Origin: an uncultured Pseudomonadota bacterium
Lineage (GTDB): Bacteria; Pseudomonadota; Gammaproteobacteria; Steroidobacterales; Steroidobacteraceae
Length of the DNA: 43,509 bases
NCBI GenBank assembly: GCA_903858165.1
Contig: CAIOHZ010000230.1
Coordinates: forward strand, 1-43,509
Reading direction: 5' to 3'
Shown in pieces: positions 1 through 43,509 of this stretch (position 1 is the first letter of the stretch; every line of letters begins with the position of its first letter). The notes beneath the pieces were generated by a model. That model did no database searches, was not told the DNA's origin, and saw only the letters and a list, made by a program, of their open reading frames with translations. The position numbers were made by a program, and so were the translations under genes.

Positions 1-152
1 AACAGCGCTGCCACAGCCGCAAGTCCAGGAGGCGCCTCGCGCGAGTCGGTCGCGCGGACACGGACCCCATGCGCTACCAACCAGCGCACGGCAGAGACAC
101 CGCTCTTACCGAGACCCACTACAAGAGAAGCCGGGATAGGCTGCTGGTTCAT
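1..152 (-). CDS. murD: UDP-N-acetylmuramoylalanine--D-glutamate ligase, N-terminal part (cut by window edge)
   Basis: Only the first 50 codons are inside the window. The minus-strand translation begins MNQQPIPASLVVGLGKSG and continues with a Rossmann-like GLGKSGVSAVRWL segment, which matches the N-terminal dinucleotide-type fold of MurD. MurD is the cytoplasmic enzyme that adds D-glutamate to UDP-MurNAc-L-Ala. The ATG lies 5 bp after the mraY stop, which is the normal mraY-murD order of the dcw cluster, so the gene is surely the next member of the same operon. No separate ribosome-binding site of good quality is visible; translation is probably coupled to mraY. The catalytic part lies outside the window and cannot be assessed. 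Confidence 0.85.
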   Translation of the reverse strand, partial: MNQQPIPASLVVGLGKSGVSAVRWLVAHGVRVRATDSREAPPGLAAVAAL

Positions 153-157
153 TGGGA

Positions 158-1267
158 TCAGCGTAGCTTCAGGGCGGCAAGGCCAGTCAGCACCAGCACG
201 AAGGAGATAATCCAGAAACGCACGATGACCTTCGGCTCGGCCCAACCCTTCAACTGGAAATGATGATGGATCGGGGCCATTCGGAAGATGCGCTTACCGG
301 TAAGCTTGAAGGAGGCAACCTGCAAGATGACGGATACCGTCTCCAACACGAACACGCCACCCATGATGAACAGCACGATTTCTTGACGAACAATCACCGC
401 CACCACGCCAAGCGCGGCACCTAGCGCAAGTGCCCCGATATCTCCCATGAATACTTGTGCCGGGTAGGTGTTGAACCAGAGAAAGCCAAGCCCGGCGCCG
501 ACCAGCGTGGCGCAGAAAATGAGCAACTCACCACTACCAGGAATATGGGGAATGAGCAGGTATTGTGCGAACACTACGTTGCCGGAGGCATAAGCGAATA
601 TACCCAGCGCACCCGCCACCATCACGGCCGGCATAATGGCCAGACCGTCGAGACCATCGGTCAGGTTTACTGCGTTGCTGGTACCGACGATGACAAAGTA
701 AGTCAGAACCACGAAGCTGACGCTGCCCAAGGGGAGTACGGCGTTTTTGAAGAAAGGCACATACAAGCTGGTCGAAGCATCCACCGTGCCACTGACCAAC
801 AAGAAAAATGCAGCCCCCAAGCCAGCCACACTCTGCCAAAAATACTTCCATCGCGAAGGCATACCGGCGGCGTCGCCCTTGATGACCTTGAGATAGTCGT
901 CATAGAAGCCCACGGCACCAAACACCAGCGTTACAGTGAGCGCCGTCCAGACAAAGCGATTCGCCAGATCCGACCACAGCAGGGTGCTGGAAGTCATCGC
1001 TACCAGAATAAGGGCACCACCCATCGTGGGGGTGTGGCGTTTGATGTTGCCGCCAGTCACCGTTCCACCTTCGCCACCAGCGGGGACATAGTCGCGCGGG
1101 TCGTTACGCACCCGCTTGCTCTTCAGCCACTCGATAACCCGCGGCCCAACCAGCAACGAGATGAGCAGCGCAGTCAACGCCGCCAGAATCGCGCGCAGCG
1201 TGAGGTAGCTGAACACCTTGAAACCGGTATGGTACTGGGTCAGCCAGCGCGAGAGCTCAAGCAGCAT
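158..1267 (-). CDS. mraY: Phospho-N-acetylmuramoyl-pentapeptide transferase (lipid I synthase)
   Basis: This polytopic inner-membrane enzyme moves phospho-MurNAc-pentapeptide from UDP onto undecaprenyl phosphate to make lipid I. At 369 residues it is slightly longer than the E. coli enzyme (360). Family signatures are present: TPTMGG near residue 79, the aspartate pair in GFYDDYLKV (D123, D124), [10 protein letters not shown] (200-209), [10 protein letters not shown] (273-282) and the cytoplasmic HHH motif at 333-335. Many hydrophobic segments run through the chain. The extra length comes from a Gly-rich stretch at about residues 60-75, just before TPTMGG, where relatives have a shorter loop. 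The gene overlaps murF by 11 bp, so it is translationally coupled in the division/cell-wall operon. Confidence 0.97.
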
Positions 1268-2645
1268 TCGTTACCTCTTCCCCCTGCCCGGCCAGCACTG
1301 CGTCCACCACCTTTTCGAGGCGGTTCATCCGGGAACCCTTCACGTAAACCGTCAACTCATGCGGCGCACCGTACGCGCGCAAGGCAGTGACCAAGGACGG
1401 CGTAAGCGTCTCACCCGAGGCATGACACTCGGCACCTATCCCAAAGGCCATAGCCGACAACTTCGTCGGTGCGCCGAGGGCAAACAGACGGGACACGCCC
1501 GCAACGCGCGCCAACTCACCCGCCGCGGTGTGTGCCGCTGCGGTGTGTTCCCCCAGTTCGCCCATCTCGCCAAGCACCAGCCAGCGCTCACCGCCATAGG
1601 AGGCCAACAAGTCCAGGCCCACGGCGACACTGCTGGGGTTGGCGTTGTAGGTATCGTCGATGAGGCGGGCGCCGCCAATAGCGGTACGCATGACAAGACG
1701 CCCCGGCACTGCCTCGACGGCAGCGAGCCCCGCGGCAATCTCGTCCAGCGAGGCGCCAGCGGCCAGCGCTGCGGCGGCAGCGCCGGCGGCATTCACGGCA
1801 TTGTGTCGGCCAAGCAACGGCAGTCGAACGGCTACCTCACCCGCGGGCGTGACGAGCGTGAAGGTCTGGACGCCATTCACTCCGGCGTCCCAGTCGACAA
1901 TACGCACACCGGCAGCCGCGCCAAATCCGAAGTCCACGCGTCGCGCCTTGCCGCGCAACGTGTCCCAGAGGCCGGCAAATTCGTCGTCCGCATTGATGAC
2001 GGCCGTGGCCGTATTCGCCAGGCCTGCGAACAACTCCCCTTCGGCCCGTGCCACGCCCTCAAGACTGCCGAAGCCTTCCAGATGCTCTGCACCAGCATTG
2101 GTCACCAAGCCTACTTGAGGCCGGACCAGCGTCGTCAAGAAGGCGACTTCGCCAGGATGGTTGGCGCCGACTTCAATCACTGCGGCCTCATGGGTGGCAT
2201 CCAGCGACAGCAAGGTCAACGGAACGCCCAAGTGGTTGTTCAAGTTGCCGCGCGTGGCCAGCACGTGCCAACGTCGCGCCAGAATGCTGCGAACCAGTTC
2301 CTTGGTAGTGGTCTTACCGTTGCTGCCCGCTACGGCCACCACCGGACCATCGAAGCGCGAACGGTGGGCGGCCGCGGCTTGCTGCAGCGCCTGCTCGGCA
2401 TTCGCAACCACCACTTGAGGCATGGCGCAAGTAGCCAGCGGACGCTCTACTACCGCACCAGCAGCACCGGCCGACGCTGCTGCAGCCACATAGTCGTGAC
2501 CATCCACATGCTCACCGCGTAGGGCGATGAAAAGGTCTCCCGGCTGCACCTTGCGGCTATCAATGCAGACTCCGGACCAACGGGTATCCGCACCCACCAA
2601 ACGCCCGTCCGCGTCAGCGCAGAACTGGCTGAGAGTGCGATTCAT
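1257..2645 (-). CDS. murF: UDP-N-acetylmuramoyl-tripeptide--D-alanyl-D-alanine ligase
   Basis: MurF is the cytoplasmic ligase that adds D-Ala-D-Ala to UDP-MurNAc-tripeptide, finishing the pentapeptide precursor. The 462-residue product has the expected three-domain Mur ligase layout: an N-terminal uridine-nucleotide domain with the [13 protein letters not shown] motif (27-39), a central ATPase domain with the P-loop [10 protein letters not shown] (107-116), and a C-terminal domain with LGEMGELG (about 340-350). Its start overlaps the murE stop by 4 bp (ATGA arrangement), and its end overlaps the mraY start by 11 bp. This is the usual murE-murF-mraY order. Length and motifs are normal and nothing looks degraded. 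Confidence 0.97.
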
Positions 2646-4144
2646 GCTGCCTTCTTGGCGGCAGCAGCCACGACAGCATCGTTGAACGGGTGGATTTCCG
2701 AACCGATGGTCTGCGTCGACTCATGGCCCTTGCCGGCGATGAGGACGAGGTCGCCGTCGACAGCCTGCGCCAAGGTACTCTCGATGGCGACACGCCGATC
2801 GCGACAGACCCGGACTTTGCCGGTAGCAACAGCCGCCGGCACGCAGCCAGCGAGTACCATCTCGGCAATAACGTCCCCATGCTCCGAGCGCGGGTTATCG
2901 TCGGTGATGATGACCCTATCTGCCAAGCGACTGGCAATCTCGCCCATTTGCGGGCGCTTGCCAGCGTCACGGTCGCCACCACAACCGAATACCACCCATA
3001 GGTTTCCAGCACAGTGCTCACGCGCAGCAGCAAGTGCCTTGGCCAAAGCATCAGGGGTATGTGCGTAATCGATGATGGCCTGCGCGCCACCATGCGAAGT
3101 CACCAATTGCATGCGCCCCGGGGGTGGCAGGGCGGCCGCAAGCGCCGCAGCCGCTCTGTCCGCAGTGACGCCAAGTGCCAATAGCAAACCAATGACGAGG
3201 GCCAAGTTCTCGGCATTGAAACGCCCAATGAGCGGCGCCGTGAAGGCCACCTCGCCCGCGTGAGTGTCATAAACAAGCGCCAGCCCCTGCGCGCGCGGCT
3301 CAATAGAGCGGCACTGTACGAAAGAACCCGCATGGGGAACCTGGCTACCCGGAACCGCACTGACGGTCGTCAAAGCCGTCGCGACGCCAAGCCGCCGCAC
3401 CACCGTTCGCACCGCACTATCTTCAATATTCAGCACCGCGTGGGCCAGACCAGCGACGCAGAACAAGCGGGACTTGGCAGTGGCATAAGCCTCCATGGTC
3501 CCGTGATAGTCGAGGTGGTCACGCGTGAGGTGGGTGTAAGCAGCAGCGCTGAAGCGCACACCGTCCACACGACCTTGGTCAAGCGCATGCGAAGACACTT
3601 CGATGGCCGCCACCGTGGCGCCCGCCTTACGAAAGGCCGCCAACTGCGCATGAACCGAAAACACGTCCGGCGTAGTGTGGGTTCCTGGCAGGACAGCCCC
3701 AGGGCGACCAGCACCTAACGTGCCAGCATAGGCTGCAGGACGACCCACCTGCTCCAGCGCGGCTGCCAGCAACCAAGCCGAGGTGGTCTTGCCATTGGTG
3801 CCGGTGATACCCACCACCTGCAAATGTGCGGAAGGGGCGCCATACGCACGATCTGCCAGCAGCCCGATATGGCGACGCAAATCGGGTACGCCTACCAGCG
3901 CGCAAGTAACCGGTAGGACCGGCGCTTGCGGAACATCGGCCGCGTCGCAAAGCACCGCTACTGCGCCTGCGTTAGCAGCATGTCTCGCGTGCACCAACCC
4001 GTGCTCGCGAATTCCCTGCAGCGCCACGAACACATCGCCGTCACCTATCTGGCGACTGTCTACGCATAACTGGCGAAAGGCCAAGGCCGGGGCCTCGGCG
4101 ATACCAGCCAGCAAACTCCCCAAATCGACAGGCCGCACACTCAT
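2642..4144 (-). CDS. murE: UDP-N-acetylmuramoyl-L-alanyl-D-glutamate--2,6-diaminopimelate ligase
   Basis: MurE adds the third stem-peptide residue. The 500-residue protein carries the ATP-binding GTNGKT motif (115-120), the THLTRDHLDYHG segment (about 204-215), and a lysine at position 224 that matches the carbamylated lysine of the family. The DNPRSE motif at 416-421 is decisive: DNPR selects meso-diaminopimelate rather than lysine, so this organism has Gram-negative A1gamma-type peptidoglycan. The gene overlaps ftsI upstream and murF downstream by 4 bp each. Translation is therefore tightly coupled and stoichiometry is probably fixed across the operon. Confidence 0.97.
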   Translation of the reverse strand: MSVRPVDLGSLLAGIAEAPALAFRQLCVDSRQIGDGDVFVALQGIREHGLVHARHAANAGAVAVLCDAADVPQAPVLPVTCALVGVPDLRRHIGLLADRAYGAPSAHLQVVGITGTNGKTTSAWLLAAALEQVGRPAAYAGTLGAGRPGAVLPGTHTTPDVFSVHAQLAAFRKAGATVAAIEVSSHALDQGRVDGVRFSAAAYTHLTRDHLDYHGTMEAYATAKSRLFCVAGLAHAVLNIEDSAVRTVVRRLGVATALTTVSAVPGSQVPHAGSFVQCRSIEPRAQGLALVYDTHAGEVAFTAPLIGRFNAENLALVIGLLLALGVTADRAAAALAAALPPPGRMQLVTSHGGAQAIIDYAHTPDALAKALAAAREHCAGNLWVVFGCGGDRDAGKRPQMGEIASRLADRVIITDDNPRSEHGDVIAEMVLAGCVPAAVATGKVRVCRDRRVAIESTLAQAVDGDLVLIAGKGHESTQTIGSEIHPFNDAVVAAAAKKAA

Positions 4145-5895
4145 GGCGCCGCTGCCTGCAGTAAGGTGCCAGGCTTGATTCCAGCGAGGTTGTCCGGGGG
4201 AACCCCCATCAACCGTACCGCGCCCGACATAAGCTCGGCGAAGACCGGAGCGGAAACTGCGCCACCGTAGTAGCGACCACCCCGAGGATTGCGAATGACC
4301 ACCACGGCCGCCAACCGGGGATTGGAACTGGGCACCATCCCAGCGAACAGCGCAACGTATTGGCCAGCCTGGTACCCGAGAGGCCCGCTACTCAGACGCG
4401 CGGTGCCGGTCTTGCCAGAGACCCGGTAGCCCTCAATCGCAGCACGCGCGGCGGTGCCGTCATTGGAAACGACGTGCTCAAGCATGCCAACCACTTCGCG
4501 GGCAACCGTCTCGTCCATCACTCGTTCGCCACGCACAGGACCATCGACACGACGGAAGGTGACGGGACGCCGCACGCCGCCACCGGCCAAAGTGGCGTAG
4601 GCGCTCGCCAATTGCAGCGGCGTGGCATTCATGCCGTAACCGATGGACAGCGAGGCCACGGCAGCCGGCCGCCAGTAACTGAGAGGCGGCAAGAGTCCCG
4701 CAGACTCTCCAGGAAATCCGCTAGCAGAACCGATACCGAAACCAACGCCGCGCAGCATGTCCCAGATGGCCTCAGGGCGCTGTGCCAAGGCGATGCGGAC
4801 GATGCCACGGTTCGAGGATTTGGCAAGAATGGCACCCGGCTGTGCCGGGCTATCAAGTTGGTGATCCGCAGGATCAGCCACCTCATTCGGGCGACCAGGC
4901 ACCTTGACGTTGGTAGCCACGTCAATCAGCGACGCGGGCGTCAATGTGCCACCCTGCAAGCCCGCAGCGACTACGAACGGCTTCATGGTCGAACCCGGCT
5001 CCATCACATCCATGACGGCGCGGTTACGGTAGAAATTCGGATGGAACTGACTGCGATCGTTCGGGTTGAATGCGGGTTGGTTGGCCATCGCCAGCACTTC
5101 ACCCGTATTCACATCCAGTACCACCACCGAACCCGAGTCGGCATTTGCTTCCTGGACGGCCGATTTCAGCGCACGGTAAGCCAGATACTGGATACGCAAG
5201 TCGATGCTCGTCTCGAGATTTTTTCCAGGGCGAGCAATCTTGATATTGGCCAGGTTCTGGACATTGCGCCCCATGCGATCACGCTGAACGCGCTTTGCGC
5301 CGTCCTCGCCACCAAGCGATTGGTCGTAGCCGAGTTCCAAGCCTTCCTGGCCATGGTCTTCGCGACTATTGAAGCCAAGCACATGCCCCACCACTTCACC
5401 GGCGGGATAGTAACGACGGTACTTGCGTTCGGTCGTGACCCCGGGAATCTTCATTTGCATCAGCGCTGCTGACTGCCCCGGCTCGAGCGTTACTCCAATC
5501 GGCAAGCCCTGGCGATCGGGTGCCTCAGCGAGACGCTGCTTCAGCCAGTCTTGCTCCCGACCAACGGCATCGGCTAGACGCTTGATGGCGCCGTATTCAG
5601 CCAACAAGTCACGTGGATTGACGATGACCAAATCGACCGGCGTACTAACAGCCAAGGGCTCACCAAAGCGGTCCACGATAGAACCGCGATGCGCCAACAC
5701 TTTTTCCACCCGAACGGACTGGCCATTACCGCGCTTTTCCAGGAAGTCCTGATTGATCCACTGGAGAAATAGGGCTCGCCAAAGGATGGCAACCGCACAA
5801 ACGGGCAGCAGTATCAGCGGCCACCACAACCGTAACGTGAAGCTGCGCATCTCAGGCGAAACCTGCGCGACGGGCTTGCGCGGTACCGGCCTCAC
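4141..5895 (-). CDS. ftsI: Septal peptidoglycan transpeptidase (penicillin-binding protein 3)
   Basis: FtsI is the bitopic, monofunctional transpeptidase that cross-links septal peptidoglycan together with FtsW. The 584-residue protein has a short basic cytoplasmic N-terminus and one membrane anchor at about 23-45. A PBP dimerisation region follows (HRGSIVDRFG near 69-78), then the transpeptidase domain with its three active-site motifs: STMK (302-305, nucleophile S302), SSN (360-362) and KTG (495-497). Length is close to E. coli FtsI (588). It sits between ftsL and murE with 4-bp overlaps at both ends. All key residues are present. Confidence 0.97.
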   Translation of the reverse strand: MRPVPRKPVAQVSPEMRSFTLRLWWPLILLPVCAVAILWRALFLQWINQDFLEKRGNGQSVRVEKVLAHRGSIVDRFGEPLAVSTPVDLVIVNPRDLLAEYGAIKRLADAVGREQDWLKQRLAEAPDRQGLPIGVTLEPGQSAALMQMKIPGVTTERKYRRYYPAGEVVGHVLGFNSREDHGQEGLELGYDQSLGGEDGAKRVQRDRMGRNVQNLANIKIARPGKNLETSIDLRIQYLAYRALKSAVQEANADSGSVVVLDVNTGEVLAMANQPAFNPNDRSQFHPNFYRNRAVMDVMEPGSTMKPFVVAAGLQGGTLTPASLIDVATNVKVPGRPNEVADPADHQLDSPAQPGAILAKSSNRGIVRIALAQRPEAIWDMLRGVGFGIGSASGFPGESAGLLPPLSYWRPAAVASLSIGYGMNATPLQLASAYATLAGGGVRRPVTFRRVDGPVRGERVMDETVAREVVGMLEHVVSNDGTAARAAIEGYRVSGKTGTARLSSGPLGYQAGQYVALFAGMVPSSNPRLAAVVVIRNPRGGRYYGGAVSAPVFAELMSGAVRLMGVPPDNLAGIKPGTLLQAAAP

Positions 5896-6167
5896 GGCGT
5901 CACCAAGCGCACTTCATCAGCCCGGGGAATAGCCATGCCGAGGCGCGCCCGGGCATCTTGCTCCACCACACTCAGCGTTGACCAACTACTCTGCTCCAAC
6001 TGCAGGCGGCCCCATTCGATATTCAATCGGTCGCGCTCGACGACCAAGCGCTCGTTTTGTTGGAACAACATGGAGGAGTCGTGCTTCACCTTGACGGCTT
6101 GTGCAGCCGAGGCCAGCACCAGCAACCAGAGGCAGGTCAGCAGCGCGACCATCCAGCGAGGATTCAT
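5892..6167 (-). CDS. ftsL: Cell division protein FtsL
   Basis: FtsL is a small bitopic divisome protein that forms the FtsQLB complex and activates FtsWI. The 91-residue product starts MNPRWMVALL, has one transmembrane helix at about residues 5-25, and then a periplasmic coiled-coil with heptad-like spacing (NERLVVERDRLNIEW...). The chosen ATG at 6167 overlaps the rsmH stop in an ATGA arrangement; a longer in-frame reading from 6200 would run far into rsmH and is not favoured. The gene also overlaps ftsI by 4 bp. FtsL sequences are poorly conserved, so identity rests on size, topology and position between rsmH and ftsI. Confidence 0.93.
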   Translation of the reverse strand: MNPRWMVALLTCLWLLVLASAAQAVKVKHDSSMLFQQNERLVVERDRLNIEWGRLQLEQSSWSTLSVVEQDARARLGMAIPRADEVRLVTP

Positions 6168-7132
6168 GCCGCCCCCTGCAAGCGACCAGCCTGCGGCCAA
6201 GTCCGCTCCTTGCGGGCGACGCGGAGCGTTGCGCTACGCGAACGTACATTGGCTGATACTTCCGCAGCACCGGGACGAATAGCCTTACCCACCAGCGACA
6301 GCACGGGGCGCGCATGCTCCGGCATCTCCGGCAGACCACGCCATACCGGGTCACCATCCGCCTGTCGACGCATAAACTGCTTCACTGCACGATCTTCGAG
6401 CGAGTGAAAGCTAATGACCGCGAGGCGGCCACCCACCGTCAGCAACGCCAAGGCTTGCTCCAGACCGTCGTCGATCTGGGCCAACTCGCCATTCACCGCC
6501 ATGCGCACGGCCTGAAAGGTACGCGTCGCCGGATGCTTGCCAGGCTCGCGCGTGGGCACCGCACCGGAGACGACAGCAGCCAACTCAGTGGTCGTAGTGA
6601 GCGGCGCTACCTGTCTTGCCGTCACAATGGCCCGCGCCACGCGACGGGCAAAACGCTCCTCGCCATATTCAGCGATGACACGCGACAGTTCGGCCTCGGG
6701 CACACGCGATAGCCAGACCGCAGCGCTGGCTCCAGAGGTCGGATCCATGCGCATGTCCAGCGGACCTTCCCGCAGGAAACTGAAGCCACGCGCGGCCTCA
6801 TCTAGTTGGGGCGAGGAAACACCAAGATCGAACAGCACGCCATCGACGGCACGGTCACCAAGCGCTTCGCGTACCAGCACGTCCAGATCACCGAATGCAC
6901 CGTGCACGACACGCACACGGGAATCCGCGGCGAAATCGCGGCGCGCTACCGCAATAGCCTCGGGGTCACGGTCAACGACCACCAAGCAACCCGCTGCGCC
7001 AAGCCCCGCGAGCACCGCACGCGAGTGACCGCCGCGACCGAACGTCGCATCGACGTAGCAGCCATCAGGACGAATTGCGAGGGCTTCGACCGACTCAGCG
7101 AGAAGGACCGGGGCGTGGAGGGCAGCTTCCAT
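6164..7132 (-). CDS. rsmH: 16S rRNA (cytosine1402-N4)-methyltransferase
   Basis: RsmH (MraW) methylates N4 of C1402 in the decoding centre of 16S rRNA. RsmI, also encoded in this window, modifies the 2'-O of the same nucleotide. The 322-residue protein opens with HAPVLLAESVEAL and has the S-adenosylmethionine motif DATFGRGGHS (28-37). Downstream are FDLGVSSPQLD (about 101-111) and PLDMRMDP, and near the C-terminus ISFHSLEDR. It starts 15 bp after the mraZ stop, with a GGAG ribosome-binding site at good spacing, and overlaps ftsL by 4 bp. Length and motifs are typical. Confidence 0.97.
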   Translation of the reverse strand: MEAALHAPVLLAESVEALAIRPDGCYVDATFGRGGHSRAVLAGLGAAGCLVVVDRDPEAIAVARRDFAADSRVRVVHGAFGDLDVLVREALGDRAVDGVLFDLGVSSPQLDEAARGFSFLREGPLDMRMDPTSGASAAVWLSRVPEAELSRVIAEYGEERFARRVARAIVTARQVAPLTTTTELAAVVSGAVPTREPGKHPATRTFQAVRMAVNGELAQIDDGLEQALALLTVGGRLAVISFHSLEDRAVKQFMRRQADGDPVWRGLPEMPEHARPVLSLVGKAIRPGAAEVSANVRSRSATLRVARKERTWPQAGRLQGAA

Positions 7133-7147
7133 GTCGCAGCGCTCCGA

Positions 7148-7603
7148 TTAGATGGAAAGGTTGCCGAGATCGGCAGGCATGTCCGTCGGCAGCGCGGTGT
7201 CCTCGGCGAGCCAAGCATCACGACTCTGGTTCCAGCGGGGCTCGTCCCAAAGTTCAAAGCGGTTGCCCTGACCGACGAGCACAACATCGCGTTCCAACGC
7301 GGCAAACTCGCGGAGCTTCGGCGGCAGTAGCAGACGCCCAGCGGCGTCCAGTTCCACATCGGTGGCGTGGCCAACCATCAGCCGCTGAAGCTTGCGGGAG
7401 GCCTCGTTCATGGTGGGCAGGCGCATCAGTTTGCCTTCCAGCACCTCCCACTCGGGCAGCGGGTAGAGCAGGAGGCAGCGGTCCCGGTCGATGGTGACCA
7501 CCAACTGGCCTTGGCAACGCTCCAGAATTCGCTCGCGGTAACGCGTCGGCAGCACCATGCGGCCCTTGGCATCCAGCGTGACTTGCGTTGCGCCCCGAAA
7601 CAT
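7148..7603 (-). CDS. mraZ: Transcriptional regulator of the dcw cluster, MraZ
   Basis: MraZ is an AbrB-like, ring-forming DNA-binding protein that represses the division/cell-wall operon of which it is the first gene. The ATG at 7603 gives 151 residues starting MFRGATQVTLDAKGR, the standard MraZ N-terminus and length. Both duplicated DXXXR signatures are present: the first in DAKGRMVLP near residue 11, the second in DAAGRLLLP in the C-terminal half. Upstream in-frame codons as far as 7675 would translate the operator and promoter and are not used. The array of TGGGN boxes just upstream (7624-7658) indicates autoregulation. Confidence 0.96.
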   Translation of the reverse strand: MFRGATQVTLDAKGRMVLPTRYRERILERCQGQLVVTIDRDRCLLLYPLPEWEVLEGKLMRLPTMNEASRKLQRLMVGHATDVELDAAGRLLLPPKLREFAALERDVVLVGQGNRFELWDEPRWNQSRDAWLAEDTALPTDMPADLGNLSI

Positions 7604-7623
7604 CGTCTGGTGATGGGGCAAAA

Positions 7624-7658
7624 CCCCATTTCCTCCCACTTTTTCCCACTTCCCGCCA
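7624..7658 (-). promoter_or_regulatory. MraZ operator: TGGGN boxes with exact 10-bp period
   Basis: Read on the minus strand, three perfect TGGG boxes occupy 7644-7648, 7634-7638 and 7624-7628, each separated by 5 bp. A fourth, degenerate box (TGGCG) sits one period further upstream at 7654-7658. MraZ is known to bind tandem TGGGN boxes with 5-bp spacers, and the period of one helical turn fits a ring-shaped protein contacting one DNA face. The array lies just upstream of the mraZ start, at and downstream of the predicted transcription start. This position fits autorepression by blocking RNA polymerase. Confidence 0.85.
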
Positions 7659-7686
7659 CTATAGGCTGCGCACACGGTGAAAGCAA
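7658..7686 (-). promoter_or_regulatory. Predicted sigma70-type promoter for mraZ and the dcw operon
   Basis: On the minus strand a TATAGT -10 element (7658-7663) is separated by exactly 17 bp from a weaker TTGCTT -35 element (7681-7686). The predicted transcription start, near 7651, falls inside the MraZ box array. Spacing and location are good but the -35 is only a half match, so this is a prediction. Confidence 0.55.
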
Positions 7687-7689
7687 CGC

Positions 7690-7841
7690 GCGGAAGGAGA
7701 AAATTTCAATGGGGACAGGGACTTACGCCTTTAGGGCAACTCCTTAGAAGAGCCATTCGAACATCGTAAAATCAATGAGTTAGCGTCATCACTTAAACTG
7801 CTGGTAACGAATATTGACGCACCGCCGCAAAAGCGGCTCGA
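7690..7841. other. AT-richer intergenic stretch, possible repeat remnant
   Basis: Between the mraZ promoter and the rnpB terminator lies a stretch with no convincing gene. The part at about 7741-7820 is visibly AT-richer than the rest of the window. The string GGGGACAGGGACTTAC at 7711-7726 resembles a word I associate with REP-like repeats near REP-associated tyrosine transposases. No open reading frame of that family survives here. A small perfect hairpin, GCCGC-AAAA-GCGGC, lies at 7824-7837. The stretch may be a degenerate repetitive element; this is inference. Confidence 0.3.
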
Positions 7842-7873
7842 GGTGGGAGAAAAACCCCACCAAACCAAAAAAA
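7842..7873 (-). terminator. Likely 3' end and terminator region of rnpB
   Basis: On the minus strand the 3' arm of the RNase P P1 helix is followed almost at once by seven T residues (7867-7873). A perfect 6-bp hairpin follows (arms 7842-7847 and 7856-7861, loop 7848-7855). The P1 helix plus U-run could itself act as the intrinsic terminator, with the following hairpin as backup. Confidence 0.5.
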
Positions 7874-8253
<380 letters not shown>

Positions 8254-8258
8254 CGCGG

Positions 8259-9194
8259 TCAGTCTACCGTGTCGGTAAGGACATCGCCGGAGTCTTCAGG
8301 GGCAGACAGCGACAAGGCCAGGGTATAAACCGCTTGTCGACGCAACCCGAGCCCCTCCGCCACCACGGCGGCCGCACGTGAAGGAGCGAGGTGCGGCAAC
8401 AGGATGCGCAGCCATCGCAGCGCCTCCACGGGCAAGACTTCACCGCCCGCGACAGGACGGTGTCCTTGTACCAGCAACACGATTTCGCCTCGCGCCAAGT
8501 TGGGCTCCTTGGGTGCCATCGCAGCCAATTCACCAAGCGAACCTCGGTAAACCGTTTCGTGCAGTTTGGTCAATTCGCGTGCCACTACCGCCTGTCGATC
8601 CGCGCCGAATGCGCCGAGGGCATCCGACAAGGTGTCGACAATACGGTGGGGAGCTTCGTAGAAGACCAGCGTGCGCGCATCATTGGCGAGCGCCTCAAGA
8701 GCCTGACGTCTGGCCATGGTTTTAGCGGGCAGAAAGCCTTCAAACGAGAAGCGCTCGGCAGGCAAACCCGCGACGCAGAGCGCGGCCAGCAGCGCACTGG
8801 CGCCAGGCAACGGAGTGACCCGCAGGCCGGCGGCCACCGCCGCGCCGACCAACCCCGCGCCCGGGTCGCTCAGTAGAGGGGTACCCGCGTCGCTTACCAA
8901 AGCGACGTTTTCCCCCGCTTGTAGCCGCGCTATAAGCGCTGGTACGCGCGCGGCCTCATTGTGTTCATGCAAGGAAACCAGCGGCCGCTCCAACCCCAGA
9001 TAGCGAAGCAGTTGCGCAGAATGCCGCGTGTCCTCGGCAGCAATCACATCGGCCGTAGCCAAAGCCTCGCGGGCCCGCGGGGAGAGGTCCGCCAGATTGC
9101 CGATAGGGGTTGCCACCACGCGCAACTCACCTGGCACCACCGCAGAGACGGGTATCGTGCCGGACACGCTGGAAATGGCTCGAGAATGCGTCAC
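8259..9194 (-). CDS. rsmI: 16S rRNA (cytidine1402-2'-O)-methyltransferase
   Basis: RsmI methylates the ribose of C1402 in 16S rRNA, the same nucleotide that RsmH methylates on the base. The 311-residue protein has the tetrapyrrole-methylase-type SAM fold. Visible motifs are VATPIGNLADLSPRA near residues 27-41, AAEDTRHS, the glycine-rich SDAGTPLLSDPG and PLPGASALLAAL. The listed start is a GTG; the first 20 or so residues are not conserved in the family and the true start may be slightly downstream. The gene is divergent from lpoA and directly abuts rnpB, an rsmI-rnpB-mraZ arrangement also seen in Pseudomonas. Confidence 0.93.
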   Translation of the reverse strand: MTHSRAISSVSGTIPVSAVVPGELRVVATPIGNLADLSPRAREALATADVIAAEDTRHSAQLLRYLGLERPLVSLHEHNEAARVPALIARLQAGENVALVSDAGTPLLSDPGAGLVGAAVAAGLRVTPLPGASALLAALCVAGLPAERFSFEGFLPAKTMARRQALEALANDARTLVFYEAPHRIVDTLSDALGAFGADRQAVVARELTKLHETVYRGSLGELAAMAPKEPNLARGEIVLLVQGHRPVAGGEVLPVEALRWLRILLPHLAPSRAAAVVAEGLGLRRQAVYTLALSLSAPEDSGDVLTDTVD

Positions 9195-9204
9195 GGGCGC
9201 CGCC

Positions 9205-9210
9205 TATAAT
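9205..9210 (+). promoter_or_regulatory. Perfect -10 hexamer (TATAAT) upstream of lpoA
   Basis: A consensus TATAAT lies in the short divergent region between rsmI and lpoA. No good -35 is found 16-18 bp upstream. Transcription would begin near 9217, so an ATG at 9217 would be leaderless while those at 9241 and 9268 would have a short leader. This argues mildly for a downstream lpoA start. Confidence 0.45.
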
Positions 9211-9267
9211 CTGAACATGAAACCGGACGCCATCCTGCCCATGCACCCTGCCCGCACGCAAGCACCA

Positions 9268-11166
9268 ATGCACCGGCCCCGGCGTTATTGGCTTGGGCAG
9301 GCAGTTTCCGTTCGCCTTACCGTTTCCGTGTGCGGACTGGCAGTCCTGCTCGCCAGCGGCTGCAGCCTCACCACACCAGCACCGGAACCGGCCAAACGCC
9401 CCGTCTTGGCGCCGCACGCTGCGACGACACCAACCCGCTCGCCCCTCTCACCGGAGGCCGCTCTGTCCATCGCACGCGGCGCCGAAGCCCGTGCTGCCAG
9501 CCTTGCAGGCGAGGCGCGCACCGGAGCGTTAGAAGAGGCCGCTGCTGCTTGGGTGGCGGCCGGGGATGGTGGCGCTGCGGCGCGGGTCTTCGCCCAACTG
9601 CCCCCCAGTAAAGTACCCACCGAGCCACGCACACTTCTCGCAGCCGAGATAGCGCTTGCCCAGGGGCAACCAATGCGCGCGGCACAAGCACTCGACCGCC
9701 TCCCGACAACCAACCCTTCCCCAGCGCTGCGCTGGGCGCGTGCCCGCGTCGCCTTCACTAGGGGACAGGCGGCGCTCGGGTTGCAACTCATGGCGGACGC
9801 TCCCCTCCAAGCAGTTCCACGTGAAGGTGGCGTCAGTAGCGAAAGGCTCTGGTCGCAACTTCGCGGCGCCGCAAAACGGGGTGCAGACCTCGCTGCACCC
9901 GCTGGCAGTTCTGCTGCCGTCGCGGGTTGGCTGGACTTGGCCCGCACCGCACTTCGCGCCGAACAATCCCCCGCTGTGCGGGCAACCCTGTTTCAGGACT
10001 GGCGGCGACGCCATCCTGCCCATCCGGCCAATGGCCCACTGGTGGTTTCCATGATCGAGGCATCCCCTCCATTGCCGCCCAGCACTGGCCGCATCGCGCT
10101 CCTGCTGCCCCTTTCCGGTCGCGCCCAAGCAGCCGGTACGTCGGTGCGGGATGGCTTTCTAGCCGCTTGGTACGCACGTCCCGTGGCAAACCGGCCCAAG
10201 GTAGAGATTTACGATACGGGCACGGATGCCTTGGCTGCCTATCGACGCGCGCTCAGCGAAGGAGCTCAGGCCGTGGTAGGCCCATTGACCAAAGAGGAAG
10301 TCGGCGCCGTCGCCCGCGGCGCGGCGCCCGGCGTCCCGCTGCTGGCCCTGAACTTTCTGCCTGAAGGCACTCCGGCATCGCCGCTGGTGTTCCAGTACTC
10401 GCTCGCCCCGGAAGATGAGGCCATCGAAGTGGCCCGACGCCTCGTCGCCGAAGGACGCCGGCACGGCATAGCGTTGGTGCCCACCGGCGAATGGGGGACG
10501 CGGGTCCAGCGCGCTTTCGAGGAAACCCTGCGCGCCGGTGGTGGTCGACTCATCGCCATGCGTACCTACGCCCCGGATACCGCCGATTTCACGGCTCCCA
10601 TCCTCGAACTGCTTGGCGTGGACGATGCCAAACGTCGTTACCAAAAATTAGCGCAAGTGCTGGGGACCCCGCTCGAATTCGCCGCTACACGGCGCAACAA
10701 CATCGAGTTCGTGTTCATTGCCGGTCAACCCCAAGCGGCGCGCCTCATCCGTCCACAGTTGCGCTTCCATTACGCCGGGGACCTGCCCGTGTACGCCACC
10801 TCCGACGTGTACGACCCCAGCCCGAAGGCGAACCTCGACCTAGAAGGCGTCATGTTCCCGGACATGCCATGGATGATCGACCCGGACCCGACAGCCGTGG
10901 ATGTACGCAACGACCTGCGCACGGCTTGGCCCGAACGCTTGCGTCGTCGCGGTCGCCTGTATGCACTGGGCTTTGATGCCTACGCAGCAGTGTCCGAAAT
11001 CATGACGAGTCGCCGTCCATTTCAGACGCCGCTTTCAGGAATGACGGGGCGACTGACCGTCGACGCAGAACGACGCTTGCACCGCGAACTGGAGTGGCTG
11101 CAGGTTCGCGGCGGCGAACTCCGTGCCCTGCCGCCGGCTGGGCTGGCGGCGACTGACACGCCCTGA
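9268..11166 (+). CDS. lpoA: Outer-membrane lipoprotein activator of penicillin-binding protein 1a, LpoA
   Basis: LpoA is anchored in the outer membrane and reaches through the periplasm to stimulate PBP1a. From the ATG at 9268 the product is 632 residues. It has a basic N-region (HRPRRYW), a hydrophobic core and a lipobox LASGC with the lipidated cysteine at residue 32. A helical, TPR-like N-domain (Ala-rich, about 60-260) follows, then a periplasmic-binding-protein-like C-domain beginning around IALLLPLSGRAQAAG. ATGs at 9217 and 9241 are in frame but give an unusually long signal peptide. No start has a strong ribosome-binding site. The order rsmI/lpoA/yraN is conserved in gammaproteobacteria. 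Confidence 0.92.
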   Translation: MHRPRRYWLGQAVSVRLTVSVCGLAVLLASGCSLTTPAPEPAKRPVLAPHAATTPTRSPLSPEAALSIARGAEARAASLAGEARTGALEEAAAAWVAAGDGGAAARVFAQLPPSKVPTEPRTLLAAEIALAQGQPMRAAQALDRLPTTNPSPALRWARARVAFTRGQAALGLQLMADAPLQAVPREGGVSSERLWSQLRGAAKRGADLAAPAGSSAAVAGWLDLARTALRAEQSPAVRATLFQDWRRRHPAHPANGPLVVSMIEASPPLPPSTGRIALLLPLSGRAQAAGTSVRDGFLAAWYARPVANRPKVEIYDTGTDALAAYRRALSEGAQAVVGPLTKEEVGAVARGAAPGVPLLALNFLPEGTPASPLVFQYSLAPEDEAIEVARRLVAEGRRHGIALVPTGEWGTRVQRAFEETLRAGGGRLIAMRTYAPDTADFTAPILELLGVDDAKRRYQKLAQVLGTPLEFAATRRNNIEFVFIAGQPQAARLIRPQLRFHYAGDLPVYATSDVYDPSPKANLDLEGVMFPDMPWMIDPDPTAVDVRNDLRTAWPERLRRRGRLYALGFDAYAAVSEIMTSRRPFQTPLSGMTGRLTVDAERRLHRELEWLQVRGGELRALPPAGLAATDTP

Positions 11167-11175
11167 ACGACGGCC

Positions 11176-11538
11176 ATGGTTGACGCTCGGCATGTGGCGG
11201 GGGCTGCTGCCGAACAGCGCGCGCTGGAACACCTGACCTCAGCCGGACTTCGCTTACTGGAGCGCAACGCGCGCTTTCGCGTCGGTGAATGGGACCTGGT
11301 GATGACCGAGGGGGAAACCCTCGTCTTCGTAGAAGTACGCCTCCGGCAGCACCGGCAATTTGGCGGCCCCTTGGCAAGCGTGGACTGGCGCAAACAACGC
11401 AAACTGGAGCGCGCCGCGGTACTGTGGCTACAACGGCACCCAGAGCAAGGTCAGCGTCGCGCGCGTTTTGACGTTGTAGGCTTTACCAGCACGACGACGG
11501 CACCTACGTGGATCCGCGATGCTTGGCGGGCTACTTGA
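11176..11538 (+). CDS. yraN: UPF0102 endonuclease-fold protein YraN
   Basis: The 120-residue protein belongs to the UPF0102 family, which has a restriction-endonuclease-like fold; a DNA-processing role is suspected but not settled. The family core is visible: an N-terminal helix (AAEQRALEHL), RNARFRVGEWDLVM (31-43) and TLVFVEVRLR (48-57), with D40 and E53 as likely metal ligands. The usual isoleucine of the GEIDL motif is tryptophan here (W39). It follows lpoA by 9 bp and is probably co-transcribed with it. Its last 8 bp overlap the convergent sspB gene. The diaA gene that often follows yraN is absent. Confidence 0.9.
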   Translation: MVDARHVAGAAAEQRALEHLTSAGLRLLERNARFRVGEWDLVMTEGETLVFVEVRLRQHRQFGGPLASVDWRKQRKLERAAVLWLQRHPEQGQRRARFDVVGFTSTTTAPTWIRDAWRAT

Positions 11539-11956
11539 CGACCTTGAAACGGGCCCTGCGTTCCGCTGCCTCACCACTCGGGGGCATAGGCGGCACGGGC
11601 GGTGGCTCCGGTACCACGTGCCCCGCCAAGTCTTCAGCCGTGAACACGATGCCTTCGCCGGTCTCATTGGCATAGACGCCAAGCACTGCAGCAATAGGGA
11701 CAAGCACGCTGTGCGCAACGCCACCGAAACGGGCACCGAAAGTCACTTCGTCGTTACCCAATCGCAAACCATTGGTGGCACCCCAACTACAATTGAGCAC
11801 GATCTTGCCGTCACGGACAAACGCCCGCGGAACCTGCACACCGGGAAGTTCCGCATCGACGACCAAGTGGGGCGTGAAGCCGCTATCGCAAATCCACTCG
11901 TGCAAGGCCCGCAGCAGGTACGGGCGACGCGGACGACTGACCGGGGGAGTTGTCAC
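11531..11956 (-). CDS. sspB: ClpXP protease adaptor SspB
   Basis: SspB delivers ssrA-tagged polypeptides, and in some bacteria RseA fragments, to ClpXP. The 141-residue protein has the compact N-terminal substrate-binding domain (PYLLRALHEWICDSGFTPH near 12-30; VLNCSWGATNGLRLGND near 53-69). A flexible Pro-rich linker (about 113-128) leads to the C-terminal ClpX-binding tail RARFKVVK, the expected XB motif. It starts 1 bp after the sspA stop and is cotranscribed with it. Its 3' end overlaps convergent yraN by 8 bp with no terminator between them. The DegS/AlgW-like protease encoded nearby could be functionally linked through RseA processing; that is inference. Confidence 0.94.
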   Translation of the reverse strand: MTTPPVSRPRRPYLLRALHEWICDSGFTPHLVVDAELPGVQVPRAFVRDGKIVLNCSWGATNGLRLGNDEVTFGARFGGVAHSVLVPIAAVLGVYANETGEGIVFTAEDLAGHVVPEPPPVPPMPPSGEAAERRARFKVVK

Positions 11957-11957
11957 C

Positions 11958-12611
11958 TCAATCGAGGTCGATATCGCCGGCCACGGCGGACACCAGCCGT
12001 CCCGAGGTGGTCAGGCTAGCGCGGAAGGAAGCCCTCGCGAACTGACGCTGCGCGTAACGCTTTACGTCTGCACCGGCATCGCCGAGTTCGATACCCAGCA
12101 TGGGCAAGCGCCACAACAGCGCCAACACGGCAGTGTCAACAAAGCTGAACGTGTTGCCGAGGAAGAACGGCTGCGCCCGGAACAGCGGCGTAGCAGCGAG
12201 CACCGCTTCACGCAGGTCACGATTCGCAGTGGCCATGGCCTTGGCATTGCCATCGAGACGGGCCGCTGTTGCCTTGGCCTCCAGCGAGAACCAGTCACGC
12301 TCAATACGCGATACGGCCAGACGCAGACGCGCCCGCTGCGTAGGCTCCAGCGGCCATAGCGGCGGGTGCGGATGTCTTTCCTCTAGGTACTCGAACAGCA
12401 CCCGCATATCGTAGACGGCGAGTTCGCGGTCCGCAAAAGTAGGAACCTCGTGGTACGGATTCAGGTCCAGCAAATCCTCAGGAGGACGTGCCGGATTGAC
12501 GTCGACGATATCGACATCAAGCGCTTTCTCGGCAAGGACGATGCGCACAGCGTGGCTGCGCGGGTCGTCCTTGCGGGAATATAGAACTAAAGATGCGCGC
12601 GCAGCTGCCAT
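11958..12611 (-). CDS. sspA: Stringent starvation protein A
   Basis: SspA is a glutathione-S-transferase-fold protein without GST activity that binds sigma70-RNA polymerase and alters transcription during starvation and acid stress. The 217-residue sequence has an N-terminal thioredoxin-like domain (SHAVRIVLAEKAL at 19-31; NPYHEVPTFADREL at 51-64) and an all-helical C-domain. The surface PHP tripeptide that SspA uses for RNA polymerase contact is present at 81-83. It lies directly after petC (gap 4 bp), so sspA-sspB probably share the bc1 operon transcript, as in Pseudomonas and relatives. Length is normal. Confidence 0.94.
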   Translation of the reverse strand: MAAARASLVLYSRKDDPRSHAVRIVLAEKALDVDIVDVNPARPPEDLLDLNPYHEVPTFADRELAVYDMRVLFEYLEERHPHPPLWPLEPTQRARLRLAVSRIERDWFSLEAKATAARLDGNAKAMATANRDLREAVLAATPLFRAQPFFLGNTFSFVDTAVLALLWRLPMLGIELGDAGADVKRYAQRQFARASFRASLTTSGRLVSAVAGDIDLD

Positions 12612-12615
12612 GGCA

Positions 12616-13371
12616 TTACTTCACGTCTTTCCAATACTCCTTCTTCAGGAGATACGCGAACCCGGTGAACACCAGCAGGAACAGAATGACCCAGACGCCG
12701 AGGTCACGGCGCTTGGTCTGAATCGGTTCGCCGATGTATTCGATGAAGTTCACGGTGTCCCTCACGAAGGAAGCGTATTCCTCCGGCTGCAGCGTGCCAA
12801 CATCACCAGCTTCGAGTTTCTCCACCGCGCTGACAGCCTTGCCGTCCTCGCCCGTATGCGACTTCATCACGGCCTTCTGCACGCCCTGCAGGCCAGACAA
12901 CACGTGCGGCATGGCCGTGCCAGGCAGCGCCAAATTGTTTACGCCATGGGGACGGGTGTCGTCCGCGTAGAAGGTCATGAGGAAGGTGTAGATGTAGTCC
13001 GTACCACGCGAACGGGCCAGCAAGGACATGTCCGGCGGGGCATTGCCGAACCAGCGCTTGGCGGACTCAGCAGGCATGCCGCTCTGCATGGTGTCGAAGG
13101 GCGCCGTTCCGGTGAACTGCAAGGACTTCAGCTCTCCGTCGGGGATGCCAAGGTCGGCTCCGACACGGTTCCAGCGAACATACTTGGCCGAGTGACAACC
13201 CAAGCAGTAGTTCACGAAGTTGCGTGCGCCGCGCTGCAGGCTCGCCTTGCTGTAGATGTCGTTGCCAGCATCCATCAACTCGACGCCTTCAGTGCTGGCC
13301 AAAGCACCTTGTGCACCAAACATCATCAGGCCCGCCGCGAAGGCGGCAAGGAACGTCTTCTTAGTGAGCAT
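12616..13371 (-). CDS. petC: Cytochrome c1 of the bc1 complex
   Basis: Cytochrome c1 receives electrons from the Rieske protein and passes them to a soluble or membrane c-type cytochrome. The 251-residue protein has a signal peptide (about 1-25), a CLGCH heme-binding site (C56, C59, H60), a likely methionine ligand in TAMPHVL (M154), and a C-terminal membrane anchor at about 226-245 followed by a positive tail (KKEYWKDVK). It overlaps petB by 11 bp and precedes sspA. It is a plain c1, not fused to cytochrome b. Confidence 0.96.
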   Translation of the reverse strand: MLTKKTFLAAFAAGLMMFGAQGALASTEGVELMDAGNDIYSKASLQRGARNFVNYCLGCHSAKYVRWNRVGADLGIPDGELKSLQFTGTAPFDTMQSGMPAESAKRWFGNAPPDMSLLARSRGTDYIYTFLMTFYADDTRPHGVNNLALPGTAMPHVLSGLQGVQKAVMKSHTGEDGKAVSAVEKLEAGDVGTLQPEEYASFVRDTVNFIEYIGEPIQTKRRDLGVWVILFLLVFTGFAYLLKKEYWKDVK

Positions 13372-14626
13372 CGTAGGTGACCCTCTCCGGCACCGGCTTC
13401 GTGGAATCCATGCGAGACCACCACGGCATCAGCAGGAAGTAAGCGAAGTAAATGACCGTGAACACCCGCGCCAGCAAGGGATAGATGCCGGTCGAAGGCT
13501 TCAGGCCAAGGTAGCCCAGCATGACGAACGTGACCACGAAGATGCCGAGAGCAAGCTTCGAGATGGGTCCGCGATAGCGGATGGACTTTACTGGAGATTT
13601 ATCGAGCCACGGCATCAGCGCCAGCATGACGATGGCGCCGAACATGGCCAACACGCCCCAGATTTGCGTACCGAAGAACGACGGCACCGCGCGCAAGATG
13701 GCGTAGAACGGCGTGAAGTACCAGACCGGGGCAATGTGCGGCGGCGTCTGCATCGGATTCGCCGGCTCGAAATTCGGCGCCTCGAGAAACAGCCCCCAGC
13801 CGTCAGGCTTGAAGAACACGATGGCGGAGAACAAGGTGAGGAAGACACCAAGACCGAAGAGATCCTTCACGGTGTAGTACGGGTGGAAGGGAATGCCATC
13901 CAGTGGCTTGCCGTCAGCGCCCTTGGTTTTCTTGATCTCGACGCCGTCAGGATTGTTGGAACCCACTTCGTGCAACGCCAAGATGTGCGCCACCACCAAA
14001 CCCACCAGCACGAACGGCAAGGCTACGACGTGCAGCGCAAAGAAGCGGTTCAGCGTGATGTCAGAGATGTAGTAGTCGCCGCGGATCCATTCCACCAGGC
14101 CGTCACCAACCACGGGGATGGTGCCGAACAAGGAGACGATGACCTGCGCACCCCAAAACGACATATTGCCCCATGGCAGCAGGTAGCCCATGAAGGCCTC
14201 TGCCATGAGCACCAAGTAAATCCCCATGCCGAGGAGCCACAGCAATTCGCGGGGCGCCTTGTACGAACCGTACATGAGCGCACGGAACATGTGGAGGTAC
14301 ACCACGATAAAGAACGCCGAAGCGCCCGTAGAGTGCAAGTAGCGGATGAGCCAACCCCACTCGACGTCACGCATGATGTACTCAACGGCACCGAAGGCAT
14401 CGGCGGCCGAGGGCTTGTAGTTCATCGTCAGGAAGATGCCCGTGACGAGCTGGAGGACCAGCACGAACAAGGCCAACGCTCCGAAGTAATACCAGACGTT
14501 GAAGTTCTTGGGCGCGTAGTACTCAGTGACATGCTCGCGCAGCATCTTGTCGAGCGGGAAACGCGCGTTGATCCAGCCGCTTAGGCCGCCCTTTTGGGCT
14601 GCGTTGTTGGGTTCAGTCGAGGCCAT
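13361..14626 (-). CDS. petB: Cytochrome b of the bc1 complex
   Basis: This integral membrane subunit holds the two b hemes and the Qo and Qi sites. The 421-residue protein has eight predicted helices. The heme ligands are visible as H98 and H112 (13 residues between) and H199 and H214 (14 between). The Qo-site tetrapeptide, PEWY in mitochondria and Rhodobacter, is PVWY here (300-303), a variant known from beta- and gammaproteobacteria. Gene order petA-petB-petC is standard. It starts 46 bp after petA and overlaps petC by 11 bp. The protein is complete, with no sign of a split or fused gene. Confidence 0.96.
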   Translation of the reverse strand: MASTEPNNAAQKGGLSGWINARFPLDKMLREHVTEYYAPKNFNVWYYFGALALFVLVLQLVTGIFLTMNYKPSAADAFGAVEYIMRDVEWGWLIRYLHSTGASAFFIVVYLHMFRALMYGSYKAPRELLWLLGMGIYLVLMAEAFMGYLLPWGNMSFWGAQVIVSLFGTIPVVGDGLVEWIRGDYYISDITLNRFFALHVVALPFVLVGLVVAHILALHEVGSNNPDGVEIKKTKGADGKPLDGIPFHPYYTVKDLFGLGVFLTLFSAIVFFKPDGWGLFLEAPNFEPANPMQTPPHIAPVWYFTPFYAILRAVPSFFGTQIWGVLAMFGAIVMLALMPWLDKSPVKSIRYRGPISKLALGIFVVTFVMLGYLGLKPSTGIYPLLARVFTVIYFAYFLLMPWWSRMDSTKPVPERVTYDAH

Positions 14627-14672
14627 GGTGGGTGCCTGCTACTCCAGAAAAGGGACGGGGCGACAGAACGGC

Positions 14673-15260
14673 TTATGCCGCCTGCGCGCCCTCCGCGCCG
14701 ACGACAATCTTGCCATCGCCAACAAAGGCATACGGCGGAACTTCTAGGTTTTTCGGGGCGGGAACGCCCTTAAACACGCGACCGGAAAGGTCGAACTTGG
14801 AACCGTGACAGGGGCAATAGAAGCCACCCGGCCAACCCGCCTCAACCTCGCCGATGGCGAACTTAGAGATGGGCGAGCAACCCAGATGGGTACAAACACC
14901 CAGCACTACGAAGTATTCCGGCTTCTGTGCGCGTGCCGGGTTCTTGGCGAACTCCGGTTGCTTGGAGCCGTCGCTGGCCGGGTCGAGCAGGAGTGGGTCG
15001 TGGGCGCCGAGATCCGCCAGCATCTCCGGGGTACGGCGGACCACCCAAACTGGCTTGCCACGCCACTCGACCTTGATCATGGAACCGACGTCCATGCGGG
15101 AGATATCGATCTCCACCGGCGCACCCAAGGCCTTGGCACGCGCACTAGGCTTCCACGAGGCAAGAAAAGGCGATACCGCAAGACCGGCACCGATGGCACC
15201 TGTCGCGGCAGTAGTTGCCGTCAGCAACTTGCGACGACCCAGATCAACATGTTCGCTCAT
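14673..15260 (-). CDS. petA: Rieske iron-sulfur subunit of the bc1 complex
   Basis: The mobile 2Fe-2S subunit carries electrons from quinol at the Qo site to cytochrome c1. The ATG at 15260 gives 195 residues with an N-terminal twin-arginine-type sequence (RRKLLT, 9-14), a transmembrane anchor (about 14-34), and the two cluster-binding loops CTHLGC (C123, H125, C128) and CPCHGS (C149, C151, H152). In-frame codons upstream to 15335 lack conservation and would run through the predicted promoter. A consensus TATAAT at 15325-15330 on the minus strand probably drives petABC-sspAB. Confidence 0.96.
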   Translation of the reverse strand: MSEHVDLGRRKLLTATTAATGAIGAGLAVSPFLASWKPSARAKALGAPVEIDISRMDVGSMIKVEWRGKPVWVVRRTPEMLADLGAHDPLLLDPASDGSKQPEFAKNPARAQKPEYFVVLGVCTHLGCSPISKFAIGEVEAGWPGGFYCPCHGSKFDLSGRVFKGVPAPKNLEVPPYAFVGDGKIVVGAEGAQAA

Positions 15261-15324
15261 TGATAAACCCCAAGGTTTTGTCACTGCGCCCGGACGACCG
15301 CCAAGTCGACCGGGGGCATCCTGT

Positions 15325-15330
15325 ATTATA
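15325..15330 (-). promoter_or_regulatory. Predicted -10 element for the petABC-sspAB operon
   Basis: The minus strand reads TATAAT here, about 65 bp upstream of the petA ATG. The corresponding -35 (around 15348-15354) is weak. The region is the divergent spacer between petA and the AlgW-like gene, so a plus-strand promoter may also lie in it; the TTGACA at 15389-15394 has no matching -10. Confidence 0.45.
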
Positions 15331-15426
15331 CACACGCACCAAGGGGCACTTGCACCACTCCATCAGCACAGATTAAGTGCCCACCCCCTTGACACTCTGC
15401 TCTCGCACCGCGACGGTAGCACCACG

Positions 15427-16728
15427 ATGCACCGCTCAATGAAACGCTTGGACCAAGCGGTCCGCTACGCCTCACCCTGGATCTCGCTCGGGCTCGCGCT
15501 GGCGTTGCTGGTGGTGTGGCTGCGTCCCGACGCAAGCCGCACGCGGACACCATCTCCGGCGAACACGGCGCAGCAACCGGCTACCAACGGCAACACCCCC
15601 ACGCCAACCCCATCGCCAGCGCCGGTAGCAACTACACCGGCCCTTGCGCCAGTACCCGAATGGCGCGGAGCCTCGTCCTACGCTGCCGCCGTGAGCGCTG
15701 CCGCTCCGGCGGTCGTAGGGATCAGCACGCAAAGTTTGGTACGCGGCAGAGATGTGCCCAGCGGACTACCCGAGGAATTCATCCACCTAGTGCCCGAGAC
15801 TGCGCAACGCGTTCAGGGCGCGGGGTCCGGGGTCATCATCGATGTGCGCGGCTATGTAGTGACCAACCAGCATGTCATCGCCAACGCCAACGAAGTAACA
15901 GTGCAATTGGCCGACGGCCGTTCAGCGCGCGCGCGCATCGTCGGCAGCGACCCGGATACGGATCTGGCCGTACTGAAGATTGCGCTACAGCCCCTGCCAG
16001 CGATAGAACTAGGCCGCTCGGATCGACTGCGGGTAGGCGATGTGGTCCTCGCCATCGGTAACCCACTGGCCATGGGCCAGACGGTCACGCAAGGCATCGT
16101 CAGCGCCACGGGCCGCGGACAACTCGGCTTGGCGATGTTCGAGAACTACGTGCAAACGGACGCAGCCATCAACCCTGGCAATTCCGGCGGCGCATTGGTC
16201 GATGCGAGAGGCCGCTTGGTGGCCATCAACACGGCAGTGCTGCGCAGGCAGGACGGCACCGAGGGTATTGGCTTTGCCATCCCGATGAATCTGGTACGTG
16301 GCGTGGTGGCAGAACTCATCGATAACGGCCGTGTGGCTCGCGGCTGGCTAGGTGCTGGCCTGCACGATGTCGAAGCCGTCATTCCGAGCGGCGGCAAACC
16401 CGCGGTGGAAGACATCATGCGCAACGCCGCCGGCGCGCCACGGCTCCGCGGCGTCGCCGTCGCGGGAGTATTGCCCGGTAGTCCGGCAGCAGCGGCGGGG
16501 CTTGGTCAGCGGGACTTGGTGTTACGGCTAGACGGGCACCGGGTCGTGGATGCGCGTGACCTGATTTCCCGCCTAGCGCAACGCCGTCCGGGCTCCAAAG
16601 CGCGTCTCGATGGCTATCGTTACGCCCCCACCGGATTCCGACCGTTCGCTATCGTTGTCACGCTGGGAGAGCGCCCGCAGGACGCGCAGGAACTGGCCGT
16701 GCGCTACCCCGGCTTGGTACCGGGCTAA
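15427..16728 (+). CDS. DegS/AlgW-type membrane-anchored periplasmic serine protease
   Basis: The 433-residue protein has a short cytoplasmic N-terminus, one transmembrane anchor (about 15-33), and a low-complexity Pro/Thr-rich periplasmic linker (about 40-77). A trypsin-like protease domain follows, with catalytic triad H149 (TNQHV), D179 (DPDTDLAVL) and S253 (GNSGGAL). One PDZ domain (about 330-425) completes it. The single PDZ plus membrane anchor resembles DegS/AlgW, which senses outer-membrane protein stress and cleaves the anti-sigma factor of RpoE. No rseA or rpoE is in the window, so that role is inferred. The PDZ contains an extra loop (about 335-360). A second ATG at 15439 is possible. 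Position before murA recalls algW in Pseudomonas. Confidence 0.9.
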   Translation: MHRSMKRLDQAVRYASPWISLGLALALLVVWLRPDASRTRTPSPANTAQQPATNGNTPTPTPSPAPVATTPALAPVPEWRGASSYAAAVSAAAPAVVGISTQSLVRGRDVPSGLPEEFIHLVPETAQRVQGAGSGVIIDVRGYVVTNQHVIANANEVTVQLADGRSARARIVGSDPDTDLAVLKIALQPLPAIELGRSDRLRVGDVVLAIGNPLAMGQTVTQGIVSATGRGQLGLAMFENYVQTDAAINPGNSGGALVDARGRLVAINTAVLRRQDGTEGIGFAIPMNLVRGVVAELIDNGRVARGWLGAGLHDVEAVIPSGGKPAVEDIMRNAAGAPRLRGVAVAGVLPGSPAAAAGLGQRDLVLRLDGHRVVDARDLISRLAQRRPGSKARLDGYRYAPTGFRPFAIVVTLGERPQDAQELAVRYPGLVPG

Positions 16729-16777
16729 GGCCGCGGGGCCGCTACCCACCAACACCAACCGCAAGGCAGTAGAGGCG

Positions 16778-18299
<1,522 letters not shown>

Positions 18300-18388
18300 G
18301 GCGCAGCAGTTTACGGGAAAGTGTGCCGGCGCGTGTCCCGGTGCGCAGCGGCCGGTGACCCGGCGCCCGGGCGCGCTATGATGGAGCC

Positions 18389-19372
18389 ATGACTGCGCCC
18401 CTCGACGATGCCCGCATTCTGGCCGCCGGCCGTGCCGCCCTCGCCACCGAAGCTGCGGCCGTGGCCGCACTGGTGGAACGGCTGGATGCCACATTCGCTG
18501 CCGCTTGCCGTTGCCTCATCGGCATCCGCGGTCGCGTAGTCGTCACCGGCATGGGCAAGTCCGGGCACGTCGGCAGCAAGATAGCAGCCACCTTGGCCAG
18601 TACCGGCACGCCGGCATTCTTTCTGCACCCGGCCGAGGCCATCCACGGCGACCTCGGCATGATTACCCGCGATGATGGCGTCATCGCCTTGTCGAACAGT
18701 GGCGAAACGGCGGAAGTGTTAGCGCTGGTCCCAACGCTGCGCCGCCTTGGCATTCCCGTGGTCGCGCTTACGGGCAATCCGGCGTCCACACTCGCCACCG
18801 CGTCCTCGGTACATCTTGATGTCGCAGTCGCGGCGGAAGCCTGTCCGTTGAACTTGGCGCCCACGGCCAGCACCACGGCCACGCTTGCCATGGGCGATGC
18901 CTTGGCAGTGGCCTTGCTGGAACTGCGGGGCTTCACCGCCGAAGATTTCGCTCGCTCTCATCCCGGTGGCAGCTTGGGCCGACGCCTGTTACTCCACGTC
19001 GCCGACGTCATGCGCAAAGGTGAGGCAATGCCCGTGGTAGGGCCGGAGACCCCGCTACGCGATGGACTGCTGGAGATGTCCGGTAAGGGCCTTGGCATGA
19101 CCGCCGTCACAGATGCTACCGGCAGACTCCTCGGCATCTACACCGACGGCGACTTGCGGCGCACGCTGGACCATGGCCCAGACCTTCGCACCCTCAAGAT
19201 GCATGAAGTAATGACGCCAGCGCCCAAAGCCATCCTGCCCACCGCTTTGGCTGCCGATGCGGTCAATCTCATGGAGCAGCATCGCATCACTGCGCTTGCC
19301 GTCGTGGATGAGAATGGTTATCTCGTGGGCGCCTTGAACGTCCACGACCTGCTCCGCGCGGGGGTCATGTGA
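18389..19372 (+). CDS. kdsD: D-arabinose-5-phosphate isomerase
   Basis: KdsD interconverts ribulose-5-phosphate and arabinose-5-phosphate, supplying the precursor of Kdo for LPS. The 327-residue protein has an N-terminal SIS (sugar isomerase) domain with VTGMGKSGHVGSKIAAT (about 52-68) and HGDLGMI, then two CBS domains (about 205-325). Length and layout match the E. coli enzyme (328). It starts a tightly packed kdsD-kdsC-lptC-lptA-lptB operon and overlaps kdsC by 4 bp (GTGA). Confidence 0.96.
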   Translation: MTAPLDDARILAAGRAALATEAAAVAALVERLDATFAAACRCLIGIRGRVVVTGMGKSGHVGSKIAATLASTGTPAFFLHPAEAIHGDLGMITRDDGVIALSNSGETAEVLALVPTLRRLGIPVVALTGNPASTLATASSVHLDVAVAAEACPLNLAPTASTTATLAMGDALAVALLELRGFTAEDFARSHPGGSLGRRLLLHVADVMRKGEAMPVVGPETPLRDGLLEMSGKGLGMTAVTDATGRLLGIYTDGDLRRTLDHGPDLRTLKMHEVMTPAPKAILPTALAADAVNLMEQHRITALAVVDENGYLVGALNVHDLLRAGVM

Positions 19373-19890
19373 ACCCGGGCGGGCGTTCACCAGCGCAGAG
19401 CACGCCACTCGCAGGCATTCGCTTGCTTGTGCTCGATGTGGACGGCGTGCTCACAGACGGTCGTCTTTACTTCGGCGCTGAAGGCGAAGCGCTGAAGGTC
19501 TTCCATGTGCGCGATGGGCATGGCTTGAAGTTGTTGCAGGGCAGTGGCCTGCAACTCGCCGTAGTCTCTGGCCGCCGCGCCACGGCCGTGGACGTGCGCA
19601 TGCGCGAACTCGGCATTGGCATAGTCCACCAAGGCGTCGCCGACAAAGTAGCCACAGTCACCGCCATCGCCACTGCTGCCGGCATCCCGCTTGCCGCCGT
19701 GGCGTGCATCACCGACGACACCACCGACCTGCCGCTGATGGCTGCGGTGGGGCTGGCAGTTGCCGTGGCGGATGCACACCCCACAGTGCTCGCGGCTGCG
19801 CACCACATCACCACCCTCCCCGGTGGGCAAGGCGCGGTACGGCAGCTCTGCGATGCCCTATTGGCGGTTCGCGGCGAGATGCCGTCATGA
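19369..19890 (+). CDS. kdsC: 3-deoxy-D-manno-octulosonate-8-phosphate phosphatase
   Basis: KdsC is a HAD-superfamily phosphatase that removes phosphate from Kdo-8-P before CMP activation. The 173-residue product begins with GTG, overlapping the kdsD stop. HAD motif I is DVDGVLTDG (23-31), motif II is VVSGRR, and the conserved lysine is in ADKVATV. In motif IV the usual GDDLPDL pattern reads TDDTTDL (115-121): the acidic residues are kept but the leading glycine and two neighbours are threonines. VADAHPTVL follows. The protein overlaps lptC by 4 bp. Confidence 0.94.
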   Translation: MNPGGRSPAQSTPLAGIRLLVLDVDGVLTDGRLYFGAEGEALKVFHVRDGHGLKLLQGSGLQLAVVSGRRATAVDVRMRELGIGIVHQGVADKVATVTAIATAAGIPLAAVACITDDTTDLPLMAAVGLAVAVADAHPTVLAAAHHITTLPGGQGAVRQLCDALLAVRGEMPS

Positions 19891-20456
19891 CCACCAGCCG
19901 CTGGCGTCAAGCCGCTGCGCTGAGCGGCTTCGGCTTGCTTGCTGCCATCACGGCGTGGTGGGGTTATCGCCCGGAAGAACTGCCCGAGGCCGGTAACCAG
20001 TCCTTGGCAGCTCCCGCCTACAGCCTGCGCTCGGCGGTATTGGAAGAAACCGGCCCCGACGGTCGCTGGCGTCTCCAAATCAAGACCGACACCGCCAGCG
20101 AATCCGCTCCCGGCAGCGGTGAAATCGACCTGCAGGGCGTGCACGCGCTGTACCACCCGGGCTCACCGGATGCGTGGCGCCTGCAGGCCAAGCAAGGGCG
20201 CCTTCCGCCAGGCGGCCATCGCCTCCTCCTCAGTGGTGCGGTGGAACTGGAACCTGTTGCCAGACGGAAAACCAACTCCCCGAGAATCTCCACCGCCAGA
20301 CTCGCTTTGGACCTAGAACACGAGCGCGCCACCACCCCGGCGCCGGTCACCATCCACTTCGGCCCACACGCTCTCGGCGCTATCGGACTCACGGCCGATA
20401 TGAAGGGCGGGACGCTACGGCTAGAATCGGCACTCCATGGCACGTTCCAACATTAA
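19887..20456 (+). CDS. lptC: LPS export bitopic inner-membrane protein LptC
   Basis: LptC receives LPS from LptB2FG and passes it to the LptA bridge. The 189-residue product has a short N-terminus, one transmembrane helix (about 10-27), and a periplasmic beta-jellyroll domain (for example GEIDLQGVHALYH and LQAKQGRL). LptC is weakly conserved, so the call relies on topology, size (E. coli 191) and the conserved kdsC-lptC-lptA-lptB order. The ATG overlaps the kdsC stop in an ATGA arrangement. Its 3' end overlaps lptA by 20 bp, longer than the other overlaps of the operon. Confidence 0.92.
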   Translation: MTTSRWRQAAALSGFGLLAAITAWWGYRPEELPEAGNQSLAAPAYSLRSAVLEETGPDGRWRLQIKTDTASESAPGSGEIDLQGVHALYHPGSPDAWRLQAKQGRLPPGGHRLLLSGAVELEPVARRKTNSPRISTARLALDLEHERATTPAPVTIHFGPHALGAIGLTADMKGGTLRLESALHGTFQH

Positions 20457-21114
20457 CCTCTGGCGCAAATCTCTGACCGCCGTACTGTGTGCCTTGCTGG
20501 CACCCGCCACGGCGCTGTGCGCCCCTGCGTCGCGCGCCAGCCAGCCCATCGCGCTGGACGCGGCCTCTTCCGATTTCGATTACAAGAACAACTCCCTGCA
20601 CTTCCGGGAAATTCGTCTGTCGCAAGGCGTCCTGCGAGTAGAAGCGACAGAAGCACTCGCCACGGGCCTGAACTTCGACAACAGCCAGTGGACTTTCCGC
20701 GGCGCCGTCAAGATCACCACGGCGGACGGCACCCTGACGAGCGATACCGCGACGGTGGACTTCCGCGACAACACGCTGGCACGAGCGCTAATCAACGGCA
20801 GCCCAGCCACGTTCTCCCAGCAACGCCCACCCACCGCGCCTGGCAGCAAGCCGCGCCAAGTGCATGGCGCCGCCGGGCGCATCGACTACGATCTGGCAGC
20901 AGGCACAGTCCGTCTCAGCGAATCCGCCACACTCTCCGATGGCGCCAATGAGATTACGGGCAAAACCCTCGTATATGGTCTACGCGACCAGCGCGTGCTG
21001 GCTAACCCGGGTGAGCAATCCGCTGAACGAGTGCGCATCACCATCCAGCCGGGTACCTTGGGCGACAAACCGGGCACCAAGGCGCCGGAGCGTGTCAAAG
21101 AGGGACCGCCGTGA
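20437..21114 (+). CDS. lptA: Periplasmic LPS-transport bridge protein LptA (OstA-like)
   Basis: LptA polymerises into the periplasmic bridge that carries LPS from LptC to LptD. The 225-residue protein has a signal peptide (about 1-28, ending near ALCAPA) and one OstA/jellyroll domain, starting at [22 protein letters not shown] Pro/Lys-rich polar tail (about 205-225) follows. It is longer than mature E. coli LptA (185-residue precursor), mainly through the tail and a loop near [13 protein letters not shown]. It lies inside the kds-lpt operon and overlaps lptB by 4 bp. Confidence 0.93.
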
Positions 21115-21839
21115 CCGTCCGCCTGCAGGCGACGGGCCTCTGCAAGCGCTACAAGGCACGGCAGGTCGTCAAAGACATCTCTCTCAGCGTTGGCCCCGGC
21201 GAAATCGTCGGACTGCTCGGCCCGAACGGTGCCGGCAAGACGACCGCCTTCTACATGATTGTCGGCCTCGTGCCTTGCGACGGCGGTAGCGTCACCTTGG
21301 GGCAACAAGATCTCACCACCCTGCCAATGCATCTGCGGGCGCGAGCCGGCGTTGGCTATCTGCCACAAGAGCCTTCCGTGTTCCGCCGCCTGAGCGTGGC
21401 TGACAACTTGCTCGCCATTCTCGAAACCCGTCCAAATCTGGATGCTGAAGCGCGACAGCAACGGCTAGAGGCGCTGCTCGACGAACTGCATATCGGCCAC
21501 CTGCGCGACAACCTCGGACAAAGCTTGTCCGGTGGCGAACGCCGGCGCGTGGAAATCGCCCGGGCGCTGGCCGCCGATCCCCAGTTCATCTTGCTGGACG
21601 AACCCTTCGCCGGTGTCGACCCGGTATCCGTAGCCGACATCCAGCGTATCGTGGCGCACCTGCGCGACCGTGGCATCGGCGTGCTCATCACCGACCACCA
21701 GGTACGCGAAACCCTCGGTATCTGTTCCCGCGCCTACATCGTCAACCAAGGTGCAGTCATCGCCTCCGGTACGGCCGAAGAGATATTGGCCAATCCAGAG
21801 GTACGCGCGGTTTATCTGGGTCAGGACTTCAGGATGTGA
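21111..21839 (+). CDS. lptB: LPS export ABC transporter ATPase LptB
   Basis: LptB is the cytoplasmic nucleotide-binding subunit that powers LPS extraction by LptB2FGC. The 242-residue protein starts with GTG (GTGA overlap with lptA). It has Walker A GPNGAGKT (37-44), a Q-loop in [10 protein letters not shown] (about 82-91), the signature LSGGE (139-143), Walker B ILLDEP (160-165) and the switch histidine in ITDHQV. Length and sequence are typical. It ends 47 bp before rpoN. Confidence 0.97.
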
Positions 21840-21886
21840 CGGCGCGCGCAGTGCCCGACACGCCTCGCGCGAGACACTGACGGAAG

Positions 21887-23362
21887 ATGCTCAAGCCCTC
21901 CCTGCAACTCCGTCTTGGCCAACAACTGGCGATGACGCCCCAATTGCAACAAGCCATCCGGCTGTTGCAACTGACGGCACTCGACCTGCAGCAGCAGATT
22001 CGCGAGACGCTCGAGACGAATGTCATGCTGGAGGAGGACGAAGAGGCACATTACAGCCTCGAAATCCCGCTGTCTGAGGCTCGTACAGGACTTAGCGATG
22101 ACGGCGACGGGGACCCCGCGGAACTGCCCGACGGGCGGGATGGCGCTATCACGGATGCCACCGACTCCGAGGGCATGGCCGAGAATTGCGACTGGGATGA
22201 GGGGCCTACGGCAGCGGCTAGCGAAACACCTTGGTCTGGTCCGGACGACCGCGACCAGGACTACTCCGACCCGTCCGGCAAAACCCTCAGGGACCATTTG
22301 CTCTGGCAATTGGAGATGACCCGCCTCGACGCACGCAAGGCGGCCCTTGGGCGCGCGCTCATCGATGCCGTGGATGACGACGGATACCTCCGCGACACGC
22401 TGGCAGAAGTTTGTGCGGTAGTGCACCCGGAGTTCCCCGAGGCGGACCCGGACGAGGCCGAAGCTGTCCTCATGCTGGTGCAGGCCTTTGACCCCCCCGG
22501 GGTCGCCGCCCGCTCCCCGGGCGAATGCATCGCGCTGCAACTGGCCCAACTGGATCCCGGCACGCCAGCGCTGGCGCTGGCCCGGGAGATCGCCCTGAAC
22601 CACCTCGGTCTCGTCGCTGGCCAACAGATGGCCATGCTGCGCCGCCAAACCCGCGCTACGGACGCCGAACTGGAAATGGCCATCGCGCTGGTTCGCACCT
22701 GCAACCCTCGCCCTGGCAACGCCATCCACACGGCGGACCCTGAATACGTCGTCCCCGACGTTTATGTCCACCGTACGGAAGGTCGCTGGCAGGTAGATCT
22801 GAACCCCGGCGCACTGCCGAAAGTACGGGTCAACGAACAATACGCCGGCTACCTCACCCGCGCCGCTGACCATGCTCCCTTGCGCACCCAATTGCAGGAG
22901 GCACGCTGGCTGCTGCGCAGCCTCGAGATCCGTAACGAAACCTTGCTGAAGGTGGCCCGCTGTATCGTGCAGCGACAGGAAGGTTTCTTCGATAAAGGCG
23001 AAGAAGCGATGGTGCCCATGGTGCTGCGTGATATCGCCGAGGCCGTGGAATTGCACGAGAGCACCATCTCGCGCGTTACCACTGCCAAGTACATGCACAC
23101 GCCGCGCGGAGTGCTCGAGTTCCGCTTCTTCTTCTCCAGCCACGTCGCCGGTACGGACGGCGGCGAACTGTCCTCGACCGCGGTTCGCGCCAAGATACGC
23201 AAGCTCATCGCTGGCGAGCAGCTTGGAACACCATTGTCGGACGCTCGGCTCGCCGAAGTACTGTCTGAGGATGGCGCACAGGTAGCGCGCCGGACGGTGG
23301 CGAAGTACCGTGAGGCCATGAACATCCCCACTTCATCAGAGAGGAAACGCAACCAACGTTGA
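21887..23362 (+). CDS. rpoN: RNA polymerase sigma-54 factor
   Basis: RpoN directs polymerase to -24/-12 promoters that need AAA+ activators. The 491-residue protein has the Gln/Leu-rich region I (residues 1-45, LRLGQQLAMTPQLQQAIRLL), an acidic region II (about 46-120), core-binding region and HTH. The RpoN box, ARRTVAKYRE (about 467-476), lies near the C-terminus. It is followed by hpf as in many proteobacteria, and the hpf coding region begins 86 bp later. No activator gene is in the window. Confidence 0.97.
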   Translation: MLKPSLQLRLGQQLAMTPQLQQAIRLLQLTALDLQQQIRETLETNVMLEEDEEAHYSLEIPLSEARTGLSDDGDGDPAELPDGRDGAITDATDSEGMAENCDWDEGPTAAASETPWSGPDDRDQDYSDPSGKTLRDHLLWQLEMTRLDARKAALGRALIDAVDDDGYLRDTLAEVCAVVHPEFPEADPDEAEAVLMLVQAFDPPGVAARSPGECIALQLAQLDPGTPALALAREIALNHLGLVAGQQMAMLRRQTRATDAELEMAIALVRTCNPRPGNAIHTADPEYVVPDVYVHRTEGRWQVDLNPGALPKVRVNEQYAGYLTRAADHAPLRTQLQEARWLLRSLEIRNETLLKVARCIVQRQEGFFDKGEEAMVPMVLRDIAEAVELHESTISRVTTAKYMHTPRGVLEFRFFFSSHVAGTDGGELSSTAVRAKIRKLIAGEQLGTPLSDARLAEVLSEDGAQVARRTVAKYREAMNIPTSSERKRNQR

Positions 23363-23448
23363 ACGGGAGGGCTGAAGGACGCACCTGCCCCGCCCCGAGA
23401 ACCCACTTTCCAGGCCGCCTACGGGCGCCACTACAGAAGGAAGAGATC

Positions 23449-23769
23449 ATGCAACTGATGCTCACCGGACACCATGTCGAAGTCACCCAATCCATGCGCG
23501 ACTACGTCGGCAAGCGATTGGAACGTGTCTCGCGCCACTTCGACCAGGTCATCGACCTCCACTGCGTCCTCACTGTCGAGAAACTCGAGCACAAGGCCGA
23601 AGCCACTGCCCATGTCAGCGGCAGCACCCTGCACGCTGACGCCGTGGCCGAGAACATGTACGCCGCCATCGATGCCTTGGCGGACAAACTCGACCGCCTG
23701 GTGAAGAAACATAAGGAAAAGAAGGCGGACCACCACGCCGCCGAAGCGCCGCGCGGTCGCGCCGTCTAG
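23449..23769 (+). CDS. hpf: Ribosome hibernation-promoting factor, short form
   Basis: HPF binds the 30S decoding centre and promotes formation of inactive 100S ribosomes in stationary phase. The 106-residue product starts MQLMLTGHHVEVTQSMRDYV, chosen because a strong ribosome-binding site (AAGGAAGAG) sits just upstream; readings from 23359 are not conserved. It contains the beta-alpha-beta-beta-beta-alpha HPF domain (VLTVEKLEHKAEATAHV, DALADKLDRLVKKHKEK) and a short charged tail, and lacks the dimerisation domain of long HPFs. A strong hairpin follows it. Confidence 0.95.
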   Translation: MQLMLTGHHVEVTQSMRDYVGKRLERVSRHFDQVIDLHCVLTVEKLEHKAEATAHVSGSTLHADAVAENMYAAIDALADKLDRLVKKHKEKKADHHAAEAPRGRAV

Positions 23770-23780
23770 GACGACCCGGC

Positions 23781-23810
23781 GGCCCAGACACCCCCGTTGG
23801 TGTCTGGGCC
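23781..23810 (+). terminator. Perfect 12-bp-stem hairpin after hpf
   Basis: The arms 23781-23792 and 23799-23810 are exact inverted repeats (GGCCCAGACACC and its complement) with a 6-nt loop. The hairpin lies 11 bp after the hpf stop. There is no T-run after it on either strand, so it may act as an RNA-stabilising or attenuating hairpin, or as part of a factor-dependent terminator, rather than a classical intrinsic terminator. Confidence 0.65.
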
Positions 23811-23902
23811 AGCCTTGGCGTCAAAGCAGCCTAATGGCGGGTAGCCACGCGCCACCCTGCCGGCGCGTTATCATTCCAGCAGTTCCTGCGGAGAATCCCA
23901 TC

Positions 23903-24778
23903 ATGGCCGGTTCGTTGCGTCTGCTTGTCATCAGCGGCCTGTCCGGCTCGGGCAAGTCCGTGGCGCTGCATATGCTCGAAGACCTCGGGTACTACTGCGT
24001 CGACAATCTACCAGCCGGCCTGCTGAACACCTTCGTGTCGCACCTCGTCCGGCACCCCGAAAGCAGCTACGCCCGCGCAGCCGTCGGACTGGACGCGCGC
24101 AACCGTGCCGCCGACCTCGCTGCCATCCCGGGCCTCATCAAGGACCTCCGCCAAGCGGCCATCGACTGCGACGTCCTGTTCCTCCACGCCGATGACGAGG
24201 CCCTCCTGCGCCGCTATGGCGACACCCGGCGCCGCCACCCCTTGGCGCAAGCGGGCCGTTCACTACGCGAAGCCATCGGCGAAGAACGTCGCCTGCTTCG
24301 GCCGGTCACGGACGCCGCCGACCTGGTGCTGGACACCACCCAGACCAGCGTGCACCAGTTGCGCGAAACCATCCGCCAGCGCGTCGACGCACGCCAGAGT
24401 GGACGCCTGTCCATCCTGTTCGAATCATTCGGCTTCAAAGACCGTTTGCCCGCCGATGTCGATTTCGTCTTCGACGCGCGCACCTTGCCCAATCCCTATT
24501 GGGACCCGACCCTGAAGCACTTGATCGGGCTCGATGCGCCGGTAGCCGAGTTTTTGGCCGCCCAACCGGCTGTGACGGAATTTCTCGAGGACGTCGCCAG
24601 TTTCATCGCGCGGCGCATTCCCGCCTATCAGGCGGCCAATCGTGGCTACCTCACCGTCGCCGTGGGTTGCACCGGCGGCCAGCACCGTTCGGTCTACCTC
24701 GTCGACCGACTCGCCGCACGGTTCGCCGCTGAATATCCTGGTGTTCTGGCGCGACACACGGGGCTCGAGCCGCGCTAA
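23903..24778 (+). CDS. rapZ: RNase adaptor protein RapZ (P-loop nucleotide-binding)
   Basis: RapZ binds glucosamine-6-phosphate and small RNAs and, in enterobacteria, guides RNase E to GlmZ, tuning GlmS synthesis. The ATG at 23903 gives 291 residues, preceded by a GGAG site with 9-nt spacing. Walker A is GLSGSGKS (12-19). The C-terminal sugar-phosphate-binding domain carries GCTGGQHRSVYLVDRL (about 257-272). The gene normally follows ptsN and precedes ptsH-like genes; neither is present here, and the next gene starts the accessory operon. Confidence 0.95.
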   Translation: MAGSLRLLVISGLSGSGKSVALHMLEDLGYYCVDNLPAGLLNTFVSHLVRHPESSYARAAVGLDARNRAADLAAIPGLIKDLRQAAIDCDVLFLHADDEALLRRYGDTRRRHPLAQAGRSLREAIGEERRLLRPVTDAADLVLDTTQTSVHQLRETIRQRVDARQSGRLSILFESFGFKDRLPADVDFVFDARTLPNPYWDPTLKHLIGLDAPVAEFLAAQPAVTEFLEDVASFIARRIPAYQAANRGYLTVAVGCTGGQHRSVYLVDRLAARFAAEYPGVLARHTGLEPR

Positions 24779-24884
24779 AAAGCCTTCGCCTGCTGGCGAC
24801 GGCATTGACATTCCCGGCCACACGGGCAATCCTGACATATAAACATTTGTTACGATTTCGCCTCCGGCAGGGAACCCGACGACG

Positions 24885-25934
24885 ATGGCTTACGTTCGCA
24901 ACGCCTGGTACGTGGCTGGCTGGGTCCCCGACCTTGCCCGCGACCGCCCGACCGGCATCACCCTGCTCGGAGAACCGGTGGTGCTTTGGCACACGGGGCA
25001 GCACTGGGCGGCTTTCGAAGACCGTTGCCTGCACCGTTTGGCGCCGTTGTCGCTCGGCCGCTGCGAAGGCGCCCATCTCCGCTGCCTATATCACGGCCTG
25101 CGTTACGATACGGAAGGCCGTGTCGTCGAAATCCCCGGGCAAGAGCGCATTCCGCCGCAAGCCCGCTTGCGCCGCTACCCGGCGGTGGAGCGCCACAGTT
25201 GGCTATGGGTGTGGATGGGCGAACCGGCGAAAGCGGACGAAGCTCTCATTCCGCCCGCCGTCGGTTTTGACGACCCGGCGTGGATTCTGGGGCGTGGTCA
25301 ATTGGACTATGCCGCCGAAGCCCGCCTCATCAACGACAACCTGCTCGACTTCTCACACCTGAGCTTCGTTCACGCTAACAGCTTCGGCGCTACGAGCGTT
25401 TGGGCAGAAGAACACCCGCGCATCACGCCGCTCCCCCGCGGCATCCGTTACGAGCGCTGGGTAGAAAGTTCACCGCCCATGCGCGGCCGCGAACACGCCG
25501 GCCGCGTGGATGGCTGGACACGCTACGACTTCCTCGTTCCCGGCGTGCTGCTCATGTTGGGTGCTCAGTACCCCGAAGGCACCGCGAAGGCCTGCGGGCA
25601 AGGCGAGCCGCCAGAGGATTTGCCTGCATTAGGCAAATCCTTCACCAGCCAAGCGGTGACACCGCTAACGGACAAGACCTCGCGCTACTTTTTCTCCTGG
25701 GGCCCACATCGCACTGTGGGCGATGAAGCCTTGCGCGACATTCTCATGGGCATCGCCGGGCAAGCCTTCGCCGAAGACAAGACGATGATTGAGGCGCAGC
25801 AGCGCGTCATCGATCAGACGCCGAACCCGCGCATCATGCCGACCGCACATGACCGTGCTATCACCTTGTTCAACCAACTGGTAGCGCGCATGGTGCGCGA
25901 AGAAGCCAGCGCCAGCCAAGAGACCGCAACATGA
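24885..25934 (+). CDS. Rieske non-heme iron oxygenase, vanillate O-demethylase-like
   Basis: The 349-residue protein belongs to the one-component-oxygenase branch that includes VanA and dicamba demethylase. Its Rieske 2Fe-2S site is C48, H50, C67, H70 (CLH...CLYH, 16 residues between H50 and C67). The mononuclear iron motif is N152, D155, H158, H163 (NDNLLDFSHLSFVH). These enzymes insert oxygen into methoxyl or other groups of aromatics using electrons from a separate reductase, but no VanB-like reductase gene is in the window. The 106 bp upstream (24779-24884) are relatively AT-rich and hold TTGACA at 24805 and TATAAA at 24838, spaced too far apart to be a normal promoter. The gene overlaps the next by 4 bp. 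The exact substrate is unknown. Confidence 0.88.
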   Translation: MAYVRNAWYVAGWVPDLARDRPTGITLLGEPVVLWHTGQHWAAFEDRCLHRLAPLSLGRCEGAHLRCLYHGLRYDTEGRVVEIPGQERIPPQARLRRYPAVERHSWLWVWMGEPAKADEALIPPAVGFDDPAWILGRGQLDYAAEARLINDNLLDFSHLSFVHANSFGATSVWAEEHPRITPLPRGIRYERWVESSPPMRGREHAGRVDGWTRYDFLVPGVLLMLGAQYPEGTAKACGQGEPPEDLPALGKSFTSQAVTPLTDKTSRYFFSWGPHRTVGDEALRDILMGIAGQAFAEDKTMIEAQQRVIDQTPNPRIMPTAHDRAITLFNQLVARMVREEASASQETAT

Positions 25935-26800
25935 AGATTACCCGCCTCGACACGCCCCACTGCAGTGTTGGCGAAGGCCCGGTTTGGGATGTGGAAGAGC
26001 AGGCGCTCTACTCCATCGACATTCTCGGCAAGTGCATCCACCGCCACCACTTGGCAACCGGACACAACGACCGCTGGGAAGTACCCGGCATCATTGGCTC
26101 GATGGCCTTGCGCACCGGCGGCGGTGCCCTCATCGCCTTGAAGGATGGCGTCCACACTTACGACTTCGCGACGGGCGCCACCGCACCGCTCGCCTGTCCA
26201 CCTGACCAAGATTCGCGCGTGCAGTTCAACGACGGCAAGACGGACCGCTTCGGTCGCTTCATCGTCGGCAGTACGGACGGCACCATGAAAGAGCCCTTGG
26301 GCAGCATCTACTCCGTGGGCGCTAACGGCACGTATCAAGTGCTGGACAGCGGCATCTGCATTAGCAACGGTCCGTGCTGGTCGCCGGACAACCGCACTTT
26401 CTATTTCGCCGACAGCATCCCGAAAGACATCTACGCCTACGACTACGATCCGGCCACCGGCCAAGCGACGAATCGTCAGGTGTTCGCCAACACCGCGGCG
26501 TTCGGCGGCATTCCCGACGGCGCCACGGTGGACACGGATGGCTTGGTCTACAGCGCCATTTGCGAAGGCGGCGTCATCGCCGTGTTCCGGCCGGACGGTA
26601 CCGTGGAGCGCACTATCCCCATGCCCGTGAAGCTGCCCGGCAGCGTCATGTTCGGTGGACCGAACCTGGACCTGTTGTTCGTCACCACGCTGGACCCTGC
26701 GTTCATGGGTCGCACGGATGGTGGTGAAGGTGCTGGCCATACGTTCGTCATCGAAGGGCTCGGCGCACGCGGCCTGCCTGAGGCGCGCTATGTCGACTGA
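25931..26800 (+). CDS. SMP-30/gluconolactonase-family six-bladed beta-propeller hydrolase
   Basis: The 289-residue protein is a member of the regucalcin/gluconolactonase family, which opens lactones with a divalent metal. The four metal-ligand positions are intact: E15 (GEGPVWD), N100 (FNDGKTDRFGR), N146 (SNGPCWSPD) and D196 (PDGATVDTDG). There is no signal peptide, so it acts in the cytoplasm. Within an aromatic-oxidation operon it may hydrolyse a lactone or ester formed during breakdown, but the substrate cannot be read from the sequence. It overlaps the Rieske oxygenase by 4 bp and the MFS gene by 11 bp. Confidence 0.88.
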   Translation: MKITRLDTPHCSVGEGPVWDVEEQALYSIDILGKCIHRHHLATGHNDRWEVPGIIGSMALRTGGGALIALKDGVHTYDFATGATAPLACPPDQDSRVQFNDGKTDRFGRFIVGSTDGTMKEPLGSIYSVGANGTYQVLDSGICISNGPCWSPDNRTFYFADSIPKDIYAYDYDPATGQATNRQVFANTAAFGGIPDGATVDTDGLVYSAICEGGVIAVFRPDGTVERTIPMPVKLPGSVMFGGPNLDLLFVTTLDPAFMGRTDGGEGAGHTFVIEGLGARGLPEARYVD

Positions 26801-28049
26801 AGCCCCCATCAACGCCGACGCACGCCCCGCAGCATCGCTGCCAACCGGGAGTTCGCCCTTACCGCAACGCAGCCCCTTGGGGCTGCTGCTCGTCGTCGTG
26901 TTCATCAACATCGCCGGCTTCAGTTTGGTGCTGCCACTACTGCCTTTCTATGGGCAGGCTTTCGGCGCCACGCCCTTGGGCGTAGCGTGCCTGTTTGCTG
27001 CCTACTCGCTAGGCAACCTCATCGGCGAACCCTACTGGGGGCGCCTCTCGGACCGTATCGGACGCCGTCCCGTACTCATCGCTTCCACAGCGTGCGCGGC
27101 GCTAGGCTATGTGGCATTCGCTTTCGCACCCAACCTGTGGTCCGCCTGCTTGTTACGCGTGGTCGGTGGATTCTTTGGCGGTACCTTGTCCGTGGTACTT
27201 GGCAACATTGCCGACGTCACACCGCCCGCCGGACGCGCCAGGAGCATCGGCTTCTTCGGCGCCGCCTTCAATCTCGGCTTTGTGGCCGGCCCGGCACTGG
27301 GTGGACTACTCGCCGCGCCTGAACTCGGGGCCGCAGGCTACCGTTTGCCACTGTTCGCCGCGGGCGCCTTGGCAGGCGCCGCCTCCCTTTGGGCCCTGCT
27401 GTTCTTGCAGGAACCCGTTCGAGCAGCACGTCCCGCCGCGACAGCTCCCGCCTCGCGGAGTGAAACGCTAGCCTTCGCCTATCACCACCCACTCATTAGC
27501 CGTCTGCTGGGGGTCGGCTTCATCGCCATCCTCACTTTCGCTTCCATGGAGGCGGTGTTCGGCCTGTGGACCAGCCTGCGCTACCAGTGGGGACCCAGAG
27601 AGGTCGGCTTGGCGTTCATCGCCATCGGCCTCGCCGGTGGCATCACGCAGGCCCTGCTCATTGGTCCGTTGGCACGCCGTTTCGGGGAGGCGCGCGTCCT
27701 GGCCGCAGGTGTCATGGTGCTGCTCATCAGCACCCTGCTCATGCCTTGGGCGCCGAACCCAGCGGTGTCGGTGGCGCTGATGGCGCTCCTCATGACGGGG
27801 CACTCGCTCACCTTCCCGAATCTCGGCGCGTTGGTGTCGCGCGCAACGCCGCCCGAAAACCAAGGCGCCGTGATGGGCCTGCAAGGCTCCGTACAAGCGT
27901 TGGCGCGCATCGTGGGGCCGCCGATCCTTGGCTGGACCTTCGGCGCCTTTGGCCCATCCATGCCTTTCCATGTGGCCGCGGTCTTGGTAGCTGTCGCCGC
28001 CTTGCTCGCACTGCGCATCGTGCGTCTGTCTTTCCCTGCCAACCCATAA
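26790..28049 (+). CDS. Major facilitator superfamily transporter
   Basis: The ATG at 26790 gives a 419-residue protein with about 12 hydrophobic segments, beginning after a roughly 30-residue polar N-terminus. The cytoplasmic loop between helices 2 and 3 carries the MFS motif A (GRLSDRIGRRPVL, about residues 85-97). GGFFGGTLSVVLGNIADV and FNLGFVAGPALGG follow, typical of drug-proton antiporter (TetA-like) families. Import of the aromatic substrate or export of a toxic intermediate are both possible. The start overlaps the SMP-30 gene by 11 bp, and the next gene begins 16 bp after its stop, so it is part of the operon. Confidence 0.88.
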   Translation: MSTEAPINADARPAASLPTGSSPLPQRSPLGLLLVVVFINIAGFSLVLPLLPFYGQAFGATPLGVACLFAAYSLGNLIGEPYWGRLSDRIGRRPVLIASTACAALGYVAFAFAPNLWSACLLRVVGGFFGGTLSVVLGNIADVTPPAGRARSIGFFGAAFNLGFVAGPALGGLLAAPELGAAGYRLPLFAAGALAGAASLWALLFLQEPVRAARPAATAPASRSETLAFAYHHPLISRLLGVGFIAILTFASMEAVFGLWTSLRYQWGPREVGLAFIAIGLAGGITQALLIGPLARRFGEARVLAAGVMVLLISTLLMPWAPNPAVSVALMALLMTGHSLTFPNLGALVSRATPPENQGAVMGLQGSVQALARIVGPPILGWTFGAFGPSMPFHVAAVLVAVAALLALRIVRLSFPANP

Positions 28050-28065
28050 ACCGAGACCACCAGCC

Positions 28066-29652
28066 ATGACCCGACCCAGCGACACTTCCTCGGGCCTGCG
28101 TCCGGCAGGAATGAGCGCCGCCACCTTTGCACGGGCCTTGCGCGCACTGGAACAAGCGGTAGGTGCGGAGCACGTGTTCGCGGCTGAAAATGATCGCTAC
28201 GCCTACGCCGACCATTTCGCGGGCGACGAATCGCTGCACCAACCTTGCGGCGCAGTAGCGCCGGCGAACACGGCAGAAGTACAGGCAGTGCTGCGCATCG
28301 CCAACGAATTCGGTTTGCCGTTATGGACCATCAGTCGGGGCAAGAACTTCGGTTATGGCGGCCCCGCACCGGCCCTAAAAGGCTCGATGGTGCTCGATCT
28401 CAGTCGCATGAAGCGCTTCACGGTAGACCGCGAAAACGGCACCGTTCTGGTCGAGCCTGGGGTGGGCTTCTATGACCTCTACGACTACTTGCAGCGGGAA
28501 AAAATCCCGCTGTGGTTATCGGTCCCAGGGAATTCCTGGGGCAGCGTGGCAGGGAATGCCTTGGACCGTGGCGTGGGGTACACCACCTATGGCGACCACG
28601 CAGCGCGCATCTGTGGTTTAGAGGTGGTGCTTCCGGAAGGCGATGTCGTGCGTACTGGCATGGGTGCCATGTCCGGTTCTCCGAACTGGCAACTCTACCG
28701 GCCAGGTTTTGGCCCCTCGTGGGATGCCATGTTCTGCCAGTCGAATTTCGGCGTCGTCACACAAATGGGCCTGTGGCTAATGCCTGCGCCAGAGACCATG
28801 TTGGCGCTGGACTACGAATTCGACCAACCGGAAGACCTTGGCTGGGTCGTCGACACCCTGGCCCCCTTGCGCCGTGAGGGCGTCATCCAGCAGTCGCCTT
28901 CCATCGGCAACTGGCTGCGTGCCGCAGCCGTTATGACCACGCGCAACCAATGGAGCGACCAACCCGGTCAACTACCAGAATCCGCCATCACCGCCATCCG
29001 CAAGCGCTTCGGCATTGGCTGGTGGAGCGTGCAGTTGCGCTTCTATGGGCGCGAAGAAATCACCACCGCCAGCCAGCAAGTGGTGGAACGCGCTTTTGCC
29101 AACAAGCCCGTGCTATCGGTACAGAAGTCGCGTTGGCAGCAAGGCGATGCCCCCCCGCAAAATGCTTGGGCCGGCGCGCCCATCAGTTTTCCCTTGGCTA
29201 ATGCCAACTGGCATGGCGGCCGCGGTGGCCACGTCGGCTATTCACCAGTATTGCCGCCGCGTGGCGACTTGGCGCTGGACCAATTCCATCGCACCGCGAA
29301 GCTCTATGCGGATTACGGCATGGATTATCACGCTAGCTTCGCCATGGGCGAACGCCACCTTACCAATGTGAACCAAGTGCTCTACAACAAGGACGACCCG
29401 GAGATGATGTCGCGTGTCGACCGCTTCTTCCGCGCGTTGGTGAAAGACGCCTCGGCACAACGCTATGGCGAATACCGCACCCATATCGAGTACATGGACT
29501 TGGTTGCCGACAGCTATGACTTCAACGGCCACGCCCTGCGACGCCTGAACGAACGCGTCAAAGATGCCCTTGACCCGCGCGGCATCCTGTCGCCGGGCAA
29601 GAGCGGCATCTGGCCTGCCAACCTGCGCCCCGCCCGCGGAGACCGGAAATGA
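28066..29652 (+). CDS. Vanillyl-alcohol-oxidase/4-cresol-dehydrogenase-family FAD-linked oxidoreductase
   Basis: The 528-residue flavoprotein oxidises the para side chain of phenols. It has the PCMH-type FAD domain (SRGKNFGYGGPAP near 90-102; NALDRGVGYTTYGDH near 164-178; GFGPSWDAMFCQSNFGVV near 214-231) and the FAD-oxidase C-domain ending LDPRGILSPGKSGIWP. By alignment from memory, H389 (GHVGYSP) sits where VAO H422 and eugenol oxidase H390 form the covalent flavin bond. Y470-R471 (EYRTH) matches the substrate-binding Tyr-Arg pair Y503-R504 of VAO. The 4-bp overlap with a c-type cytochrome suggests a dehydrogenase (flavocytochrome) like 4-cresol dehydrogenase or eugenol hydroxylase rather than an oxidase. 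There is no obvious signal peptide; the flavoprotein may be exported bound to its partner or act in another way. Confidence 0.9.
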   Translation: MTRPSDTSSGLRPAGMSAATFARALRALEQAVGAEHVFAAENDRYAYADHFAGDESLHQPCGAVAPANTAEVQAVLRIANEFGLPLWTISRGKNFGYGGPAPALKGSMVLDLSRMKRFTVDRENGTVLVEPGVGFYDLYDYLQREKIPLWLSVPGNSWGSVAGNALDRGVGYTTYGDHAARICGLEVVLPEGDVVRTGMGAMSGSPNWQLYRPGFGPSWDAMFCQSNFGVVTQMGLWLMPAPETMLALDYEFDQPEDLGWVVDTLAPLRREGVIQQSPSIGNWLRAAAVMTTRNQWSDQPGQLPESAITAIRKRFGIGWWSVQLRFYGREEITTASQQVVERAFANKPVLSVQKSRWQQGDAPPQNAWAGAPISFPLANANWHGGRGGHVGYSPVLPPRGDLALDQFHRTAKLYADYGMDYHASFAMGERHLTNVNQVLYNKDDPEMMSRVDRFFRALVKDASAQRYGEYRTHIEYMDLVADSYDFNGHALRRLNERVKDALDPRGILSPGKSGIWPANLRPARGDRK

Positions 29653-30077
29653 GGTTCCCTCGCTTGAACACCAAACGCCCCGTGGCTCCGCCAACGACTC
29701 GCTTGGCAGCACCAGTGGTCACCTCGTTGGCTTGGCTATGCTTGGTGACCGCCGCGGTGTTAGCACCGAATGCCCTAGCCGCCGGCGGTCCGACTGAGCG
29801 CGGCGCCGCGCTGTTCGAGGAGAAATGCGCCATGTGCCACCGCGTCATGGGGATGGGCACCGTACTGCTGACGCGCCGTCGCGAACCGGCCACCGCACTG
29901 CTGGAAAAGCGTACCGACCTGACTCCCGAGTTTGTGGTGGCAGCAGCGCGTGCGGGACTCGGCAACATGCCGCGCATCAGTCGGGGCGAAGTCTCCGACA
30001 CTGATCTGGCCACCATCGCCGCCTGGCTGGCAGTGCCGGCCGCAGCGCCAACTGTGGCCGCGCCTGCAGCAAATTAA
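29649..30077 (+). CDS. Small c-type cytochrome, probable electron-accepting subunit of the flavoprotein
   Basis: The 142-residue protein has a long N-terminal signal sequence (hydrophobic core about 22-42, cleavage near NALAAGG), one CAMCH heme site (about 60-64), and a probable methionine ligand in GLGNMPRIS (about 106). An Ala/Pro-rich tail follows. It overlaps the flavoprotein gene by 4 bp. This arrangement matches the PchF/PchC and EhyB/EhyA pairs, in which a periplasmic cytochrome takes electrons from reduced FAD and passes them to the respiratory chain. It ends 12 bp before the convergent tldD gene; no terminator is visible between them. Confidence 0.88.
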   Translation: MRFPRLNTKRPVAPPTTRLAAPVVTSLAWLCLVTAAVLAPNALAAGGPTERGAALFEEKCAMCHRVMGMGTVLLTRRREPATALLEKRTDLTPEFVVAAARAGLGNMPRISRGEVSDTDLATIAAWLAVPAAAPTVAAPAAN

Positions 30078-30089
30078 AGAGGGGCCACC

Positions 30090-31526
30090 TTAGCCGCCTG
30101 TCCCACCAACGGTCAGGGAATCAATACGCAGCGTCGGTTGCCCCACGCCCACGGGTACGCTTTGGCCTTCCTTGCCACAGGTACCGACGCCCGCATCCAA
30201 CTGCAAGTCATGGCCCACCATCGACACGCGCGTCAGCACGTCAGGGCCATTACCGATGAGCGTGGCGCCCTTCACCGGGCGCGTGACGCGTCCACCTTCG
30301 ATGAGATAGGCCTCACTGGCCGAAAACACGAACTTGCCGGAAGTGATGTCGACCTGCCCGCCACCGAAGTTGACGGCGTAGAGCCCATCGCGCACTGACT
30401 CGAGAATTTCCGCCGGATCGTGGGGGCCGGGACGCATATAGGTGTTCGTCATGCGAGGCAGGATGGGGCTGGCAAAGGACTCCCGCCGACCATTGCCGGT
30501 GGGCGCCACTCCCATCAGGCGGGCATTCTGCTTGTCTTGCAAGTAGCCGCGCAACACACCGTCTTCGATGAGCGTGGTGCACTGGGTAGGCGTGCCTTCG
30601 TCATCAATGTTCAACGAACCGCGGCGTCGGTCCAGCGTGCCGTCGTCAACGACGGTACACAGCGGGCTGGCCACCTTCTCACCGATGCGTCCGGCAAACG
30701 CCGAAGTGCCTTTACGGTTGAAGTCCCCTTCCAGACCGTGACCAATCGCTTCATGCAGCAAGATGCCGGGCCAACCGGCCGCAAGCACCACCGGCATGGT
30801 GCCGGCGGGGGCCGCTACTGCCTCAAGATTCACTAAAGCTTGCCGCACGGCTTCGCGCGCCAAGGCTTCGCCACGTTCCAGCGTCAGCAGTTCATCCAGG
30901 CCGTACCGACCACCCGTGCCTTGGTAGCCTTGCTCGCGCCGGCCATCTTTCTCGACGATGACCGACACGTTCATGCGCACCAAGGGGCGCACATCCGCCG
31001 CGAGCGTGCCATCCAGCGCCGCCACCAGTATCACTTCGTGTGAACCGACGATGCTCGCCATCACTTGCTTTACCCGTGGGTCCTGCGCGCGCGCATAACG
31101 GTCGACGTGCTCCAGAAAGGCGACCTTGTCGGGGTCGCTGCGCGTAGCCACCGGGTCATCGGCGAGGTAAAGGCTTTTGCCTTCTCGCGCCTTAAAGGCC
31201 TGTACGGGTGCGCCCTGCCCACCTTGGCGGGCGATGGCACGCGCTGCACGCGCAGCCTCCAGCAAGGCGTCTCTGGAAAGTTCATCGGAATACGCAAAGC
31301 CCGTCTTTTCCCCCGTTAGTGCCCGCACTCCCACGCCTTGCTCGATGCTGTGCGCACCATCTTTCACCGTGCCGTCTTCCAGCGACCAACTTTCCGAACG
31401 GCCCGACTGGAAGTACAGGTCGGCGTCATCGACACCCGCGCTGGCGACCAACCCCAGCGCCTCCTGGAGATCGGATAAAGAAAGCCCAGCGGGCTCGAGC
31501 AAACGGGATTGGGCAAGTTTCAGCAA
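30090..31526 (-). CDS. tldD: Metalloprotease subunit TldD
   Basis: TldD, with PmbA/TldE, forms a zinc protease that degrades or matures peptides such as microcin B17 and CcdA. From a TTG start at 31526 the product is 478 residues, close to E. coli TldD (481). Its zinc motif HEAIGH is at 258-263. The N-terminus reads [16 protein letters not shown], with [18 protein letters not shown] as in the family. No ATG or GTG gives a sensible start; upstream in-frame sequence would run deep into the nitrilase gene. TTG is preceded by GAGG and overlaps the nit stop by 7 bp. The partner pmbA is not in the window. Confidence 0.93.
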
Positions 31527-32350
31527 GAGGAGGACCTCGACAGAACGCGGTTTTGCAAACAGGGAAAGGATACACGCGTGGCTTGCTGGGCTTCGCGGTC
31601 CAGTGCGGCCAGAACGACGCCCTCGCCACGTGGCCGACGGGACAGTACACGCCCCCAAGGGTCGATAATCAGACTATCCCCGTAAGTCTCGCGGCCATTC
31701 GCGTGCACGCCACTCTGGGCAGGCGCCAGCACGAAACAAAGGTTCTCGATGGCCCGCGCACGCAGCAGCACTTCCCAGTGGGCACGGCCGGTGGGCGCCG
31801 TGAAGGCCGACGGAATCGTGAACACTTCAGCGCCAGCGGACACCATCTCGCGATACAGCTCCGGAAAGCGCATGTCGTAGCAGACACTGAGCCCCACGCG
31901 TCCAATGGGCGTATCGACCAGAGCGACCTTGCCGCCGGGCGAAATATGGTCCGACTCGCGGTAGCGCTCCGCGCGTCCGGGCAGGTCCACATCAAACAGG
32001 TGAATCTTGTCGTAACTCGCCACCGTTCGGCCTGCCGCATCGTAGACCGGGCAGCAGGCCGCCGGGCGTGCGTCACCCGCCACGGTGACAGGAATGGTGC
32101 CGCCCACAATCCACAAACCCAAGCGCGCTGCCGTTTCCGCAAGGAAGCCTTGGATGGGGCCGCTGCCTTCAGGTTCTGCTGCTGCACGGCGCGCCGCATC
32201 GTTACGCGGCATCAGCGCGAAATTCTCGGGCAGTACCGCCAGCACGGCCCCGCCGGCTTTAGCAGCGGCCAACCATTTGCCCGCCACCGCAAGGTTGTCG
32301 GATACCGTATCACCCGAGGTCATTTGCACCACGGCAGCCACCAAATTCAT
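31520..32350 (-). CDS. Nitrilase-superfamily carbon-nitrogen hydrolase (deaminated-glutathione-amidase-like)
   Basis: The 276-residue protein has the catalytic Glu-Lys-Cys triad of the nitrilase superfamily: E42 (PENFAL), K115 (YDKIHLFD) and C157 ([10 protein letters not shown]). The [10 protein letters not shown] signature and flanking sequences match the Nit1/YbeM branch, whose members hydrolyse deaminated glutathione as metabolite repair. Cytoplasmic; no signal peptide. It sits between yhdP (4-bp overlap) and tldD (7-bp overlap). This tldD-nit-yhdP order is conserved in Pseudomonas and relatives. The assignment to the deaminated-glutathione branch is by similarity only. Confidence 0.92.
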
Positions 32351-35300
32351 TTCGCGACTCCTTCTGCAGGTGATGCAGTCTCGCGCAACTCAGCTTCGCT
32401 CGCCCCAATCTGCTGCACAGTGGGCGCATCCCAAGTGCCCGTGATGCGGTAGTAGCCACGCGACATACCCGCGAGCGGCTCCTTGAACACCTTCGAAAAC
32501 ACCAACAAGGCAGCGCCCAAGGCCGGACCGCCGGCCAAGGTACCCGCCGCCACAATAGGGCCGCCCAGGTTGCCAGTGACTTTCACCGTCTGGTCATAGT
32601 CACGGTCGCGCAGGCCCGTACGGCCCACGATACCAATCTCCGCAGCTGGACCCTTCAGCACCAGATTCTTCGTGAAGGCATCACCGTCCCGCAACTCGAA
32701 ATCGCCCGCCACCCGGTCGAAAGCCAAGCCCTTGCTGGTCAGGTCGGTGAAGTCGAGGGTAAGCCGCCGCTGGAGCGCGCCAAGGCTCATCAAACCCAAG
32801 GCACGACCACCAGCCCCCGGCTCAAGACCCAGCACTTGCCCGTCCTCCGCTTGAACACCAATACGGCCACCAAGGCGGGTCAGAAACTGGGCGTCCGGAC
32901 CACCCGGCCAATGCACATCGATAGTCGCTGTCCCCTGGCGCGCGGCAATCGCTGGTGCCAAAGCGAGCGCCGTCAGCGTTTTCCCGACGTCACTGCTCTC
33001 CACCTGCAGTTGCACTCGCGACTCCACATCGCGACGGGTGCCGCGCTCCACCATCGACCAACTGCCCGAACCCAACACACTGAAGGAGGGAGCCTTGATC
33101 TCAGCGCGCGCCAAGCGCAGCCCGTCGGGCGTGCGCAAGAGGTCGGCGGTGAGTTGACCTAATTGCCGATGTTCAAACTCAAAAGAACGTACCGCCAGAC
33201 GCATGGCGGGTAATTCGCGCGGGTCAACTTCGCTCGCCGCACTGCCACCGCGGGCATCGTTGGCGACCAACCGGTCAAGGTCTAGCTGCAGACGCCCTGC
33301 ATGCAAATCGAACGGCACCAACACCCGGCCGCTGATAGCAGGGCCGGTTACATCCACTCGCCAACCTGCTTCGCTACCAGACAATTGCGCGCTGCTTTCA
33401 GGAAAGTCGTAACCCATGAACAAGAGATGGTCTGCAGTGACATCCGCGCCACGCAGCAACTCCTCAATCCGCAGCGGATGCGCACTGACCACGGGACTCT
33501 CCGGCAAGCGCAGTCGAATCCAACCAGAGGCATCAAGCGCCGGAGCGTGCCCTTCAATCCACAAGCGCGAGGCATCTTTCAACGTTGCCTCGCCGCCCCC
33601 CAGACGCACTGTGCCGCGCATGAAACGCCAGGCCGAACGATGAATCCATTCCATGGCAGCGCTGTCCGCGCCCCACTGCAGACGCGTGACCAACCGGGTA
33701 CCCGTAGCCGGCGGCGACGCACCGACTCCAGTCGATAACGGCGGTGCCTCGCTGATGGCGAGTTCAGCCCGCAGTGGGCGCGCTTCCGTCGCCGGCTTGT
33801 TGAGTGGAGCGGGCAAGTTGACCGCGGCACCAGCAAAGTCTGTCGTCGCGTGAAAGGCTGCGCGGCCCAGTCGGTCCGGCTTACCATCCAGTGGCACGCG
33901 CCCCAGGAAGCGCCAATCGAAGGCACCCGACAACGCTGCTTGCGGCAGGCGCAAGGCGCCGGCGACCTCCTCACCCTGCGCACGCCCCACCGCCTCAAGT
34001 TCGTTCACGAGGCCAAGCGGCCCAGCCTTGCTCGCCATGAACCGGACAGGACCCCCGAGCCACTGCGCGGTAATGCCCGCCGTCTCCAAAGCCGCATTGT
34101 GAACCCGCAGCTCACCCTGCACCTGCGTAGCAGTCTCATCGAGTCCAGCAAAACGAACCGTGGCGCCCTGCAGTCGAGTACGGACATCGATATCCGGCCG
34201 TTTCAAGTCTCGCAGTGGAAGATTCAAGCGAACCTCGTACTGGCCCATGCCCTGTCCACGCAGGCCATTGAAAAGCGCACCCAGTGTTGGCGCCACCGGT
34301 GAAGACTGCACCAATCGCAAGGCTCGCCCCAGATCGCCTCGAGTACTTCCCGAAACCCTCAGCAGACCTTCCCGTAGGTCTGGAATACCACCACCGCCAT
34401 TAGCAATCGTCAGGCCACCAACGGTGCCGCTGTACAGCCGCGTCTCCACGCCTAGGCTACCCAGATCGACGTCGGCCACCAGATTCTCGAGATCGGCCCA
34501 ACCCTTCGCATAGTGAAGCCGCGCACCGGCAGTCCGCACTCGCACGCGGAACTCGCCGCCACCGTAACGGAACGGGAAGCACCTCATGTGCCCGGCATAG
34601 TCGATAGTTCCCTCGGTAACCTCGCCACTAACGAAGGCAGCGTCGAGCCAAGCCAGTGTTGTCGGCGGCAAATGCGTAGCGGAGAGAAAGCGGGTGGTGG
34701 AGTGCATGTCCACCGCGCGCAGGTCAGCATGCAAGGCCAGCACCGGTGAAGAACCATCCTTGGGCAGCCACAGGCGCGCGCTGGCCTCACCTTGCCCATC
34801 GGCACGGCGGATAGCAAAATCATCTGCCTGAATACGCAGGCCATCCGCGTCATATCGCCAACCCAAACGCCCAGCCGGTAGCTCGGCGCCTTCCGGTAGA
34901 CGCAAGTGCTGCGGCATCAACAAATGGAACTGTGGAGAACGGAGCAGCAGCTCACCGGCAGCAGCCGTGCCCTTGAAGCGGCCATCCACGTCGACGATTC
35001 CCGGAGCACGGCCCACCGGACCAATGCCGAATTGGCGAAGTTCAGCACTTCCCTCCGGTCGCCAACTATTGGCCCGCCGCAAGCGCAGGTCCACCTTGCC
35101 TATCGCGCCACGCGGCGACAGGTTCGCCAGACGTTCACGCCAAGCTGCTTGCGGCAATAAGCCCGCCAATAGCACCAGCGGCGCCGGGCGCAGCTCGGGG
35201 CTCTCTAAATGGACTTCGGCAAGGCCAGCAGTGTCCGTCGTCCAGCCCAATCGGAGCCGACCACCACGCCATTGCAAGCCTCCCGTGACTACATCGATAT

Positions 35301-36411
35301 CGCGAAGCGAAAGCTGTGTAGTGACGCCTTGGCGCTGTAACTTTCCAGCCATCGCCAAGCGCCCGTACTGCACCCACGCAGGCTGACGGTCGATACCGAG
35401 CTTCGCTAGGCTGGCTTGGTACGCGGCAGTCATGACTGGCACGTTCAATGCCGCCCTCGCGTCCGGCGGCCCCCAACCACAGGACTCCGCTGGCAAGGGC
35501 GCATTCGCCGCGACAAAAGCCGCTGGCGTAGCGGGCACCGGTGACGGCACCACCAGACCCAGTGACTCGAAGTTCCACTCGGCGTTTTCGAACACTCGGC
35601 CATGGCCGGAGGCGTCCAATGAGAGCGTCACGACACCCGCGCGAGGCAATGGCTGCTCCCCGGACAGGGTAGGTAACCACTCGCGCCAACCGGCGACCTG
35701 CAGCCCCCCAGCGCGCAACTGCAATTGCCATCCCAACTGCCCGGGCTGATGCAGCGGTCCGGCCAGTTCGAGTCGCGCATCCAGGCGACGCCCAAGTCGC
35801 GCCGGCAGATGCACACCAAAGCCTAGACTCAACTCGTCGCGGTCGCGGACGAGATCGATATCGACATCATCGAACTCGATGTGACGCTCGACGGCGCCGA
35901 ATAGGCTGCGTCGGTCATTCACCCATACCTTGGCATTCGTAATGCGCAGGAGCCCCGTCGGCAGACTATCGAGCTCAAGCCGCGTGCCCTGTCCGCCCGC
36001 GGCAGGCTGCCCCACTACCCGCAGACCGGCGTCCGTCCACTCGATACCCAGCGCCGGCCCATCCAAGGTCACTCGCGCTGCGGCTCGGAAAGTGCGCACC
36101 ATGCGGAACCAGTCGACACCCACGCGGCCCGCGCGCGCGCTCAGCAACTCGCCACCTTCGCGGTCAAGTACCCGCACCTGACTGAAGGCCAGTTCTGGCC
36201 CGAACCAACCTAGGCGCGCAGTCAGGTCGGCAAAGCGCCACTGCAAACCCGTGACCTGCTCTACCCGGGCCACGAGCTCGCCAGCGAGCGTAGGCGAACG
36301 CTGTAACCAAACGGCGAGTGCCCCCACCGCCACAGCCGCGAGCACCACCAAAGCGGCTAGCGCAAGGGCAGCTCGACGCAACCAGCGGCGAAGGGGTGGA
36401 AGGTATGACAT
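32347..36411 (-). CDS. yhdP: AsmA-family intermembrane phospholipid transport protein YhdP
   Basis: The 1354-residue protein has a short cytoplasmic N-terminus, one transmembrane anchor (about 14-36), and a very long periplasmic region of repeating beta-groove (AsmA-like, DUF3971) sequence. The C-terminal AsmA2 region includes GLRDRDYDQTVKVTGNLGGP. YhdP spans the periplasm as a bridge, and with TamB and YdbH moves phospholipids toward the outer membrane. It is somewhat longer than the E. coli protein (1266). It lies 6 bp after rng and overlaps nit by 4 bp. No frameshift is apparent across its 4 kb. Confidence 0.94.
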   Translation of the reverse strand: MSYLPPLRRWLRRAALALAALVVLAAVAVGALAVWLQRSPTLAGELVARVEQVTGLQWRFADLTARLGWFGPELAFSQVRVLDREGGELLSARAGRVGVDWFRMVRTFRAAARVTLDGPALGIEWTDAGLRVVGQPAAGGQGTRLELDSLPTGLLRITNAKVWVNDRRSLFGAVERHIEFDDVDIDLVRDRDELSLGFGVHLPARLGRRLDARLELAGPLHQPGQLGWQLQLRAGGLQVAGWREWLPTLSGEQPLPRAGVVTLSLDASGHGRVFENAEWNFESLGLVVPSPVPATPAAFVAANAPLPAESCGWGPPDARAALNVPVMTAAYQASLAKLGIDRQPAWVQYGRLAMAGKLQRQGVTTQLSLRDIDVVTGGLQWRGGRLRLGWTTDTAGLAEVHLESPELRPAPLVLLAGLLPQAAWRERLANLSPRGAIGKVDLRLRRANSWRPEGSAELRQFGIGPVGRAPGIVDVDGRFKGTAAAGELLLRSPQFHLLMPQHLRLPEGAELPAGRLGWRYDADGLRIQADDFAIRRADGQGEASARLWLPKDGSSPVLALHADLRAVDMHSTTRFLSATHLPPTTLAWLDAAFVSGEVTEGTIDYAGHMRCFPFRYGGGEFRVRVRTAGARLHYAKGWADLENLVADVDLGSLGVETRLYSGTVGGLTIANGGGGIPDLREGLLRVSGSTRGDLGRALRLVQSSPVAPTLGALFNGLRGQGMGQYEVRLNLPLRDLKRPDIDVRTRLQGATVRFAGLDETATQVQGELRVHNAALETAGITAQWLGGPVRFMASKAGPLGLVNELEAVGRAQGEEVAGALRLPQAALSGAFDWRFLGRVPLDGKPDRLGRAAFHATTDFAGAAVNLPAPLNKPATEARPLRAELAISEAPPLSTGVGASPPATGTRLVTRLQWGADSAAMEWIHRSAWRFMRGTVRLGGGEATLKDASRLWIEGHAPALDASGWIRLRLPESPVVSAHPLRIEELLRGADVTADHLLFMGYDFPESSAQLSGSEAGWRVDVTGPAISGRVLVPFDLHAGRLQLDLDRLVANDARGGSAASEVDPRELPAMRLAVRSFEFEHRQLGQLTADLLRTPDGLRLARAEIKAPSFSVLGSGSWSMVERGTRRDVESRVQLQVESSDVGKTLTALALAPAIAARQGTATIDVHWPGGPDAQFLTRLGGRIGVQAEDGQVLGLEPGAGGRALGLMSLGALQRRLTLDFTDLTSKGLAFDRVAGDFELRDGDAFTKNLVLKGPAAEIGIVGRTGLRDRDYDQTVKVTGNLGGPIVAAGTLAGGPALGAALLVFSKVFKEPLAGMSRGYYRITGTWDAPTVQQIGASEAELRETASPAEGVAK

Positions 36412-36417
36412 GGAGCC

Positions 36418-37884
36418 CTAGAGGAGCACCACGTCAAACTGGTCCTGCGTGTAAAGCGCTTCGGTCTGGAGACGGATGGGGCGACCGATAGCCACCTCCA
36501 ACTCAGCCATGGCCCCAGACTCCTCGTCGAGCAACAACTCGATGACGTCCTGATGGGCCAATACCATGAGCTCACGCACCTCGAACTGGCGCGACTGACG
36601 TAACAATTCGCGAAAGACCTCGTAGGACACGGTCTCCGGCGTTTTGACGTAACGTCGTCCGGCGCAAGTCGGGCAAGGGCGGCACAGCAAGTGTTCCAGG
36701 CTTTCGCGAGTCCGCTTGCGCGTCATCTCCACGAGGCCCAGCGGCGAGACGCTGCTGATATGCGTCTTGGCGTGATCAGCGGCAAGAGCTCGCTCCAGCG
36801 CCTGCAGCACTTGGCGGCGATGATCTTCGGTCTGCATGTCAATGAAGTCGATGATGATGATGCCACCAAGATTCCTGAGGCGCAGCTGCCGCGCGATAGC
36901 GACCGCCGCCTCTAGATTCGTACGGAAGATGGTGTCTTCCAGCGTGCGGTGGCCGACGAACGCGCCGGTATTCACGTCAATCGTCGTCATCGCCTCCGTC
37001 TGGTCAATCATCAGGTAACCGCCCGACTTCAGCGGCACTTTGCGATCCAGCGCTTTTTCTATTTCCTCTTCCACGCCGTGGAGATCGAAGATGGGACGCT
37101 TGCCCGCGTACTGCTCAATCTTCGCAGCACTCTCGGGCATGAAGGTGTGCGAAAACTCGGCCATTTCGGCAAAGGCCGTCGGCGCATCAACCAGCACACG
37201 GTCAACCCCATGGCCTAGCAGGTCGCGCAGGATGCGCTGATGCAGCGGCAAGTCCTCATGCACCAGTTCGCCAGCCGTAGCTCGTAAGGCTTTTTGTCGT
37301 ACCACTTCCCACAGACGCTGCAGGAAGAGCATGTCCGCCCGCAAGGCCTCCAGCGGCGCACCTTCAGCTGCAGTCCGGACGATATAACCCCCCGTACCGA
37401 CATGACCGAGGCTTACTACCTCGCGCAAGCGGTTACGCTCTGCCTCATCTTCGATGCGGGAAGAGACGCCAGTGCCGTGGCCCTTCGGCATATAGACGAG
37501 ATAACGGGAAGGCAGCGTGATGAATGTAGTGAGGCGTGCACCTTTAGTACCTAAGGGGTCCTTCAGCACCTGCACCGGCAGATCGTCCCCTTCATTGACG
37601 AGGTCACGGATATTCTCGGTGCGCGGCAGCGCCGCCGCGGTATCGCCATCGATCTCGGGCTGAGCGATATCGGAGACGTGCAGGAAGGCGGTACGTTCGA
37701 GCCCAATATCGATGAAGGCAGCCTGCATACCGGGCAGCGTGCGTGAAACACGCCCCTTGTAGATATTGCTGGTGATGCCGCGCCGATTGGTGCGCTCAAC
37801 GTACACCTCCTGCAGCACACCATTTTCCACCACCGCCGCGCGTGTCTCGCGCGGCGTGACGTTGACTAAAATCTCGGCGGTCAT
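36418..37884 (-). CDS. rng: Ribonuclease G
   Basis: RNase G is the RNase E paralogue that matures the 5' end of 16S rRNA and decays some mRNAs. The 488-residue protein has the S1 domain (about 35-125), the RNase E/G catalytic domain with metal-binding D303 (TIDVNTG) and D346 (IIDFIDMQ), and the zinc-link CPTC (C404, C407) that joins dimers. These four residues fall at the same numbers as in E. coli RNase E. It lacks the long C-terminal degradosome scaffold. It overlaps maf by 4 bp upstream and precedes yhdP. Confidence 0.96.
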   Translation of the reverse strand: MTAEILVNVTPRETRAAVVENGVLQEVYVERTNRRGITSNIYKGRVSRTLPGMQAAFIDIGLERTAFLHVSDIAQPEIDGDTAAALPRTENIRDLVNEGDDLPVQVLKDPLGTKGARLTTFITLPSRYLVYMPKGHGTGVSSRIEDEAERNRLREVVSLGHVGTGGYIVRTAAEGAPLEALRADMLFLQRLWEVVRQKALRATAGELVHEDLPLHQRILRDLLGHGVDRVLVDAPTAFAEMAEFSHTFMPESAAKIEQYAGKRPIFDLHGVEEEIEKALDRKVPLKSGGYLMIDQTEAMTTIDVNTGAFVGHRTLEDTIFRTNLEAAVAIARQLRLRNLGGIIIIDFIDMQTEDHRRQVLQALERALAADHAKTHISSVSPLGLVEMTRKRTRESLEHLLCRPCPTCAGRRYVKTPETVSYEVFRELLRQSRQFEVRELMVLAHQDVIELLLDEESGAMAELEVAIGRPIRLQTEALYTQDQFDVVLL

Positions 37885-38489
37885 GGCATTGCCTCGCGCG
37901 GAATGGACAGGGCCGTGGGCACGCCCGCGGCCTGCAGCAACTGTGCTGTTTCGTACAAGGGCAAGCCCATCACTCCAGAATAACTGCCTTGCAAGCGACT
38001 GACGAACATGGCGCCAAGCCCTTGGATACCGTAGCCACCTGCCTTGTCTGCCGGCTCACCCGTCTCCCAGTAGCGCTCGATTTCGTCGCGCTTCAAGGGA
38101 CGGAACGTTACTTCGCTGGTGCACAGCGCAGTGCGTAACCCTGCCGCAGAGCGCAGCGCTACGGCAGTCAGCACTGCATGGGGACGCGAGGCCAACCTAG
38201 ACAGCATCGCCACCAAGGCTGCTTTGTCAGCGGGTTTTCCCAGAATATCCGGCCCACACACCACGCTGGTGTCCGCCGCCAGCACCGGGCAACGCCCGCC
38301 ACTCGCCGCCCAGACGGCCTCCGCCTTGCCACGCGCCAAGCGCAACACGTAATCCGCAGGAACTTCGCCAGTTCGCACGGTCTCGTCGATGTCCGCCGGC
38401 CACACTTCGGGAATGACACCGATCTGCGCCAGGAGTTCTCGCCGGCGAGGCGACGCGGAAGCCAACAGCAGGACAGCGGGATGAAGCAT
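37881..38489 (-). CDS. maf: Maf-family nucleoside triphosphate pyrophosphatase
   Basis: Maf proteins hydrolyse non-canonical or modified NTPs, for example dTTP/UTP or m7GTP, and affect septation when overexpressed. The 202-residue protein has the family's SASPRRRELL (11-20), the acidic motif DIDETV (33-38), LAADTSVVCG near 70-79 and GGYGIQGLGA near 151-160. The last motif is typical of the dTTP/UTP-specific YhdE group, though substrate choice is not certain. It is followed by rng with a 4-bp overlap; this maf-rng pair is highly conserved. The gap to rlmH upstream is 16 bp. Confidence 0.93.
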   Translation of the reverse strand: MLHPAVLLLASASPRRRELLAQIGVIPEVWPADIDETVRTGEVPADYVLRLARGKAEAVWAASGGRCPVLAADTSVVCGPDILGKPADKAALVAMLSRLASRPHAVLTAVALRSAAGLRTALCTSEVTFRPLKRDEIERYWETGEPADKAGGYGIQGLGAMFVSRLQGSYSGVMGLPLYETAQLLQAAGVPTALSIPREAMP

Positions 38490-38505
38490 TTCCAGTTCCG
38501 TCAGT

Positions 38506-38991
38506 TCACAGGCCGGAAGGCGAACCGGCGCGGTGGTAAGGGTGACCCTTCAGCAGACTGAAGGCACGATAGAGAGCCTCGGCAAGCACCACGCGAGCCA
38601 AGCCGTGCGGCAAGGTCAGCGGTGACAGGGACCAGGTGGTGTCTGCACGCTGCGTACAAGCGGGGTCCAACCCGTCCGGCCCACCGATGAGAAACGCGAG
38701 GTCCCGCCCATCCTGCAGACGGGCCGCCAGCCAGCGCGACAACGCTTCCGTCGTATGCGCCTTCCCACCGACTTCCAGCGCGACCACGAACATGCCGGAG
38801 TCGAGCGCCGCCAACATGCGACGCCCCTCCTCGGCCCGCGCGCGGGCAACGTCGCTCCCATGCCGTTGGGTCACGGGAATTTCCCGCAACTCCATTTTCA
38901 GTTCGCCTGTCAGGCGACCGGCATAGTCGGTGAACGCTTCATCGATCCAGCGGGGCAATCGCGTGCCTGCCGCCAGTACGCGCGCGCGCAC
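38506..38991 (-). CDS. rlmH: 23S rRNA (pseudouridine1915-N3)-methyltransferase
   Basis: RlmH is a SPOUT-class methyltransferase that methylates pseudouridine 1915 in helix 69 of 23S rRNA on assembled ribosomes. The 161-residue protein begins MRARVLAAGTRLPRWIDEAF. It has the SAM-binding knot segment LIGGPDGL (about 100-107), SLSPLTLPHGLARVVLAEALYRA and the catalytic C-terminal HPYHR. A further seven residues (AGSPSGL) follow, where most relatives stop or nearly stop. It follows rsfS by 7 bp, as usual. Confidence 0.95.
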   Translation of the reverse strand: MRARVLAAGTRLPRWIDEAFTDYAGRLTGELKMELREIPVTQRHGSDVARARAEEGRRMLAALDSGMFVVALEVGGKAHTTEALSRWLAARLQDGRDLAFLIGGPDGLDPACTQRADTTWSLSPLTLPHGLARVVLAEALYRAFSLLKGHPYHRAGSPSGL

Positions 38992-38998
38992 TGGCGAA

Positions 38999-39547
38999 CT
39001 AGGACCGCGACTTGACGGCTTGCGGAGCAGCCGGCGGTGCTTCCCAGAGTTTCTCGATGGCGTAGAACTCGCGTACGGCCGGCAACATCACATGCACGAT
39101 GACCTCGTGCAGGTCTACCAGTACCCATTCGCCAGTGCGCTCGCCTTCGACACCATAGGGAGGGTGACCCGCCTTTTTGGCCGCGCTAACCACGTTCGCC
39201 GCCAGCGACTTCACATGGCGATCGGAAGTACCCGAAGCGATGATGAGCGTGTCCGCCACATCCATGCGGCCACGCACGTCAATGACGCGCAGTTGCTGCG
39301 CCTTCATGTCTTCCAGTGCACTTAACGCCAGCTTGGTGACGACAGCCAACCGGTCGGGAGTCTTCGCCGAAGCCTTCGGGGCCTTGGCACGCGCCGGCTT
39401 GCCATCGGGCGAAGGACTGGCCACCTTGGCAGCGGCCTTCTTCCGGGCCACCTTGACCGGCGCCTTGGCGACAGCCTTCGCCGGAGCCTTAACCGGAGCC
39501 TTCGCCTTCGCCTTCGCGCCAGCGGTAGTTGCAGTGGATTTGGTCAT
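38999..39547 (-). CDS. rsfS: Ribosomal silencing factor RsfS with Lys/Ala/Pro-rich N-terminal extension
   Basis: RsfS binds L14 on the 50S subunit and blocks subunit joining when nutrients are low. The conserved domain is at about residues 66-172 (LALSALEDMKAQQLRVIDV, TLIIASGTSDRHVKSLAANV, GEWVLVDLHEVIVHVM). The first 65 residues are a low-complexity, strongly basic Ala-Lys-Pro tract not found in the ordinary RsfS of about 105 residues. The ATG at 39547 overlaps nadD by 4 bp, which supports translation of the extension. A start inside the tract cannot be excluded. Confidence 0.93.
   Translation of the reverse strand: MTKSTATTAGAKAKAKAPVKAPAKAVAKAPVKVARKKAAAKVASPSPDGKPARAKAPKASAKTPDRLAVVTKLALSALEDMKAQQLRVIDVRGRMDVADTLIIASGTSDRHVKSLAANVVSAAKKAGHPPYGVEGERTGEWVLVDLHEVIVHVMLPAVREFYAIEKLWEAPPAAPQAVKSRS
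39370..39520 (-). repeat. Degenerate Ala-Lys-Pro repeat encoding the RsfS extension
   Basis: Imperfect tandem units of GCC/AAG/CCG-type codons encode K-A-K-A-P-V-K-A-P-A-K-A-V-A-K-like residues. The units resemble histone H1-like tails and AlgP-type KPAA repeats. At the DNA level short repeats of GCCTTCG are visible on the plus strand near 39473-39520. The array may be prone to slippage. Confidence 0.7.
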
Positions 39548-40242
39548 CCGTTTCCTCGGGAGTTTTTTGAAATAAATTCGTTCGCCTGCGCCCGACGCTG
39601 TGCGGCGGCGGCATAGAAACCAGAGCCAACCAGTACATCGCGGACTGCGTCAGGCATCAGGAACCGCGGGTCGCCGCCGGCGGCCAGCAAGGCACGCATG
39701 TCGGTCGAGGAGATCTCCAGCTGCGTCACGGCATGGACAAGGATACGTCCTGCGGGCGCCGCTTGCAGGTCTCCTGCCGTGGCAGCGCCGCGTTCGGCCA
39801 GCAACTGCCCCAAAGGTCCATCTACCGGGGCTTCCCAGCCTGGCCGGTGCGCTACCACCAGGTGGGACAACTCTAGCAGCCGCTGCCACTGGTGCCAGCG
39901 TGGCAGCCCCAGAAACGCGTCCATACCAACGACGAGGCACAAGGGACGCTCCCCGAGTTCAGCACGCAGCTCGGCAAGCGTTTCCACCGTATAAGACGGT
40001 GTGACCTTGTGCACCTCGCGAGCATCTACTGTAAAGCGGTCGATACCGGCGACCGCTGCCTGCACCATAGCCAACCGCAACGCTGCTGGCGCAAACGTGC
40101 CATCACGATGCGGCGGATTGCCGGCCGGCAGGAAACGCATTTCGGCAAGCCCCAGCACCCGCAGTACTTCGTACGCCGTGCGCAGGTGCCCGTAGTGAAT
40201 GGGGTCGAAGGTGCCACCAAAAATACCTACCGGCTCAAGCAC
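39544..40242 (-). CDS. nadD: Nicotinate-nucleotide adenylyltransferase
   Basis: NadD joins nicotinate mononucleotide and ATP to form deamido-NAD, a required step of NAD synthesis. The 232-residue protein has the nucleotidyltransferase motif GGTFDPIHYGHLRTA (9-23) with the HxGH signature, PAGNPPHRDG, and the C-terminal ISSTDMRALLAAG motif for ATP binding. It overlaps holA by 8 bp and rsfS by 4 bp. The order holA-nadD-rsfS-rlmH is standard for gammaproteobacteria. The usual lptE and leuS are missing upstream of holA. Confidence 0.96.
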   Translation of the reverse strand: MLEPVGIFGGTFDPIHYGHLRTAYEVLRVLGLAEMRFLPAGNPPHRDGTFAPAALRLAMVQAAVAGIDRFTVDAREVHKVTPSYTVETLAELRAELGERPLCLVVGMDAFLGLPRWHQWQRLLELSHLVVAHRPGWEAPVDGPLGQLLAERGAATAGDLQAAPAGRILVHAVTQLEISSTDMRALLAAGGDPRFLMPDAVRDVLVGSGFYAAAAQRRAQANEFISKNSRGNG

Positions 40243-41296
40243 CGCCCGTACTCCGCAAGCCTGTGGCCACCGGCAAACTGACCGGGGCGCCCGCCAACGC
40301 CGCGGTCAACTGCGCAAAGGCGCCCCAAGCATCACCGGGACGCACGCCTTTGACGATGAGGTCGGTCTGCCCGGCAAACTGCAGCATCTGATAGAGGCGG
40401 GCTCGTTCACGACCGAGCCGCCTTGCCGCCTGTGCCAAGGCGCGCTGCCGCCGCGGCCCGCCGCGCCAAGTGCGCATAGGGCCACCACGGTCGCCGTTCG
40501 GGTTGAATTGCAACACGGCACGTACTTCCTCGGCCAGCGTCCACAGCACCAAGGTGGGCTCTTCGCCTTCACCGCGCAACCCTTCCAGCACTCGCAAGGC
40601 ACGCTCGGGCTCGCCAGCCAAGGCGGCTTCGCCCAACTGCAGCAAAGTGAAGCGGGCACTACGCGCCACCGACTCAGCCACGGCGTCGACGGACAGGGAT
40701 TGCGGTGCGGCGGGCGTGGCCCCTAGCACCAGCGCCAAGCGGGCAATTTCCTGATGAGCGGACACAAGGTTGCCCTCGCAGCGCTCCGCCAACAGTTCGG
40801 CAGCGCCCTCTTCGGGTTCCAGCCCTTGGCGAACCAACCGCTGTGCAATCCACGCCGGGAGCTTTTCCACGGCGACTTGCTCGATCTCGACGAACACGGC
40901 GGAATCATCGAATGCTTTGACCCATGCCGCTTTGCGCTCGGCCCAATCAAGGCCGCCCGTGATGACGAGGATGAGAAAGTCCGGCGTAGGCTTGGCGGCC
41001 AACTGCGCCAGAATTTTCGAGCCTTCCACGCCCGGCTTGGGGCTAGGCAGGCGAATCTCGAGAATCCGGCGGTCCGCGAAGAGCGACATCGCCTGCGTTT
41101 CCTGCAGGATGGCGCCCCAATCGAAACCTCGCTCGACGACGAACACGTCGCGACCGGTGAAACCCTGCGCGCGCGCCGCCGCCCGGATGGAATCCGTGGC
41201 TTCTTCCACCAACAAGGGCTCGCCGCCCGCCACCAAATAGGCGTGGCCGAGGGAACGCTGCAAGTCGCGACCGAGAGCTTCTGGAGGCAAACGCAT
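40235..41296 (-). CDS. holA: DNA polymerase III delta subunit
   Basis: HolA is the clamp-loader wrench that opens the beta sliding clamp. The 353-residue protein has the AAA+-like N-domain (RSLGHAYLVAGGEPLLVEEATDSIR near 14-38), the LDWAERKAAW segment and the helical C-domain (LGRERARLYQMLQFAGQTDLIVKG near 293-316). Length is near E. coli HolA (343). It begins the minus-strand holA-nadD-rsfS-rlmH set and is divergent from the zinc-uptake-like locus; about 60 bp separate the two starts. Promoter elements for holA were not recognised. Confidence 0.94.
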   Translation of the reverse strand: MRLPPEALGRDLQRSLGHAYLVAGGEPLLVEEATDSIRAAARAQGFTGRDVFVVERGFDWGAILQETQAMSLFADRRILEIRLPSPKPGVEGSKILAQLAAKPTPDFLILVITGGLDWAERKAAWVKAFDDSAVFVEIEQVAVEKLPAWIAQRLVRQGLEPEEGAAELLAERCEGNLVSAHQEIARLALVLGATPAAPQSLSVDAVAESVARSARFTLLQLGEAALAGEPERALRVLEGLRGEGEEPTLVLWTLAEEVRAVLQFNPNGDRGGPMRTWRGGPRRQRALAQAARRLGRERARLYQMLQFAGQTDLIVKGVRPGDAWGAFAQLTAALAGAPVSLPVATGLRSTGGA

Positions 41297-41341
41297 GGCG
41301 ACAGTTTGCCATCCCCCGGGCAGTTCGTGCCGTGAAAAAAT

Positions 41342-41354
41342 GTTATGTTGTAAC
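41342..41354 (+). promoter_or_regulatory. Zur-box-like palindrome (GTTA-N5-TAAC)
   Basis: The sequence GTTATGTTGTAAC has the half-site spacing of the gammaproteobacterial Zur operator (GTTATAnTATAAC), and the bases flanking it (AAAT before, TGTG after) partly extend the match. It lies directly in front of a small exported protein and a ZnuD-like receptor and overlaps a possible -10 (TATGTT, 41344-41349). Repression by Zur when zinc is plentiful is inferred. Confidence 0.55.
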
Positions 41355-41355
41355 T

Positions 41356-41637
41356 GTGAAGCGTTTGTCTTACCGCTTGAGTGCCGTGCTCAGCCTCGCC
41401 TTGGTGGCTTGGCTGTGGTTGGCTGCAGTCCACTTTCACGCCGACGCCAGCACCAGCGCCAGCCACCCAGTTTGCGAACTTTGCGCCGGCCTCGACCGGG
41501 CTGCCGCACCGCCGCCAGCGGCCCTGCCGGCCCTAGCGCCGCAATCCAGCAACACCCCAGCTCTGCCTCCCGCCGTCGACGGAGCGCTCTCCAGGCCCTT
41601 CGCCCACTACTCGCCACGCGCCCCTCCCCAAGCCTGA
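41356..41637 (+). CDS. Small exported protein with His and CxxC motif, DUF2946-like
   Basis: From the GTG at 41356 the product is 93 residues: a basic start (MKRLSYR), one hydrophobic segment that looks like a signal peptide or anchor (about 8-26), a short motif with several histidines (HFHAD), then HPVCELCAGLD with a CxxC pair, and a Pro/Ala-rich tail. It resembles the poorly characterised DUF2946 family, which is often next to TonB-dependent receptors. A start at GTG 41332 is also possible but would place the Zur-like box inside the gene. It is probably cotranscribed with the downstream receptor, which begins 67 bp later. A metal-binding or chaperone role is only suggested by the residues. 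Confidence 0.6.
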   Translation: MKRLSYRLSAVLSLALVAWLWLAAVHFHADASTSASHPVCELCAGLDRAAAPPPAALPALAPQSSNTPALPPAVDGALSRPFAHYSPRAPPQA

Positions 41638-41704
41638 ACCCGCGAGCTTGCAACAGCCACCACGGCTGTCGACATCACGTGCTTTTCAGACTTGAGGATT
41701 TACC

Positions 41705-43509
41705 ATGCTCCGTCCCCGTTCGGGACTGCCGCGCATTAGCGCCGCAGCCGTATTCATCATCCCGTTGTTCGCTGCCGCCCCCTTGGCAGGCGCCACTCCC
41801 CTAACCGACGCACCGCCCGAAGCGCCCCACGCTGACCGCGCCGCTGAGGAGATCATCGTCACCGCCACTGCCTTGCGCGAATCTCCACTGGATGTGGCGC
41901 AACCGGTCACCGTCATGACAGGGGAGGACCTGCGCCGCGCCATGGGTGCCAGCCTCGGCGAAACCGTGGCTGCCACGCTAGGCGTCACGGGCTCCTATTT
42001 TGGCGCCGCAGCCAGTCGTCCCATCATCCGCGGACAGGCGGGTGAGCGAGTACTCATGTTGGAAGATGGTGCGGACTCGCTGGACGCTTCGGCGTTATCG
42101 GCGGACCACGCCGTCAGTATTGAAGGCTTGGCAGCGGACCAAATCGAGATCCTGAAAGGGCCAGCGACGTTGCTTTACGGCAATGGCGCCGTTGGCGGTT
42201 TGGTGAATGTGGTCACCCACCGGATACCTACCGAGCGCACCGAAGGACTGACCGGCACCGTGGAAATCCGCGGCGATACCGCGTTGGCCGAACGCTCCGC
42301 CGCTACGCGCCTGGATGCCGGTACCGGCAACTTCGCCTTCCATCTGGACGCCTTTCAGCGCGACACCGGCGACCTGCGTATTCCCCAATTCGCCCTCACC
42401 CCAAGCCTGCGCGCTACGCTGGCGGCGGAAGGAATTACGGACACCACGCGCGACCGTTTACCCAACAGCGCCAGCAAGGCCCGCGGCGCGGCATTCGGCA
42501 CTACGTGGTTTGGCGAACAGGGTTTCATCGGGATAGCGGTCAGTCGCTACGAAACTTTCTATGGCATTCCTGGCCCGGCGGAAGACGCGGACCCGGCCGC
42601 CACCCAGTGGTTGTCGGCCGATGGCCCGGCCATCGACATGGCGCAAACCCGTTTTGACCTGCGCGGTGAATTCCGCCCGAGCAATGGCTTCGGTGCCGGC
42701 TTCATCGACACGTGGCACCTGCGCGCTGCCTTGAACCACTACCGTCACGTCGAAACGGAACCGGATGGCGCCGTGGGGACGCGTTTCGACAACGATGCGC
42801 GTGACGTCCGCCTGCTGGCCGACCACCAATGGGGCGCCTTGCGCGGAACCTTCGGACTGCAGTGGCGCAAAGCGAACTTAGTGGCCGCCGGTGAAGAGGC
42901 GTTCGTGCCGCCCTCCACTACCACCAACACCGCCGCCTTCCTGTTCGAAGAATTGCCCTTGGGGCCCTTCACGCTCGAATTCGGCAGCCGCCTTGAAAGA
43001 CAGCAGGTGACAGTACCAACCGCACAGCAGAGCGGCACTTCGCTAGGCTTGGCCACGGGTGCAGTTTGGAAGTGGAGCGACACCAAGAGCATCTCGCTGC
43101 AACTCACCCGCGCCGAACGTTTGCCCGGCGCCACCGAACTGTTTGCCAATGGCCCGCATGTGGCTGTCGGCCGGTTCGAAACCGGCGATGCCACGTTGGG
43201 CAAGGAAACCGCGAAAACCATCGACCTCACTTTCCGCAGCCACGGCACAGACGCCCAGCGCTGGTCCGTGGGCGTGTTTATGCAGGCCTTCAACGACTAT
43301 CTTTATCTGGAGCCCACGGGCGCCGTGGCAGACGGCCTCGGTGTCTTCCGCTATCGCCAGCGAGATGCCTTGTTCAGCGGCGTGGAAGCGGAATGGATTG
43401 TGCCACTAACGGCGAATACTGCGGCAAACCCCTGGCAGTTACGGTTGGCAGGCGATTTGGTCCGTGGCCAGTTGCAACATGGCGGCGGACCCTTGCCGAT
43501 GATGCCGCC
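41705..43509 (+). CDS. TonB-dependent outer-membrane receptor, ZnuD-like (3' end cut by window edge)
   Basis: The open frame runs from ATG 41705 (GAGG ribosome-binding site upstream) to the window edge without a stop, giving 601 codons. It has a signal peptide (about 1-30) and a TonB-box-like segment (EEIIVTATAL). The plug domain includes SRPIIRGQAGERVLMLEDG and KGPATLLYGNGAVGGLVNVV, and a long series of barrel strands follows. The segment ERLPGATELFANGPHVAVG and the terminal LPMMPP match my memory of ZnuD-type zinc receptors. The Zur-like box upstream supports zinc uptake. Heme uptake is the main alternative, because some family members also bind heme. Confidence 0.85.
   Translation, partial: MLRPRSGLPRISAAAVFIIPLFAAAPLAGATPLTDAPPEAPHADRAAEEIIVTATALRESPLDVAQPVTVMTGEDLRRAMGASLGETVAATLGVTGSYFGAAASRPIIRGQAGERVLMLEDGADSLDASALSADHAVSIEGLAADQIEILKGPATLLYGNGAVGGLVNVVTHRIPTERTEGLTGTVEIRGDTALAERSAATRLDAGTGNFAFHLDAFQRDTGDLRIPQFALTPSLRATLAAEGITDTTRDRLPNSASKARGAAFGTTWFGEQGFIGIAVSRYETFYGIPGPAEDADPAATQWLSADGPAIDMAQTRFDLRGEFRPSNGFGAGFIDTWHLRAALNHYRHVETEPDGAVGTRFDNDARDVRLLADHQWGALRGTFGLQWRKANLVAAGEEAFVPPSTTTNTAAFLFEELPLGPFTLEFGSRLERQQVTVPTAQQSGTSLGLATGAVWKWSDTKSISLQLTRAERLPGATELFANGPHVAVGRFETGDATLGKETAKTIDLTFRSHGTDAQRWSVGVFMQAFNDYLYLEPTGAVADGLGVFRYRQRDALFSGVEAEWIVPLTANTAANPWQLRLAGDLVRGQLQHGGGPLPMMP

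Follow-up and report, generated by a model that had tools for sequence, protein, structure and literature searches.

Five genes between rapZ and tldD as a candidate module for oxidation and demethylation of a lignin-derived phenol in an uncultured Steroidobacteraceae bacterium

The question raised by this locus is what a run of five closely spaced genes, lying between rapZ and tldD in a 43,509-nucleotide stretch of DNA (the window) from an uncultured Steroidobacteraceae bacterium (genome G000), does for the cell. The most likely answer is that their products oxidise and demethylate a lignin-derived phenol, and sequence comparison supports a functional link among the parts through their linkage and co-occurrence elsewhere. 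A pathway with this exact five-gene set was sought in the open-access literature and none was found described there, in agreement with the earlier sequence-only reading.

Gene layout and age of the insertion

The features of the locus, in window coordinates, are as follows.

RapZ flank, 23834-24778, + strand: identified by Pfam
rapZ-ROX intergenic region, 24779..24884, + strand: possible promoter/operator by sequence, containing the short palindrome AACATTTGTT
ROX, 24885..25934, + strand: Rieske [2Fe-2S] oxygenase, VanA_C/DdmC type, 349 aa
SGL, 25931..26800, + strand: SMP-30/regucalcin/gluconolactonase-type hydrolase, 289 aa
MFS, 26790..28049, + strand: DHA1/TetA-like transporter, 419 aa
VAO, 28066..29652, + strand: VAO/PCMH 4-phenol oxidoreductase, 528 aa
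CYT, 29649..30077, + strand: small c-type cytochrome, 142 aa
CYT-tldD gap, 30078..30089, 12 bp: between convergent gene ends, right edge of the insertion relative to G001
TldD flank, 30090-31658, - strand: identified by Pfam

The five genes had been proposed from the letters and their reading frames, and were confirmed at these positions by ORFs, Pfam and a GC-frame script, with junctions (from ORF coordinates) of 4, 11 and 4 bp overlap and one 16-bp gap. The MFS start is an ATG inside a longer mechanical ORF (26655-28049), and the GC-frame script recovered the same five genes with a longer start for MFS; this script, by which genes in unannotated loci were called, sometimes picks a shadow frame or a start that is too early. 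The Pfam searches covered 47 proteins, of which the window supplied seven. The rapZ-ROX intergenic region is near-identical in L032, a locus of genome G003 (G003:C18). A consensus scan of the region gave no sigma-70-type site and no excess of terminator-like sites over shuffles (5 versus 5.1). An RNA element in the region was rejected, the best Rfam match having E 0.22 and 18 bits where the gathering score is 39.

GC content of the five genes (0.616-0.662) was close to that of the window (0.635), and the codon-usage distance of four of them (0.274-0.343) fell within the range of the flanking genes (0.187-0.360), that of the short CYT being 0.409. A foreign base composition is ruled out by these values, and the neighbour-like composition remarked on earlier holds. 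The accompanying suggestion that the operon is long resident was not borne out, because rapZ and tldD lie 3 bp apart with no operon between them in G001 and mgtE occupies the interval in G002; two of the four genus members examined (G000 and G003) carry the operon. A search for the same gene order in other genomes was successful in G003, where it is conserved at 94-99% protein identity, but not beyond these two genomes of one genus, while SGL-(MFS)-VAO-CYT is present in four sphingomonads. In class-wide samples of 369 genomes each, SGL was matched at E<=1e-75 in the window's own genome only, and VAO at E<=1e-150 in three, namely its own and two more distant members, with GN at the flavin N5 site in one and AN in the other.

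Families and active-site residues of the five products

VAO carries FAD_binding_4 and FAD-oxidase_C domains (Pfam), and its closest solved structures are VAD, EUGO-type and PCMH. It was assigned to the VAO/PCMH 4-phenol oxidoreductases by FAD_binding_4, overall similarity, a phenolate-binding Tyr and a Tyr-Arg pair. Tyr97 and Tyr470-Arg471 match VAD in the alignment and, by motif with EUGO outside the alignment, equate to Y91, Y471 and R472 of EUGO as given in the available part of PMC11148156. No signal peptide was seen by eye. The N5 site is occupied by Gly155-Asn156, with His389 at the FAD-linking place and an extra Arg386. The 4-phenol oxidases (the enzymes VAO, EUGO and EPO) have Asp/Glu-Leu at the N5 site; the VAD type has Asp-Pro with His-linked FAD, of which the window protein shares the His but not the pair; and PCMH/EUGH have Ala-Pro or Thr-Ile with Tyr-linked FAD and no FAD-linking His. 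An assignment to the eugenol-hydroxylase or oxidase type was rejected because the signature residues differ. The combination of Gly-Asn, His and Arg differs from all seven enzymes tabulated in PMC7617285, a comparison to which the pinoresinol hydroxylases are external. The VAD P151N mutant has no O2 activity and retains lower dye-linked activity (PMC7617285), and these mutant data suggest that the window VAO would act as a dehydrogenase.

The phylogeny was a quick tree with a single support value and flagged long branches, from which matches shorter than 400 residues and same-core rows were excluded. The window VAO fell in a clade of 68 of the 92 rows (SH-aLRT 99), 67 of which have Gly-Asn at the N5 site (67/92 of all VAO rows), and the FAD-linking His and the extra Arg are present in every one of these 67.

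CYT was matched by Cytochrome_CBB3 (Pfam, 46.2 bits) and has a CAMCH haem motif, an NMP motif and, by eye, a hydrophobic, signal-like N-terminus. Its gene overlaps that of VAO by 4 bp in the window. A CYT match was found in 39 of 42 related loci, the other three ending inside VAO, and the 4-bp overlap recurs in 27 of the 39, the script having taken another start in the remaining 12. The coupling of the two genes marks VAO as the flavoprotein of a flavocytochrome with CYT as its cognate cytochrome c, and the two proteins are predicted to form a complex in which electrons would pass to CYT.

ROX has the Pfam domains Rieske (70.9 bits) and VanA_C (108.6 bits) and, in alignment with DdmC, retains the motifs of a VanA/DdmC-type O-demethylase, namely CxH/CxxH, which we take to be the Rieske cluster, and HxxxxH plus EDK, presumably the His-His-Asp site of the mononuclear iron. 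No partner reductase is present among the five operon genes, and a relative of Rieske-type ferredoxin reductases (44%) is encoded elsewhere in G000. SGL matches the Pfam SGL family at 250.1 bits, and its Glu, Asn and Asp align with metal-ligand positions in alignments to 7plb and regucalcin, which we take to be the regucalcin metal ligands; lactonase activity does not follow from this fold. The expectation of aromatic oxidation was confirmed at the level of families, in that a flavoprotein of the VAO/PCMH family, paired with a dedicated cytochrome c gene, accompanies a VanA/DdmC-like oxygenase and an SMP-30-type hydrolase. MFS belongs to MFS_1 (Pfam, 183.5 bits) and scored 190.5 bits against the NCBIfam Tet(A)/(B)/(C) model, under its cut-off of 475 bits and so of the same broad type only. 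An identity as an aromatic-acid:H+ symporter (TIGR00895) was rejected at 52 bits against a cut-off of 418.55. Because both model cut-offs were missed, uptake as the role of MFS, assumed earlier, could not be upheld, and transport may run in either direction.

Recurrence of the parts and the explanations weighed

The arrangement SGL-(MFS)-VAO-CYT was found in four sphingomonads, whose VAOs share one clade with that of the window (SH-aLRT 99). One of these SGL-linked loci (L198) is surrounded by lignostilbene-type dioxygenase, GMC and ALDH genes, and none of these genes lies within the 19.9 kb examined of L196 and L197. Sphingomonad SGL was searched for by tblastn over loci gathered for other queries, and the four cassettes, together with one ROX-SGL pair (in G531), are a lower bound. 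Neither SGL nor MFS was seen in the sampled DNA, on short contigs, of the 67-70% relatives L011/L124 and L033/L126, nor in L034; the genome G464, from which L033 comes, has no ROX. L011/L124 and L033/L126 belong to the window's own family.

A ROX orthologue (E<=1e-100) was present in 11 of 18 sphingomonads with a Gly-Asn VAO and in 0 of the 18 that had no VAO match (p 1.1e-4), the latter being genomes that may be poor aromatic degraders; with G462 and G465, where ROX was known beforehand, removed, the count was 9 of 16 (p 2.2e-4). ROX lies 6-13 kb from VAO in G462, G465 and G534 and adjoins a lignostilbene-type dioxygenase gene in G463. Counted against our best explanation are the seven of 18 Gly-Asn VAO sphingomonads that lack the orthologue and the small number of genomes with both genes (3 of 11) in which ROX is within 13 kb of VAO.

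Among the 42 related loci, lignostilbene-type dioxygenase and NmrA (PinZ-type) reductase genes were each found in 31 (both in 30), SnoaL/NTF2 proteins in 25, DUF3237 (PinX-type) proteins in 14 and acetovanillone (hpe) genes in two (L056 and L065, equal to L127 and L128), divergent there from VAO-CYT; these neighbourhoods are not independent, because sphingomonads, and chiefly Erythrobacteraceae, supply most of the loci. Related loci also encode TonB receptors, aldehyde dehydrogenases and dioxygenases. G000 itself encodes NmrA, DUF3237, GMC and RPE65-family proteins, with two lignostilbene-type dioxygenase homologues and an NmrA-DUF3237-GMC-VAO locus.

We give about an even chance to the operon serving the catabolism of a 4-hydroxyphenyl compound from lignin, which is probably guaiacyl and would most likely be a lignan/dilignol or a piece of such a molecule. 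In the route, of which we infer every step and the sequence of steps as well as the lactone, the redox partner and a dimer in place of a monomer, VAO would remove a hydride from the benzylic carbon to give a para-quinone methide, and its electrons would pass through the coupled CYT to the respiratory chain, as in a dehydrogenase and not an oxidase. The quinone methide would then be hydrated, lose a side-chain carbon or be trapped internally; SGL would open a lactone formed en route, e.g. a gamma-butyrolactone from oxidation of one of two neighbouring lignan CH2OH groups; ROX, supplied with electrons by a ferredoxin reductase encoded elsewhere, would O-demethylate a methoxy-bearing ring; and MFS would carry substrate or product over the inner membrane, inward or outward.

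The sequence-only reading had favoured a 4-alkyl or 4-allyl (methoxy)phenol as substrate. Aromatic oxidation stands, while the monomer is no longer the favoured substrate: the N5 pair is not that of a eugenol hydroxylase, and a lignan/dilignol is at least as likely, because sphingomonads have the same parts, for the most part in loci that also contain lignin-dimer-type genes. A monomer route is nonetheless possible, at clearly less than even chance, in which VAO-CYT would hydroxylate a 4-alkylguaiacol or 4-alkylphenol (ethyl, propyl or allyl) at the benzylic position to an alcohol or ketone, SGL would hydrolyse a later lactone or ester, and ROX would demethylate the guaiacyl ring. The 60-62% VAO relatives in L127/L128 are divergent from an hpe-type gene set (Pfam-checked in L128: PEP mobile domain, PPDK_N, biotin carrier, biotin carboxylase, carboxyltransferase and HAD phosphatase), and the substrates of that pathway include acetovanillone and 4-hydroxyacetophenone in the available part of PMC9618137. 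VAO-CYT of L124 lies beside hydantoinase A/B genes, which, like the hpe linkage, fits a monomeric ketone product, and VAD is active on vanillyl alcohol and eugenol. However, the hpe-linked VAO rows group with sphingomonad dimer-cluster rows outside the SGL-linked clade, the dioxygenase, GMC and ALDH genes around L198 (if not L196 and L197) tell against a monomer, and an HpeH query matched only a 94-residue PEP mobile domain in G000, on which ground an hpe-type downstream route there was rejected.

The lignin-type neighbours would be coincidental if the substrate were, for example, a phenolic steroid, a herbicide or a plant glycoside, which we regard as improbable; dicamba O-demethylase is the closest solved relative of ROX (119.7 bits) and the best NCBIfam match of ROX is methylsterol monooxygenase, far under cut-off (65.8 of 600 bits), but the lignostilbene-type dioxygenase, NmrA, DUF3237 and GMC genes with which the parts are linked or co-occur argue otherwise. 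Slightly more doubtful still is detoxification of a toxic phenol by oxidation, demethylation and efflux through a TetA-like MFS pump: the best scores of MFS are with Tet/DHA1 efflux models, but it falls far under the Tet cut-off, and the TonB receptors, aldehyde dehydrogenases and dioxygenases of related loci fit growth substrates. That the genes are chance neighbours of no shared function is very improbable even with the exact order confined to one genus, given the overlapping starts, the recurrence of SGL-MFS-VAO-CYT in sphingomonads and the ROX-VAO and ROX-SGL linkages elsewhere.

Returning to the lignan/dilignol module, we advance a broader and more tentative proposal: that the Gly-Asn clade comprises distinct, widespread and so far unassayed cytochrome-linked, His-flavinylated 4-phenol dehydrogenases of Proteobacteria, and that SGL-(MFS)-VAO-CYT with ROX might be an undescribed lignan/dilignol route, through a lactone opened by the SMP-30 hydrolase, whose genes may have passed between sphingomonads and the lineage of the window and come together in one operon in the latter. 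Cultured sphingomonads have the same parts, and therefore the function is directly testable.

Comparison with known systems

As in the window, a VAO/PCMH flavoprotein is coupled to a small cytochrome c in PinV-PinW of Novosphingobium rhizosphaerae LY, which acts at the imperanene step of pinoresinol catabolism (available parts of PMC12607616 and PMC12997858). That pathway also has PinZ, PinY (GMC), PinX (DUF3237) and PinU (lignostilbene-type dioxygenase), and the portion of PMC12607616 at hand names no SGL or Rieske gene, reports no transporter with a significant fitness effect and gives a ferredoxin reductase a partial role. Pin-like NmrA, GMC, DUF3237 and dioxygenase genes occur near the window's relatives or in G000; PinW was compared by description. 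The pinoresinol-alpha-hydroxylase PinA-PinB of Pseudomonas sp. SG-MS2, in which a flavoprotein from this family is co-translated with its cytochrome according to PMC12997858 and PMC11148156, could lie inside the Gly-Asn clade and is known here by description.

The hpe (acetovanillone) pathway is approached by two VAO-CYT relatives that adjoin an hpe-type gene set, whereas no HpeH-type kinase was found in G000. DdmC/VanA share Rieske plus VanA_C with ROX, and the DdmC iron-site motifs align with it; ROX differs in scoring 119.7 bits to DdmC, and the window operon in having no reductase or ferredoxin gene. The same-family flavoprotein of p-cresol methylhydroxylase (PCMH, PchF/PchC) likewise works with cytochrome c, but has an Ala-Pro N5 pair and Tyr-linked FAD (PMC7617285) where the window has Gly-Asn and His. 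The closest solved flavoprotein is VAD of Marinicaulis flavus (8s7 series, 480-484 bits), a dehydrogenase whose FAD-linking His is aligned with that of the window VAO, and from which the latter differs by Gly155-Asn156 in place of Asp150-Pro151 and by the extra Arg in its GGRGGH loop.

Operon and its place between rapZ and tldD

The five open reading frames of the sequence-only reading, with their order, overlaps and coordinates, were borne out, each having a Pfam match and a GC-frame gene caller agreeing. The window is contig C230 of its own genome, G000 (3.38 Mb, 307 contigs; genomes in the genus span 2.4-3.4 Mb), and carries:

7873-8253 (-), bacterial RNase P RNA class A (309.1 bits)
24779-24884, region upstream of ROX
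24885-30077 (+), operon of ROX (Rieske oxygenase), SGL (SMP-30-type hydrolase), MFS (transporter), VAO (flavoprotein) and CYT (c-type cytochrome)

The operon is real and functionally coherent, and GC content and codon usage give it no foreign mark, in keeping with the composition noted earlier. The search for the same five-gene order, proposed in that reading, returned one locus, L032 (G003:C18 to judge from contig coordinates, another member of the genus), at the same place with 94-99% protein identity, and none of the other loci examined; the full form is so far confined to part of one genus. The L032 genome is a MAG labelled Janthinobacterium lividum yet lies within the window's genus, and against genome sizes of 2.4-3.4 Mb the label looks doubtful.

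The operon occupies the rapZ-tldD junction in G000 and G003. In the congeners G001 and G002, respectively, the two stop codons are 3 bp apart (RapZ 97% identical) and an mgtE-like gene separates rapZ from tldD (RapZ 84-85% identical). Junction loci were L121, L122 and L129-L134. Among 26 further relatives, compared over 1.5 kb downstream of rapZ, an mgtE match was present in 11 (L095, L096, L098, L100, L102, L104, L105, L106, L115, L117 and L119; for L104 only the mgtE start, about 1.2 kb from rapZ, fell within the DNA compared). Because mgtE lies downstream of rapZ in G002 and in these 11 relatives, it is probably the older neighbour. Either the G000/G003 line lost mgtE and gained the operon, or the operon displaced mgtE, with a later clean deletion of the operon in G001.

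The region upstream of ROX is nearly identical in L032 and contains the palindrome AACATTTGTT. A TetR-type gene is divergent from ROX in six sphingomonad loci (L162, L216-L219 and L222; Pfam check for L222 only); none was seen between rapZ and ROX in the window.

VAO flavoprotein and CYT cytochrome

Among solved structures, VAO was nearest to vanillyl-alcohol dehydrogenase (VAD) from Marinicaulis flavus (480-484 bits), followed by 4-allylsyringol/eugenol-oxidase types and by PCMH. Residue pairs at the flavin-N5 site, as given in excerpts of PMC7617285, are Asp/Glu-Leu (the enzymes VAO, EPO and EUGO), Asp-Pro (VAD), Thr-Ile (EUGH), Thr-Val (nsVAO) and Ala-Pro (PCMH). The window VAO has Gly155-Asn156 at this site; the FAD-linking position is occupied by His389, which an extra Arg precedes. 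Gly-Asn was found in 67 of the 92 VAO rows gathered, all with the FAD-linking His and the extra Arg, and Ala-Asn in one row, also with both; the remaining 24 had other N5 pairs and in no case the extra Arg. The 68 Gly-Asn/Ala-Asn rows formed one clade (SH-aLRT 99, quick tree of VAO rows). The tree in the same excerpts includes a pinoresinol-hydroxylase (PinH) clade, which the Gly-Asn clade could equal or contain. The excerpts also report that VAD P151N lacks O2 activity and keeps a lower dye-linked activity (0.14 vs 0.44 per second; PMC7617285), and for this reason the window VAO would be a dehydrogenase too, by an analogy that bridges a change of the neighbouring residue from Asp to Gly.

By eye, VAO is without a signal peptide and the CYT N-terminus is signal-like. 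CYT was matched in 39 of 42 loci with VAO relatives, the other three (L071-L073) all ending inside VAO. Gene calling by script gave the 4-bp VAO-CYT overlap in 27 of these 39 and a different start in the remaining 12. In many sphingomonads (22/42 loci) CYT is followed by a gene whose small product begins with a twin-arginine-like stretch; it is not present in the window operon and matched nothing in Pfam in L138 or L198. Examples, with others similar, are:

L138:13913-14440, small protein after CYT
L036:11961-12509, small protein after CYT
L198:11330-11725, small protein after CYT

Partner genes in other genomes

SGL-MFS-VAO-CYT was found in three sphingomonad genomes (L035/G463, L196/G499, L197/G541), L196 having the same 11-bp SGL-MFS overlap as the window; a fourth (L198/G465) has the set minus MFS, SGL-VAO-CYT. 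Since the VAOs of these four cassettes group with the two copies from the window's genus in a single clade (6 rows, SH-aLRT 99, quick tree), sequence comparison suggests a single cassette origin with transfer between lineages. In a sample of 369 genomes from the class of the window, only the window's own genome had SGL at E<=1e-75. The MFS protein is TetA/DHA1-like, scoring under every Tet cut-off shown.

Among 98 genomes, 13 gave ROX matches at E<=1e-50, the window's genome being one of them, with at least 56% identity in four (G000, G003, G010, G054). Co-occurrence with VAO was assessed in all 18 sphingomonads of a 149-genome sample whose VAO match reached E<1e-200, against the first 18 listed without any VAO match at E<=1e-60. 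ROX at E<=1e-100 was present in 11/18 VAO-bearing vs 0/18 VAO-less genomes (p 1.1e-4), or 9/16 vs 0/18 without G462 and G465, where it was known beforehand (p 2.2e-4); the genomes are related and the comparison set is unmatched for lifestyle. Identity in the 11 was 60-67% in ten and 51% in one. ROX lay 6-13 kb from VAO in G462, G465 and G534, 0.8 kb from SGL in G531, with a TetR gene in between; in G463 a lignostilbene-type dioxygenase gene lay convergent to it. The scan of five further extended loci (L215-L219) showed no VAO and no lignostilbene-type dioxygenase within about 8 kb of ROX, and G464 (genome of L033) gave no match to ROX at E<=1e-40. G465 has a gene for a Rieske-type ferredoxin reductase near ROX, and G000 has a 44% relative away from the operon. 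In G054 (L125) the 56% ROX relative stands alongside NmrA, GMC, metallo-beta-lactamase-fold and GcvT-type genes.

Proposed chemistry and known pathways

Most of the 42 loci come from sphingomonads, so that counts over them are not independent. Neighbours of VAO relatives across the 42 included lignostilbene-type dioxygenase (31), NmrA reductase (31; both in 30), aldehyde dehydrogenase (29), PQQ dehydrogenase-cytochrome (27), SnoaL/NTF2 protein (25) and DUF3237 protein (14). PinZ of the pinoresinol route is NmrA-like. HpaB-type flavin hydroxylase genes lie near Gly-Asn-type VAO genes in two sphingomonad loci (L198:6715-8181, Pfam; L142:3457-5076, sequence look only), and L124, outside the 42, has hydantoinase A/B genes. 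As excerpted, PMC12607616 and PMC12997858 describe in Novosphingobium rhizosphaerae LY a pinoresinol route of PinZ, PinY (GMC), PinX (DUF3237), coupled PinW-PinV and lignostilbene-dioxygenase-like PinU.

VAO-CYT would dehydrogenate a benzylic carbon; the quinone-methide course is that of the VAO family in excerpts of PMC7617285 and PMC12607616. A lactonase (putatively SGL) would suit a lignan route, in which, on chemical grounds, oxidising one of two neighbouring CH2OH groups may give a gamma-butyrolactone, and a Rieske demethylase (putatively ROX) would suit guaiacyl rings.

In two of the 42 loci (L056/L127, G056; L065/L128, G023) hpe-type genes replace the dimer-type neighbours, and the Gly-Asn-type VAO-CYT pair is divergent from them (Pfam check in L128); CoA-transferase- and 2-hydroxyacyl-CoA-dehydratase-like genes are also nearby (by look, annotation of L137). 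The hpe pathway degrades acetovanillone and 4-hydroxyacetophenone (PMC9618137, in excerpt). In G000 the HpeH match was limited to a mobile domain. That genome encodes two homologues of lignostilbene dioxygenase (59% and 37% to query) and a third VAO, whose 11.5-kb contig also carries a GcvT-type gene (L148), and it has a second lignin-dimer-type locus:

L149 (G000:C148:24000-43000), 2635-10128, NmrA, DUF3237, CoA-transferase III, GMC oxidoreductase and PCMH-type VAO (Ala-Pro)

The gene content of L149 is much like the pin gene set. The window operon belongs to the flavocytochrome phenol-oxidation kind, as a variant and not a separate new kind.
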